Source: Rhea pennata
Lineage: Eukaryota > Chordata > Aves > Rheiformes > Rheidae
Direction: 5' to 3'
Assembly: GCF_028389875.1 (NCBI RefSeq)
Contig: NW_026907676.1
Coordinates: 444,001 to 508,000, forward strand
Length of the DNA: 64,000 nucleotides
Program-made: the position numbers and the translations under genes
In this document: positions 1-64,000 of the stretch, one piece after another
Layout: each line of letters opens with the position of its first letter
Numbering within the stretch: the first letter of the stretch is position 1
Notes under the pieces: model-generated
Database searches by the model: none
Seen by the model: the letters and a program-made list of their open reading frames with translations, nothing else
Told to the model about the DNA's origin: nothing

Positions 1-2235
1 ACATTCCTGTTCATTAGCTTAAGAAGCAGAGAAGAAGGTGGTAACATCATTATCATGTCATTTCCGTCTCATTATTCATTTAAGGGTGTGTAGTTTAGTA
101 TGTTAATAAGCCTTAATGAACTTCTAGGTTACTCTGGGTTGTTCTGCTGTTTTTGTCTTGTCGACTCCTCACATTCTTCAAAATCTTGTGGTTTTCTCAA
201 GGTTATTCGGCTGGAGTTCGTTGCCCTTTGCAAGACTGTTTTACAATATCCTCTCTCCCTTGTCCTTGAGTCTTGTTAAGTATTTGAGGGTTTCATCAGT
301 ATAACTCTAACAGAGGAACCTCACAGCCTGCAAGGCTGAGCTCGCTTGGATGCCTCCAGTGCAATGAGAGGAGTTTCCCTTTGCAGTGTCTCTTTTGGTA
401 GTGACACCAAGGGAGCTCAGGGGCCCAGAGTCAGGCTCAGATAAATACCAATGAGGTGAGACCATGGGTCCTGTGTCCATTAGGAGAGCTCAGCTCCACC
501 ACCCTGGGGCACTGCGGGGAGCACAGGGCAGGGGTGCAGGAATGGCCAGGCCAGCATGGATACTCTGACCAGGAGAAAGCTTCTCTGGGGAGCAGAGACG
601 TCACAGCAAAATAGCAGGGCAGTATTCAGAGACAGGAAAAAAGAGGGAGAGCTTGATTCCTCTGTGTATCATCTCAGGGCAGGCAGCTCTGTCCCCAGGG
701 CAGCAGAAGCTGCCGGAGGTGCTGCAAGGCCAGGGCTTTCATGCTGTTCACAGCAGCAAGGTGGGCATGGAGGGTCTTCAGGCAGACAAGGAGGAGGATC
801 TGCTGGGCTCAAGAACAAGGGAGACAGTGACAGGCCTCACTGCAGGACCTCATCCCCCTTGATGTGGAGCTGCTGCCCTTTTCCATGGGCCTGGCCTGAG
901 TAACGCTGTGGGGCTTAGCTGTGCCTGGCCCTGCACCTCGCAAGTCCTGACCTGACCCTGTCCTTGTCCTGCTGACCTAATTCCTCATCTCTACCTCGGC
1001 CCTGTCACCTCACTACAGTCTAGAAAGCCTTGGCCAGGAAAACTGCAACCCAAGCATGACACAGAGAACGTTGTGGGTATAAAAGTGACTGTATCCATGC
1101 AGTAACTCTTGCCTGACAGCCAATGTAAAGATGTGAGGAGAATTTCAGATTTGGCCCCCTACTCAGGTAACATTGAACAGAGACTCTTCAGTGGATGGAA
1201 AAGCAAGGGCAACTGCCTGGGCCTGATTATACGATGAAAAGTCAGGAGAGAAGGTCCTTCTCTGATACCACTCACCTACTTATGAACCATTTGGGACAGG
1301 GTTCCTCCAACAGAGAAGGTGCTGTTGGGAGCAGCAGTAGTGAGGCTGCTCCATGCGGGAAGGGGAGCCAGGAGTCAAGGGTGCTGGCAAGGCAGTCAGG
1401 GAAGTGACCCACTGTCAAGAGGTGCTGTCCTTCACTGCCTGAACAAGAGGAGCAGAGCAGGTTTGGGGCTAATAATTGGCATCAGGTGCAGTCCAGCGAT
1501 GGCCAGAGAGGACTGGAGGGCTCCACCCAGCCCTGCTTTGTGTGGGAGGTCAGACTGGAGACCTCCTGAAGTCTCTTCCCATCAAAACTCTTCTGCAATT
1601 CCATGAATTCTTGCTCCTCTGTCTCTGCATCAGCATGGGTGGCAGGGGGAGGAGAGCACCTAGGGCAGAGCAGACCGAGACTGCTGGGAGAGTGTTGGGA
1701 GAAGATCCAAAAGTCCCGGGCTCAGACCTGGGCTTTGGAAAACTCCCTTACACCCCTGCTCCCAGAGGCTCTGTCTGCCTCTTCCACCCTCCATGTGTTC
1801 CCCTCCTGTAGGCTAAGGTGGAGTCCAGGATTGCCTGGGGACTCTCTTCCCCATGGAGAGAAGAGAGAGGGCCTTCACCAGCCCCACACTGCCTTTTCCA
1901 CCGCCAGCCTTTGGAGTTGTTTTTGCCTAGGTCTGCTCTGTCCCCACAGTCACAGCTACACTGGAGCCCATGAAAATTCTGATGCTGCTGTCCTCAAGCA
2001 GGGATCTACCCCGCAGCTGGGGCCTGGCCAGCTACAAAGACATCAGCTGTTGAGTGTCCCAGCCATGCAGCTGAGGGCAGGGGTCTTCACCCCAATTTCC
2101 CTGCTCCTGCCTCTCCTCTCACTACCACCGCTGCTGTGCCCAAGTCAAGCCCTCCTGCCTGCAGACTACCTTGGGGCCTGAGGCAACTCCAGCTCCCTCC
2201 AGGGATGTGCTGGAGACTTTCAGGAGCAGCCTGAG

Positions 2236-3271
2236 GTGGAACTGGCACCATCAGGGTGGACTGGGACAGGGCAGCTCCCCTCTGTCATGCTGCAGCTGGG
2301 GCTGAGGTGGGGCTGGGAACAGCATTTCCCTGGGGAGCTCCTGCAGGAACTGCTGTCGTTGATCCTCCACATCTGTCCTGCCACCAGCACCAGCACTCAG
2401 GGTGTGAGGGTGGAAGTGCACAGAGGGTGGAAGGTGGCCAGGCTGCCTAGGGGAGCATCAAGATTCTGTCTGTGCATGCAGGGATGGAGTGAGGAAAGCC
2501 AGAGCTCAGCTGGAGCTGCCACCAGAGACCTCATACATGGAAAGGGCTGGAGTATTATCAAATGACTCTTAAATGACCCCCCAGAGTCTGGAGGGGGAGG
2601 GGGTCTGAGCACCCAGCCCTTGCCCATCCTGGGCTATGCCCCACACGGGGGTCAGCAGAGAGCTGTACTCCAGGATTTTCTGGGAAAAGAGGGGCCTTGC
2701 AAGGCTGGTATTTTCCCCTCTGTCAGGATACAGAGACCCTTTGTGGGGCTGGTCTGGGACAGTGGCCCTGTGGCAGCTTCCCTGTGTGTCCATGCAACAC
2801 AGGGAACACCCTGGGCTCTTCTCTCTTGCACCTTCCATGTCCTGGTGCCTTTCCCAGGACACCTACATTTGCCCCACAAGCACACAGCTCTGTACTCCCA
2901 CACTGCCCATTCACACACAGTAGCTGAATGGCTGCAGTTTTCCTCTCCCATGACCGTGTGTGCTTGTGCCAGGCTCAGCTATTTGGTGTGCATCTCCTGG
3001 GGAAGGTAGCAGGCCAGGGAGGTTGCTAGAGATGGTGGATCTGTGGAGGACCTATGGCATGAGGATGGCACTTCCATCTGTTTCCAAGCTGCCCTCGCAA
3101 ACAGACTGTCTTTCTGCTGTGTCAGAAGTAGACACATAGAGCCCCACAGGATCTGCAGGACACCCCAGCTTCCAGGACACATTTCCTATCAGAGCAAATT
3201 CCCAAATTGGGACTCACACCCAGGGAACACTGGCCTTGGATAGCCTCCTACCATGAGAGGATGGAGCTGGC
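2236..3271. other. Unit A 5' part, no gene recognised
   Basis: The stretch from about 500 to 3271 has open frames of 60-190 codons in several frames on both strands, the pattern of GC-rich non-coding DNA. The same sequence recurs in D (from 42415), in B (12640-13900) and in E (62250-63900) with frame-breaking indels. I see no splice-consistent exon series, domain or signal peptide. A TATA-like GGTATAAAAG stands near 1077 (copy in D near 42994). Its use as a promoter is unsupported. Confidence 0.5.
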
Positions 3272-4530
3272 CCCACAGGAGCCTTGGGGCTCAGGGCAGC
3301 CCCACCCCTGGGACTCAGGAGGCTGGGCTGCCCCAGGGTTGTCCCCTGAGCCAGATGGGACCCTCAGGCAGGGCTCTTGTGGCAGCCCCCACACTGTCCA
3401 GCCACCCTCACAGCCCAGGATCCACAGCCGTTGTTGTAGTTCACAGTCTTTATACAACACCTCAGGAAGGAGCTCCCAAAGCCTTTATCCTTGCTGGAGA
3501 GGTGCAGGAGCCTTGGGAAAAAGGAAATGGAATGCAAGTAGATGGTATCAGTCCAGGAGGCCTCCATCTGCCTTGCTTCCTTGCTCTCATCTTTCTCTCC
3601 ATCCAGGGAGCAAGGATGGTCTTCCTGTCTTTTCAGCCCAAAATTCTCTCCAACATGTCCCTTGTTCATCTGCCTGTTGATGAGCAATATCAACGTGACC
3701 TTGTTTCCTTCTGTACCTGCTCCTTCCCATGGACCAGCTCTGAAGGGCAGCAGTGGAGCACCCAGGGCTCACAGGGAAGTGAGGACACTGCTGTGGCATG
3801 GGAGAGACCACTCTGTGATGTGTCATGTCCCACTGTGACCTCAGTTCATGTCACGTGGGGCCTCAGTAGGTCATCGCCATGGAGATGGCACAGCCAGGGA
3901 GAGAGCAGAGAGATTTCCCATCATGTTCTGGAAAGGAATCACGTCCCCTCATCTAAGTTATTTTCCCAAAAAATCTGATAAATCCTTCAGGAACATCACC
4001 AGATGATGCCAAAAGCTGTGAAATATTTAAAATGAGGCACTGGAGAGGTCACTTTTGTGCTCCTGACCTGACTGGTCTGCACTGGGTAGACCTGTGCAGG
4101 AATCTGGGCTTTGGGGGCTGGATTGAGGCTTGGCATTTTTCAAAGACCAGGATCAAAGTCATGTGGCATGCCGCATGACAGCATAAAGTGTGACCAGGTG
4201 CTGAGATGCCTTGGTGAACCTCAACACTGGTTTCTCCTGTGGGTGGCTGTTCTGTGTAGAATAAAAGGATGCAGGTCAATATGGGACAGGGTGCAAGCTT
4301 TGTCCTTGTTTTTAAAAGTGCTCAGCAAAGTTTCTTCGTCCGCGGTGCTTGAGAGGGAGAGGAGATGCCAGAAAAGAGCAAACGTGCCCTTAATACACAT
4401 CATTCACAGGGCTTTATCTGGGTCCCTGGTCCATGCCAGTCTCCAAAGCCATGGGGGAGACTAGGAAGCAAATCCGAGGAAATTTTCCCCTTTCCCATGA
4501 ATTCTGCCCAGCTTTCCTTCTGCTTGCGTA
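3272..4530. repeat. Left arm of large inverted repeat, unit A
   Basis: Read on the opposite strand, this segment matches 5815-7170 from end to end at roughly 80-85% by eye. Landmarks shared by the two arms are the GGAGCCTTGGGGCTCAGGGC block at the outer end, the GTCATGTCAC / CTCAGTAGGTCAT block in the middle, and CCCAGCTTTCCTTCTGC at the inner end. The equivalent arm in unit D is 45311-46580. An open frame of 241 codons starts at 3253. It stays open in D with a 21-base in-frame indel but is broken in the right arms, and it matches no family I know. Confidence 0.8.
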
Positions 4531-4679
4531 GACACAAAGTAGACAGGGCAGAAAGTTAAAGGTGCAGATCTGAGGATCACAGCATCATCTAGGCGGTGCC
4601 AAGGGCTGAATAAGGCACCCAAAGAAGTAAAGGAGTCCTTCCTTTTGTGGTGACCCGGAAAGGCCCACCTCTCTGAGCC

Positions 4680-5349
4680 AGGAATGTGCCCTTGTGGCCA
4701 GGAAGGCCAACAGTATCCTGGGGTGCATTAGGAAGACTGTTGCCAGCAGGTTGAGGGAGGTGATCCTGCCCCTCTACTCAGCCCTGGTGAGGCCTCATCT
4801 CGAGTACTGTGTCCAGTTCTGGGATCCCCAGTACAAGAGAGACATGGAAACTTCTGGAAAGACTCCAGCATAGGGCTACGATGATGATTAAAGGACTGGA
4901 GCATCTCTCTTATGAAGGAAAGCTGTGACAGTTGGGCCTGTTTAACTTGGAGAAGAGAAGCCTGAGAGGGGATCTTATCAATGTCTGTAAATACTGTAAG
5001 GAAGGGTGTTAAGTGGATGGGGCTGAAATCTTCTCCGTGGTGCCAAGTGACAGGACAAAAGGCAATGACCAAAAAAAAAAAAAAATAAATAAAAAATAAA
5101 AAAAAAAAAAGCTGAAACACAGGAAATTCCATCTAAATATAAGGAAGAAATTCTTCATGGTGAGAGTGACAGAGCACTAGAATCGGTTGCCCAGAGATGC
5201 TGTGGAGTTTCCTTCTCTGGAGATACTCAAAAGTCACCTGGAGACAATCCTGTCCAACATGATCTAGGTGACTGTGCTTGAGCAGGAGGGCAGGACTAGA
5301 GGAACTCCAACGGTCCCTTCCAATGTCAACCATTCTGTGATTCTGTGAT
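4680..5349 (+). mobile_element. CR1 LINE, 5'-truncated, 3' end
   Basis: This is the typical 3' region of an avian CR1 retrotransposon. It begins at the 'tgcccttgtggccaggaagg' block, passes through the 'tactgtgtccagttctggg' block and ends in the CR1 octamer repeats (attctgtgattctgtgat). No reverse transcriptase coding sequence is retained. The copy at 46735-47369 has identical insertion boundaries, so the insertion predates the A/D duplication. An A-rich tract has expanded inside this copy at 5071-5110. It lies in the spacer of the inverted repeat. Confidence 0.93.
5071..5110. repeat. A-rich microsatellite inside CR1
   Basis: Forty bases of A interrupted by single T. The D copy of the same CR1 has only AAAAA at this site (within caatgggcaaaaactgaaac, near 47117), so the tract grew after duplication. 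Confidence 0.9.
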
Positions 5350-5814
5350 CTCCCAGAGTATTCAAAGGGGGTGGAGCCTTCCTTCTGCAAGAGTCACCCC
5401 AGGACAGTGCAAAGACGAGGAAGAGCAGGAAGGCTGGTTGTAGGGACCTTCCCAACTCCAGCAGCTGGAGAGCTGGGAGATGCTGCCCTCACAAACACCT
5501 GAATGAGCCAAAACGCAGGTCCTGAGGCACAGCAGTCTTACAGGCTCTGCACCGGAGCCTGCGCAGCAGTGGTGCAGTGTGTGGGCATGTCCTCCAAAGC
5601 CCAGGGACAAAAATGTGGGGGATTCAGGGAGCCCAGGCTGCACAGGCTCCCAAGACAGCCAGGTGTGGTGGGAGATACAGGTTACTAAGGCAGTACAGTC
5701 TCCCAGGAGAGGGATACAAGGTGTCAGGGGCTGTACCCAGGCGAGAAGCACTGCCCCAAGGTGATGCTGAAAAGCTCAAGGACACACTGATGTCCAAAGA
5801 TGAGGACTGCTTTC
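5350..5814. other. Inverted-repeat spacer, no gene
   Basis: Non-coding spacer between the CR1 copy and the right arm. It is shared with D (about 47370-47834) and with the start of C (31575-31955). It contains imperfect local repeats around 'gggagatacagg' and 'cagtctcccaggag'. No gene is recognised. Confidence 0.5.
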
Positions 5815-7170
5815 CCCAGGCTCAGGCAGAAGGAAAGCTGGCCAAAATTCATAGGAAGGGGGAACACTTCCCCAGATTTGCTACCTGGTCTCCCCCATGG
5901 CTTTGGAGACTGGCAAGGACCAGCGTCCCAGGTGAAGCCCTCTAGATGATGCGTATTAAGGGCACGTTTTCTCTTTTCTGGCATCTCATCTCCATCTCAA
6001 GCACTGCAGACCAAGAAACCTTGCTGAACTCTTTTAAAAACAAAGAATCTGGTTTGGTGCTTCAGGGAGGAAGACTACATCCTGTCCTATGCTGTTCTGC
6101 ATCCTACCTCTACAAAGAGAGTGACCCACAGTAGCTATCAGTTTTGAAGCTCACCAAAGCGAGCCATGGGGGAAATCAGTTTTGAAGCTCATTAAAAGCA
6201 TCTCAGTGCCTGGTCACACTTTGTGCTGTCATGTGGGATGTCCTTTGACTTTGATCCTGTCTTTGAAGGATGTCAACCTCCAGTCCAACCCCAAATCCCA
6301 GCTCCCTGCACAGGCCTGCCCAGTGCAGAGACCTGTCGGTGCAGGGGCACAGATGTGAGCTCTCTAGTGCCTCATTTTAAATGTTTCACAGCCTTTGGAA
6401 CCATCTGGAGATGTTCCTGAAGGGTTTATTAGAAACATTTGCAATATTTGGAAATATTAAATGGGGTGCGAGGGGGTAACTACTTTCCAGGATGTGATGG
6501 GAAATCTCTCTGCTCTCTCCCTGGCTGTGCATCTCCATGGCAATGACCTACTGAGCCCCAGGTGACATGAGCTGAGGTCACAGTGGGATGTGACACGTCA
6601 CAGGAAGGTCTCCCTGGTGACATGGTGATGTCCTCACTTCCCTGCGAGGCCCAGGTGCTGCTGGGCACTGCTCTCACCCTCCCCACTGCTGCCCTTCAGA
6701 GCTGCTTCATGGCAAGCAGCAGGGACAGGAGGCAGCGGGAACATGTTGGGACTGCTTGCTAACAGGCAGAGGAGCAGGGACGTGTTGGAGAGGAGTTTGG
6801 GGTGACTGGACAGGAAGAGCATCCCTCCTCCCTGCATCGAGAGGTGAGCTGAGGGCAAGGGAGCAAGGCAGACGGAGACCTCCTACACTGACACGATCAG
6901 CTTGGACTCCAGCTGTTTATTCCCAAGTCTCCTGTGCTTTGCACCAAGGGTAAGGGCTGCAGGGGCTCCTTCCTGACATGTCTCACAGAGACTGTTAACT
7001 GCAAAAATGGCTGTGGGCCCTGATCTGTGGGGTGATTGGACAGTGTGGGGGCTGCCACAAGAGCCCTGCCTGAGGGTGCTGCCTGGTTCAGGGCAGAATG
7101 TGGCAGCCAGGACTGCTGGGTCCTGGGAGTGGGGCTGCCCTGAGCCCCAAGGCTCCTGTGCACCTTGAGC
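5815..7170. repeat. Right arm of large inverted repeat, unit A
   Basis: This is the reverse-complement partner of 3272-4530. The arms match through successive landmarks including 'tttaaaatgaggcact' on the opposite strand, 'gccatggagat' and 'gccctgagccccaaggctcc'. The matching right arms elsewhere are 47835-49170 (D) and 31960-33510 (C). The outer edge abuts the CpG-rich block. Frames open in the left arm are interrupted here. Confidence 0.8.
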
Positions 7171-7179
7171 TCCTCATCC

Positions 7180-7880
7180 CTATGGATACCCCCCTGCCCC
7201 GAGGCCCAGTCTGACCCCGCAAAGAGCAGCCCCTGCCTGGCCATGGCCCAGCCCTGATGGGCGCAGCACAAGCGCTGCCGAGCCCCAGGGCTGCTGTGGG
7301 GAGGGGGCCGGGGCCGAAGGGGCGAGAGGACACGGCCCTGCCCTGCCCTGGGGGCAGCAGCACGCTCCCATCGGGCTCCAGCACCCTGGCCATGACCAGG
7401 TCTCCCAGGCTGGCACCAGGGCTGGCACCAGCATAGGCCCCAGGGCTGCCCCCCGCACCCGGCACGGCCCCCGGGCGCAGGGCAGCAAGGAGCCCCATGG
7501 GGCCCCTGCGGCAGAGCCCAGCCCTGCGGGGCAGCGGCCGGGCCCCGGGGCCCCGCACTGCCCAGGCACCCGGCGCGGGGCTGCCCTGAGGCCCCGCAGC
7601 ACCCCGCACTGCCGCCCACAAGTTGGCGCCATCCCGCAGGAGGAGGGGAGGGGAGGGAAGGGGAGGGGAGGGGCTGCCGCGGGATTACACACGGGGGGGG
7701 GGGGGGGGGGGGGGGAGGCGCAGTGTTGCCATGGCAGTGCCCTGGGGCTGCAAGGACAGGGGCGGGGCTGTGTCTGACTGACAGCTCTGCCAGCCAATCG
7801 GAGCGCAGCCTGTGGCTCAGCCCTGCGGAAGGAGCCAGACGCCTGCGCTGTGGGGCGGCTTCTCCCTCTGCCCAGGACCT
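7180..7880. promoter_or_regulatory. CpG-island-like block, unit A
   Basis: Very GC- and CpG-rich compared with its surroundings. It holds a GC box (ggggcggggc, 7759-7768), a CCAAT box (7794-7798), G-rich tandem blocks (about 7640-7675) and a 23-G run (7693-7715). The YY1-like motif of units C and D (aagatggcg) appears here as aagttggcg at 7620-7628, with its core changed. These features are typical of vertebrate housekeeping-type promoters, but no transcript or first exon can be shown. A minus-strand frame (7088-7621) is open and has counterparts in C and D. Its composition (Gly, Ala, Pro, Arg) is what GC-rich DNA would give by chance. Confidence 0.55.
7693..7715 (+). repeat. Poly-G run (G23)
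   Basis: A homopolymer of 23 G directly follows ttacacac. The equivalent site in unit D (about 49655-49675) has no such run. The run and the G-rich tandem blocks just before it could form G-quadruplex DNA. The exact length is likely to be unreliable in sequencing. Confidence 0.9.
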
Positions 7881-8199
7881 GAGGCCTTGCTGCCTCCAGC
7901 CCCATGGTCGCCCTTCCCGTGTGATGCTCCTGTCAGGAAATGCTCCCCAGAATCACTTGCAGGCCTTTCCCCAGCTCCTGTGTCAGGTACGCGGCTGTGG
8001 TGGTGACTGTGATCTCTTCCTGAGTCCCTGATGGGCCAGAGTCAGCCTCACGGCTGTAAGCGCAGACCTGGCGTCTGACTTGGGGCTTCTTCCTCAGGAC
8101 AGGCTTGCACCCCTGCACCAGTCTCTGAGGGAGTCCAGCCAGAATTTTTGTGCTTCTAAATGAATTAAGAAAAGGTGCGAGCAGTAACATTGGTAATGT

Positions 8200-10600
8200 C
8201 TTTTATCCAGTGTCTGTGTGCTGCAGAAAACTCTGCCTCATCAAAACCCCAGGGGGCTGCTGAGCTTTTTCTCCAAGATGTGGATGTTATCTCTGAGGGG
8301 TGGTAAGTCCTAAGAGTCCCCTAGCTGCTGCCATAGCTGGTCGTGTGCCCTGTGTATCCCTGATGTATAGCTGCATGTTGGGTGGCAACCCTCTGTGAGG
8401 TGAGGAGCGGGCATGTGGTGTGTCAGAGTGGTGGGGTACTTTGTGGTGGGCGCAGACGATACCCCGGTGTCTTGGTGCTCATCACAGGAGGAGGTGTCTG
8501 GAGAGAGCAGTGGTGTGTGGGGGGAAGTGCTGCAAGCTGGGGAGATGAGGAGCACTGCAAGATGACTGAGCTCTCAGGGCCCAGGCTGCCCTGGTGCTGT
8601 GAGCCAGAGATGCTGACAGTCTGCTGCCTTCTGCCAGCTGAGGTTCAGGCCTTGTGTTTCCTCAGCTCTTGCCAGGATGTGCCAGGATGTGCTGTCTAAA
8701 GTCTGGGGAGTGTTTCTGCTTGCTCTGAAGTGTGAACCAAGACTGCTTTTTCTCTTTCTGCTCACTTTTCTTCATGAGAGCTTTCCCCTGCAGCAGTGTT
8801 TGCTGAGGGAGGAGAGGGCCATGTGTGTTACTCATTGCTGGCTGGCCGTTAGTGTGATGGAAGCTCTTTGGAAGAGTGAAGGCTTTGTGGAGAGGGTTTC
8901 TTTGTACAGGGGCTGGTGTGTTCCTGGGAGATGAACTGAACGGAGCTTTTCCCTTGCTGTGCCAGATCTCCCTAGACAAGGAGTCCCTTTGAGTAGGCAA
9001 GCCAAGGAGGAGTGCACTGAAATGCCTGCATGCCTCCGATCTCTCTTCCTCCCAGTTCCAGTATCTCTAATTTCCCCCACCATCCTATTGTAGCGTGACC
9101 TGTCTGTGCTGCACCAGGGACTCAAGAGAGCAACCCAGATGCAGGCCTGAGGGTGTAGGTGTGGTGTCGTTACGCGCTGACACTGCTGACATGGGCAAGG
9201 TGCTGTTTTTTTCTCCTGAGCCTTGAGTGGATGTGAGGAGCCCCACTTAGCTCTAAATGCATTGCTGCAAGTAGCTGGAGCCAAGGGAGTGGTGGTGAGC
9301 ACAGCCACCCTCGAAGGAGGATGCTGGCTTTTGGGCAGTTGTTGAGGACCTTGTGTGCTTGAAGTCCTTGAGTCTTGGGGGGCAAATGTTTTCTAAGAGA
9401 GGAAGGAGAAGTGGTCCTTGCTCCAGCCTGCCTCCTTGTGCTGGTTTAGAGGAGAGTTCCTTGCACTAAAAATGTGGACAAAGAAGCTTGGCTCTCCCAT
9501 ACCCCAGCTCCTTCAGTGGGTGACTTTGCTCGCACTCTCAGACTCTCTCTGTACTGTGCCGTGTGGTGCACTGAAGGCCAAGGCTTTGCTGGCTTTTCCA
9601 AGTGCCATGTGCAATGCTGAAATCTCCTGGATTGGCTTAAGACTTTGCTTGGGAGAAAAATCGCAGCCCTTGCTGAGACGGGAGAAGCAAACGCTTGAGA
9701 GCAGTGGAAGCCTTGGTCCATTTTCCTTGTTGGAAGCCTGCTTGTGTAAGAGTGGTGCACTGGCCTTGTGTGTGCTGGTCCCTGTGTGACCATATGGTCA
9801 TTTGAGAGCCCCCTGAGCAAGCCTCTTGAGAGGGCGAGTGGTACCAGAGAGTTTCAGCCTCCTCCACTGAAGCTGCAAAGGGCCTGTCACTAGGACATCA
9901 GCATGGATGAGTGCGTTGAGGGCATGTGAGGCAAAAGCGAGAGGGAAGAGCTGGCCTGCTGAGCCCCTGGGAGAGCACTGCCTGTCTGCTTCGTCGAGGT
10001 GGTAAGTTAACAGGTGCAGAGCTCTGCCTGGCTGTTGAGAGGAAGTGCCTGTTGGCAAGGCCTTGCAGGATTAGAAGCAAATGGAAGGCATGGATCGCTG
10101 GCTTTGAGGACTGTGTGGGTTACCTGGCTGCTGCCACGTGTTGTCCTGTCCCTTGTGTGTCCCTGCTGCAGAGGTCCTTCTTGGGGATGTGATGTGGGGA
10201 TTGTTGGTGCCTGTGTTTCCTCCTTGGAGCATCCTCGTATAACGCAAGGATGCTTGCTGTTTGCTAGTTCCTTGATGACTTTCTGTTGAATCTGGACCCT
10301 CATTCATCTTCCCACCCCATACACTAAGCCATTCCAGTCCCTCAGAGAGATGGGGAGTTACTCAAAGGAATCAGAGCCATTTCTCCACTTTGTACCTGTC
10401 CAAAGCCTTGCAGACAGTGGAGATGCCGCTTCACAGAATGTCAGGCCTCTCAGGGTGATGGGTAGCTCTGAGGTGCCTGTCTTGGTCAGCAGTGGAAGTG
10501 GCCACTCCAAAACCACTGGTTTCTTCCAAATACAGTCTCAGACTAGCAGATGTATTGAGCCTGCGATGGTGGGGACCTGTGGAGGTGGGGGTCCAACAGC
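8200..10600. other. Unit A 3' part, no gene recognised
   Basis: Shared with D (50150-52200) and in part with C (34190-35570). Open frames are short and differ between copies. A segment of about 640 bases within 9500-10160 is absent from D. No coding domain is recognised. Confidence 0.5.
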
Positions 10601-10619
10601 CTGATCAAGGCATGGCCCA

Positions 10620-10990
10620 GGAGGTGAGGATGGTCCAGTCTTTGTCCAGTTAAGTTCTGAATATCTACAAGGGTGGAGATTCCACAATCTCTCTGGGCCC
10701 TGGCACCAGTGTTTGGCCCCCTCATGATGCAAGAGGTGTGTTCTTCATATCCAACCAATTTCCCATGCTCCAAGATGTCCCTGTTGCCACTGATGCTGTT
10801 ACTGTGTACTTCCAAGAAGAGTCTTCTCCCGTGTCTGTGCACAGCAGGTACATTCCCCCTTGGCCTTCTCTTGCCTGGGCTGAACATACCCAGCTCTCTC
10901 AGCCCCTCCTTATCTGCCCTGTGTTCTAGACTCTGACAATTTTGATGTTCCTAGACTAGATTTTGTCCTGTGTGTCTGTGCCTTTCAGAA
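10620..10990 (-). mobile_element. Old CR1 fragment
   Basis: Reverse-strand CR1 3' sequence, diverged. Recognisable blocks are 'ggagattccacaatctctct' (about 10676-10695), the 'ctgggctgaacatacccagc' block (about 10874-10893) and the 'cttatctgccc' block. Shorter versions of the same insertion are in C (35575-35720) and D (52280-52500), so it predates the duplications. Confidence 0.7.
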
Positions 10991-10999
10991 ACTGGGAAG

Positions 11000-11850
11000 C
11001 TCAAACAGGTCCCAGTATCGAGATAAGGGTCTCAGTTGTGTCCAAAAAAAACATGAATTGACTCTCTCCAGGGGCCCAGCTGTCTGTGCTCTGATGATTG
11101 CAGTTCACTGCAGAGGGGAGACATTTATCCCTCACTTTTGTGACTACGTAAAACCAGCAGAACAGATAATAACCCTCCAATTCTTTCTTTCTAGGTTACT
11201 TCGCTCAGTAGGCTCCAAGTGCAGTTCTAATGCCCCATGGTTGGAGGGAGAATGCCAGGATGTGTCCCTGTAGCTGTCAACTCCATTACTTACATGGTGA
11301 CCTTCTGTGAAAGCAGCTGTGAGTGAGGTGAGGCTCCATATGGGTGTGAAGGCTCCCCTCAGTGCACCTGGCTTCCATGGGTGACAGGGTGTGAGTTCAC
11401 CTCCTGGTACCTCTGCTCTCCTGCTTCCTCATGCCACAAGTGCTGTTCCTGATGGCCTGCTCAGCGAATGCTATTGTGCCCCCTCCTTTCCAAGAGAGTA
11501 TTTGGTGGCCTTCAAGATAAGTTGAAGACCCTTGTCATAAACTGAAGCATCTCTTGAATGCCTGTGTCTAAGTGCCTGAAAGCCTCCTGTGTGTGAGCTG
11601 ATGAAGTCTCACAGTGCTTGGGCTTCTCACTCTGCAAGGGATAAAGATGTGTCCAGTGTCAGGCAGCCTGTGGTACCAAGGCATCAGCCAGTGCCCCACA
11701 AACCCAGGTGCAGAGTCTGGACTCCCAGGGCAGCTGGCATTTCAGCAGAGCTCCAGTCTGGGGCTGTCTCTGCTGGAGCCTCGTTTCAAAGCCTCTGCAC
11801 CCTTTCTCCCTTCACAGAGCCTCCATGTCCAAGTAAAGAAAGGAAAGGGG
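11000..11850. other. End of unit A, no gene recognised
   Basis: Matches 35700-36545 in C and 52490-53335 in D, including the landmark ccctccaattctttctttct. The homology stops at about 11840, just after 'cacagagcctccatgtcc', where the next unit begins. No gene is recognised. Confidence 0.5.
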
Positions 11851-14130
11851 CACTGTCGTCATGGTCTGGTCCTTTCCTCTACAGAAATCCAACACTCAGG
11901 GCAAAGCAGGAGTGGAAGGGAGGAGAGTCTGGATGCAGCCTGTGGGGAAAGACCCTCTTGGTTCTCAGGACTGTTCGTTCACTAGCACAGCTGCCATTTC
12001 CTTGCTACAGCCTTTGTGTGGGGGCTGCAGCTTTCTTGGAGAAGTGGCCACCAACAGCAGCAGGACTTTTCAGAGCTTTTCTCCTTCATTTCCACACTGT
12101 CCAGAGCTTTTCTCCTCATTTCCACATTGTCCTGCTGTTGTCTAATGTGTGTATATTGCCTCCAGGGTCTTGTAACGTGATGGTGGTAGATTCATGCTTC
12201 CCTGTGCATTCCTGTGAGCTCAAGAAAGCACTGGGCACTCTTATGTCAGACTTGGCCTCCACAATAACATTACCGTAATAAAAGGGGATCTCCCATATGA
12301 TGTGCCTGAAGTCTGGCCTTCCTTCAGAAGATGGAGTCCAAAATAGACCCAGAGAGCACTGCCTGCTGCTCTGCTTGTGAACTCCCTGGGATCCAGGGGA
12401 CAAGCTCGGAGTCTCCATGTGATTTCTTAGGGACTGAGAGCTGGATCCAGGGTTCATCTGTCAGTTACCAGTACTGGTGGAGCTGGTGAATGGTCCCTGA
12501 ATTTTCTGCCCAAGGCTGTCCCATAAGTGACAGTGCTGATGACAGATGCCCATCTTTGTGGAGGGGAATCTGAGCCCCCAGAAGAACTCAGGGGATCTCC
12601 GGGGACAGCATGTGCCTGGGGGTGGTCAGTGAGAAGAGCCTTGTGACTTGGTTTCTGCTACAAAGAGGATATTTTGCGGTGTAGCAAGAGTGTGGCTACT
12701 CCATGGGAGGAAGGGAAGCCTGGAGCTGAGAGTGCCAGGAAGGCAGGGCAGGGACCCACCAATGAGAGGTGGTGCCCTGCAGTGTATGGACAAGAAGAGC
12801 AGAGCAGGTTTGGGAATGGTAACTGGGGTCAGGTCCAGTCTAGCAAGGACCAGACAAGGCTGGAGGGGTCCAAGGCTTTGCGTGGGAGGTTGGACTGGAG
12901 AACTCTAGAGGTCTCCTTCCACCAAAACTCCTCTGCGATTCCATGAATTCTTGCTCCTCAGCCTCTGCTCCAACATGACTGGCAAGGGGAGGAGAGCACG
13001 TAGGACAGAACAGAATGAGCCAGGCTGGGAGAGCATCAGGAGGAAGATCCAAAGATCCCTTGCTCAGCCCTGGGCTTTGGAAGACTCCCTCACACATTCC
13101 CAGAGACTCCATCTGCCTCTTCCACCCTACTCCGTGCTCCCCTCCCATTGGCCAAAGCGGAGTCCAGCATCACATGGGAGCTCTCTTCCCACGGGTAGGA
13201 GGGGGAGGGCCTTCTCTAGCCCCACACTGCCTTTTCCACCCTTGGTCTTTGCACTTGCATGGGCCTGGGTCTGCCCACTTGCCTTCACCACAGTCATGGC
13301 TGCACTGATGGCCGTGAATGTGGTGCTGAAGGGAGGCCATACGAGGCTGGCCTTTTCCCTTCCATTGGGATACAGAGACCTGCAGGACAACGGAGCTAGC
13401 CATGGATCACCCCACAGCTGGGGGAGCAGCCAACACTGGAAAGGGGTGTTGTGTGGGGCTGGCCTGGGATGATGGCCCTGGGGCAACTTCCCCAGTGTAT
13501 CTATGTAACACAGGGAACACTCTGGGCTCTTCTCTCCTGCAGCCTCCATGTCCTGCTGCCTTTCCCAGGACACCTGCATTTGCCCTGCAAGCGCACGGCT
13601 GTGTGCTCCCACACTGCTGTTCCCACACAGCAGCTGAATGGCAGCATGTTTCCTTTCCCACGACCATGTGTGCCTGTGCCAGGTTTTTGGTGTGTCTCTC
13701 TTAGGGGAACATAGCAGGCAGGGGAGGCTGCTAGAGATGGTGAGGATCCAAAGCAATGGATTTTGAGGCTGGGAGGATTATCTGCACCAGAAGAGTGCCT
13801 CAGTGAGGCCAGCATTTATAAACACCATCCAAAGCCACCTCCTCCGCCAGCTTTGAGATGCTACTGGATGGAAGATGAAGGCACTCTAGGTCTCTAGGTG
13901 AGATTTATCTTCTGCAAAGACTGTGATGTTTCCAATAGGAAAACCACTGCTGCAACAGACTGCAGCCCCGGGGAATGTGTCCCAGGAGAACTATGAACAG
14001 AATTTCACCTTCCAAGTACATTGAAAATATGAAAATGTCCTTCAGTATCAAAGAGCTATGGGTACCTCCTGTGTCAAGACTTCCTCTTTCCACCCATCTG
14101 TGCTACTTACAGCTACTTCACATGGGCTGA
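11851..14130 (+). repeat. Segmental duplication unit B (partial)
   Basis: Begins with sequence equivalent to 41790-42410 in D and 61023-61810 in E, then continues as in E (62250-63990), up to the shared block 'atcttctgcaaagactgtga' near 13909 and 63960. It is more diverged from A and D than they are from each other. It lacks the inverted repeat and CpG block, because homology ends in unrelated sequence near 14.1 kb. No coding domain is recognised. Confidence 0.8.
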
Positions 14131-14890
14131 CATCTCCAGATAACAGGAACTTTGGCTTTTTCAGATTTATTTCTGTACCAGAGGCTGGATGAGGCAGTCT
14201 CCTTCAATCTCAAGTCAGAAGTTTTTTTTTCTTTCCCCAAATACACCCTGTGGGTGGAAAAGCCCGAAAGAGCAAGTCTGACTTGAAAGGTGGGGGAAGG
14301 CAGACAGCTGAGCCTGCCTGAGCCTGACCATCTCCTCCGGTGGTCGCCAGCAATGGTGACATCAGAGAGTGTGACATCACAGCTGGGCAACCAGGTGAGC
14401 ACATCAGGTGGGTCAGCACAGGCACAACTGCCTTGGAGGCCAGTGGGCAGCAATGAGCTTTTCTTTACTCTAGCAGAGGTCATGGCCTGAGGGACTGCTT
14501 CCAAGCAGTTTCCTCATAGAACAAGGAATAAAGCTTTTCTGTCTCAGACAACCTGGATCTGGTCATTTCTGCTGCACTTCATGACATCTGGCTACCTGCA
14601 GTCCTGCTCTCAGATTACCTGGAGCTGGAGGTGGTTCCTCTGGCTTGTTTCTCAGGAAGGGCAGACTGCATCTTGTGTCTGTCATGCTGGTGGAGGCAGT
14701 GGGTTCCTAAGCTGGGTCCTGGCTCTCAGAGCTCTCCCCAGCACACACTGGTCAGCGTGCTCATTGCTATTGGTCATCCTCTCCTTTCAGTTCTTCTCAG
14801 AGTAACAGTTTCCTTACCAGGTTCACCAGGCTGTCAGCAAAGATGTTTCTGCTCTGCTTATTCAGGCTGACTCAATCTCTTCCAAGCAAA
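14131..14890. other. Intergenic, nothing recognised
   Basis: No open frame with a recognisable domain. There is a short T run near 14221-14230. Confidence 0.4.
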
Positions 14891-14899
14891 GAGGACCCC

Positions 14900-15260
14900 A
14901 TGGTCATCAAAAGCAAAGCCCTGTTGCCAGCAACAGCTGTGCAGCAGTTGTTGGCTCATAGGATTTGTCCCCACCTCCTCATGCCCCTTGCCCTCACCAG
15001 CGGGGTTGAACGTAAAACTACCTGGGTCCCTGATTGTCACACCCAGAGCCAGGTGGACCTTCTTGAGGCTCTGCAAGTCTCCCCAGGCAGTGCCTTTAGT
15101 GCCCATATGGACAAGCAGCAGGGGATGATTAGTGTGAGGGGCAGACAAGCCTCAGGCATCTTCCCCTGCCTCTGCCTTGGCCTTCCCACAACCTCTCTGC
15201 TCTCCTGGGCAGCCCCTCACCCTTCATTCGAGCACCTCACCATGCCAGTCTGCTGCTCCT
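14900..15260 (-). mobile_element. Probable internal CR1 fragment
   Basis: The wording of the sequence around 14985-15130 ('gccctcaccagcggggttga', then 'gtgcccatatggacaagcag') resembles the upstream, non-3' part of older CR1 subfamilies on the reverse strand. The match is from memory of CR1 consensus sequences and needs a repeat search. It may be continuous with the CR1 3' end at 15371-15950. Confidence 0.4.
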
Positions 15261-15370
15261 CACCAAGCAGCGTCCTGCAGTGCAAGTGACCTCACTACCT
15301 ACAGCCCAGCCCCGACACCTTCCATTACAGCTCTTTCTCACCTGCCTCTCCTCTGTCCTCCCCTCTCAGA

Positions 15371-15950
15371 GTCACCGAATCACAGAATGGTTGAGGTTGA
15401 AAGGGGTCTCTGGATATCATCTAGTTCAACCCTCCTGCTCACACAGTCACCTACAGCATGTTGCCCAGGGTCACATCCAGGCAGGTTTTTAATGTCTCTA
15501 AGGATGGAAATTCTGGAAGCTTGCTGGGCAATCTTTTGCAGTGCTCTCTTACCTTCACAGTACAAAAATCTTTCCTTATGTTCAGACATAACTTCCTGTG
15601 TTTCAGTTTGTGCCCATTACCTCTCGGCCTATTGCTGGGCACTATGGAAAAGAATCTGACCCCATCCTCTCTACACTCTCTCTTCAGATACTTACACACT
15701 GATCAGATCCCCCCCTCAGTCTTCTCTGAGCTGAACAGGCCCAGCTCTCGCAGCCATTCCTCATACAAGAGATACTCCAGGCCCTTCATCATCTTAGTAG
15801 TCCTTCACTAGACTCTCTCCAGTAGCTCCATATCTCTCTTGTATTGGGGAACCTAGCACTGGACGCAGTACTCCAGAAATAGCTTCATCAGGGCTGAGTG
15901 GAGGGGCAGGATCACCTCCCTCGACCTGCTGGCAACACTCTTAGTGCACG
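15371..15950 (-). mobile_element. CR1 LINE 3' fragment, reverse strand
   Basis: Starts with the CR1 tail in reverse (accgaatcacagaatggttg), continues through 'ttgcccagggtcacatccag' and the 'gaggggcaggatcacctccc' block, then fades after about 15950. No reverse transcriptase frame survives. It lies in inverted orientation to the CR1 at 16200-16856. Confidence 0.9.
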
Positions 15951-16199
15951 TGCCCATCATACTCAAGATGGGCTGAATCACAGACAGCCTGGCACTGAAG
16001 TTCCTACCTAGAGGCATGAGTGCTCTTGCCCATGCCTGGTATTGAGGATCCTTTCTGATGCCCTGAGGTTTACCTACAGCATCCATTTACAGCACCAGTC
16101 CCAGCAGGTCCCTTCCCTATTTCTCCTCACTATCTGCTAGGAACTTCCTGATGTCTGGGAGGCTCTAGGCTGTCACAAATGTCAGGAGACACTAGCATG

Positions 16200-16856
16200 T
16201 GTTTAAGCAACACTACCAGTATGTGCTGGTGAATGACAAGTTGACCATGAGCCAGCAATATGCCCTTGTGGCCAAGAAGGCCAATGGTATCCTGGGGTGC
16301 ATTAGGAAGACTGTTGCCCACAGGTTGAGGAAGGTGATCCTCATCTTGAGTACTGTGTCCAGTTCTGGGCTCCCCAGTACAAGAGAGACATGGAGCTACT
16401 GGAGAGAGTCCAGCATAGGGCTACAAGGATGGTCAGAGGGCTAGAGCATCTGCCCTGTGAGGAACGACTGCGAGAGCTGGGCCTCTTTAGCCTGGAGAGG
16501 AGAAGACTGAGGGGGGATCTTATCAATGTGTATAAGTACCTGAAAGGAGAGTGTCAAGGGGACAAGGACAAACTTTTCAGTTGTCCCGTGTGACAGGACA
16601 AGAGGCAATGGGCAGAAACTGAAGCACAGGAAGTTTGGCCTGACCGTGAGGGGGAATTTCTTCACTGTGAGAGTGACAGAGCACTGGAACAGATTGCCCA
16701 GAGAGGTTGTGGAGTTTCCTTCTCTGGAGATCTTCAAGGCCCGCCTGGATGCAATCCTGTCTACCATGCTGTAGGTGACCCTGCTGAGTGGGGAGGTTGG
16801 ACTAGATGATCTCCAGAGGTCCCGTCCAACCTTACTGATTCTATGATTCTGTGATT
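16200..16856 (+). mobile_element. CR1 LINE 3' fragment
   Basis: Canonical CR1 3' sequence. 'gaccatgagccagcaatatg' is near the start, then 'gtatcctggggtgcattagg' and 'tactgtgtccagttctgggc', ending in ctatgattctgtgatt. A short deletion removes the 'ctgcccctctactcagccct' block present in other copies (near 16340). 5'-truncated, as is usual. Confidence 0.93.
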
Positions 16857-16889
16857 TCCACTGGACATTAGAGTAGCAAGTGCTGTGTG

Positions 16890-17010
16890 TTGAGGCACTG
16901 ACCTCTACCCTGGAAATGTTCACAGCAGAGGGAGATGGCTCCCATCTGAGGAATCCACAGTCAGGAAAGTACTGCTACTCCTGATCTCCCTCCCTGTTGT
17001 CTCAGATCGC
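16890..17010. repeat. 3' flank shared by two minus-strand OR loci
   Basis: The block around 'ggagatggctcccatctgag' (about 16930) matches 57590-57720 ('ggagatgtctcccatctcag'). It lies downstream of the OR locus at 17322-18279, just as 57590-57720 lies downstream of the OR at 57888-58927. The flank was therefore copied together with the receptor. Confidence 0.6.
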
Positions 17011-17321
17011 ACCCCAGATGAATCCCCTGTCATCACAGGAAAAGAAAATCACCACATCATTGCAACATTTCCCACATACAGTAACACACTTTATTGTCTA
17101 GAAAGGAGGCACCAAGAAAGGGAATTTATTTCTATTCTCTTCTGAACCATGCATTTAAATGCTGAAATAAATCCGTACTCTCTTCCCTTCTGCTTTCTAA
17201 AAAAATATTCTCTGTGTCATGTTCTTCTGAAGGGATAACTGTTCTGCAGCATAATATCACCTGTACTGAGTTTACTACCTTGCAGAACCATCAATGTTTT
17301 GTGTGCAGTAGCACACAACTG

Positions 17322-18279
17322 CTATGAGCTCTGGGTGCAGACCAGAGCTTTCCTCACTGCTTTCCTCAGGGTCTCCCTGACCTCCCTGTTGCGCAGGCTG
17401 TAGATGAGGGGATTGACCAGGGGCGTGAGGACAGTGTAGGAAAAGGAGAAGACTTTGTTGAGCTGTCTGAGTCTGGGGGTTCTGGGCAGCATGTAGACAA
17501 TGATGACGGTGCCATAGAAAACAGTGACGACAGTGAGGTGAGAGGAGCAGGTACAGAAGGCCTTCTGCCTGCCCACGCTGGATGGGATCCTCAGGATGGT
17601 AGCTATGATGCACATGTAGGAGGCCACTGTGAACAGGAAGGGGAAGACTAAATCCAAAAAAGATAGGAAGAAAGTTACAATTATAACCACACTGGTGTCA
17701 CTGCAGGTGAGCTCCAGCAATGGTTTAAAATCACAAAAGAAGTGGTCAATGACCTTGGGGCCACAGAACTTCAACTCAGATATGAAAGAAATAACTACTG
17801 TGGAGATTAGCAATCCCACCAGCCAAGATGCTGCTGCCAGCTGCAGTGAGAACTTCTGCATCATGAGGCTTGCATAGAGCAGGGGCTGGCATATGGCCAA
17901 GTACCGATCGTAGGACATTACTGCCAGTAGGAAACACTCGGTAACCACAAAAGAGGCGAAAAAATAGAATTGTGCAATGCAGCCCCTAGCAGATATGGTC
18001 CTGTCCCCAGTCAGGAAGCTGGCCAGCAGCTGGGGCAGGATGGTGGAGCTGTAGGAGATCTCCAAGGAGGAGAGATTTCCCAAGGAGGAAGTACATGGGT
18101 GTGTGCAGGTGCCAGTCTGCCACCACCAACACAACAATGAGGATGTTCCCAGCCACCGTTATCAAATAGACCATGAGCAAGAGGAGAAAGAGTGGTGTCT
18201 GGAGTGAGGGGACATTCCTCATTCCAAGCAGGACAAACTCCGCTGACGATGTGCAATTCTCCCATTCCCCTTTCTCCAT
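17322..18279 (-). pseudogene. Olfactory receptor, class II, frameshifted
   Basis: Single-exon odorant receptor (seven-transmembrane GPCR) on the minus strand. The start is taken at MEKGEWENCTSS, which aligns with the starts of the other two minus-strand receptors. Visible: an N-terminal NCT glycosylation sequon, TM1 with GN, PMYF at the start of TM2, the TM3 cysteine (ISARGC), MSYDRY at the end of TM3, three EC2 cysteines (FCGP, FFCD, LTCSD), KAFCTCSSHL in TM6, and NPLIY in TM7. One extra base in the run at 18076-18078 (TTT on the plus strand) shifts the frame between TM2 motifs, splitting it into 17986-18300 and 17322-18137. Everything else is intact, so this could be a young pseudogene or a one-base assembly error. 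Subfamily: non-OR14. I cannot name it with confidence. Confidence 0.9.
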
Positions 18280-18591
18280 GTAGCACCTCAGCTCCCTCAC
18301 TGCTCTTTGCCAGCAAGGATATCTATGAGAAAGAGCTTTATTTATTCATTTCTTCTACAGAGTAATCATGAAGAAAGTTTCTATCAGAACAAACATGACT
18401 CTGACACTTCTCTGACTGCATTTGTATTTCCTTAATAACCTCCATGACTAGTGAAATGAGAGAACTAGTTTATTTTTGCAGAAAGTTAAACCATACATCT
18501 AAAGGGAAGGGCTTCCTAGGAGAACCAGAGAGGTGAGCTGCCCCACAGAAGTGCTCATTTTCTTCTTGGGGCAGAGGTATAGGAGAGAATC

Positions 18592-18634
18592 ACAGAATCA
18601 TAGAATCAGTGATTCTGTAGTTCTATGATCAGTA
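18592..18634. repeat. Palindrome of two CR1 tails
   Basis: 'agaatcacagaatcataga' is followed at once by 'gtgattctgtagttctatga'. Two CR1-type 3' octamer ends lie in opposite orientation and form a near-perfect hairpin of about 40 bases. Confidence 0.6.
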
Positions 18635-18639
18635 TAGGA

Positions 18640-19050
18640 GAGAAAGCATTCCCTGACATTGTGACAGTGTCTCTCCTGCACCTGAAGTTATTCCAAATAG
18701 CAAGCCCTGTCCTCACCAGGCAAGAAAATCCCTTTATGTGAGCACATCATGTCAGATGCCTTTCTCCTCCAAAGAGGAGAATTAGCCAAGTGGCTTATCT
18801 CTGCTGTCTAGAACACTTGTTTTGGAAGGAATGGGCCATGTGCTTCCTTTGACGGTGTGAGCAGTTGATGTCCATGCCACCATGCAGTAGAACAGCCTGA
18901 GAGGGCTCTTGGAGAGCTTCCGCATGGGCTTCAGAGAGAAAAGTGAGCTAGATATGAAGGAAGATGGACACCTAGGCTGATTGGCCAGTACAAGGAAGAG
19001 AGGTTTTCAGAAGAGCAGGAGGATAGGGAACAAGGAAGATCATTCACCTT
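18640..19050. other. Intergenic, nothing recognised
   Basis: No domain-bearing frame, RNA gene or repeat is recognised between the CR1 palindrome and the duplicated OR upstream block. Confidence 0.4.
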
Positions 19051-19054
19051 GCAT

Positions 19055-20155
19055 AGGTTCCCCCCTCAGCAATGGTTTTGGAGGGCTTTGGGGCTGCCTT
19101 ATGGCATAGTCCAGCAGCTAGACCTCAGCACTGCCAGCTGTGCTCACAGGGCTCCCCGAGCAGCACTGCTAGGAGAAGGAGTGGGTGTCTCCATGGTGAG
19201 CATAGGTGAGATCAGGAAAGAGCTTCATTCCCCTCCTGTTTGTGGTGAATGCCTGGGATATGCCTGTGTGCACAGCCAGGGAAAGTCCCTGCCTGAGAAG
19301 CATAGGCCTCTGCCCGGATCTTATCTCCCAGGTGAGGTAGTGGTGCCCCTTGGCAGGGCTCTGGGCTGGCTCAGGGCCAGCAACCCATCTAACTCCGCAC
19401 CCATCAGCAAGCTCCCCAGGATTCTGTTCAGCTAACAAGGGCATCACAAGATATGTGTGGAGGGAAGAGGGAGCTAGAGTAGAAGACATCCAGGAAGGAA
19501 TATGCGCATCCCCTTTCTCACTCATAGATGCCACCATGCAAAGCCTCACCACTTCACCTGCAGTCCTCAGGATGAGGTGATGACCTCTGTGCTGATAGTG
19601 CTGGGAAATGATGATCAAGGCGCAAGATGTCATCCTCTCTCTCTTCTCTAATGTGTCCTTCTCCTCTCTGAGCTCTCTGCAAACCCTGACCCAGGGATCA
19701 GGCATTGCTCTGTGCTTTCTGTCTTCCTCCAGCAGCTCTGCTAGGGAGTTTCCAGCAGCATTTGAATGCCCCGTGTTCTCCAGAGTGTCCTGGGGTTTAT
19801 AGCACTAACAAGTCTCTGAAGGTTCCTGCTGCAGCTCATCGCTCCCCAGGAACTGCAGAGAGTGAGCAATGCATAACTGGCCCTCAGAAGAGACTGAAAC
19901 CCGTTGAACTGCTAGGAACTTTGTAAACACTTCTGGCATACAGCTTTCCCCATAACTCTGGTCACTCAAATGCTGGGACTTGCCTCTTTGTAAAGGAAAC
20001 TGAGATTGCATAATCAGCAGGCCTCCTTAAAAAATCCTGACACAAAGTCAGGAGAGATCTCTTGAATGGGATTCCCCTCACCTGCCTGCAGCCAACTCTC
20101 TGTTCACTGACTCACTCAGGTTTAGAGAGCCCTGATGGCTTCAGGTGGTCCCCCA
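19055..20155. repeat. OR upstream block, copy 1
   Basis: Matches 29770-31145, which lies in the same position upstream (5') of the OR at 28010-28987. Shared landmarks: 'agctagacctcagca' / 'agctggacctcagca', the exact 'agagtgagcaatgcataact', and 'tcaggtttagagagccctga' / 'tcaggttcagagagccctga'. No coding frame is conserved. A 5' untranslated exon or promoter of the receptor could lie here, but nothing in the sequence proves it. Confidence 0.75.
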
Positions 20156-20159
20156 CAAT

Positions 20160-20445
20160 GGTCAGTGGGGAGGAAGAGGCTGAGCCTCCAGCACTTTGTC
20201 CCAGCCATAGAGACATTCCCTGACTCCATGATGTGTCCCCCTTGGGTGCAGGGTTTGTATCCTGAGGGTAGAGGGCTCTCCAACCTCTCCCTGAGGCACA
20301 GGAGCTTGGTATGAAAGGGGTGCAAGGGAGCAGAGCTACTGATCTTTCCTCTCAATTTCTGTTCCTCTCTCTTACCTCATTGGTTCTCAGAGACCTCCTT
20401 TGCTCCTGCTGTTGCATCAGTGGGTGCTACAGGGCAGGATTCCTC
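20160..20445. other. Intergenic, nothing recognised
   Basis: No gene or repeat is recognised between the duplicated OR upstream block and the old CR1. Confidence 0.35.
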
Positions 20446-20449
20446 TCAG

Positions 20450-22250
20450 TCCTGTTGGAGTCTCCTTGGCCTCTTCCCTGGCTGGAAGGCAGGAGCTGCT
20501 GGCTCCATGGACACAGAATTGTGTGCAGCAGCTTCCTGAGCATCCTAATGGCCATGTACTGAATTGGCTCCAGTATGCTGTTGTCTTTCTTGTATTTGGG
20601 ATTCAGCTCTGGATGTGGCACTCTAAATGTGGTCTAATGAGCACTGAGTAAGGGGGTGTGATCACTCCCCTTGATCTGCTGGCCATGCTCCTGTGCACAC
20701 AGCCCAGGAGGCTGTTGGCCTTTCTCACTGCCAGGGCACACTTCCAGCTTATGTTGCCTTGGCTGTGCAGCAGGATCCCCAGGCTCTTTTCTACAGAACT
20801 GTTCCTGGTCAGGCTTTTGACAGAGCCTGCGGGCAATAAGAGGCCTTCACAGCTCTGACCGGACTCCCTAGGGGCCTCCAAATACATCCCCTCTCAAAGG
20901 CCCAGGAGCTCATTTAAGTTCAGCCCTGAATCTTCAGTCCCACCTTGAGCTACATTGCAGGTGTGCCTCTCCACAGCTGTGTTACAGGTGTGCCTGTTCC
21001 TGGCCATGGGCCCTGTTGATCCAGACTCTGACTCATAGCCTGACTTTCCAGCTTGACCTTGGACATGCCTCATCTCTATGGACCTGCCCTGCAGCTATAG
21101 GGCTTTGTCTGACCCCGACCACTCTCATTGGATCTGATCTTGATGTGGTGACTTGCGTTCCCAGCTTGACATCAGACCTGCCTTGTCAGCAAGAACTTGC
21201 CTGATGATCTAGTCTTGCTTGAACCTGCCTACCATTTCCAGGTCTTCCCTGCTCAACTTCCTTGGATATGGAGGGGCTGGGCCTTGGCTGGTGGGGTCTC
21301 TGCCCTGTTGACTATGTTAGCACACTTGGCTGCCAGCAGGCTATCCATCTGGGAGCAGCTGGCCATTGCTGCTCCCTGTAATCTGTCTCCAGCCTTTGCT
21401 GTTGCAATGGATTTTTAATTCCCAGAGGCAGGCTTTGGCATTTGTTGAATTTCATGCATTTTCATGCTACCTGTTTATCAAGACATTTGAGGTCCCTCTT
21501 GATGTCTGCTTTGTTTTTGAGCATATTGGGTGTTACCCACCCAGTTTGTTCTCTTCTGCAGACATCCTCCAGGTTTGTGATAAAGATGTAAAACAGGACA
21601 GATCCCAGGACAGACCACTGAAGGACTACACTTGTTAAAAGTCCCCAGATAGAGTATGACCCATCAAACAGTCTACAGTGTGCCTAGTCACCCAGTCAAT
21701 GTTGTTCTTCTGGTTGTCCACCCATGTAGACCATCACATCCTGACTTGAGAAATCATGTCTTGAGAAAATCTTGTTAAAGACAAGGTAATTGACATCCAC
21801 TGCTCTTCCCTCTTCCACTAATCCAGTTGTTCTGCTGTGGAAGGTAACAAGGTTGGTGAGGCAAGAGTTAAACTTGGGAAACTCATGCTGATTATTGCCA
21901 GCCACATTCTTTTCCAAGTGCTCATAAATGTGTTTCACGAGGACTCACTCCATGATTTGCTGAGACACTGAAGTCTCAGTAAAGTGAAGTCTCACCTGTT
22001 GTTCCTTCGACTATTAATTAATGATGACAAGAACGGCTCGTTCTGAAGACAGCTTCAAATTTTCTTTCCGCCAGTCATTGTGTATGCCTGCCCTGATCGC
22101 TCAAAAATGACAGAGACCGTCCTTGCAAGGACATTGGTGCCTTCCTTCACTACACTCAGATGCAGCTTGTCAGGTCCCATGGCTTTCAGAGGCTGAGTTC
22201 TCATGAGTAATCTCTGATGCAATCCTCATCCACCGCTAGTAGTTCTACTT
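20450..22250 (-). mobile_element. Old, long CR1 fragment, reverse strand
   Basis: Diverged CR1 on the minus strand, extending further upstream than the other copies. 20540-20830 matches the CR1 3' half ('gtcttt cttgtatttgggattc', 'ctgctggccatgctcctgtg', 'caggatccccaggctctttt'). 21440-22200 keeps wording typical of the region before it ('catccactgctcttccctct', 'gcttgtcaggtcccatggct'). No frame of useful length remains. The stretch 20900-21400 is poorly matched and may include other sequence. Confidence 0.6.
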
Positions 22251-22259
22251 CTCCTTGAA

Positions 22260-24215
22260 TCTTTTCAGGAAACACAGAGGAGTTCCTCAGCCTTCTGTGA
22301 GTCAACTCTCATTAAGTAACTCACTCCATTCAACAATGGATCAACTCTTTCATTCTTCAGCTCTTCAAGTGTCAAAGGATGTCCTCTCAAATCTGAGCTT
22401 TGGCTTTCCTGACACCATCGCTCCATGCTCAGGCCATGTTTCTCAATTGCTCCTTTGTAGGTTCTCCTTGCTTCCACCTCCTGCATGCTGCCACCAGTGC
22501 AGTAAACCTCCATGGCAAAGGTTTTGGGATCATCTGACATAGTACCCACCCCTAAAGAATGTCATATTCCATAGCCAGATTACTTTCATCCTGAAACAAA
22601 GAAAAAAAACTCTTTTGGAAAAGCAATCCACAACCATCACACCCCACCGAACCTCTTGCCCAAGGTCTGCCTCCTTGTCCAGTCTCTGTCTTGCAAGCTA
22701 TGAAGATGGAATGTGCCTGTGCCATGCTCATTGGGCTGCTGCCTCCTCTCTTCTCCTGCCTTGCAGACAAGACAAGTATGAATTCAATGGTCAGAAACCT
22801 TTCAGCTCAGAGGCAAGAACAGAAGATCTCCCAGAAATGGATCAAGCAGGGAGATCTGGAGTGAAGATTGCCCTGAACAGACACCACCAACCTCATATTG
22901 TGAGTTTACTGAGAGGAGGAGGGTCAGTGGTAAAATATAGGCCCCTTCCAGGTCCTTACTGGGAGCAAAGCTTTCATCTTCATTGACAGACAGGACCCAG
23001 TGTCCAAGGACTAGGAGTATGGAAGCAGAACAGCTCCAACCATTTCTGAAATCCTTGCCCATATCGCTGGGGCCCAAGAGGGTGTGCTGATCCTGGGTGC
23101 CCCTTTGTGCACAGTGCTGTCAGGCACTCTGACCCAGAGCAGGAACCACCCCTTACCATGCTGAGCATGGCATAGATTCCCCTATAAAAATACATTTGCC
23201 CTGGCCCTGGGCCCTTCATAACCACCTCCCATAGCCTCTCCCACAACTGAGCCCATTAGGCCATCACATCACCTCTTCCCTCAACATCCCCATCACCCCA
23301 GCCCTGAAATCCTGCTGCCCTCCCATGAAGTCCTGATCTTTTGTCAGATGAATGCCACAACATCTCCCAAACAAGCATGCATGACTCTCATGTTGTTGTC
23401 TCCATGTGAAAGGTCCCTGAGCTCCCATATAGCCAATGAATGCAAAGAGGAGCTTTGGAATCTCAATTCATCTTGGTCCACACAGTCCTCCTAGGAAGGA
23501 GGAAAGCCAATCTCCTTGTGCTATGTCCAAAGGTGGTCAAGCTACACTGCAGCTGTCACAGAATGGGTGTCAGGTGTGTTGCCCTGTGATCTGAGAATGG
23601 TGATCCATTTGTTTTTCCGTCTTTGATCTTATTTGGCAAAGCTGCTTTCCCATCTCATGCCCTTTACTGCTTGCCATTAACCTGGTAGAGCAACCAGAAC
23701 CACTCCCTACGGATAGTGACCTTCCTCTTGGCTTTTTTTCTTTCACTCAGATTCCAAAATCTCAAACCTCAAACGCCTACACAAAGGCATCATCAATTGC
23801 AGCTAAAATTAAGACTGAGTATCAGGGCACAAAGTATCTGCAGCAATCCATCTCTTGCTTTAGCAGCACTCGTGATGCTTTTAATAAAGTCTGGATAATG
23901 TTTTCTTTGAGAATCACCTCAGAATCTCTTCTGCAAGGCTACAGCAGCATCTCTGCAGAGCCAGGGCATTCCCCATGCACACACTGCATGGAAGTGAGCT
24001 ATTGTATGCTTTTTTTGAGGTAGAAGAAAGGATATACAGAAGCTCACCTCCAGAGATGCTGTAGCACAACTCCCTGCTCTATTCTGGGTAGTTTCATGGG
24101 TCTGAGGATGAAGTAATGGAAATGAGATTTGAAAATAAAAAATATAAAACTGCTTGCCTTACTTTTATGTATAGATGGCATTGTCCTCAGGCCACCTGGT
24201 TTTCAGAAGAGAATT
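22260..24215. other. Intergenic, nothing recognised
   Basis: The longest frames are about 90-120 codons without known motifs. No OR remnant, RNA gene or clear repeat was seen. Confidence 0.4.
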
Positions 24216-24221
24216 CTTGTC

Positions 24222-24245
24222 TTTTTTTTTTTTTTTTTTTTTTTT
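24222..24245 (+). repeat. Poly-T run (T24)
   Basis: Homopolymer of 24 T. No LINE or processed pseudogene was recognised next to it on the strand where it would be a poly-A tail. Confidence 0.9.
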
Positions 24246-25955
24246 GGAGAACTGCAAAGGGTATTTTGGAAGCCTTCATGGAGTGACAGAGGCTAGCAGA
24301 AGATGTGCTCATTCCTGAAATGACTATAAAATGTGGCCATGTAACAGATCCAGTCCTAATTGACAGAGATGGGCATGGGATCAGGAGACACAGGCAGCAA
24401 GATAGAGGTGACCACAGGAGGGTGGGCATAGAGATGATTACAGACAGGAACTAGTGACAAGGCTCTGGACTGGAAATCTGGCCACCAATTACACAAAGAT
24501 GAGGCAGGATAAATATCAGAGAGAAGAATCAAAATCCTTGCAAAATAGATAGACAGAGAGACAGCCAGGCAGGTGGACAAATTATGGTATCAGTGGAGAG
24601 GTAGGCAGCAGAAGACTTAGCTAGATGAGTTATTGGCTAGCTAAAATTTTAGGAATGCAAGTTTACATCATGCAGACAATAACATTTGTAGTTTGTAGGA
24701 AGAAAAAGAGAAGATATAATCTTCTTTCCACAAATGGAAAATGTTCTTATAGAAGTATCAGTAGTTTTAGCAAGATTAGCATATATATATATATTTGCGG
24801 CAAAAAAAAAAATGTCTGGCATTACTAATTATAAGCACTGGTATATGTATGCTGTTAATCTCTATACAGCATCATTTCCTTTTTTATAAAAAGGAAAAGA
24901 GAGTGTGTAAAATAAAATGATTCACTAGACATATATTAAAGAAAATTTATCTTTCCACAGAAAATGACAACTGAGCTTGGTCTAAAATTAACCTTGGGAA
25001 ATTGCCTGGTTGTAGAAAAAAATATGTAGGAGTTGTTTATCCTACATTTTATTTTTATTTACATTTTTTGGGCCAATGAAAAAAAGAACAAGTAAATATA
25101 GCAGATGGGTATTTGCTTCTCATCCCCACTGAGATTTCTTCATGGTGGCTGAAGAAGACTTTATGGTTTCCAAGAAGTCCATATTGCAGGTCTAAAAGGA
25201 GGTGGTCTTTTCTCTTACTAGTGTGAGCCCTAGCCATTTTAGAGAAGGAAGGGAGAAATCATGTTCCCTCTGCTCTCTTCTTGACTGCAGAGGTTTAGGG
25301 TGCAGCAACGCACAGGGGGGATTCATTTCCCCTAGGCATCTCCATGCACAGGGTAGATGTCACATCTGAGCTAACCATCACCTAGCATGAAAGGTGCCTG
25401 GAGTGGACAGGGCCAAACAGTCCAGCAGAGACTTTCCCAAAGCTCCACAGATGTGACTCCTTGACAACAATTGTCCAGGGAGCCACAAGTCAGATGGAGA
25501 AGTATCTAGTTTTAGGTATAGACAGAGGAATGTGATTCTGGAAAGAAAAAAAAAATCTGTTTCCAAAAGATTGGTGAATAGGGTTCTCCTCAAATCAGGG
25601 GTCTACACAGAGGTTTTCTGTTTTGTCATGAAGAGGAGAATCATTTGCCAAATGTCTAGGGCCATTCAAAGAGACCAGAGAGGTCCAAAGCACTTTCTCA
25701 GCATTGGCAGATACTGCATTGGAACTATATGAAAAAAAAATACCCTTTGAGAGTGGCAGCTAGAGGCAGCCTTTCATACCAAAAGGGCTGCACCCTCTGT
25801 TTAGGAAATGGCATTCCTCCTGACTCACCCCAGATAGGCTCAGCACAGTCTGTAGTGCCCAACAAGCAATTCAACTCAGGAGAAAGAGAATACTCCCATT
25901 TGCTTAGCTAGAAGTCCACCGCACTCCTGGCAGGGAGCAGTTTGAGACCTGGACA
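24246..25955. other. AT-rich intergenic, nothing recognised
   Basis: AT-rich compared with the duplication units. It includes an AT dinucleotide run at 24781-24794 and several short A runs. No gene is recognised. Confidence 0.4.
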
Positions 25956-25959
25956 GGCT

Positions 25960-26762
25960 GGAGAGTTGGATGGAGAAGAGCCTCATGAAATTCAAAAAGG
26001 GCAACTCCCTGCACCTAGGGAGTAATAAACCCATGCACCAGTACAGATTGAGGGTTGACCTGCTAGAAAGCAGCTCTGCAGAGAAGAACTTTCAGAGTGC
26101 TGGTGGACAAGTTAACCATGAGCCAGTAAAGTGCCCTTGTAGCCAAGAAGATCAATGGTATCATAGGGGGCATTAGAGCGATGTCAGCAGGTCAAGGGAA
26201 GTTCTCTTCCTCCTCTACTCATCCCAGGTGAGGCCTCATCTGGAGTACTGTGTCTAATTCTGGGCTCCCCAGTACGAGACATGGAGCTACAGAGAGTGTC
26301 CAGCGTAGGGCTACAAAGACAATAAGGGGCCTGGAGCATATCCCCTGTGAGGAAAGAAAGGAAAGGCTGAGACAGTTGAGCCTGTTTAGCCTGGAGGAGA
26401 GAAGACTGAGGGGGGGGTCTTATCAATATCTACAAATACCTGAAAAGAGGGTGTCAAGAGGATGGGACCAGACTCTGTTCAGTGGTGCCTTGTGACAGGA
26501 CAAGAGGCAATGAGCATAAACTGAAACACAGGAAATTCCATCTGAACATGAGGAAAAATTCACTGTGAGGGTGACAGGACACTGGAACAGGTTGCCCAGA
26601 GAGATTGTGTAGTCTCCATCTCGGGAGATATTCAAAACTTGCCTGGATGCGAACCTCTGCAATGTGCTTTAGGTGACTCTTCTTGACCAAGGAAGCTGGA
26701 CTAGATGATCTCCAGAGGACCCTTCCAACCTCAACCTTTCTGTGATTCGGTGATTCTGTGAA
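25960..26762 (+). mobile_element. CR1 LINE 3' fragment
   Basis: A longer 5' extent than the other plus-strand copies. It begins near 'cctcatgaaattcaaaaagg' and 'acccatgcaccagtacagat', continues through 'gttaaccatgagccag' and ends with the tail octamers 'ttctgtgattcggtgattct'. It is immediately followed by a CR1 ORF2-derived segment. Confidence 0.92.
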
Positions 26763-26779
26763 GAAGCAGCTTCCATGCA

Positions 26780-27560
26780 AGAAGCTCTTCTTATGGAATG
26801 AATGAGAGGCTGTTTGAGAGCTTGAAGGCAAAGATTGAAGGAGAAGCCTGTCATGGGACCTGGTGGCAGGAGACTGTTACAGACCACATAATCGTGGTGG
26901 GGAAGCAGATGAGGCCTTCTTCAGAAATTCTGAGGAAGTCTCTGGATGACAGACCCTCGTTCTTGTTGGGGACCTGAACCTCCTTGACATCTTCAAGAAG
27001 TGTAGCCCTGCAGGGCCCAAGCAGACAAGGAGATTTCTGGAGGGTCTCAGAGATATCTTCTTGACAGAGGTACTGGATGAGCCAACCAGAGGTGAGGCCC
27101 AGTGGGTTCTACTATCACTAGTAAGGAAGAACTGTCTGGGGAAGTGATAATCAGTGGCAGCTGTAGCTGCAGTCAGTGTGAAATAGTGGAGTTTCAAATC
27201 CGATGAGGAGTGAAGGACTGAAGAGGAAAAGCAGTGTCCAGACCCAGGACTGGAGATGACAAGACCTGTGTTTATGGAAGGTAATTCTAGGTGGGATGCC
27301 ATGGGAAGCAGCTTTGAAGGGCTGAGGAGCTCAGGAAAGCTGGCAGGCCTTCAAGGTCAGCATCTTCAAAGACAACAGTGCATGTCAGTACTCGGGAAGA
27401 CAAGGAGGCAAACCAGGAGACTGCCTTAGCTAAGTGGCAAACTCTTGGCAGAGCTCCAACACAGTTTCCCTCTTCAAAGGAGTGATTTAAAACACTAGAG
27501 CAGATTGACAGAGGACAGCATAGCCATTGATATTGAGATAGTTTGCAACACCTCAGCACT
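26780..27560 (+). mobile_element. CR1 ORF2 (endonuclease region) remnant
   Basis: The plus-strand translation keeps recognisable pieces of the CR1 endonuclease-to-reverse-transcriptase linker: GDLNLLDI near 26970, then FLEGLRDIFLTEVLDEPTRG at about 27035-27095, then a WDAMGS piece near 27293. Stops and indels interrupt it throughout, so it is dead. It lies downstream of a complete CR1 3' end, so it is a separate older insertion, or one into which the 25960-26762 copy inserted. Confidence 0.6.
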
Positions 27561-27995
27561 GAGACAGTTAATTTTATCCGAAGGAAGGAGAAGAAACCTT
27601 TTGCTCTAGCAGAGATGAGAAAGGAAGTTCAGTGGCTGGGAAATAAGAGGCAGTAAACAGGGATATTAACAGAGATCTGAAATTGCTGTGCATGGCAAGA
27701 GTTGCACTATCTGAGCTTATTAGAGGGTCATATCTCTATATGTCGGATTGGACTCATGTCATCTTGACCACCTATAAGCACACATATAGACACTTTTTTT
27801 CATCAGTCTTTATTAGATGACTTAGAGAAATACATATATATATATATCTAAACATAATGTATGTATATGCTAATATATATATATTTGCTAATGGACTCTT
27901 CCATCCCTTTCTGTTTTAGCTTCACATACTCCTTGAGCAATTCCTGGCACCAAGCAAACATCTTCCCCCATTGTCTCCTTGGTAGTTTACATATG
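27561..27995. other. Downstream flank of OR, AT repeats
   Basis: Contains AT-rich simple repeat (27832-27848 and 27872-27885). It lies just 3' of the OR at 28010-28987. No gene. Confidence 0.5.
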
Positions 27996-28009
27996 CACCA
28001 CACATGGTC

Positions 28010-28987
28010 TTAAGACCCTGGCACAGCAATGTTCTGAGCTCTGGAGATGGCCAAAGCTTTTCTGAGCACTCTTCTCATGGCTTCCCTGACCTCCCTGTTC
28101 TGCAGACTGTAAATGAGGGGATTGACAAGGGGTGTGAGGACAGTGTAGAAAAAGGAGAACACTTTGTTGAGCTGCCTCAGCTGGGGGGTTCTGGGCAGTG
28201 TGTAGACAATGATGAGGGTACTGTAGAAAACAGAGACAACAGTGAGGTGTGAGGAGCAGGTGGAAAAGGCCTTTTGCTTGCCCACACTGGATGGGATCCT
28301 CCGAATGACAGCTATGATGCATGCGTAGGAAGCCAGGGTGGACAAGAAGGGGAAGACTATATCCAAGAAGCTGAATACGAAAGCAATGAGAGTGACTTTC
28401 CTAGTGTCACTGCAGGCAAGTTCCAGCAATGGAGCAAGATCACAAAAGAAGTGGTCAATGGCCTTGGAGCCACAAAACTTCAACTGGGATAAGAAAGGAG
28501 GGATTGCTGTAGAGATAAGGAAACCCATTAACCAAGATGCAGCCACCATCTGGAGACAGACCTTCCAGGTCATGATGCTTGCATAGAGCAAGGGCTGGCA
28601 TATGGCCAAGTATCGATGGTAGGACATTATGGCCAGCAGGTAACATTCGCTAGCTGCAAAAGAACCAAAGAAATAGAATTGTACAATAAAGCTTTGAACA
28701 GAGATGGTCCTGTCCCCAGTCAGGAAGCTGTCCAGCAGCCGAGGCAAGATGGTGGAGCTGTAGCAGGTCTCCAGATAGGAGAGATTGCCCAGAAAGAAGT
28801 ACATGGGAGTGTGCAGGTGCCAGTCTGCAACCACCAGTGCAACAATGAGGATATTCCCAACCACGGACACCAAGTAGACCATGAGCAAGAGGAGGAAGAG
28901 TGTTGTCTGGAGTGAGGGAATATTCCACATTCCCAGCAGGAGGAACTCCCATGATGATGTCCCATTCTCCCATCGATCTTTCTCCAT
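28010..28987 (-). CDS. Olfactory receptor, class II, open frame
   Basis: The only full-length open odorant receptor in the window, 325 residues, single exon, predicted ciliary or plasma-membrane GPCR. I chose the start MEKDRWENGTSS because it aligns with the other two minus-strand receptors. The frame is open upstream to 29158 without receptor-like sequence. Visible: NGT glycosylation sequon (residues 8-10), LLLG, TM1 with GN (44-45), LHTPMYF (58-64), EC2 cysteines (FCGS, FFCD, LACSD), KAFSTCSSHL in TM6, NPLIY in TM7 and a basic tail. Two key residues are missing. The TM3 cysteine is Phe100 (codon 28688-28690), and the DRY motif reads HRY with His124 (28616-28618). The first should break the conserved TM3-EC2 disulfide, the second the G-protein coupling switch. 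It may therefore be non-functional. The subfamily is not OR14. A closer name would need a search. Confidence 0.9.
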   Translation of the reverse strand: MEKDRWENGTSSWEFLLLGMWNIPSLQTTLFLLLLMVYLVSVVGNILIVALVVADWHLHTPMYFFLGNLSYLETCYSSTILPRLLDSFLTGDRTISVQSFIVQFYFFGSFAASECYLLAIMSYHRYLAICQPLLYASIMTWKVCLQMVAASWLMGFLISTAIPPFLSQLKFCGSKAIDHFFCDLAPLLELACSDTRKVTLIAFVFSFLDIVFPFLSTLASYACIIAVIRRIPSSVGKQKAFSTCSSHLTVVSVFYSTLIIVYTLPRTPQLRQLNKVFSFFYTVLTPLVNPLIYSLQNREVREAMRRVLRKALAISRAQNIAVPGS

Positions 28988-29156
28988 TGCCATCATACAT
29001 CTATCTTTCTTTTTCCTGCTTTCAAGAAATAGGCCTGAAAAAAGAAGAATGTTTGTTTGTACTTGATTTAAGATGAAGTAAGAATATTTTTGACAGAAGA
29101 ATAGCCATATAATCTTGCATGAAGGAAAAAACAAACAAAAAAACCACGAAAAACTC
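28988..29156. other. OR upstream sequence
   Basis: Immediate 5' flank of the receptor, AT-rich, with an open but receptor-unlike frame. No promoter motif can be called with confidence. Confidence 0.3.
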
Positions 29157-29640
29157 AAAGAATGACAGAACAGTTGAGTTTGGAAGGGACCTCTGCATGC
29201 TATCTGGTCTAACCCACCTGCTCAAGCAGAGTCACTTAGAGCACATTGCCTAGGACACATTGAACACACTGGAGCACACTGTCCAGTTAAGCACTGAGTA
29301 TCTCCAAGGATGGAGATTCCACTGCTTCTCCAGGCAAGCAGTTCAAGCGAAGAAGTATTTTATTGTGTTTGCACGGAATTTCTAGTGTTTCAATTTGTGC
29401 CCCTTGCCTCTCATCCTGGCACTGGGCACCACTGAGCACAGTCTGGTCCCATCCTCTTGACACCTGCTCTTCAGATACTTATGCACATTGATAAAATCCC
29501 CCCTCTCTTCTCCAGCCTACACAGTCTAAGAACTTGCAGCCTCTCCTTATATGACAGATACTCCTTTCTCTTAATCATCTAATCATCCTTCTGTCTCTTT
29601 GCTGGACTTGCTCCAGAAAGTCCATGTTCAGTCTCAGCAG
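29157..29640 (-). mobile_element. CR1 LINE 3' fragment, reverse strand
   Basis: Starts with 'gaatgacagaacagttgagt', passes through 'gacctctgcatgc', 'ttgcctaggacaca' and 'ggcactgggcaccactgagc', and ends near 'tgctggacttgctccag'. Diverged, with no coding frame. It lies between the OR at 28010-28987 and its duplicated upstream block. Confidence 0.85.
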
Positions 29641-29769
29641 ATACCTAAAAACCACTCATTGCAGCCTCTTTGTAGAAAACACTGTGAAGAAGGGTTTTTT
29701 TTCTTTTCATTTTTTTTTCAAGGAGAAAAGGAAAAGCACAGGGAAGATCATTTTCCTCACATCTTTGCC

Positions 29770-31145
29770 TCCTCTGTGGTGGTTCCTGAGGGTTCTAGGG
29801 CTGCCTCCCTACACACCCCAGCCCAACAGCTGGACCTCAGCACAGGCAGCTGTGCTTGCAGTGCTCCCACACAGCCCTCTGTCTGGTGCCCTTCCTGGGG
29901 TTCTCACAAAAATAGCGAGAAAATCATGTCTCTGCCATTCCCTTTCTCTCCCTTTAGACCTTTCAGTGAGTTTGGAGATGGGCAAGCAGATGCCTGGACT
30001 GTCCAGAGAACTCTGGGGATGGATGAGCCTTTTACACTCTCACTCATCTCCTAGGCTTTCCCTGGAGGCTGTATTGATGGATACCAGTAAGAGAGGTTTC
30101 CATAGTCAGCCCAGAATGACTGAGGTCCCCGGCCCTCCCCACTGCATGAGTGAGAGTCAAATGTGTGAAAGCTGAGGGATGGAGACCAAATCCTATAAGA
30201 CTAGGAGAAAGGGGAGAGGAAAAGCCCTTAATGGTTGGTGGAAGGAAGGACAAAGCATTTCTAGCCCTGAATAGCCTGCCCATCCAAGATGGACAAGTGC
30301 CCCAGGATCGGCTCCACCACACCAGCAGCCCAGCTGTAATTCAGCACCCTCAGCCCCTTCCAGGATCTCTGCTCCATGGTGCCAGGGACTCGGCAGCGTC
30401 TGGGGGGAGGAGGAAGCTGTGAGGAAGACATGCAGGAAAGGACAGGAGTGAGACTCTGGTCTCACTCACAAACTGTAACTGTGCAAAAGCCCAGCAGTAA
30501 TATAAACACCACCAAGACTTGCCTCAGGACATCCAGCGCCAGCCTGCAGTCCTCAGCATGAAGGGGTGACCTCTGCACTGATGGTGCCTGGGAATGAAGA
30601 TCGAGGTTGGGATTTCACTCTCTGCATCCCCCCCCCACCACCACCAAGTCCCTGCCTTCCCTGGACTCTGCAGACCACTGCCCAGGGCTCAGGCTTTGCC
30701 CTGATTTTTTCATCTTCTCTCAGCAGCTCCTGCAGTAAATCCCCAGCAGGACCCAAATGTCTCTGCTCTTTCGTGTGCCTTGGGATTAATAGTACTAACG
30801 AGCCTCTGGTGGTTGATCCTGCATCTTGGTTCTCCCCAGAGGCTGTAGAGAGTGAGCAATGCATAACTGGCTCCCAAAGGAGACTGAAAATTCTGGACTC
30901 TGGAAACTTGTAAAGAACTCTGGCAAGGCCTGACTTTACACATAACTCCTGGTCATTTTAATTCTCATTCATGCCCCTTTGAAAAGGAACTGGAGGCTGG
31001 GCAGCCACCAGTACTACATAAAGTTCATGAAACAAAGTCATTAGAGGTCCCATAAATGGGATTCTCCTCACTTCCCTGCAGACAACTGTCTTTTCACTGA
31101 CTCGCTCAGGTTCAGAGAGCCCTGACAGCTTGGGCTGGTCCCTCC
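29770..31145. repeat. OR upstream block, copy 2
   Basis: Counterpart of 19055-20155 (see that entry for landmarks). It is somewhat longer, because about 250 bases around 30200-30530 have no clear match in copy 1. Contains a C-rich tract at about 30630-30650. No conserved coding frame. Confidence 0.75.
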
Positions 31146-31261
31146 AGCCTCCTACAATGCCTTTTGGAAAGGCTGAAAGTCACCTCGAAATTCCATGTCA
31201 CATTTCCATACTTGCTCAGTCTTTCTCCAATGTCCAGGATCATCAGAAAGGGCAAACAGAC

Positions 31262-31565
31262 ACAAATATTATAAGATCAAAAGGGTAATTCATGTTGGAA
31301 AGAACATCTGGAAATTTCTACTTCCACCTCCTTACCAAGGCAGGGACATGTTGACATCAGTCCACATTGCTCAGAGGTTTATCCATCAGGTCTTGAAAAC
31401 CTCCAAGAATGGAGATTGCGCATCGTGCACATTTAGACAACCTGTTCTAATGCTTGACCATCCTGATGATGAAAAGTATTTTCCTTCTGTGCAGTCTGAA
31501 CCACTCTTTGTTCAATTTCTCCCCTCTCTTTTCCACCCACAGAGCACTTCTCTCATTTGAAGTCA
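31262..31565 (-). mobile_element. Old CR1 fragment, reverse strand
   Basis: Diverged CR1 3' sequence. 'catgttggaaagaacatctg', 'aaacctccaagaatggagat' and 'acaacctgttctaatgcttg' keep the order of the CR1 tail region on the reverse strand. It ends where unit C begins. Confidence 0.6.
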
Positions 31566-31959
31566 TGCTCCTGGAGACATCCTCAGTGTCCAGCAGCTGC
31601 AGAGCTGGGAGCTGCTCCCCTCACAAATTCCAGAGTGAGCCAAAATGCAGGTCCTGGGGCACAGCACTGCCTTACAGGCTCTGCAGCAGAGCCAGGACAG
31701 CAGTACTGCAGTGTGTGGGCATGTCCTGAGAAGCCCAGCATCAAAACTGTGGGAGATCCAGGGAGTCAGGGTTGTACAGCCCCCTTGGGAGGGCCTGGGT
31801 GTCTATGGTGGGACGCAGGGTGCCAGAACTGTACAGCCCCCAAGAGAGCTACAGTTCCAAGGTTGGTACAGGGTGCCAAGGACTATACTCAGAGGAGAAG
31901 CACTGCCTTCAGGCCATGCTGAGTCCAAGGATCAGCTGAGCCCTGGACTCAGCCAAAAA

Positions 31960-33510
31960 GAAAGCTGGGCAAAATTAATGGGAAAGGGAAAAATTATCCA
32001 GATTTGCCACTTGGACTCTCCCAGGGCTTTGGAGACTGGCAAAGACCAGGGTCCCAGATAAAGCCCTCTAGATGATGTGTCTTAAGGGTTGCTCTTTTGG
32101 GGCATATCATCTCTATCTTAAGCACTGTAGACCAAGAAACCTTGCTGAGGACTTTAAAAAAACTAAGAACCTACTTTGGTGCCTCAAGGAGGAAGGCTGC
32201 GTTCTGTCCCATGCTGTCCTACATCCTTCTTCTACAAAAAGGGTGGTCCACAGCAGCTATCAGTTTTGAGGCTCCTGAAAGCATCTCAGCCCATGGCCAG
32301 GCTCTGTGCTGTTTCATTTCACATTGATCATGTCTTTGAAAAATCCCAACCCCCAATCCATCCCCCATACTGCAGCTACCCACACAGCTCTGCCCAGTGC
32401 AGAGACCTGTCGGTGCAGGGGGTGCAGACTGACCTCTTCAATGCCTCATTTGAAATATTTCACATTTTTTTCACTGTCTTGAAGGATTTATCAGCAAGTT
32501 TTGGAAAATAACTGGGATGAGGGGAGGTGACTGCTTTCCAGGGTGTGAGTGGAAGGATCTCTGCTCTTGCCCTGGCTATACCATCTACATGGTGGTGACC
32601 TACTGAGCTCCCAGAAGACATGAGCTGAGGTCACAATAGGATGTGCTGCATCACAGGGAGCTCTTCCTGGTGCCACGGCAGAACTCTCATTTCCCTAAAA
32701 GACCTGGGCACTGCTGGGCACTTCTCATGCGCTTCCCACCATTGCCCTTAGGAGCTGCTCCACAGTGAGGAGTGGGGATGGGAGATACTGGGGCCACGCT
32801 GGGGCTGTTCCCTCACAGACAGAGGCACAGGGACCTCTTGAAGACAAGTTTTGGGTGATGAGGCGGGAAGAGCGTACTATTTCCCTGGATGAAAAGGTGA
32901 GCTGAGAGCAAGGGAGTAAGCAAGATAGAAGGCTGCTGGACCAAGACCATTAGCCTGGACTGCTGTTCCTTGTTCCCAATGGTCCTGAGGCTATTCACCA
33001 AGCATAAGAGCTTTGAGAGCTCCTTCCCAAGGTGTCACACAAAGACACAAGAGCCCTACCTGAGGGTCCTATCTGGCTCCAGGGACAATGTGGCAGGCAG
33101 AACTCCTGGGTCCTGTGGCTGAGGCTGCCCTGAGCCCCAGCTCTATCCACTAATGTCAGGGAGCAATGCTGGCTCAGGTTTTCCCAGGTATAGGTCTCCC
33201 TTTGGGATCTGACTCTGGCAGGAAATGCAGCCTCTGTCTTGGAGGCTGGTGTGTCCTGCAACTCCCATGGGGCTCTTAAGAGCCTGCTGGAAATGCTCAT
33301 ATAGGAAATGGATCCTTTGCCTTGTAATAAATCCAAGAGTTCTACTGATTTAGAAGAACCTCTGCTCCTTCTTCCTGGATCCTCTTCTGCTTCCAACCTG
33401 GCAGAGCATGTTTTGGGCTCAGAGATTTTGTTCTCAGATGGCCACAGCCCCCGCCCTCCTGCAGAAGGGGGACAAACCTCTGCACCCAAAAGACAGCCTG
33501 TTTGTCCTGC
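31960..33510. repeat. Right arm of large inverted repeat, unit C
   Basis: Equivalent to 5815-7170 but longer at the outer end. 33345-33495 is the reverse complement of D's 45018-45165 (shared 'gtgcagaggtttg', 'ggctgtggccatctg', 'aaaacatgctctg'), a part missing from A's left arm and D's right arm. The original arms were therefore about 1.6 kb. There is no left arm in this unit's normal position. A partial one stands at 37521-38063. Confidence 0.75.
32648..33190 (+). repeat. 543-bp inverted repeat, left copy
   Basis: Its reverse complement is 37521-38063 (the coordinates of matched bases sum to 70711). Both copies encode the same 62-residue open frame without a single difference, and only a few substitutions are visible elsewhere. 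It is far closer to its partner than the arms of the older inverted repeat are to each other. Confidence 0.92.
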
Positions 33511-33779
33511 AAGTCTCTGCTGACACCAACCATTTTTCTCTGAGCTGTGATGGGCAGTGCTGGGGGTGAGTGCAGCAGGGCCATCTCCCCCAGCTCCCTG
33601 AGAGGCCCACACCTCTGCTGCCCACATCCAACAAGCGCTGAGCTGCTCTACCCTGGCTGCCCTGTGCCCCTGGGACTCCTCAGCCCTCTGGAGCGATGCA
33701 ACAGGGTGCAGCCCGGCCCCACAAAGAGCAGCCCGTGTCTGGATGCGGCCGAGCCCTGCCAGGTGCAGCATGAGGGCTG

Positions 33780-34166
33780 CTGAGCCCAAGGGCTGCTGTG
33801 GGGAGGGGGAAGGGTGAAAAGGGGTGAGAGGACACAGCACTGCCCTGCTCTGGGGGCAGCAGCACACTGCCCGTGGGCTCCAGTGCTCTGGCCATGCCCA
33901 GGGCCCCATCGCCGGCACCAGGGATGGCACCAGCACAGGCCCCAGGGCTGCCCCCCGCGCCCGGCATGGCCCCAGGGCGCAGGACAGCGAGGAGCCCTGT
34001 GGGGCCCCTGCGGCAGAGCCCAGCCCTGCGGGGCAGCAGCTGGGCCCCAGCGCCCTGCACTGCCTGGGCACCCGGTGCTGGGCTGCCCTGAGGTCCCGCC
34101 ATGCCCTGCACTGCTGCCCACAAGATGGCGCTGTCCCATGGGAGTAGGGGAGGGGAGGGGAGGTAT
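33780..34166. promoter_or_regulatory. CpG-island-like block, unit C (partial)
   Basis: GC-rich block equivalent to 7290-7680 and 49290-49650. The YY1-like aagatggcg is kept at 34122-34130, followed by a G-rich tandem (34147-34163). The following GC box and CCAAT box present in A and D are deleted, with the junction near 34166. If the block is a promoter, this copy has probably lost it. Confidence 0.5.
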
Positions 34167-34189
34167 GCTGGACAAGCAGTGTCTGTGTG

Positions 34190-35570
34190 CTGCAGAAAAC
34201 TCTGCCCCATCAAAACACCAGGGGGCTGCTGAGAATTTTCTCCAAGATCTGGATGATATGTCTGAGGGTTGATATGTCCTGAGGGTCCCCTAGCTGCAGC
34301 CATGGCTGGTCGTATGCCCTGTGTCCCTGATGTATAGCTGCATGTTATCTGTCAACCCTCTGTGAGGTGAAGAGCGGGCATGTGGTGTATCAGAGTGGTG
34401 GGGTACCTTGTGGTGGGGACAGATGATACCCAAGTGTCCTGGTGCTCACCACAGAAGGAGGTGCCTGGAAAGAGCAGTGCTGTGTGTGGGCAGTGCTGCC
34501 AAGCTGCGGAGAAAATGAATACTCTGAGATGAAGAGCTAACTTGGCTTGCAGGGCCCAGACTGCCCAGGTGGTGTGAGCCAGAGATGCTGGGAGCCTGCT
34601 GCCTTGTGTGTGATGAGGTTCAGGCCTTGTGTTTCCTCAGCTCTTGCCAGGATGTGCAGGCAGGATGCTGCCTAAAGGGCAGGGAGTGTTTCTGCTTACT
34701 CTGAGGTGTGAACCAAGGCTGCTTTTTCCCTTTCTGCTCGCTTGCTTTTCTTCACGAGAGCTTTCCCTTGCAGCAGTGTTTGCTGAGGGATAGGGGAGTG
34801 TGAGCATTTCTCATTGCTGGCTGGGCGTTAGTGTGCTGGAAGCTCCTTGGAGGAGTGAAAGCTCTGTGGAGAGAGGGTCTTTGTATACGGGTAAGTATGT
34901 TCCTAGGAGATGAATTGGAAGGTGCTGCTCCCTTGCTGTGCCAGATCTCCCTAGGCAAGGAGTCCCTTTGAGTAGGCGAGCCAAGCAAGAGTGCCCTGCG
35001 AGGGCTGCACCTCTCCTCCTCCCAGCTGCAGTCTCTGAATTCTCCCATCATCCTGCTGTCTGCACTGCAGCAGGGACACAAGAGAGCAGCCCACATGCAG
35101 GCAGGAGTGTGCTAGGTGTGGTGTTGTTAGGTGCTGCCACTGCTGACATGGGCAAGGTACTGTTTTCTCTCCGGAGCCTTGGATGGATGTGAGGAGCCCC
35201 ACTTAGCTCTAGATGCATTGCTGCAAGTAGCTGGAGCCAAGGGAGTGGTGGTGAGCACAGCCGTCGTCCAAGGAAGTTGCCATCTTTTGGGCAGGCATTG
35301 AGGACCTTGTGTGCTTGAAGCCCTTGACCCTTGGTGTTTTCTGCCTGAGCACTTTTAGAGTTGCCCCTCCTTTTTTGAGGGGAGAGTCCCAGAGCTCTTG
35401 CAGTGTAACCACTCTTGTTTTCGATCTCGTCCCTGCTGAGGCCTGAGGGGATAGTCTCCCTGCAGTGCTGAGAAGTCAGGGTGCCCATGAGGGGAGCCCT
35501 GAGGGTCAAATACTTTGTAAGAGAGGAAAGAGAAATGGTCCTTCCTCCAGTCTGCCCCCTCATGCCAGTT
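34190..35570. other. Unit C 3' part, no gene
   Basis: Same non-coding sequence as 8216-9440 (A) and 50160-51545 (D). No conserved frame or domain. Confidence 0.45.
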
Positions 35571-35574
35571 TAGA

Positions 35575-35720
35575 GCATACCCAGCTCTTCCAGCCTCTCC
35601 TTATCTGCCCCATGCTTAACCCCCTGACCGTTTTAGTGTCCTTGTGCTGGACTTCCTCCTGTGTGTCAGTGCCTTTCAGGAACTGGAAAGCTCAGACAAG
35701 ACCAAGCATCCAAAAAAAGA
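35575..35720 (-). mobile_element. Old CR1 fragment
   Basis: Short reverse-strand CR1 piece ('catacccagctcttccagcc', 'cttatctgccccatgc'). It is left after the 803-base deletion removed its start relative to D. Confidence 0.6.
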
Positions 35721-37520
35721 GTCTTAGTTTTGCCAAAACCAGGAGTCCAGTCTCTCCATGGCCTGGCTGTCTGTGCTCTGATGATTGTTCGGTTCAATAC
35801 AGAGGGGAGACATTTGCCCTGGGCTGCTGTGAGTATGTTAGGTCAGCAGAACTGATGATAACCCTCCAATTCTTTCTTTCTAGGTTCCTCCACTCATGTA
35901 GGCTCCCAGTGCAGTGCTAGTGCCCACATGGCTGGTGGGAGGATGCCAGGGTACATCGCTGTAGCTGTCAACATCTTTACCAAGATCATGACCCTCTGAA
36001 AGCAGCTGCAAGTGACTGAGGTGAGGCTACATATGGATGCGAAGGCTCCCCTCAATGCACCTGGCTTCCATGGGTGACAGGGTGTGAGTTCACCTCCTGG
36101 TACCTCTGCTCTCCTTCTGCTTCCTCATGTCACAAATGCTATTACTACTGGCCTGCTCAGCAAATGCTATTGTGCCCCTCCTTTCCTATGGGGCTATAAA
36201 ATGGCCAGTAAGATGAATTAAAGACTCTCTTCTTAAAGTGCAGCATGTCTTGAAGGCCTATGTCTAAGTGCCTGAAAGCCTCCTGTGTGTGAGCTGAGGA
36301 AGTCTCGCAGTGCTTGGGCTTCTCACCCTGCAAGGGATGAAGATGTGCCCAGTGCCAGGCAGCAGGTGGCACTAAGACATCAGCCAGTGCCCCACGAGTA
36401 CAGGTACAGAGCCAGGTCTCCTGCTCCAGAGCCTGTGCCCCCAGGGCAGCTGGCATTTCAGCAGACCTCCAGTCTGGGGTGGTCTCATTGCTTGGGTCTC
36501 AGTTCAAAGACTCTGCACCCTTTCTCCCTTCACAGAGCCTCCCTGCCCAACTGATGAAAGGAAAGGGACAGAGGTTGCTTTGGGCTCAGGAGACCTGCAG
36601 GACCTCCAAGCATTTCTGAATTGTGTCTGTAACTTCAGCATTAGAAAACAAATCCCCTAACCATTGTCCCCAGGTGGAGGTTCATGGCATGGTGGGGTCC
36701 AGGGACGAGGCAGCAGCCTGCTGTGCCCACAGGGAGCAGCATCCTTCCCTCTGAAAGCAGCAGCATTGCCCAAGGAGCCAGCTGTGGCCCTGGTCTTATG
36801 CTTAGGTTTTTCCACATGCCTTGTGAGCCCAGAGTGCCTTGGCCACCTTCTGGTGTCACCACAAGAACTTCTGTGTGTGTCTGGGCTGAGTAGCCAAGGG
36901 AAGGCAGTGAGCAGAGCAGTGCCTGGGGAGTGTGCAAGTGGTGAGTGTCCTGCATCCTGAAGGGAATGGCTCTGGGGATTTGTCCTGCCTGTGGCTTTGG
37001 TGTGGTGATCCAGAGAGCTGTGCAGACAGGCAGACTCATGGCTGTTTCTGACGGATGACCAGTTGTCTTTAAGTTCCTGTTGATTTTTCCTGCCTTGAGG
37101 ACACACCCTGGGAAACTGCTAGTCCCCTCCCGCTGCATAGACCTGTCCCAACGGCTCTTGTGTCTGGAGGGAGTTTGTTGCTAGCATTTTACGGAAGCTG
37201 CTCTGTTCCCCCTCTCCTGCTCTTTCTGAAGAGAGGGAGAGGAAGCAACAGCCGTATGGTTGCAGGTGGGAGAAAGCCTCACTTGTCTCCCATGGGAGCA
37301 ACCAGTGGGCTGCTCACCTTCCCCACTGGGGAGAAGTGGTGAGAGTCATGAAACCCAAGACACATGTTTGTAAGCAGTGGTTCCCAGGAGAGCTGGGAGC
37401 ACAGATGTCCCACTGTTATCTCTGAAGTACAAATAAAGAGTTTAAGACATGCAGTCACATCTGGCCATTCCAGCGTGTCTGACTTCCCTGAGTACTTCAT
37501 ACACTAGCAGGAGGTGGCTA

Positions 37521-38063
37521 TGCCCGGGAAAACCTGAACCAGCATTGCTCCCTGACATTAGTGGATAGAGCTGGGGCTCAGGGCAACCTCAGCCACAGGA
37601 CCCAGGAGTTCTGCCTGCCACATTGTCCCTGGAGCCAGATAGGACCCTCAGGTAGGGCTCTTGTGTCTTTGTGTGACACCTTGGGAAGGAGCTCTCAAAG
37701 CTCTTATGCTTGGTGAATAGCCTCAGGACCATTGGGAACAAGGAACAGCAGTCCAGGCTAATGGTCTTGGTCCAGCAGCCTTCTATCTTGCTTACTCCCT
37801 TGCTCTCAGCTCACCTTTTCATCCAGGGAAATAGTACGCTCTTCCCGCCTCATCACCCAAAACTTGTCTTCAAGAGGTCCCTGTGCCTCTGTCTGTGAGG
37901 GAACAGCCCCAGCGTGGCCCCAGTATCTCCCATCCCCACTCCTCACTGTGGAGCAGCTCCTAAGGGCAATGGTGGGAAGCGCATGAGAAGTGCCCAGCAG
38001 TGCCCAGGTCTTTTAGGGAAATGAGAGTTCTGCTTTGGCACCAGGAAGAGCTCCCTGTGATGC
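37521..38063 (-). repeat. 543-bp inverted repeat, right copy
   Basis: Reverse complement of 32648-33190. It interrupts the C/D homology exactly at 37521 and ends at 38063, where unrelated sequence starts. It corresponds in orientation to the left arm of the large inverted repeat, but is derived from unit C's own right arm. Confidence 0.92.
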
Positions 38064-39876
38064 TCCCTTGCCCATCCGGGCTATGCCCCACTTCTACTCC
38101 AGCCCAGGGCCTTCTAAACGGGCATGCAATGCCCAGATTGTGTCATCTGAATGAAAACCTGAACCAAGGGTAATGAGCTCCCTTCTTGTCCCCATCTAGG
38201 TGTCCTACCTATTTAAGACATGGGAATATAGATATCCGGGGGTGGGATTTTTCCACCTCTTGTAGATAACCATCCTCTGATGAAACAACTGACAAAGCTG
38301 TAACTGGTCTCTCTGTGTTGTTTAGAGAGGGACAAAAGGTGATTAGTTTGCTTTATCTCCGTGAACATTTCCCAGGGGGGAGGGAGCCCAAAGGATAGAA
38401 GAAGTCATACCTTCAGCTGGGCCCCTGCCCTTGAGCAGAGCCAGGCTTCAGGGACAGAGGGGGCTGATGGCAAACTGGCAGCACAGCTCTGTGCAGCATT
38501 AGATCCTCTGCAAAGAGCAGCAGGGCTGTGGGCACTGCCTCCTGCTGCTGATGTGAGATGAGACATGACAGAGAGAAGTGAACGGTTGTGTTGAGTGTGA
38601 GGACAGAGGAGAGCTCCTTGTAGGAGAAATCTTCACAGCCCTTGACACAGTAAGTCTCTGGCTGCAGGGCAATGCTGTGGAGGCTCCTGGAAGGGTCTCC
38701 TAAACCTTTCACATCCCTCAAGTATCACTCTCCTTTGTAGAGGAGGGCAAGATTCTTCAGAGTAGCGATCCCCTGCCACACTGCCAGAGCGTAGGGCATG
38801 CTGCTACTTTCTCCCAAGGACGGCTGCAGGGCTGTGAAGCTGGAATATGCACCCAGGTGTGTCCAGAGCTGTGATTCAGAGCAGTGTCCTTGCACTGCAG
38901 AGGAAGGTGAAGAAAAGGCTACAGAAAAGGGAAGGAGCTTTCCTTCCAGGTCTTTCAGTTTCCTAATACTGAGAGGAAGAAAAAGGGAAAGTGTTTCCTC
39001 TTTTGTCAAGAAACTAGGATTCACAAATCTTCACTCTCAGAGATCAACAGCTCTGAAAGATCATCAAAGCCCTTCAACTCCCCTTCCCCCTACAGCAGCA
39101 CCAGCAGCATCTTTATGGACTTCTCAGGGCTTTTGTGACCTACTCCTTAGGACCTGCATGCACAGAGATGCCCTTGGACAGTGCCCAGTCCTGAGAGGTT
39201 TATGTAGGGCAGAACTGAGCATACACAGGGTGTGACAGGGTCTGTGAGCACTGACAGGGAAAAAATGTTGGGACAGAGGGAGCTCCAGGCAGCAGGAACA
39301 GCTGCAGAATGAAAGGGAACTGCGAACAGAATCATCATGGGAGGATGGATTTGGCCAAGTGAAGGTCAGTCCCTCTGATGCAGACACCTTCCTCTGAGCA
39401 AGCCTCCAGTTTCTCCCCTCCCACTCGGAAGAGTCCCTGCCCTGACAGCCACAGGGTCCAGGGTATAAGCCCCCTCCTCTGCAGCCAGACCTCTGGCAGA
39501 GGAGAGGGGATCTCTCTTGCCACGAGCCCATCTCACGCTGCCCCACAAAGGGGCGGAGATCTGCCCTGAAATGTCATCATCAGTGAGGTGGCATACCCAG
39601 CTGGGCAAATCCCTGAAACTCATTTCTGTAACCATCATTCTTGAGAAGTGATGTGAAGATGCTGAAAAGCCCTGCCACAAGACGAGTGGATTTCATTTGA
39701 CAGAAACTGTGAGTGTCAGAGCTACTCACAAATAAAGAGATGCAATGTCAGATTTTTAATAAGAAATGTAAAATTTTATTAATTTCTTTTTATTTGTTTT
39801 GTTTTTTTTTTAAGTCTCTCCTAAATTGTCCCTATCTTTTTCTCCTTGAATTGTTCCCCATGGCCAGTGGGAAATA
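38064..39876. other. Upstream flank of OR14-like locus, nothing recognised
   Basis: Frames of 100-145 codons occur on both strands without known motifs. A T-rich tract (about 39785-39815) ends shortly before the receptor. No match to the upstream side of the OR14-like locus at 59780 was found. Confidence 0.4.
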
Positions 39877-40825
39877 ATGTCCAACGGCAGCTCCTTCAAT
39901 GAGTTCCTTCTCCTGGCATTCGCAGACACATGGGACCTGCAGCTCTTGCACTTCTCGTTCTTCCTGAGCACCTACCTGGCTGCCCTCCTGGGCAACGGCC
40001 TCATCATCACAGCAGTAACCTGCAGCCACCACCTGCACACCCCCATGTACTTCTTCCTCCTCAGTCTCTCTGTTCTGGACATTGGTGCCATCTCTGTAAC
40101 TGTCCCCAAATCAATGGTCAATTCCCTGTGGGACACCAGAGGCATTTCCTACTTGGGATGTGCTGCTCAAGTCTTTTTCTTTATTTTCTTATGTTCAACA
40201 GAGTATTCTCACAGTCATGGCCTATGACTGCTACATCGGCATCTGCAGACCCTTGCACTACAACATAATCATGGGCAGCAGAGCTTGTGTCAAAATGGCA
40301 GCAGCTGCCTGGGCCAGTGGTTTTCTCAATGCAGCCCTGCACACTGCCAACACATTTTCCATACCTCTCTGCCAAGGAAACACAGGGGACCAGTTCTTCT
40401 GTGAGATCGCTCAGATCCTCAGGCTCTCCTGCTCAGACTCCTGCCTTACAGAAGTTGGGCTTATTGTGATTACTGCCTGTTTAGGCTGAGGGTGTTTCAT
40501 TTTCATCATGGTGTCCTACGTGCAGGTCTTCACTGCTGTGCTGAGGATGCCCTCTGAGCAGGGCCGGCACAAAGCCTTTTCCATGTGCCTCCTGCACCTG
40601 TCTGCGGTCTCCCTGTTTGTCAGCACAATATTTTTTGCTTACCTGAAGCCGCCTTCCCTCTCCTCCCCAGCTCTGGATCTGGTAGTGGCTGTTCTGTACA
40701 TGGTGGTGCCTCCAACAGTGAACCCCCTCATCTACAGCATGAGGAACAAGGAGCTCATTGAGGAAACTCATCCAATGGGTACAAGGTCAGCACCAATAAC
40801 TGGCCCACGTGCATTCACTCACTAG
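39877..40825 (+). pseudogene. OR14-like olfactory receptor pseudogene
   Basis: Odorant receptor of the avian gamma-c (OR14-like) type. It opens with MSNGSSFNEFLLLAFADT, followed by TM1 LLGNGLIITA, LHTPMYFFLL in TM2, SYLGCAAQVF in TM3 (cysteine present), an EC2 with FFCEI, KAFSMCLLHL in TM6 and NPLIYSMRNKEL in TM7. Lesions: a 5-base deletion near 40207, before the DRY region (the other plus-strand copy has gtcttcttacag where this has tctcacag); DRY changed to DCY (Arg to Cys, 40229-40231); an in-frame TGA at 40487-40489 at the end of TM5; and about 8 bases lost in the C-terminal tail near 40757. Not translatable as a receptor. It is followed by the 3' flank that leads into unit D. Confidence 0.92.
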
Positions 40826-41242
40826 GATGTCTAGAGTCAAGGCTATGTGTTGTGCATTTCCTTCTTGTCTCTTTTGCATCCATACTAAAAACAAACAAAA
40901 AGTTCAGTTCATACTCCATCTCCCCAGAAATCTCTCATTTGAATTGGACCCAGAGACTATGTTGAAGTAGGAAGCCCGGCTTCTCTCTGCATCAGCACTG
41001 ATGGAGGTGTTGTCCCAAAACTGGGTGCTGTTACCCGGTGTGCAAGCAACACTGGGTCGAGATACTTGTTTATTTCATTTCTGCACAGAGATGGGTGCTA
41101 GGTGGTAGATCCTCAAAGCTAGCACACCTTCTCCCTTTCTCTTTCTTTAGTTACACACACTTTTCAGGGAGTGCTTTATATATAATTTTTCTATTGGTTA
41201 CAGTTTTATTACATCACATATTCACTCTGCATTTGTGCTTTG
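40826..41242. other. 3' flank of OR14-like locus
   Basis: Partly matches the region after the other OR14-like locus ('cagactatgttgaag' blocks at about 40951 and 60731). No gene. It leads directly into the start of unit D. Confidence 0.5.
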
Positions 41243-44200
41243 ACATTCCTGTTCATTAGCTTAAGAAGCAGAGAAGAAGGTGGTAACATCATTATCATGT
41301 CATTTCCGTCTCATTATTCATTTAAGGGTGTGTAGTTTAGTATGTTAATAAGCCTTAATGAACTTCTAGGTTACTCTGGGTTGTTCTGCTGTTTTTGTCT
41401 TGTCGACTCCTCACATTCTTCAAAATCTTGTGGTTTTCTCAAGGTTATTCGGCTGGAGTTCGTTGCACTTTGCAAGACTGTTTTACGAGAGCCTCTCTCC
41501 CTTGTCCTTGAGTCTTGTTAAGTATTTGAGGGTTTCATCAGTATAACTCTAACAGAGGAGCCTCACAGCTTGCAAGGCTGAGCTCGCTTGGATGCCCCCA
41601 GTGCAATGAGAGGAGTTTCCCTTTGCAGTGTCTCTTGGTAGTGACACCAAGGGAGCTCAGGGGCCCAGAGTCAGGCTCAGATAAATACCAATGAGGTGAG
41701 ACCATGGGTCCTGTGTCCATTAGGAGAGCTCAGCTCCCCTGGCCACAGTCAGGGTGTGATCTCACATCCCTCTCCTGTGAGGCTGGCAGCCAGCTGTCAC
41801 CGTGGGCTGCTCCCTTCCCTCTACAGAGCTCCAACACTCAAAGCAGAGCAGGAATGAAGGGGAGGAGAATCTGCTCGAAGTCTCTGCGAACAGACCTTCT
41901 GCTGCACAGCACCATTCCCAAACTGTCACAGCAGGCCTTTCCTCACAGCAATCTTTGCAGGGGGGCTGCAACTTTCTTGGAGAAACATCCACCAAAAGAA
42001 GCAGGAGTTTTTCTTTTTAGGCCTTTTCTCCTCTTTTCCACACTGTTCTGCTCCGTTCTCATATGTGTATATGGCCTAAGTCCTCTTGTAACATGGTGCT
42101 TCTGTGTGCATTTCTGTGAGCTCAGACAGGAGCAGGCCCTGAGGACCCTCACAGCATACCTGGCTTCCACAATATAATTTCCATAATAAAAGGGGATCTC
42201 CTCTGTGATGTACCTGTAGTCTGGTCTTTCTTCAGAAGACAGAGTCAAAAATATTCTCATGGGAATGCACCATTAAGGAATCTGGCATTCTCCTTGTGAA
42301 CATAGCATATGGGGGGTGAGCTCAGAGTCCCAATGTGATCTGTTAGGGACTGAGGGTTGGATTCAGGGCTCATCTCTGAGTGACCAGTGCTGGTGGACTG
42401 ATCCACCAGCCTCCGCCACCCTGGGGCACTGCGGGGAGCACAGGGCAGGGGTGCAGGAATGGCCAGGCCAGCATGGATACTCTGACCAGGAGAAAGCTTC
42501 TCTGGGGAGCAGAGACGTCACAGCAAAATAGCAGGGCAGTATTCAGAGACAGGAAAAAAGAGGGAGAGCTTGATTCCTCTGTGTATCACCTCAGGGCAGG
42601 CAGCGCTGTTTCCGGGGCAGCAGGAACTGCCGGAGGTGCCGCAAGGCCAGGGCTTTCATGCTGTTCACAGCAGCAAGGTGGGCATGGAGGGGCTTCAGGC
42701 AGACAGGGAGGAGGATCTGCCGGGCACAAGAACAAGGGAGACAGTGACAGGCCTCACTGCAGGACCTCATCCCCCTTGATGTGGAGCTGCTGCCCTTTTC
42801 CATGGGCCTGGCCTGAGTAACGCTGTGGGGCTTAGCTGTGCCTGGCCCTGCACCTCGCAAGTCCTGACCTGACCCTGTCCTTGTCCTGCTGACCTAATTC
42901 CTCATCTCTACCTCGGCCCTGTCACCTCACTACAGTCTAGAAAGCCTTGGCCAGGAAAACTGCAACCCAAGCATGACACAGAGAACGTTGTGGGTATAAA
43001 AGTGACTGTATCCATGCAGTAACTCTTGCCTGACAGCCAATGTAAAGATGTGAGGAGAATTTCAGATTTGGCCCCCTACTCAGGTAACATTGAACAGAGA
43101 CTCTTCAGTGGATGGAAAAGCAAGGGCAACTGCCTGGGCCTGATTATACGATGAAAAGTCAGGAGAGAAGGTCCTTCTCTGATACCACTCACCTACTTAT
43201 GAACCATTTGGGACAGGGTTCCTCCAACAGAGAAGGTGCTGTTGGGAGCAGCAGGAGTGAGGCTGCTCCATGCGGGAAGGGGAGCCAGGAGTCAAGGGTG
43301 CTGGCAAGGCAGTCAGGGAAGTGACCCACTGTCCCACACTGCCTGGACAAGAGGAGCAGAGCAGGTTTGGGGCTAATAATTGGCATCAGGTACAGTCCAG
43401 CGATGGCCAGATAGGACTGGAGGGCTCCACTCAGCCCTGCTTTGTGTGGGAGGTCAGACTGGAGACCTCCAGAGGTCTCTTCCCATCAAAACTCTTCTGC
43501 AATTCCATGAATTCTTGCTCCTCTGTCTCTGCATCAGCATGGGTGGCAGGGGGAGGAAAGCACCTAGGGCAGAGCAGACCGAGTCTGCTGGGAGAGTGTT
43601 GAGGGAAGATCCAAAGGTCCCGGGCTCAGACCTGGGCTTTGGAAAACTCCCTTACACTCCTGCTCCCAGAGGCTCTGTCTGCCTCTTCCACACTCCATGT
43701 GTTCTCCTCCTGTAGGCTAAGGTGGAGTCCAGGATTGCCTGGGGACTCTCTTCCCCATGGAGAGAAGAGAGAGGGCCTTCACCAGCCCCACACTGCCTTT
43801 TCCACCGCCAGCCTTTGCACTTGCATGTGCCTAGGTCTGCTCTGTCCCCACAGTCACAGCTACACTGGAGCCCATGAAAATTCTGATGCTGCTGTCCTCA
43901 AGCAGGGATCTACCCCGCAGCTGGGGCCTGGCCAGCTACAAAGACATCAGCTGTTGAGTGTCCCAGCCATGCAGCTGAGGGCAGGGGTCTTCACCCCAAT
44001 TTCCCTGCTCCTGCCTCTCCTCTCACCACCACCGCTGCTGTGCCCAAGTCAAGCCCTCCTGCCTGCAGACTACCTTGGGGCCTGAGGCAACTCCAGCTCC
44101 CTCCAGGGATGTGCTGGAGACTTTCAGGAGCAGCCTGAGGTGGAACTGGCACCATCAGGGTGGACTGGGACAGGGCAGCTCCCCTCTGTCATGCTGCAGC

Positions 44201-44999
44201 TGGGGCTGAGGTGGGGCTGGGAACAGCATTTCCCTGGGGAGCTCCTGCAGGAACTGCTGTCGGGGATCCTCCACATCTGTCCTGCCACCAGCACCAGCAC
44301 TCAGGGTGTGAGGGTGGAAGCGCACAGAGGATGGAAGGTAGCCAGGCTGCCTAGGGGGAGCATCAAGATTCTGTCTGTGCATGCAAGGATGGAGTGAGGA
44401 AAGCCAGAGCTCAGCTGGAGCTGCCACCAGAGACCTCATACACGGAAAGGGCTGGAGTATTATCAAATGACTCTTAAATGACCCTCCAGAGTCTGGAGGG
44501 GGACGGGGGTCTGAGCATCCAGCCCTTGCCCATCCTGGGCTATGCCCCACACGGGGGTCAGCAGAGAGCTGTACTCCAGGATTTTCTGGGAATAGAGGGG
44601 CCTTGCAAGGCTGGTATTTTCCCCTCTGTCAGGATACAGAGACCCTTTGTGGGGCTGGTCTAGGACGATGGCCCTGTGGCAGCTCCCCCAGTGTGTCCAT
44701 ACAACACAGGGAACACCCTGGGCTCTTCTCTCTTGCACCTTCCATGTCCTGGTGCCTTTCCCAGGACACCTACATTTGCCCCACAAGCACACAGCTCTGT
44801 GCTCCCACACTGCCCATTCACACACAGTAGCTGAATGGCAGCATTTTTCCTCTCCCATGACCGTGTGTGCTTGTGCCAGGCTCAGCTATTTGGTGTGCAT
44901 CTCTTGGGGAAGGTAGCAGGCCGGGGAGGTTGCTAGAGATGGTGGACCTGTGGAGGACCTATGACATGGGGATGGCACTTCCATCTGTTTCCAAGCTGC

Positions 45000-46580
45000 C
45001 CTTGCAAACAGACTTTTTGGTGCAGAGGTTTGACCCCCTTTTGCAGGAGGACAGGGGCTGTGGCCATCTGGGGACAACATCTCTGAGACCAAAACATGCT
45101 CTGACAAGTTGGAAGCATAAAAGGATCCAAGGGGAAGGAGTACTGGTTCTCCTAAAGAAGTAGACACATATAGCCCCACAGGATCTGCAGGACACCCCAG
45201 CTTCCAGGACACAGGACACATTTCCTGTCAGAGCCAATTCCCAAATGGGGACTCACACCCAGGGAACACTGGCCTTGGATAGCCTCCTACCATGAGAGGA
45301 TGGAGCTGGCCCCACAGGAGCCTTGGGGCTCAGGGCAGCCCCACCCCTGGGACTCAGGAGGCTGGGCTGCCCCAGGGTTGTCCCCTGAGCCAGATGGGAC
45401 CCTCAGGCAGGGCTCTTGTGGCAGCCCCCACACTGTCCAGCCACCCTCACAGCCCAGGATCCACAGCCGTTGTTGTAGTTCACAGTCTTTATACAACACC
45501 TCAGGAAGGAGCTCCCAAAGCCTTTATCCTTGCTGGAGAGGTGCAGGAGCCTTGGGAAAAAGGAAATGGAATGCAAGTAGATGGTATCAGTCCAGGAGGC
45601 CTCCATCTGCCTTGCTTCCTTGCTCTCATCTTTCTCTCCATCCAGGGAGCAAGGATGGTCTTCCTGTCTTTTCAGCCCAAAATTCTCTCCAACATGTCCC
45701 TTGTTCATCTGCCTGTTGATGAGCAATATCAACGTGACCTTGTTTCCTTCTGTACCTGCTCCTTCCCATGGACCAGCTCTGAAGGGCAGTGGTGGAGTGT
45801 GACAGCAATGCCCAGCAGCACCCAGGGCTCACAGGGAAGTGAGGACACTGCTGTGGCATGGGAGAGACCACTCTGTGATATGTCATGTCCCACTGTGACC
45901 TCAGTTCATGTCACGTGGGGCCTCAGTAGGTCATCGCCATGGAGATGGCACAGCCAGGGAGAGAGCAGAGAGATTTCCCATCATGTTCTGGAAAGGAATC
46001 ACGTCCCCTCATCTAAGTTATTTTCCCAAAAAATCTGATAAATCCTTCAGGAACATCACCAGATGATGCCAAAAGCTGTGAAATATTTAAAATGAGGCAC
46101 TGGAGAGGTCACTTTTGTGCTCCTGACCTGACTGGTCTGCACTGGGTAGACCTGTGCAGGAATCTGGGCTTTGGGGGCTGGATTGAGGCTTGGCATTTTT
46201 CAAAGACCAGGATCAAAGTCATGTGGCATGCCGCATGACAGCATAAAGTGTGACCAGGTGCTGAGATGCCTTGGTGAACCTCAACACTGGTTTCTCCTGT
46301 GGGTGGCTGTTCTGTGTAGAATAAAAGGATGCAGGTCAATATGGGACAGGGTGCAAGCTTTGTCCTTGTTTTTAAAAGTGCTCAGCAAAGTTTCTTCATC
46401 CGCGGTGCTTGAGAGGGAGAGGAGATGCCAGAAAAGAGCAAACGTGCCCTTAATACACATCATTCACAGGGCTTTATCTGGGTCCCTGGTCCATGCCAGT
46501 CTCCAAAGCCATGGGGGAGACTAGGAAGCAAATCCGAGGAAATTTTCCCCTTTCCTGCCCAGCTTTCCTTCTGCTTGCGT
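45000..46580. repeat. Left arm of large inverted repeat, unit D
   Basis: Near-identical to A's 3272-4530 and extended outward by the 135-base block (45018-45165) that A lacks. It pairs with 47835-49170, and its outer block pairs with C's 33345-33495. A 248-codon frame (45292-46038) is open here, with 7 codons more than in A and no recognised domain. Confidence 0.8.
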
Positions 46581-46734
46581 AGACACAAAGTAGACAGGGC
46601 AGAAAGCTAAAGGTGCAGATCTGAGGATCACAGCATCATCTAGGCGGTGCCAAGGGCTGAATAAGGCACCCAAAGAAGTAAAGGAGTCCTTCCTTTTGTG
46701 GTGACCCGGAAAGGCCCACCTCTCTGAGCCAGGA

Positions 46735-47369
46735 ATGTGCCCTTGTGGCCAGGAAGGCCAACGGTATCCTGGGGTGCATTAGGAAGACTGTTGCCAGCAG
46801 GTTGAGGGAGGTGATCCTGCCCCTCTACTCAGCCCTGGTGAGGCCTCATCTCGAGTACTGTGTCCAGTTCTGGGATCCCCAGTACAAGAGAAACATGGGA
46901 ACTTCTGGAAAGAGTACAGCGTAGGGCTACAAAAATGATTAAAGGACTGGAGCATCTCTCTTATGAAGGAAAGCTGTGACAGTTGGGCCTGTTTAAACTG
47001 GAGAAGAGAAGCCTGAGAGGGGATCTTATCAATGTCTATAAAGACCTTAAGGAAGGGTGTTAAGTGGATGGGGCTGGAATCTTCTCAGTGGTGCCAAGTG
47101 ACAGGACAAGGGGCAATGGGCAAAAACTGAAACACGGGAAGTTCCACCTGAATATAAGGAAGAACTTCTTTATGGTGAGAGTGACGGAACACTAGAATAG
47201 GTTGCCCAGAGAGGCTGTGGAGTCTCCTTCTCTGGAGATATTCAAAAGGCACCTGGAGAAAATCCTGTCCAACATGCTCTAGTTGACTGTGCTTGAGCAG
47301 GAGGATGGGACCAGAGGATCTCCAAAGGTCCCCTCCAGTGTCAACCATTCTGTGATTCTGTGATCTCTC
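46735..47369 (+). mobile_element. CR1 LINE, 5'-truncated, 3' end
   Basis: Same insertion as 4680-5349 with the same boundaries, but without the A-rich expansion. It runs from ggaatgtgcccttgtggcca to the octamer tail 'attctgtgattctgtgat'. Several substitutions separate it from the A copy, more than in the flanking sequence. Confidence 0.93.
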
Positions 47370-47834
47370 ACAGTATTCAAGGGGGATGGAGCCTTCCTGC
47401 AAGAGTCACCCCAGGACAGTGCAAAGACGAGGAAGAGCAGGAAGGCTGGTTGTAGGGACATTCTCAAACTCCAGCAGCTGCAGAGATGGGAGCTGCTGCC
47501 ATTGCAAACACCTAAATGAGCCAAAATGCATGTTCTGAGGTGCAGCACTGTCTTACAAGCTCTGCACCGGAGCCTGGACAGCAACACTGCAGTCTGTGGG
47601 CATGTCCTCAGAAGCCCAGACTCAAAAATGTGGAGGATTCAGGGAGCCAGGGCTGTACAGTCTCCCAGGAGAGGCAGGTGTGGTGGGAGATCCAGGCAGT
47701 ACAGTTTCCCAGGAGAGGCAGGGCACCAGGGGGACGCAAGGTGTCAGGGGTTGTACCCAGGGGAGAAGCACTGCCCTGAGGTGATGCTGAAAAGCCTGGG
47801 GCCAATAGAGGTCCAAAGATGAGAACTGCTTTCC
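47370..47834. other. Inverted-repeat spacer, unit D
   Basis: Equivalent to 5350-5814. It contains a local duplication of 'cagtctcccaggagaggcag' / 'cagtttcccaggagaggcag' at about 47658 and 47699. No gene. Confidence 0.5.
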
Positions 47835-49170
47835 CTAAGCTCAACTAGGAGGAAAACTGGACACAATTCATGGGAAAGGGGAACACTTCCCCAGATTTGC
47901 CACCTGATCTCCCCTATGGCTTTGGAGCCTGGGAAGGACCAGCGTCCCTGGTAAAGCTCTCTGGATGATGTGTACTAAGGGCACGTTTGCTCTTTTGTGG
48001 TATCTCATCTCCACCTCAAGCACTGCAGACGAAAAGCTTTGCTGAGCACTTTTAAAAACAAAGAATCTGTTTTGGTGCTTCAGGGCGGAAGACCACATCC
48101 TGTCCTATGCTGTTCTACAGCCTACTTCTACAAAGAGAGTGACCCACAGTAGTTATCAGTTTTGAAGCTCACCGAAGCGAACCACAGAATAAACCAGTTT
48201 TGAAGCTCACTAAAAGCATGTCAGTGCGTGGTCAGACTTTGTGCTGTCATGTGGATGCCATATGACTCTGATCCTGTCTTTGAAAGGTGTCAACCTCCAA
48301 TCCAACCCCCAAGCCCCAGCTTCCTGCAGAGGTCTGCCCAGTGCAGAGACCTGTTCGTGCAGGATCCTAAAATGATCCCTCTAGTGCTTCATTTTAAATA
48401 TTTCACATCCTTCGGCACCATCTGGAGATGTTCCTGAAGGGTTTATTAGAAATATTTGGAACTTAACTGGGGTGAGGGGAGGTGACTACTTTACAGGATG
48501 TGAGGGGAAATCTCTGTGCTCTCTCCCTCGCTGTGCCATCTCCATGGCAATGACCTACTGAGCCCCCAAGTGACGCGAGCTGAGGTCACAGTGGGATGTG
48601 ACACATCACAGGAAGGTCTCCCTGGTGACATGGTGATGTCCTCACTTCCCTGCGAGGCCCAGGCGCTGCTGGGCACTGCTCTCACCCTCCCCACTGCTGC
48701 CCTTCAGAGCTGCTTCATGGCAAGCAGCAGGGACAGGAGGCAGCGGGAACATGTTGGGACTGCTCGCTAACGGGCAGAGGAGCAGGGACATCTTGGAGGG
48801 GAGTTTTGTGTGACCAGACAGGAAGAGCATCCTTCCTCCCTGCATCGAGAGGTGAGCTGAGGGCAAGGGAGCAAGGCAGACGGAGACCTCCTACACTGAC
48901 ACTATCAGCTTGGACTCCAGCTGTTTATTCCCAAGTCTCCTATGCTCTGCACCAAGGGTAAGGGCTGCAGGGGCTCCTTCCTGACATGTCCCACAGAGAC
49001 AGTTAACTGCAAAAATGGCTGTGGGCCCTGATCTGTGGGGTGGCTGGACAGTGTGGGGGCTGCCACAAGAGCCCTGCCTGAGGGTGCTGCCTGGTTCAGG
49101 GGACAATGTGGCAGCCTGGACTGCTGGGTCCTGGGAATGGGGCTGCCCTGAGCCCCAAGGCTCCTGTGCT
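47835..49170. repeat. Right arm of large inverted repeat, unit D
   Basis: Equivalent to 5815-7170 and reverse-complementary to the inner part of 45311-46580. It joins the CpG block through a C13 run (49201-49213). Confidence 0.8.
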
Positions 49171-49189
49171 CCTGGGGCTCCTCAGCCCT

Positions 49190-49870
49190 GTGGAGTGACA
49201 CCCCCCCCCCCCCAAGGCCCAGCCCAGCCCCACACATAGCAGACCCTGCCTGGCCATGACCTGGCACAGCACAAGGGCTGCCGAGCTCAAGGGCTGCCAT
49301 GGGGAGGGGGCAGGGGCAGAAGGGGCGAGAGGCCCTGCCCTGCCCTGGGGGCAGCAGCACACTGCCCGTGGGCTCCAGCGTCCCGGCCATGCCCAGGGCG
49401 CCCACGCCAGCACCAGGGCTGGCACCAGCACAGGCCCCAGGGCTTCCTCCCACGCCCGGCATGGACACAGGGTGCAGGGCAGCGAGGAGCCCCGCAGGGC
49501 CCCTGCGGCAGAGCCCAGCCATGCGGGGCAGCGGCTGGGCCCCAGGGCCCTGATCTGCACGGGCACCCAGCGCCGGGCTGCCCCAAGGCCCCATGGCACC
49601 CAACGCTGCCGCCCAGAAGATGGCGCCGTCCCGCGGTGGGGAGGAGAGGGGAGCGTCACACAGGACCACAGCGTTGCCATGGCAGCGCCCGGGGGATGCA
49701 AGGGCAGGGGGCGGGGCTGTGTCTGACTGACGGCTCTGCCAGCCAATCGGAGCGCAGCCTGTGGCTCAGCCCTGCGGAAGGAGCCAGACGCCTGCGCTGT
49801 GGGGCGGCTTCTCCCTCTGCCTGGGCCGTGAGGCCCTGCTGCCTCCAGCCCCGTGGTCGCTGCTTCCGTG
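49190..49870. promoter_or_regulatory. CpG-island-like block, unit D
   Basis: GC-rich block with the best-preserved motifs: YY1-like aagatggcg at 49617-49625, GC box gggggcggggc at 49707-49717, CCAAT box at 49743-49747. The order and spacing match unit A. These are known core elements of CpG-island promoters. That the block drives transcription is inference. A minus-strand frame across it is open, as in A and C. Confidence 0.55.
49201..49213 (+). repeat. Poly-C run (C13)
   Basis: Homopolymer of 13 C. Unit A has only a mixed CCCCCCTGCCCC here. Confidence 0.9.
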
Positions 49871-50149
49871 TGATGCTCCTGTCAGGAAATGCTCCCCAGA
49901 ATCACTTGCAGGCCTTTCCCCAGCTCCTGTGACAGGCACGCGGCTGTGGTGGTGACTCTGATCTCTTCCTGAGTCCCTGATGGGCCAGAGTCAGCCTCAC
50001 GGCTGTAAGCGCAGACCTGGCGTCTGACTTGGGGCTTCTTCCTCAGGACAGGCTTGCACCCCTGCACCAGTCTCTGAGGGAGTCCAGCCAGAATTTTTAT
50101 ACTTCTAAATGAATTAAGAGCTGGTGCGAGCAGTGACATTGGGAATCTC

Positions 50150-52275
50150 TGATTTCCAGTGTCTGTGCTGCAGAAAACTCTGCCCCATCAAAACCCCAGG
50201 GGGCTGTTGAGCTTTTTCTCCAAGATGTGGATGATATCTCTGAGGGTTGATGTGTCCTGAGGGACCCCTAGCAGCAGCCATGACTGGTCGTGTGCCCTGT
50301 GTCCCTGATGTATAGCTGCATGATGGGTGGCAGCCCTCTGTGAGGTGAGGAGTGGGCATGTGGTGTGTCAGAGTGGTGGGGTACCTTGTGGTGGGCAGAG
50401 ACGATACCCCAGTGTCCTGGTGCTCATCACAGGAGGAGGTGTCTGGAGAGAGCAGTGCTCTTTGTGAGGAGTGCCTTAGGCTGAGGGGATGAGGATCACT
50501 GTGTGGTGAGGAGGTGGCTTGGCTTGCAGCAGCCAGGTACCTTGATGGTGTGAGGCAGGGATGCTGGCAGCCTGCTGCCTTCTCTGCAATGAGGTTCAGG
50601 CCTTGTGTTTCCTCAGCTCTTGCCAGGATGTGCAGGCAGGATGCTGCCTAAAGGGCAGGGAGTGTTTCTGCTTGCTCTGAAGTGTGAACCAAGGCTGCTT
50701 TTTCCCTTTCTGCTCGCTTGCTTTTCTTCACGAGAGCTTTCCCTTGCAGCAGAGTTTGCTGAGGGAGGAGAGGGCCATGTGTGTTGCTCATTGCTGGCTG
50801 GGCGTTAGTGTGCTGGAAGCTCCTTGGAGGAGTGAAAGCTTTGTGGAGAGAGGGTCTTTATATACGGGTAAGTATGTTCCTAGGAGATGAATTGCAAGGT
50901 GCTGGTCCCTTGCTGTGCCAGATCTCCCTAGGCAAGGAGTCCCTTTGAGTAGGCGAGCCAAGCAAGAGTGCCCTGCGAGGGCTGCACCTCTCCTCCTCCC
51001 AGCTGCAGTCTCTGAATTCTCCCATCATCCTGCTGTCTGCACTGCAGCAGGGACACAAGAGAGCAGCCCACATGCAGGCAGGAGTGTGCTAGGTGTGGTG
51101 TTGTTAGGTGCTGCCACTGCTGACATGGGCAAGGCGCTGTGTTTTCTCCTGAGCCTTGGATGGGTGTGAGGAGCCCCACTTAGCTCTAGATGCATTGCTG
51201 CAAGTAGCTGGAGCCAAGGGAGTGGTGGTGAGCATAGCCGTCGTCCAAGGAAGTTGCCATCTTTTGGGCAGGCATTGAGGACCTTATGTGCTTGAAGCCC
51301 TTGACCCTTGGTGTTTTCTGCCTGAGCACTTTTAGAGTTGCCCCTCCTTTTTTGAGGGGAGAGTCCCAGAGCTTTTGCAGTGTAACCACTCTTGTTTTCG
51401 ATCTCGTCCCTGCTGAGGCCTGAGGGGATAGTCTCCCTGCAGTGCTGAGAAGTCAGGGTGCCCATGAGGGGAGCCCTGAGGGTCAAATACTTTGTAAGAG
51501 AGGAAAGAGAAATGGTCCTTCCTCCAGCCTGCCCCCTCGTGCCGGTTTAGAGGACAGTGTCTTGCACGAAAAATGGGTAAAAACAAGCTTGGCTCTCCCA
51601 CACCTTCTGTGAGGCATGTCGGGAGGCAGTGTGTCACAGTGCAGTGGGTGCCCTGTGGAGGGGGTGGAGACCCCAGTGTGTTGGTGCTGTGTGCAGGAGG
51701 AGGTGTCTGGAGGGAGCAGTGCTATGGGAGCCCTGCCAGGCTGGGAGAAGGGAGCACTGTAAGGTGAGGACTTGAGTTCACTCCCAGGGCCCAGTGTGCC
51801 GTCACAGTGTCCTTCTTGGGGATGTGATGTGGGGATTGTTGGTGACCGTGTTCCCTCCTTGGAGCATCCTTGTGTGACCCAGAGATGCTCACTGTTTGCT
51901 GATGCCTTAATGACTTTCTGTTGAATCCGGACACTCATTGCATCTTCCCATCGCAGGCCCTAAGCCATTTGAGTCCTTCAGAGAGATGGGGAGTTACTCA
52001 AATGAGTCAGAGCCATTTCTCCTCTTTGTGCCTGCCCAGACCCTTACAGATAGTGGGGATGCGAACTCACAGGAAGTCAGACCCGTTGGGGTGATGGGTG
52101 GCTTTGAGGTGCCTGTCTTTGGTCAGCACTCAAGGTGGCAACACCAAAGCCACTGGTCCCTTGGGAATGCAGTCCTAAAATAGCAAATGTATTGAGCCTG
52201 CAATGGTGGAGGACCTGTGGAGGTGGGGGTCCAGCAGCCTGATCAAGGCATGGCCCAGAGGGTGAGGATGCTCCA
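50150..52275. other. Unit D 3' part, no gene
   Basis: Non-coding sequence shared with A and C. 51553-52355 is the part deleted from C. No gene is recognised. Confidence 0.45.
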
Positions 52276-52279
52276 GTCC

Positions 52280-52500
52280 TTGTCCCGTCAAGTTCTGAAT
52301 ATCTCCCAGGATGGAGATTCACAATCTCTCTGGGCCTTCTCTTGCCTGGGCTGAACATACCCAGCTCTTCCAGCCTCTCCTTATCTGCCCCATGCTTCAG
52401 CCCCTAACCATTTTAGTGTCCTTGTGCTGGACTTCCTCCTGTGTGTCAGTGCCTTTCAGGAACTGGGAAGCTCAGACAAGACCAAGCATCCAAAAAAAGG
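52280..52500 (-). mobile_element. Old CR1 fragment
   Basis: Reverse-strand CR1 3' pieces ('ggatggagattcacaatctc', 'ctgggctgaacatacccagc'). Same insertion as 10620-10990 but internally shorter. Confidence 0.65.
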
Positions 52501-54330
52501 TCTTAGTTTTGCCAAAACCAGGAGTCCAGTGTCTCCAAGGGCCCAGATGTCTGTACTCTGATGATTGTTCGGTTCAGTACAGAGGGGCGACATTTGCCCC
52601 AGGCTGCTGTGACTATGTAAGGCCAGCAGAACTGATAATAACCCTCCAATTCTTTCTTTCTAGGTTCCTCCACTCATGTAGGCTCCCAGTGCAGTGCTAG
52701 TGCCCACATGGCTGGTGGGAGGATGCCAGGGTACATCGCTGTAGCTGTCAACATCTTTACCAAGATCATGACCCTCTGAAAGCAGCTGCAAGTGACTGAG
52801 GTGAGGCTACATATGGATGCGAAGGCTCCCCTCAATGCACCTGGCTTCCATGGGTGACAGGGTGTGAGTTCACCTCCTGGTACCTCTGCTCTCCTTCTGC
52901 TTCCTCATGTCACAAATGCTATTACTACTGGCCTGCTCAGCAAATGCTATTGTGCCCCTCCTTTCCTATGGGGCTATAAAATGGCCAGTAAGATGAATTA
53001 AAGACTCTCTTCTTAAAGTGCAGCATGTCTTGAAGGCCTATGTCTAAGTGCCTGAAAGCCTCCTGTGTGTGAGCTGAGGAAGTCTCGCAGTGCTTGGGCT
53101 TCTCACCCTGCAAGGGATGAAGATGTGCCCAGTGCCAGGCAGCAGGTGGCACTAAGACATCAGCCAGTGCCCCACGAGTACAGGTACAGAGCCAGGTCTC
53201 CTGCTCCATGGCCTGTGCCCCCAGGGCAGCTAGCATTTCAGCAGACCTCCAGTCTGGGGTGGTCTCATTGCTTGGGTCTCAGTTCAAAGACTCTGCACCC
53301 TTTCTCCCTTCACAGAGCCTCCCTGCCCAACTGATGAAAGGAAAGGGACAGAGGTTGCTTTGGGCTCAGGAGACCTGCAGGACCTCCAAGCATTTCTGAA
53401 TTGTGTCTGTAACTTCAGCATTAGAAAACAAATCCCCTAACCATTGTCCCCAGGTGGAGGTTCATGGCATGGTGGGGTCCAGGGACGAGGCAGCAGCCTG
53501 CTGTGCCCACAGGGAGCAGCATCCTTCCCTCTGAAAGCAGCAGCATTGCCCAAGGAGCCAGCTGTGGCCCTGGTCTTGTGCTCAGTTTTTTCCACATGCC
53601 TTGTGAGCCCAGAGTGCCTTGGCCACTTTCTGGTGTCACCACAAGAGCTTCTGTGTGTGTCTGGGCTGAGTAGCCAAGGGAAGGCAGTGAGCAGAGCAGT
53701 GCCTGGGGAGTGTGCAAGTGGTGAGTGTCCTGCATCCTGAAGGGAATGGCTCTGGGGATTTGTCCTGCCTGTGGCTTTGGTGTGGTGATCCAGAGAGCTG
53801 TGCAGACAGGCAGACTCATGGCTGTTTCTGACGGATGACCAGTTGTCTCTAAGTTCCTGTTGATTTTTCTTGCCTTGAGGAAACACCCTGGGAAACTGCT
53901 AGTCCCCTCCCGCTGCATAGACCTGTCCCAATGGCTCTTGTGTCTGGAGAGAGTTTGTTACTGGCAGTTTTGGGAGCTTCTCTGTCCCCCCTCTCCTGCT
54001 CTTTCTGAAGAGAGGGAGAGGAAGCAACAGCCATATGGTTGCAGGTGGGAGAAAGCCTCACTTGTCTCCCATGGGAGCAAGCACTGAGCTGCTCACCTTC
54101 CCCACTGGGGAGAAGTGGTGAGAGTCATGAAACCCAAGACACATGTTTGTAAGCAGTGGTTCCCAGGAGAGCTGGGAGCACAGATGTCCCACTGTTATCT
54201 CTGAAGTACAAATAAAGAGTTTAAGACATGCAGTCACATCTGGCCATTCCAGCGTGTCTGAGTTCCCTGAGTACCTCATATGCCAGCAGAAGGTGGCAGG
54301 CCGTGAAAACAGCCAGGCCGAACATGGCTT
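52500..54330. other. End of unit D, no gene
   Basis: Shared with C (35720-37517). The minus-strand frames of 149-165 codons at 53421-53918 are open in both copies, but only because the copies are near-identical. No domain. Polyadenylation hexamer AATAAA at 54211-54216. Confidence 0.45.
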
Positions 54331-54339
54331 GGATGCACA

Positions 54340-55010
54340 GAGTGACTTTTTTTCCCCTGGTGTGCCTGATAGGTCAGTTAAAGGCACATGTATGATATGT
54401 GTGCCTGTAAAGTCACTCGGGACTATGTTAATGACAGGTCAGTAGAAGGCACGTTCCTTGGATGTTGCTTGTGAGGTCACTTTGTTCTCTGGGGTTGATT
54501 GACCATCAGCAGGCTCTTGGTTGGTGCAGGTTCCTGTTCTGTCACCTCTGTGTATTCTCCAAATAAACAAGAAACTGATTAATAGCTTCAGTGTGGACTT
54601 TGAGGTCCTTTCTGCCTGAGTACCTGATAGGCCAGCAGCAGGCTCATGGGGAGGATGGGTGCTTGTGAGGTCCCTTTATCCTCAGTACCTGATAGGCAAG
54701 CTGCTGGCACCTGGCTTGGGTGCTGACTGTGAGGTGACTTCTGCCTCAGCACCTCAGAGGCCAGGGAGAGGCACCTACCTGCTGTTTGTGCAGATTGGGA
54801 GGTGCTTCTGCCTCAGTCCGTGATAGGCCAGCAGTAGGCACATGGCTTCGAGGCTGAGTGTAAAGTCAATGTAGCCTTGGTATGCACATTGCTGCTGCTG
54901 CCACTTGCGAGGTCAATGGTGAGTCAGTAGCTGATAGGACAACTGCAGGGACACAGTTTCAGGGCTTAATGTGAGGCCCCTTTTCAATCCATACCTGGTA
55001 GAGCAGCGTC
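54340..55010 (+). repeat. Degenerate minisatellite, unit about 60-68 bp
   Basis: About ten imperfect tandem copies. The common pattern is gtgaggtc plus cttt, then gcctcagtacctgataggcc, then agcaggcacatggctt and a variable end. Clear copies start near 54470, 54600, 54663, 54729, 54798, 54910 and 54972. One interval (about 54530-54598) holds non-matching sequence with AATAAA. The array abuts the end of unit D. Confidence 0.75.
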
Positions 55011-56790
55011 ATGGAGATTACTGGTGGCTTGTCTTGGTTACTGCCCTTTTCCTACCTTTGATCCTTCCCTAAACACTCCATAGTAAGTCTTGCACCATCC
55101 CAGCATTCCAAAATGACTCTCATACACCCATAGGCAGTAACTCCCATCCTCAGTCTGCAAGGCCATCCTGGGAGGCTCTCCCATTGGGTGTATGTGAGTC
55201 TTACACACGGATATGTTGGATCTGCTCTGAACGAATGTTTCTCCTCAGTAATTTGTAATTATTTCTCTGAAAACAGGGTGATTCATGTCCTAGAAATGCT
55301 GATTCTTCCTCTTTCTTTCTTAGGGAAGTATGAGGAGTTAGGTCAGATTAAAATGCTATGTGGGTTATGTGTGTAATCCCACCTGACCACGATAAATGTC
55401 CTGAGGACATCAACTCCATAGTGCATTTCCTTGCACTGATCATAACTGATAGGGGCCATAGCATCCATAGATCTAACTTACTAAGACCTTTTCAACCTCT
55501 GTGTGCCTCCGCTCCCCCCTGCAAAAGGATGTGTCAGACGTTCAAGAGCCAAGATCTAAAACAAATTAAAGTGATGGAAGTGCAAGCCAGGCAGACAATA
55601 GCACTATTTAAAAGCTTAAACGACAACAAACATATTGAGCAGCAATTGTGCACTGAGATTAAAGGCATGCTGGAGGATTTTATTGAACACCATCTGAAGG
55701 ATGCCTAGGGACTCTTTGGGTGCATCCAGGTATCTGGAAGGCGTTTTGGATGCTCTCCAGTGTGCTACCATCACAGTACAGTGATCCTCCAGAGCAGGAT
55801 GTGAGTGTCACGTCATGCCAAACTGAGTATCTCAGATTGTGGTCTAGGCTCACTTTGTCATCATTAGAGAGACAGCGGAAGATCTGGAAGAATCTGGAAG
55901 ATGATCTGTCTTCTTCTGAGGGAGACACAGAAATAAGCCCGGTGAATCAGTCTGGCTCCTTTTTCTGCCAGTGGTCAGCAAGTCAGTTTTGAAAAGATGT
56001 TACCTCAGATCCTTGTTCCACCCTGATCCTCTTCCCTAGACATTCCTTAGTCAGTTTTGCACAGCCCCCCCAAGCACCTCTTGAATATCCAAAGTCTTAA
56101 TGTCTTGTTTCCCACTTCTTATCTATTACAAAGTCTAGGTTGGCCCTCTCCAAAGCTACGCTTGTACTTTCTTCATGACACATCAATTAATGACTGGGGA
56201 ATGTTGGTCTCGGCATCATCTCTGTTACTCCTTGTCTATCATGTTTATGTCTATGTGGGTTTTTTAAGTGCTTTCTCTTTACTTATTATCCCTTTTGCAC
56301 TGGAATGGTCTGAGACCAGATAATCTTCATGAAGCAGATGCTCTCACATTATGCATACCCTTATGTCAGCCAGACAAGCGTACTGACCAGCAGCTTGTTG
56401 ACATGGAACTGCTCCCTTTCTTTGCCCCTCCCTTCCATTTCACCATTCTTCCTCTTCTTGATTCCCCTGGATCTCCTCTTTTCCCCACTTTTGGCCTTCT
56501 GCGTGGACATCTCAGAATAAGCTTTCTACATTCCCCTAATCCTCGTAAAACATGCCAGACCAAATTCTACGCAGTGTGACAGCCTCTCTCCAATATCCCC
56601 GGAAGAGTCTCCCCTTTCCCAGGAGACCCCGGATAATTTTGTGCCCTTGTGATCAGTTAATGGATCGGGGCTTGATCCTCTGCAGGTCCATAGTGGGAAG
56701 GTTTACTCAGTGCCCATCCATCAGTGACCTGAGAGCTCTGGTCTCTCTCATCTGCTGCTCAGTACTCTAGAGGGCTGGTTGCTATTCAGA
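55011..56790. other. Intergenic with one unexplained frame
   Basis: Mostly featureless. A 116-codon plus frame (55358-55708) reads more protein-like than its neighbours, with a helical-looking C-terminal half (SLNDNKHIEQQLCTEIKGM). I do not recognise it. It is most likely chance or a remnant. Confidence 0.3.
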
Positions 56791-56794
56791 GGAA

Positions 56795-56990
56795 CCTCAA
56801 CGCACTGCAGATTTGGGCTGGCAGGAGCCTCCTGAAATTCAGGCAAGGAAAGGAGAGAGTCTTGAACCTGGGGTGGGATAACCCCAGTAGCCCTGTGCAA
56901 AAGGTGAGCACACGCCTGACTGATGAGAGATCAGCTTTTCAGAAGAGGACTTGTGACTCTTGGTGAGAAAGCTGAAGAGGATTCAGGAGT
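56795..56990 (+). mobile_element. Old CR1 fragment
   Basis: Resembles the CR1 stretch preceding the 3' region ('gggctggcaggagcctcctg', 'cctggggtgggataacccca', 'cagcttttcagaagaggact'). Short and diverged. Confidence 0.5.
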
Positions 56991-57585
56991 GTTTCTTGGT
57001 GGCAAATACCATCAAGTAGGATGAGACTCCCAAGGTCCCATAGCACAGGGAGATAAAGGAGTTGAGATGCATGGGGAATGTGGTCCCCAGGCCCACCCCT
57101 GTCCTAGGCTCTGGAGGACTGGTAAAAGCTTTGCAATAGGAATGAGGGCTGGGGAGAGAAGCCTGATACTCTAAGAGTAAAGGAGTTGGGAGGAAGGATG
57201 ATAGTGCCATCTCCCTACAAGAAGGTGATGGGTGAGGAGCAGAGCTGCAGCTGGAGTCAGAGAAGAACAGCTGGAGTGGGTTTTGCTGTTACCTCAGTGG
57301 ACAGGGACAGTGTGGAAGAGGGAGGCCCAGGTGTTGCTTGAATCTCTTTTGCTAACCCTCAGCAACAGGAACTGCCTGCCTCACTCAGGCTTTTCCATTT
57401 CCTCTTGCTGCTGGAGAAGGCATGAGTGCTCACCCCATCCAACCACTTGTTGTAACCCTAGCTGGTCCTTGAGGTTGTGCCAAGCCAAAGGAGGGAATAT
57501 AGTTGAGGTGGGTTTAACCCACCTGAGCCCCCAAACAGAAACGGCACATTTTTTCTTAGAAGTCCAGAGAGATGTAATATTCACT
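56991..57585. other. Intergenic, nothing recognised
   Basis: No domain-bearing frame or clear repeat. Confidence 0.4.
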
Positions 57586-57589
57586 GCCG

Positions 57590-57720
57590 GCTGACATGCC
57601 AGCTTCTACCCTAGAAATGTGCAATGCTGAGGGAGATGTCTCCCATCTCAGGGACCAAAAGCAAGATGGATCCCCCCAGGCGTGCCCGTGGAAGGAATTC
57701 ATCTGCCATCCCAAATTTAT
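57590..57720. repeat. 3' flank shared by two minus-strand OR loci (copy 2)
   Basis: Partner of 16890-17010 (shared 'gagatg-ctcccatct' and 'accctggaaatgt' / 'accctagaaatgt' blocks). It lies downstream of the OR pseudogene at 57888-58927. Confidence 0.6.
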
Positions 57721-57887
57721 TCCTTCCAGATTCTCCGAGAAAGAAAACAGTTGATACATGTAGGAACACCACACTCCTTATAATCAAAGAAAAAGTTAAT
57801 GCATGACCTTTTTAACTTTTTCTAAAATAAAAGCATTTCTTTCCACAGAGCTTTCCCTTTCCTCCCATTAACACTCCACAGGCAATC

Positions 57888-58927
57888 TCAAGGCCGCACA
57901 CTTCTAAAGAGATCTTGCAGTACACAGTACTTGGCTTTGTAGAAGTTAGAAGTTGTTTGTGCCCATGTCAACTGGCATGAGCCCTGGGTACCACCCAAAT
58001 CTTTCCTGAGTGCTTTCCTCAGGGCCTTCCTGAGCTCCTTGCTCTGCAGACTGTAGGTGAGGGGATGGACCAGGGTGGTGAGGATGGTGTAGAAGGAGAA
58101 CACCTTGTTGAGCTGTCTGAGTCTGGAGGTTCTGGGCAGCATGTGGACAATGATGAGGGTGCCATAGAAAACAGTGACGACAGTGAGGTTCGAGGAGCAG
58201 GTGGAGAAGGCCTTCTGCATGCCCATGCTGGAGGGGATCCTCAGGATGGCAATTATGATGGACACGTAGGAGGCCAGCGTGATCAGGAAGGGGAAGACTG
58301 AATCCAGGAGAGTCAGGATGAAAGTTACTATTTTAACTACACTGGTGTCAGTGCAGGCGAGCTCCAGCAAAGGAGTAAAATCAGAGAAGAAGTTGTCAGT
58401 TGCAGCAGGGCCACAGAACTTTAACCTTGATAAGAAGACAGTGGCTACTATAGAAAAGACCAAACCCCCAGCCAAGACCCAGCTGCCATCAGGAGACAAA
58501 CCTTCCAGGTCATGAGGCTTGCATAGAGCAGGGGCTGGCGTATGGCCAAGTACCGATCATAGGACATGGATGCCAGCAGGAAACATTCTGTAACTGCAAA
58601 ACCAATGAAGAAATAGAGCTGAGTCATACAACCCTGAGCAGAGATAGTCCTGTCCCCAGTCAGGAAGCTGGCCAACAGCTGGGGCAGGATGGTGGAGCTG
58701 CAGCAGGTCTCTACAAAGGACAGATTGCCCAAGAATAAGTACATGGAGCTGTGCAGATGCCGGTCTGCCACCACCAGCACAACAATGAGGCTGTTCCCAA
58801 CCACGGTCACCAAGTAGATCAGGAGCAAGAGTAGGAAGAGTGGTATATGGAGTGAGGGGATGTTCCCCATTCCCAGCAGGAGGAACTCACTTGATGATGT
58901 GCAGTTATTCCCTTTCTCTTTCTCCAT
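57888..58927 (-). pseudogene. Olfactory receptor, class II, frameshifted
   Basis: Third member of the minus-strand receptor subfamily. Start MEKEKGNNCTSS with an NCT sequon, LLLG, TM1 with GN, TM3 cysteine (ISAQGC), and MSYDRY. A missing base in the C5 run at 58465-58469 (plus strand) breaks the frame in TM4, giving 58448-58927 and 57888-58499. Further decay: PMYF in TM2 is SMYL, the EC2 FFC cysteine is Ser (NFFSDF), and NPxxY in TM7 reads HPLTY. The C-terminal tail is longer than in the relatives. The single-base loss in a homopolymer could be an assembly error, but the motif losses argue for a real pseudogene. Its start faces the OR14-like locus at 59780 about 850 bases away. Confidence 0.9.
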
Positions 58928-59430
58928 ACGATGTTGTATGTGTACAACATCGACAAGGGTGACTATGAACTACTTGATGCCTTCTGTGCTCTTCAGCCAT
59001 GTTTCCTAGGGCCACACCTCAGTCTACCATGTCTCTATTCTTTCCCTCGCATAATAGAGCAGAACTGTGAGGAAAGAACTGAGTCTAAGGAAATGCCAGG
59101 CCAAAAATCTGGGCATCTGAGGGAAAGAGTAAGTATGTGCGTGAGAGCTCACAGCACAAGTCTGGAAAAGCCAAGTGGCGGTGACCCTGCTGAGGTGCCA
59201 AAGATCCCAAGCCCTGAGCCGCAGGGCTGGATTCGGCCTCCTTTACTTGTATGTGGACTCCTGACATATTGCACAGAGTAAAATGAATTTCTGTGGGAGA
59301 AGTGGAGAAAGAAAGTAGAAATAAATCAAAAGGGGAGATTCGGGTCAGGAGTCTCAGCACTAAACATCTCTAACTATAGGTACATTTACCACTTCTCTGG
59401 AAAGGCCATTTCTTCCATGACCATCAGCAC

Positions 59431-59466
59431 CTGAGGGCATGCTCCTGATGGACTCCCATAAGCACT
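59431..59466 (+). repeat. 36-bp inverted repeat, left arm
   Basis: Reverse complement of 59660-59695 with one mismatch. Begins ctgagggcatgctcctgatg. The loop is 193 bases. Confidence 0.9.
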
Positions 59467-59659
59467 CAAGATGTTCCGTGCAGCCAGCTGGAGGGGCACA
59501 GATGGGACCCAGCCCTTCCTGTTCCTCCCAAGCATGTTGTTTGAGGAAGTGCTGGAAGAGCATGCCTGACGGGATCCTCATGGCACTGCCCTGCCTGGGG
59601 CTGTGAGAATAGCCCTGCACACAATTCCTGGACTAGGCACTTGGAGACAAGCAACCAAC

Positions 59660-59695
59660 AGTGCTTATGGCAGTCCATCAGGAGCATGCCCTCAG
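59660..59695 (-). repeat. 36-bp inverted repeat, right arm
   Basis: Partner of 59431-59466. It lies about 85 bases before OR14-like homology starts. Confidence 0.9.
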
Positions 59696-59779
59696 GATGG
59701 GCAAAGAGACGTCAGGCTCAGGAGCCTCAGGAGCTGGCCACTCCAAGGACAGAGGAGAGGGGACAGAGGTTCCAGGCTA

Positions 59780-60576
59780 TGGCCTGCAACTACCACCTCC
59801 ACACCCCTATGTACTCCTTCCTCCTCAACCTCTCCCTCCTTGACCTTGTCACTGTCTCCACCACTATCCCCAAATCCATCACCAATTCCCTGTGGGACAG
59901 CAAGTCCATTTCTTACTGGGGATCTGCTGCACAAGTCTTTCTACTTGTCTTCTTGTTAGGAGGAGAGTATTGTCTTCTTACAGTCATGGCCTATGATCGC
60001 TATGTTGCCATCTGCAGACCCCTGTGCTTTGGGACCCTCATGAGCAGCAGAGCTTGTGTCAAAATGGCAGCAGCTGCCTGGGTCACTGCTCTTCTCTACT
60101 CTGTGCTGCAAACTGCCAACACATTTTCAATAACATTGTGCCAAGGCAACAGATGGACCAGTTCTTCTGCAAGATTCCCCACATCCTCAAGCTCTCCTGC
60201 TCACACTCCTACCTCAGGGAAGCTGGGCTTATTGTGGTTAGTGCCTGTTTGTTTTTTGTGTTTTATATTTTCATCGTGCTGTCCTACGTGCAGATTTTCA
60301 CTGCTGTGCTGAGGATCCCCTCTGAGCAGGGCCAGCACAAAGCCTTTTCCATGTGCCTCCCGCACCTGGCTGTGATCTCCCTATTTGTCAGCACTGCATT
60401 TTTTTGCTTACATGAAGCCCCCCTCCATCTCCTCCCCAGCTCCGGCTCTGGTGGTGGCTGTTCTGAACTCAGTGATGCCTCCAGCAGTGAACTCCCTCAT
60501 CTACAGCATGAGGAACAAGGAACTCAAGGATGCACTGAGGAAACTGGTTCAATGGCTCCAATGGCAGCACCAATAA
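59780..60576 (+). pseudogene. OR14-like olfactory receptor pseudogene, 5'-truncated
   Basis: Receptor homology starts abruptly at CNYHLHTPMYSFLLNLS (first intracellular loop/TM2). The N-terminus and TM1 are gone and replaced by unrelated sequence. TM3 has MAYDRYVAICRPL, with DRY intact, but the TM3 cysteine is Ser (YWGSAAQVF). A one-base deletion near 60152 shifts the frame in EC2, just before the MDQFFCKI block. A one-base insertion in the T run 60399-60405 shifts it again before TM7, where NSLIYSMRNKELKDAL is kept with NPLIY changed to NSLIY. Closest relative in the window is the locus at 39877-40825. Dead gene. Its 3' flank leads into unit E. Confidence 0.92.
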
Positions 60577-60699
60577 CCATTCCATATGCATCCTCTCATC
60601 AGTCCCATGTCATCTGGCATCAAGGACCTGTGTGATTCATTTTTTTTCCTTACTTCTCACTGATACTTTCTTGTGAAAAGAAAGAAAAAAGTTTTTATT

Positions 60700-63600
60700 T
60701 GTGCCATTTCTCTCATTTGAATATAACTCACAGACTATGTTGAAGCAGGGAGCTGGGCTTCCCCCTTCACCATCAGAGATGGGAGAACCTCAGAGCCTGC
60801 TAGTCTGAACTCCCTTGGATGCCTGCAGTGCAATGAGGAGATTTTCTTTTTGCAAGGTCTCTTTTGGCACTGACTTCAAGGGAGCTCAGGGGCACAGAGT
60901 CGGGTGCAGGCGAGTACAGGTGGGGTGAGACCATGGGTCCCATGTCCACTAGGAGAGCTCAGCTCCCCTGGCCACAGTCAGGGTGTGATCTTACAGCCCA
61001 CTTCTGCAAGGGTGCAAGCAGCTGTCACCATCAGCTGGTCCCTTGCCTCTCCAGCACTCCAACACTACAAGTGGAGGGGGACTAGGTTGGATGGGAGTCA
61101 GGCAGCAGCTTGTGAGAACAGATCCTGAGCTTGCCAGTATCCTCATACCACTGCCACAGCAGGCCTGTCCTTGCTGCAGCTTTGAGTGGGGGCTGCAGCT
61201 TTACTGGAGTCATATCCCTTCCCAGTAGCAGGAATTTCCCTTTTTGGAGCTGTTCTCTTCATTTCCATGCTGGACTTCTCTGCTCCATTCTGTGGATATA
61301 ACCCAGGAGTTCTCATAACGTGGTGGGTTTGGGTTGTGTCACTAAGTTCATGTGTTCTGGAAGTACAGCAGGACGAGGCAAAGGGCACCCTTATGCCAGA
61401 CCTGACCTCCATAATAATAATAATTTCCATAATAAAAGAGAATCTCCCCTGTGACGTGCCTGAAGTCTGACCTTTCTTCAGAAGATGGAGTCAAAAATAC
61501 CCCCATGGGATTGCACAGCTAAGGATTTGGCGTTCTGCTTGTGAACTCCATGGGATCTGGGAGGAAGCTCACTGTCTGTGGGTGACCTGTTGGGGACTGA
61601 GGGCTGCTCTCAGAGTGCATTTCTCAGTGACCAGTGCCAGTGGAGATGGGGAACGGTCTCTGAATTGCCTGCCCAGGTCTATCGCACAGATGGCAGTGCT
61701 GATGAAAGAGAGATACTCACCCTTCTGGAGGGGAATCTGAGTCCCAGGAGAGCTCAGAGGATCTCCAGGGACAACATGTGCCTGGGGGTGGGCACTGAGC
61801 GGAGCCTCACAAAGTGAGGGACAGTCCATGGTGGAGAACCGGAAGGTTAAGCATTAACTCCCGGTACATATGGCCAAAGGAGGACTCTGCAATCCCCGGA
61901 GAGGCAGTAGAGACTCAGGAGACTCCGGGAAGGGTCTCTAGAGGGTGATTCCTGCACCTTCAGTGAAACAACACAGGCTGGAGCTGGTGCCCACCCGAAC
62001 ACATCTCCTGCCATTGCAAACACCTTGGGGCCATTCTGAGCACTGTGCAAGAGCACACGCAGTGGCCAATAATATCAGCGGTGGTGATCCCTGTCCAGCT
62101 AGGTCTGCTTCCTGCCCGACCAGCATGGCCCATGGCCCCACTGTAGGGCTGCTCCACGATGGAAGCAGAGTGGGGAGCCAAGGGTTCTGGTAAGGTAGAC
62201 ATGACAGTGACCCACTGATGGGAGGAGGCCATCCTGAAGTGCCCAGATAAGAGGAGCAGAGCAAGTAATGAGGGTCAAGCACAAACTGGCAATGGCCAGA
62301 CAAGACTGGAGGCCTCCAACCAGCCCTATGTTGCCCAGGATCTTAGACTGGAGACCTCCAGAGGTCTCTTCCCACCAGAACTACTCTGCAATTCCATGAA
62401 TTCTTGCTCCTCACCCTCTGCTCCAGCACAGCTGCCGGGGAAAGGTAAGTCCAACTGGGAGAGCCTCAGGGGAAAGAGCCAAAGATCCCTGGCTCACCCT
62501 TAGGTGTTGGAAAACTCCCTCTTGCATCTCGAGAAGTTCCATCTGCCTCTTCCACCCTGCCCTGTGCTCCCCTTCTGCTGGCCGAAGTGGAGTCCATCAT
62601 CGCCTGGGGACTCTCTTCCCCATAGGGAGGAGAGAGAGGGCCTTCACCAGCCCCACACTGCCTTTTCCACCCTCAGCCTTTGCAGCTGTGCGTGCCTGGG
62701 TCTGCCCACTTCCCTTCACCATGATCATGGCTGCACTGAAGCCCATGAAAATTCTGATGCTCCTAACCTCAAGCAAAGATCCACCCCACACCTGGAGCCT
62801 GGCCAGCCACAAAGTCGTCAGCCATCCAATGTCCCAGCTGTGCTACCAAGGGCAGGAGTCTTCACCTCAACTGCCTTGTTCATCCTCTGCTCTGGGCACC
62901 ACTGCTGCTGTGCTAGATTGCCGAAGGCAGCTCCAACTTCCTCGAGGGCTGTGCTGGAGACATTCGGGAGCAGGCTTAGGTGTGGCTGGCACTGTGAGGG
63001 TGGGTTGGGAGAAGGCAGGTCCCCTCTATCATGATGGGACTGTGGGGCTGAGGTGAGGCTGGGCAGAACGTTTCCCTGGGGAGCTCCTCAAGGAACCGCT
63101 GTGGGAGATCCTCCACTTCCATCCTGGTAGCAGCACCAGAGCTATGGCTGCTTGGGTGGAAGTGCACAGAGAGTAGAAGGGGCATGGGCTGCCTGGGGGA
63201 ACATCGCAACCTTGTCCATGCAAGCAGGGAAGGGGGTGAGGAATGCCAGAGTTCAGCTGGAGCTGGCACCAGGGACCTCGGACATGGAAAGGGCTGGAGT
63301 ATTATTAAATGACTCTTAAACGATCCCTCAGACTCTAGGGGTGGAGGCAGCCTGAGCACTCAGCCCTTGCACATTCTGGGCTGTGCCCCATGTGGTGGTG
63401 AGCAAACAGCTGTACTCCAGGATTTGCTGGGATCTGGTGCAAAAGAGAGGCCATGCAAGACTGGGATTTTCCCCTCTGCCGGGATACACAGACCTGTGTG
63501 GGGCTGGTCTGGGATGATGGCCCCTCGTGCAGCTTCCCCAGTGTGTCCATGCAACACAGCGAACACCCTAGGCTCTTCTCTCCTGCACCCTCCACGTTCT

Positions 63601-64000
63601 GGTGCCTTTCCCTTGAGACCTTCATTTGCCCCACAAGCACACAGCTCTGTGCTCCCACACTGCGCATTCACACACAGTAACTGAATGGCAGCATTTTCCC
63701 TCTCCCAGGGTCATGTGTTCTTGCGCCAGGCTCAGGTATTTGGTGTGTGTCTCCCAGGGAAAGGTACCAGGCGGGGGAGGCTGCTACAGATGGTGAGGAT
63801 CCAAAACAACAGATTCTGGAGCTGGAGGGATTATCTGCACCTGAGGAGTGCCTCAGCGAGGCCAAGAGTTATAAATACCATCCAAGGCCACCTCCTCCGC
63901 CAGCTTAGAGGTGCTGCTGGGTCAAAATGGAGCCACTCTGGGTTTCTAGGCAAGATTTATCTTCTGCAAAGACTGTGATGTTTCCAACAGGAAAAGCATT
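60700..64000 (+). repeat. Segmental duplication unit E (partial, runs off the window)
   Basis: Starts after the OR14-like pseudogene, as D does. It matches 41541-41740 ('gcagtgcaatgag', 'gggagctcaggggc', 'gagctcagctcccctggcca'), then 41805-42410, and then parallels B (12480-13930) to the end of the window. It is more diverged from A and D than these are from each other. It keeps the segment deleted from A. No coding domain is recognised. Confidence 0.8.

Follow-up and report, generated by a model that had tools for sequence, protein, structure and literature searches.

Olfactory receptors (ORs) almost always keep both the cysteine of TM3 and the aspartate of the DRY motif, and the silencing of receptor genes is an ordinary event in this family. 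A full-length open OR frame of Rhea pennata in which both residues are missing raises the question of whether such a frame still encodes a working receptor and, if it does not, how long ago the function was lost. The frame lies in a 64-kb window (the whole stretch of DNA analysed, 64,000 nucleotides). Five OR loci were located in it by tblastn, with two consensus ORs and the focal protein as queries. Three of them, copies A, B and C, are on the minus strand and loci D and E on the plus strand; copy B is the focal gene. It had been described as the only open OR frame, and within the window this is correct, the other four OR loci being broken. The preliminary description had also taken it for a cryptic pseudogene. 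The losses behind that proposal are real, private to copy B among the three copies and located at sensitive sites, but a long-standing pseudogene is rejected by a branch omega of 0.30, by core sites that changed less than others and by the open frame. In our judgment copy B is probably a formerly selected OR, most likely silenced recently by missense change.

Reading frame and family of copy B

Copy B occupies positions 28010..28987 on the minus strand and is read from 28987 to 28010, with an N-terminal start of MEKDRWENGTSS. The coding sequence is one exon without a break, a 978-base open frame of 325 codons and a stop, and Pfam PF13853 (7tm_4) matched residues 36-309 of 325 with 168.9 bits (cut-off 27), in agreement with the earlier claim of a full-length open OR frame. 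By tblastn, the protein is about 50% identical to consensus OR6, and among the matches listed its top solved relatives were bmOR6A2 (E 4.8e-96) and consensus OR6 (E 5e-95), which align with residues 8-315 (PDB 9le0, 9ldv). No stop or frameshift occurs inside TM1-TM7, and the sole shift relative to both A and C is beyond codon 312. Arg125, Tyr126, NPLIY, FSTCSSH, an NGT sequon and the ECL2 cysteines C172, C182 and C192 are kept, all three of the latter having been recognized before. Judged by its sequence, copy B is an OR by descent, despite the missing TM3 cysteine and DRY aspartate, and both losses would bear on function. Searches for relatives of the focal protein in a collection of viral contigs and in one of genome contigs, neither of them a collection of vertebrate genomes, gave 20 and 70 pattern matches, respectively, with 0 confirmed in either.

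Conserved residues lost from copy B

At the TM3 cysteine site, codon 100 of copy B (28688..28690, minus strand), which we take to be BW 3.25, reads TTT (Phe). The DRY aspartate at codon 124 (28616..28618, minus strand), presumably BW 3.49, is replaced by histidine (CAT), and the motif reads HRY. Cysteine and aspartate stand at these two sites in copies A and C and in four of four consensus ORs. The contrasts first reported, TTT against TGC in copy A at codon 100 and His against Asp in both paralogues at codon 124, were found again, with TGT in copy C at the former and GAT in both copies at the latter. The same two residues are present in all five alignments with solved ORs (221 sequences matched, 60 listed, five aligned).

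Further changes accompany these two. Sequence alignment places Ser (AGC) at codon 99 (28691..28693, minus strand) in place of a conserved Gly, next to the Cys100 site, and alignment with the copies identifies Arg (CGG) for a conserved Leu at codon 229 (28301..28303, minus strand), presumably near the TM5/ICL3 end, and Ser (AGT) for a conserved Gly at codon 256 (28220..28222, minus strand), in what we take to be the FYG stretch of TM6. The N-terminal Cys9 common to A and C is Gly in copy B. Past codon 312 copy B is one base shorter than A and C, which shifts its final 13 residues into a frame other than theirs; by alignment and frames, the resulting tail of 13 codons and stop spans 28010..28051 (minus strand), the stop being codon 326. 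This indel is probably tolerated, being at the far C-terminal tail.

The distance from the TTT to the CAT codon is 72 bases, and a single transversion separates either one from its counterpart in copy C (TGT to TTT, GAT to CAT). In view of this spacing, of the single transversions and of a frame otherwise intact, sequencing or assembly error at codons 100 and 124 is regarded here as highly improbable. CpG decay seems an unlikely origin of Phe100 and His124, both changes being transversions if the ancestor had the TGT and GAT of copy C.

According to the available excerpt of one account of class A receptors, more than 80% of them have the TM3-ECL2 disulfide, and replacing the cysteine on its ECL2 side is linked with a loss of function (PMC7866472). 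Without Cys100 there would be no TM3-ECL2 disulfide in copy B and Cys182 would be left without its usual partner, and general GPCR knowledge suggests that a protein lacking this bond would probably be misfolded or retained in the ER. Loss of Asp124 would in addition disturb the DRY switch, and on the same grounds any receptor that did reach the surface would probably couple poorly or abnormally to G protein. Since the losses are real, private to copy B and situated at folding and G-protein-coupling sites, the earlier verdict of probable inactivity is reasonable. Mutants of the M71 cysteines proved uninformative as evidence, because in the portion of the source available unmutated M71 also fails to reach the surface in the assay (PMC4626375). 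A literature search for the OR disulfide by residue number found nothing, and in a search for the HRY motif the term was absent among the matches listed.

A rival explanation is that copy B is a live receptor of unusual chemistry, folding without the TM3-ECL2 disulfide by means of the remaining ECL2 cysteine pair and signalling through an HRY switch, in which case its basal activity might be raised. The intact NPLIY, FSTCSSH and ECL2 cysteines fit this idea, as does the open frame. The lost sites, however, are kept in five of five aligned solved ORs (from the 221 sequences matched) as well as in A and C, Cys182 would lack its usual partner, three more non-conservative core changes (G99S, L229R and G256S) and a shifted C-terminal tail are present, and the other four OR loci of the window are broken. 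We regard a live receptor of this kind as unlikely, and return below to the evidence from selection that speaks for it.

Decay of the neighbouring OR loci

Copy A (17322..18279, minus strand) is an OR pseudogene with a 1-base insertion at codon 66 that keeps Cys100 (TGC), DRY (Asp124 GAT) and the three ECL2 cysteines; its stop is preserved in neither B nor C. Copy C (57969..58927, minus strand), likewise an OR pseudogene, is frameshifted by the loss of one base at codon 154 and lacks three further bases at codons 279-280. It keeps Cys100 (TGT), Asp124 (GAT) and DRY, and carries C130R and, at the ECL2 partner cysteine, C182S. Opposite halves of the same bond have gone in the two copies, Cys100 in B and Cys182 in C. 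The disulfide loss had been called one-sided, which is right for copy B itself but leaves out this mirror loss in copy C.

Loci D and E are more distant OR relics, which by their motifs presumably resemble the avian gamma-c group. Locus D (39859..40762, plus strand) has a frame break and a stop, with the TM3 cysteine kept and DCY in place of DRY, and locus E (59779..60564, plus strand), matched from about OR residue 50 onwards, is interrupted by frame breaks and reads GS at the TM3 Gly-Cys site (Ser for Cys), with DRY kept. On the evidence of these frames and motifs, the OR loci of the window are decaying as a group. Copy B belongs to a set of three old class II OR copies, in a cluster whose other members within the window have decayed.

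Purifying selection on copy B

A three-branch codon model (GY94 type, F3x4, with its own omega for each branch), fitted to 311 codons with 1 to 4 masked, gave omega values of 0.30 (B), 0.32 (A) and 0.61 (C), on branches of 0.91, 0.59 and 0.54 neutral substitutions per codon, respectively. The profile 95% CI for B was 0.20-0.46. The data exclude omega = 1 on the B (p=1.2e-6) and A (p=0.0003) branches but not on the C branch (p=0.08). A single omega for all three branches was not rejected (p=0.11). Nei-Gojobori estimates agreed with the codon model (A-B 0.30, A-C 0.46, B-C 0.41). Between A and B, the upstream noncoding DNA is 70.5% identical over 610 columns against 81% for the coding sequence, and this lower upstream identity also points to past constraint. 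Averaged over its branch, copy B evolved under purifying selection during the greater part of the time since it separated from the other copies. The dN/dS check on this branch, proposed in the preliminary description, excludes omega = 1 and speaks against a pseudogene of great age.

The omega of 0.30 (CI 0.20-0.46) is an argument for the live receptor. It is the average of the B branch and blind to its latest part, and since broken copy A has a nearly equal value (0.32 vs 0.30), a low branch omega is no proof of a live copy.

Core residues were compared at the 118 positions where four consensus ORs (OR1, OR2, OR5 and OR6) all agree, a set made for this analysis and distinct from the positions used by CORP. 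Departures from it number 24 in B, 22 in A and 32 in C, many of them common to all three copies. Core residues lost where both other copies keep them amount to 6/79 in B, 5/78 in A and 14/87 in C, the six private to copy B being G99S, C100F, D124H, L229R, G256S and L304M. At sites where A and C agree, the B branch changed at 8/92 core and 25/128 other positions (Fisher p=0.034, uncorrected for three tests); two of the eight core changes, Q83R and P174S, lose no consensus residue. The corresponding figures are 7/91 vs 16/119 for the A branch (Fisher p=0.26) and 17/101 vs 27/130 for the C branch (Fisher p=0.50). From the six losses, core omega on the B branch comes to about 0.12 by hand arithmetic, with 72% of random changes assumed to be nonsynonymous.

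The number of core losses in copy B is not excessive for a live gene on so long a branch, which is a further point for the live receptor, together with the core sites having changed less often than others. The evidence on recent inactivity runs in two directions. It is supported by the losses in B, which include the disulfide cysteine, the adjacent Gly and the DRY aspartate, and by the four broken neighbours; a B omega no higher than that of A and the smaller change at core sites count against it. The case for inactivity lies in the identity of the lost residues, as read from general GPCR knowledge and the papers cited.

Identity is uneven along the alignment, A-C reaching 0.95 in one 94-column block and B being low at columns 564-658, a pattern, seen among three sequences, that may stem from gene conversion. 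At 28331-28426 (codons ~188-219 of B), copy B is unusually divergent, with an identity of 0.68 to each of the other two copies, which between them reach 0.84 there. Going by the alignment, this divergence could reflect a ligand-pocket change or A/C gene conversion.

Time of a probable loss of function

How long a neutral frame would stay open was estimated with the indel/substitution ratio of five pairs of duplicated segments within the window (93-99% identity), which differ by 222 substitutions and 13 indels; 13 of the 13 indels are of frame-shifting size. The neutral chance of the B frame staying open is 0.42 at 1% divergence, 0.19 at 2%, 0.08 at 3%, 0.014 at 5% and 0.0002 at 10%. The B branch corresponds to about 30% neutral divergence (0.91/3), whereas past roughly 4% an intact frame becomes improbable. 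Taken with the omega of 0.30, this means that copy B was selected for most of its branch and that, if it is dead, it died recently.

These figures bear most directly on the possibility of a long-dead pseudogene whose frame stayed open by chance. Broken neighbours and the loss of several conserved residues would suit such a gene, but neutrality over the whole branch is rejected (p=1.2e-6), and an open frame has P=0.014 after 5% and P=0.0002 after 10% neutral divergence, against the roughly 30% of the branch. Under the models used, branch omega and open-frame probability, this explanation is rejected, and we give it hardly any credence.

Simulated neutral tails of 2-4% gave means of 3.3 to 6.4 core hits, with open-frame probabilities of 0.20 to 0.04. 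Of the tail lengths simulated, 3% gave the highest joint probability, 0.038, for an open frame combined with 5 or more core hits. A neutral tail alone therefore explains the data only moderately, and some of the six changes may predate the loss. With a codon model of two epochs, constraint followed by neutrality, the best fit assigned 0.6-29% of the B branch to a neutral tail (95% upper bound 25-45%), the values varying with the functional omega that was assumed. A recent loss of copy B is compatible with the data and an old loss is not. The favoured course of events would be long purifying selection on copy B followed by a recent missense loss of function, the frame being still open because there was too little time for a stop or mid-gene indel.

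Another possibility is a loss that is segregating, the changes being polymorphic and an intact allele also present in the species. Human OR alleles segregate at conserved positions, according to the excerpts available (PMC1599758, PMC5630595), and a single haplotype is seen here. Several separate core losses in one haplotype nevertheless make a single recent allele less likely, and we consider a segregating loss quite improbable.

Comparison with known receptors

Open-frame OR pseudogenes of the kind predicted by CORP resemble the most probable state of copy B, a recently silenced gene, in having a full frame, core losses and an inactivity inferred from missense changes alone (PMC1599758). In the available part of that study, 98/384 open human ORs were predicted to be non-functional by core missense changes, a number which its authors extrapolated to about 135, and the conserved OR core includes the DRY arginine (PMC1599758). 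CORP was built on mammals and its score derives from 60 positions, a SIFT matrix and weights, whereas copy B was judged by branch constraint instead. ORs that keep an open frame but have been inactivated by missense changes form a recognized category, and copy B is a further example among OR relics, unless it is shown to work. In a survey of birds and reptiles, the criteria for an intact gene, as given in the excerpt available, were length, start codon, seven TM domains and no stops or frameshifts (PMC2758906). Copy B may serve as a worked example of how open-frame counts can overstate the working OR repertoire.

For the altered DRY motif, the closest parallels are the mouse M71(RDY) and MOR23(RDY) receptors, in which, as in copy B, DRY is altered in an otherwise intact OR. 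The accessible text reports that M71(RDY) receptors do not signal and that their neurons stay immature and dwindle (PMC4967819). Asp and Arg are exchanged in the RDY receptors, whereas in copy B Asp alone is changed and the disulfide cysteine is lost in addition (PMC4967819). Human dRy (Arg) alleles are also DRY missense changes and are argued, in the part of the source at hand, to disrupt or drastically alter function; their hotspot is a CpG-rich Arg codon, while copy B keeps Arg and changes Asp (PMC5630595). In shearwaters, MAYDRYVAIC and the EC1/EC2 cysteines are conserved among the 17 full-length gamma-c ORs, as far as the excerpt goes (PMC6969042). From the solved class II ORs bmOR6A2 and consensus OR6, copy B differs in having Phe at the TM3 Cys site, His in place of the DRY Asp and Ser for both Gly99 and Gly256.

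Removing the contacts of the acidic residue at the DRY Asp site is expected to give constitutive activity in class A receptors, as stated in the available portion of one paper (PMC3610872). That a live, selected OR folds and signals here without the TM3-ECL2 disulfide and with HRY for DRY, being possibly constitutively active or having a non-odorant role, would nonetheless appear rather improbable from the sequence. If the receptor does work, the need for the TM3-ECL2 disulfide and the DRY Asp in ORs would be put in question.

Flanks and duplications of the window

The 70.5% match pairs 30543..31142, upstream of B, with 19557-20152, upstream of A, and a second A-B match nearer the start covers 169 columns at 69%. 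Comparison of the upstream DNA of A with C and of B with C gave no match of note. The alignments suggest that the A/B duplication took in upstream DNA; the A-B upstream matches rule out, as a general feature, that the homology of every pair breaks off right at the start codon.

Long direct duplications link 1-9378 with 41243-51311 and 34177-37533 with 50157-54310. Some of the duplicated pieces are 97-98% identical and others 89-93%, so that younger and older segmental duplications form a patchwork here. A Pfam scan of three other ORFs in the repeated segments matched no family. An inverted repeat of 546 bases pairs 32648-33193 with 38063-37518 at 98.9% identity, the copies being about 4.3 kb apart, and an imperfect tandem array at 54596-54846 has a period of 65 and about 3.8 copies. 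At 29035-29049 on the minus strand, 47 bases before the start of copy B, a pyrimidine-rich run ending in CAG looks, by eye, like a splice acceptor.
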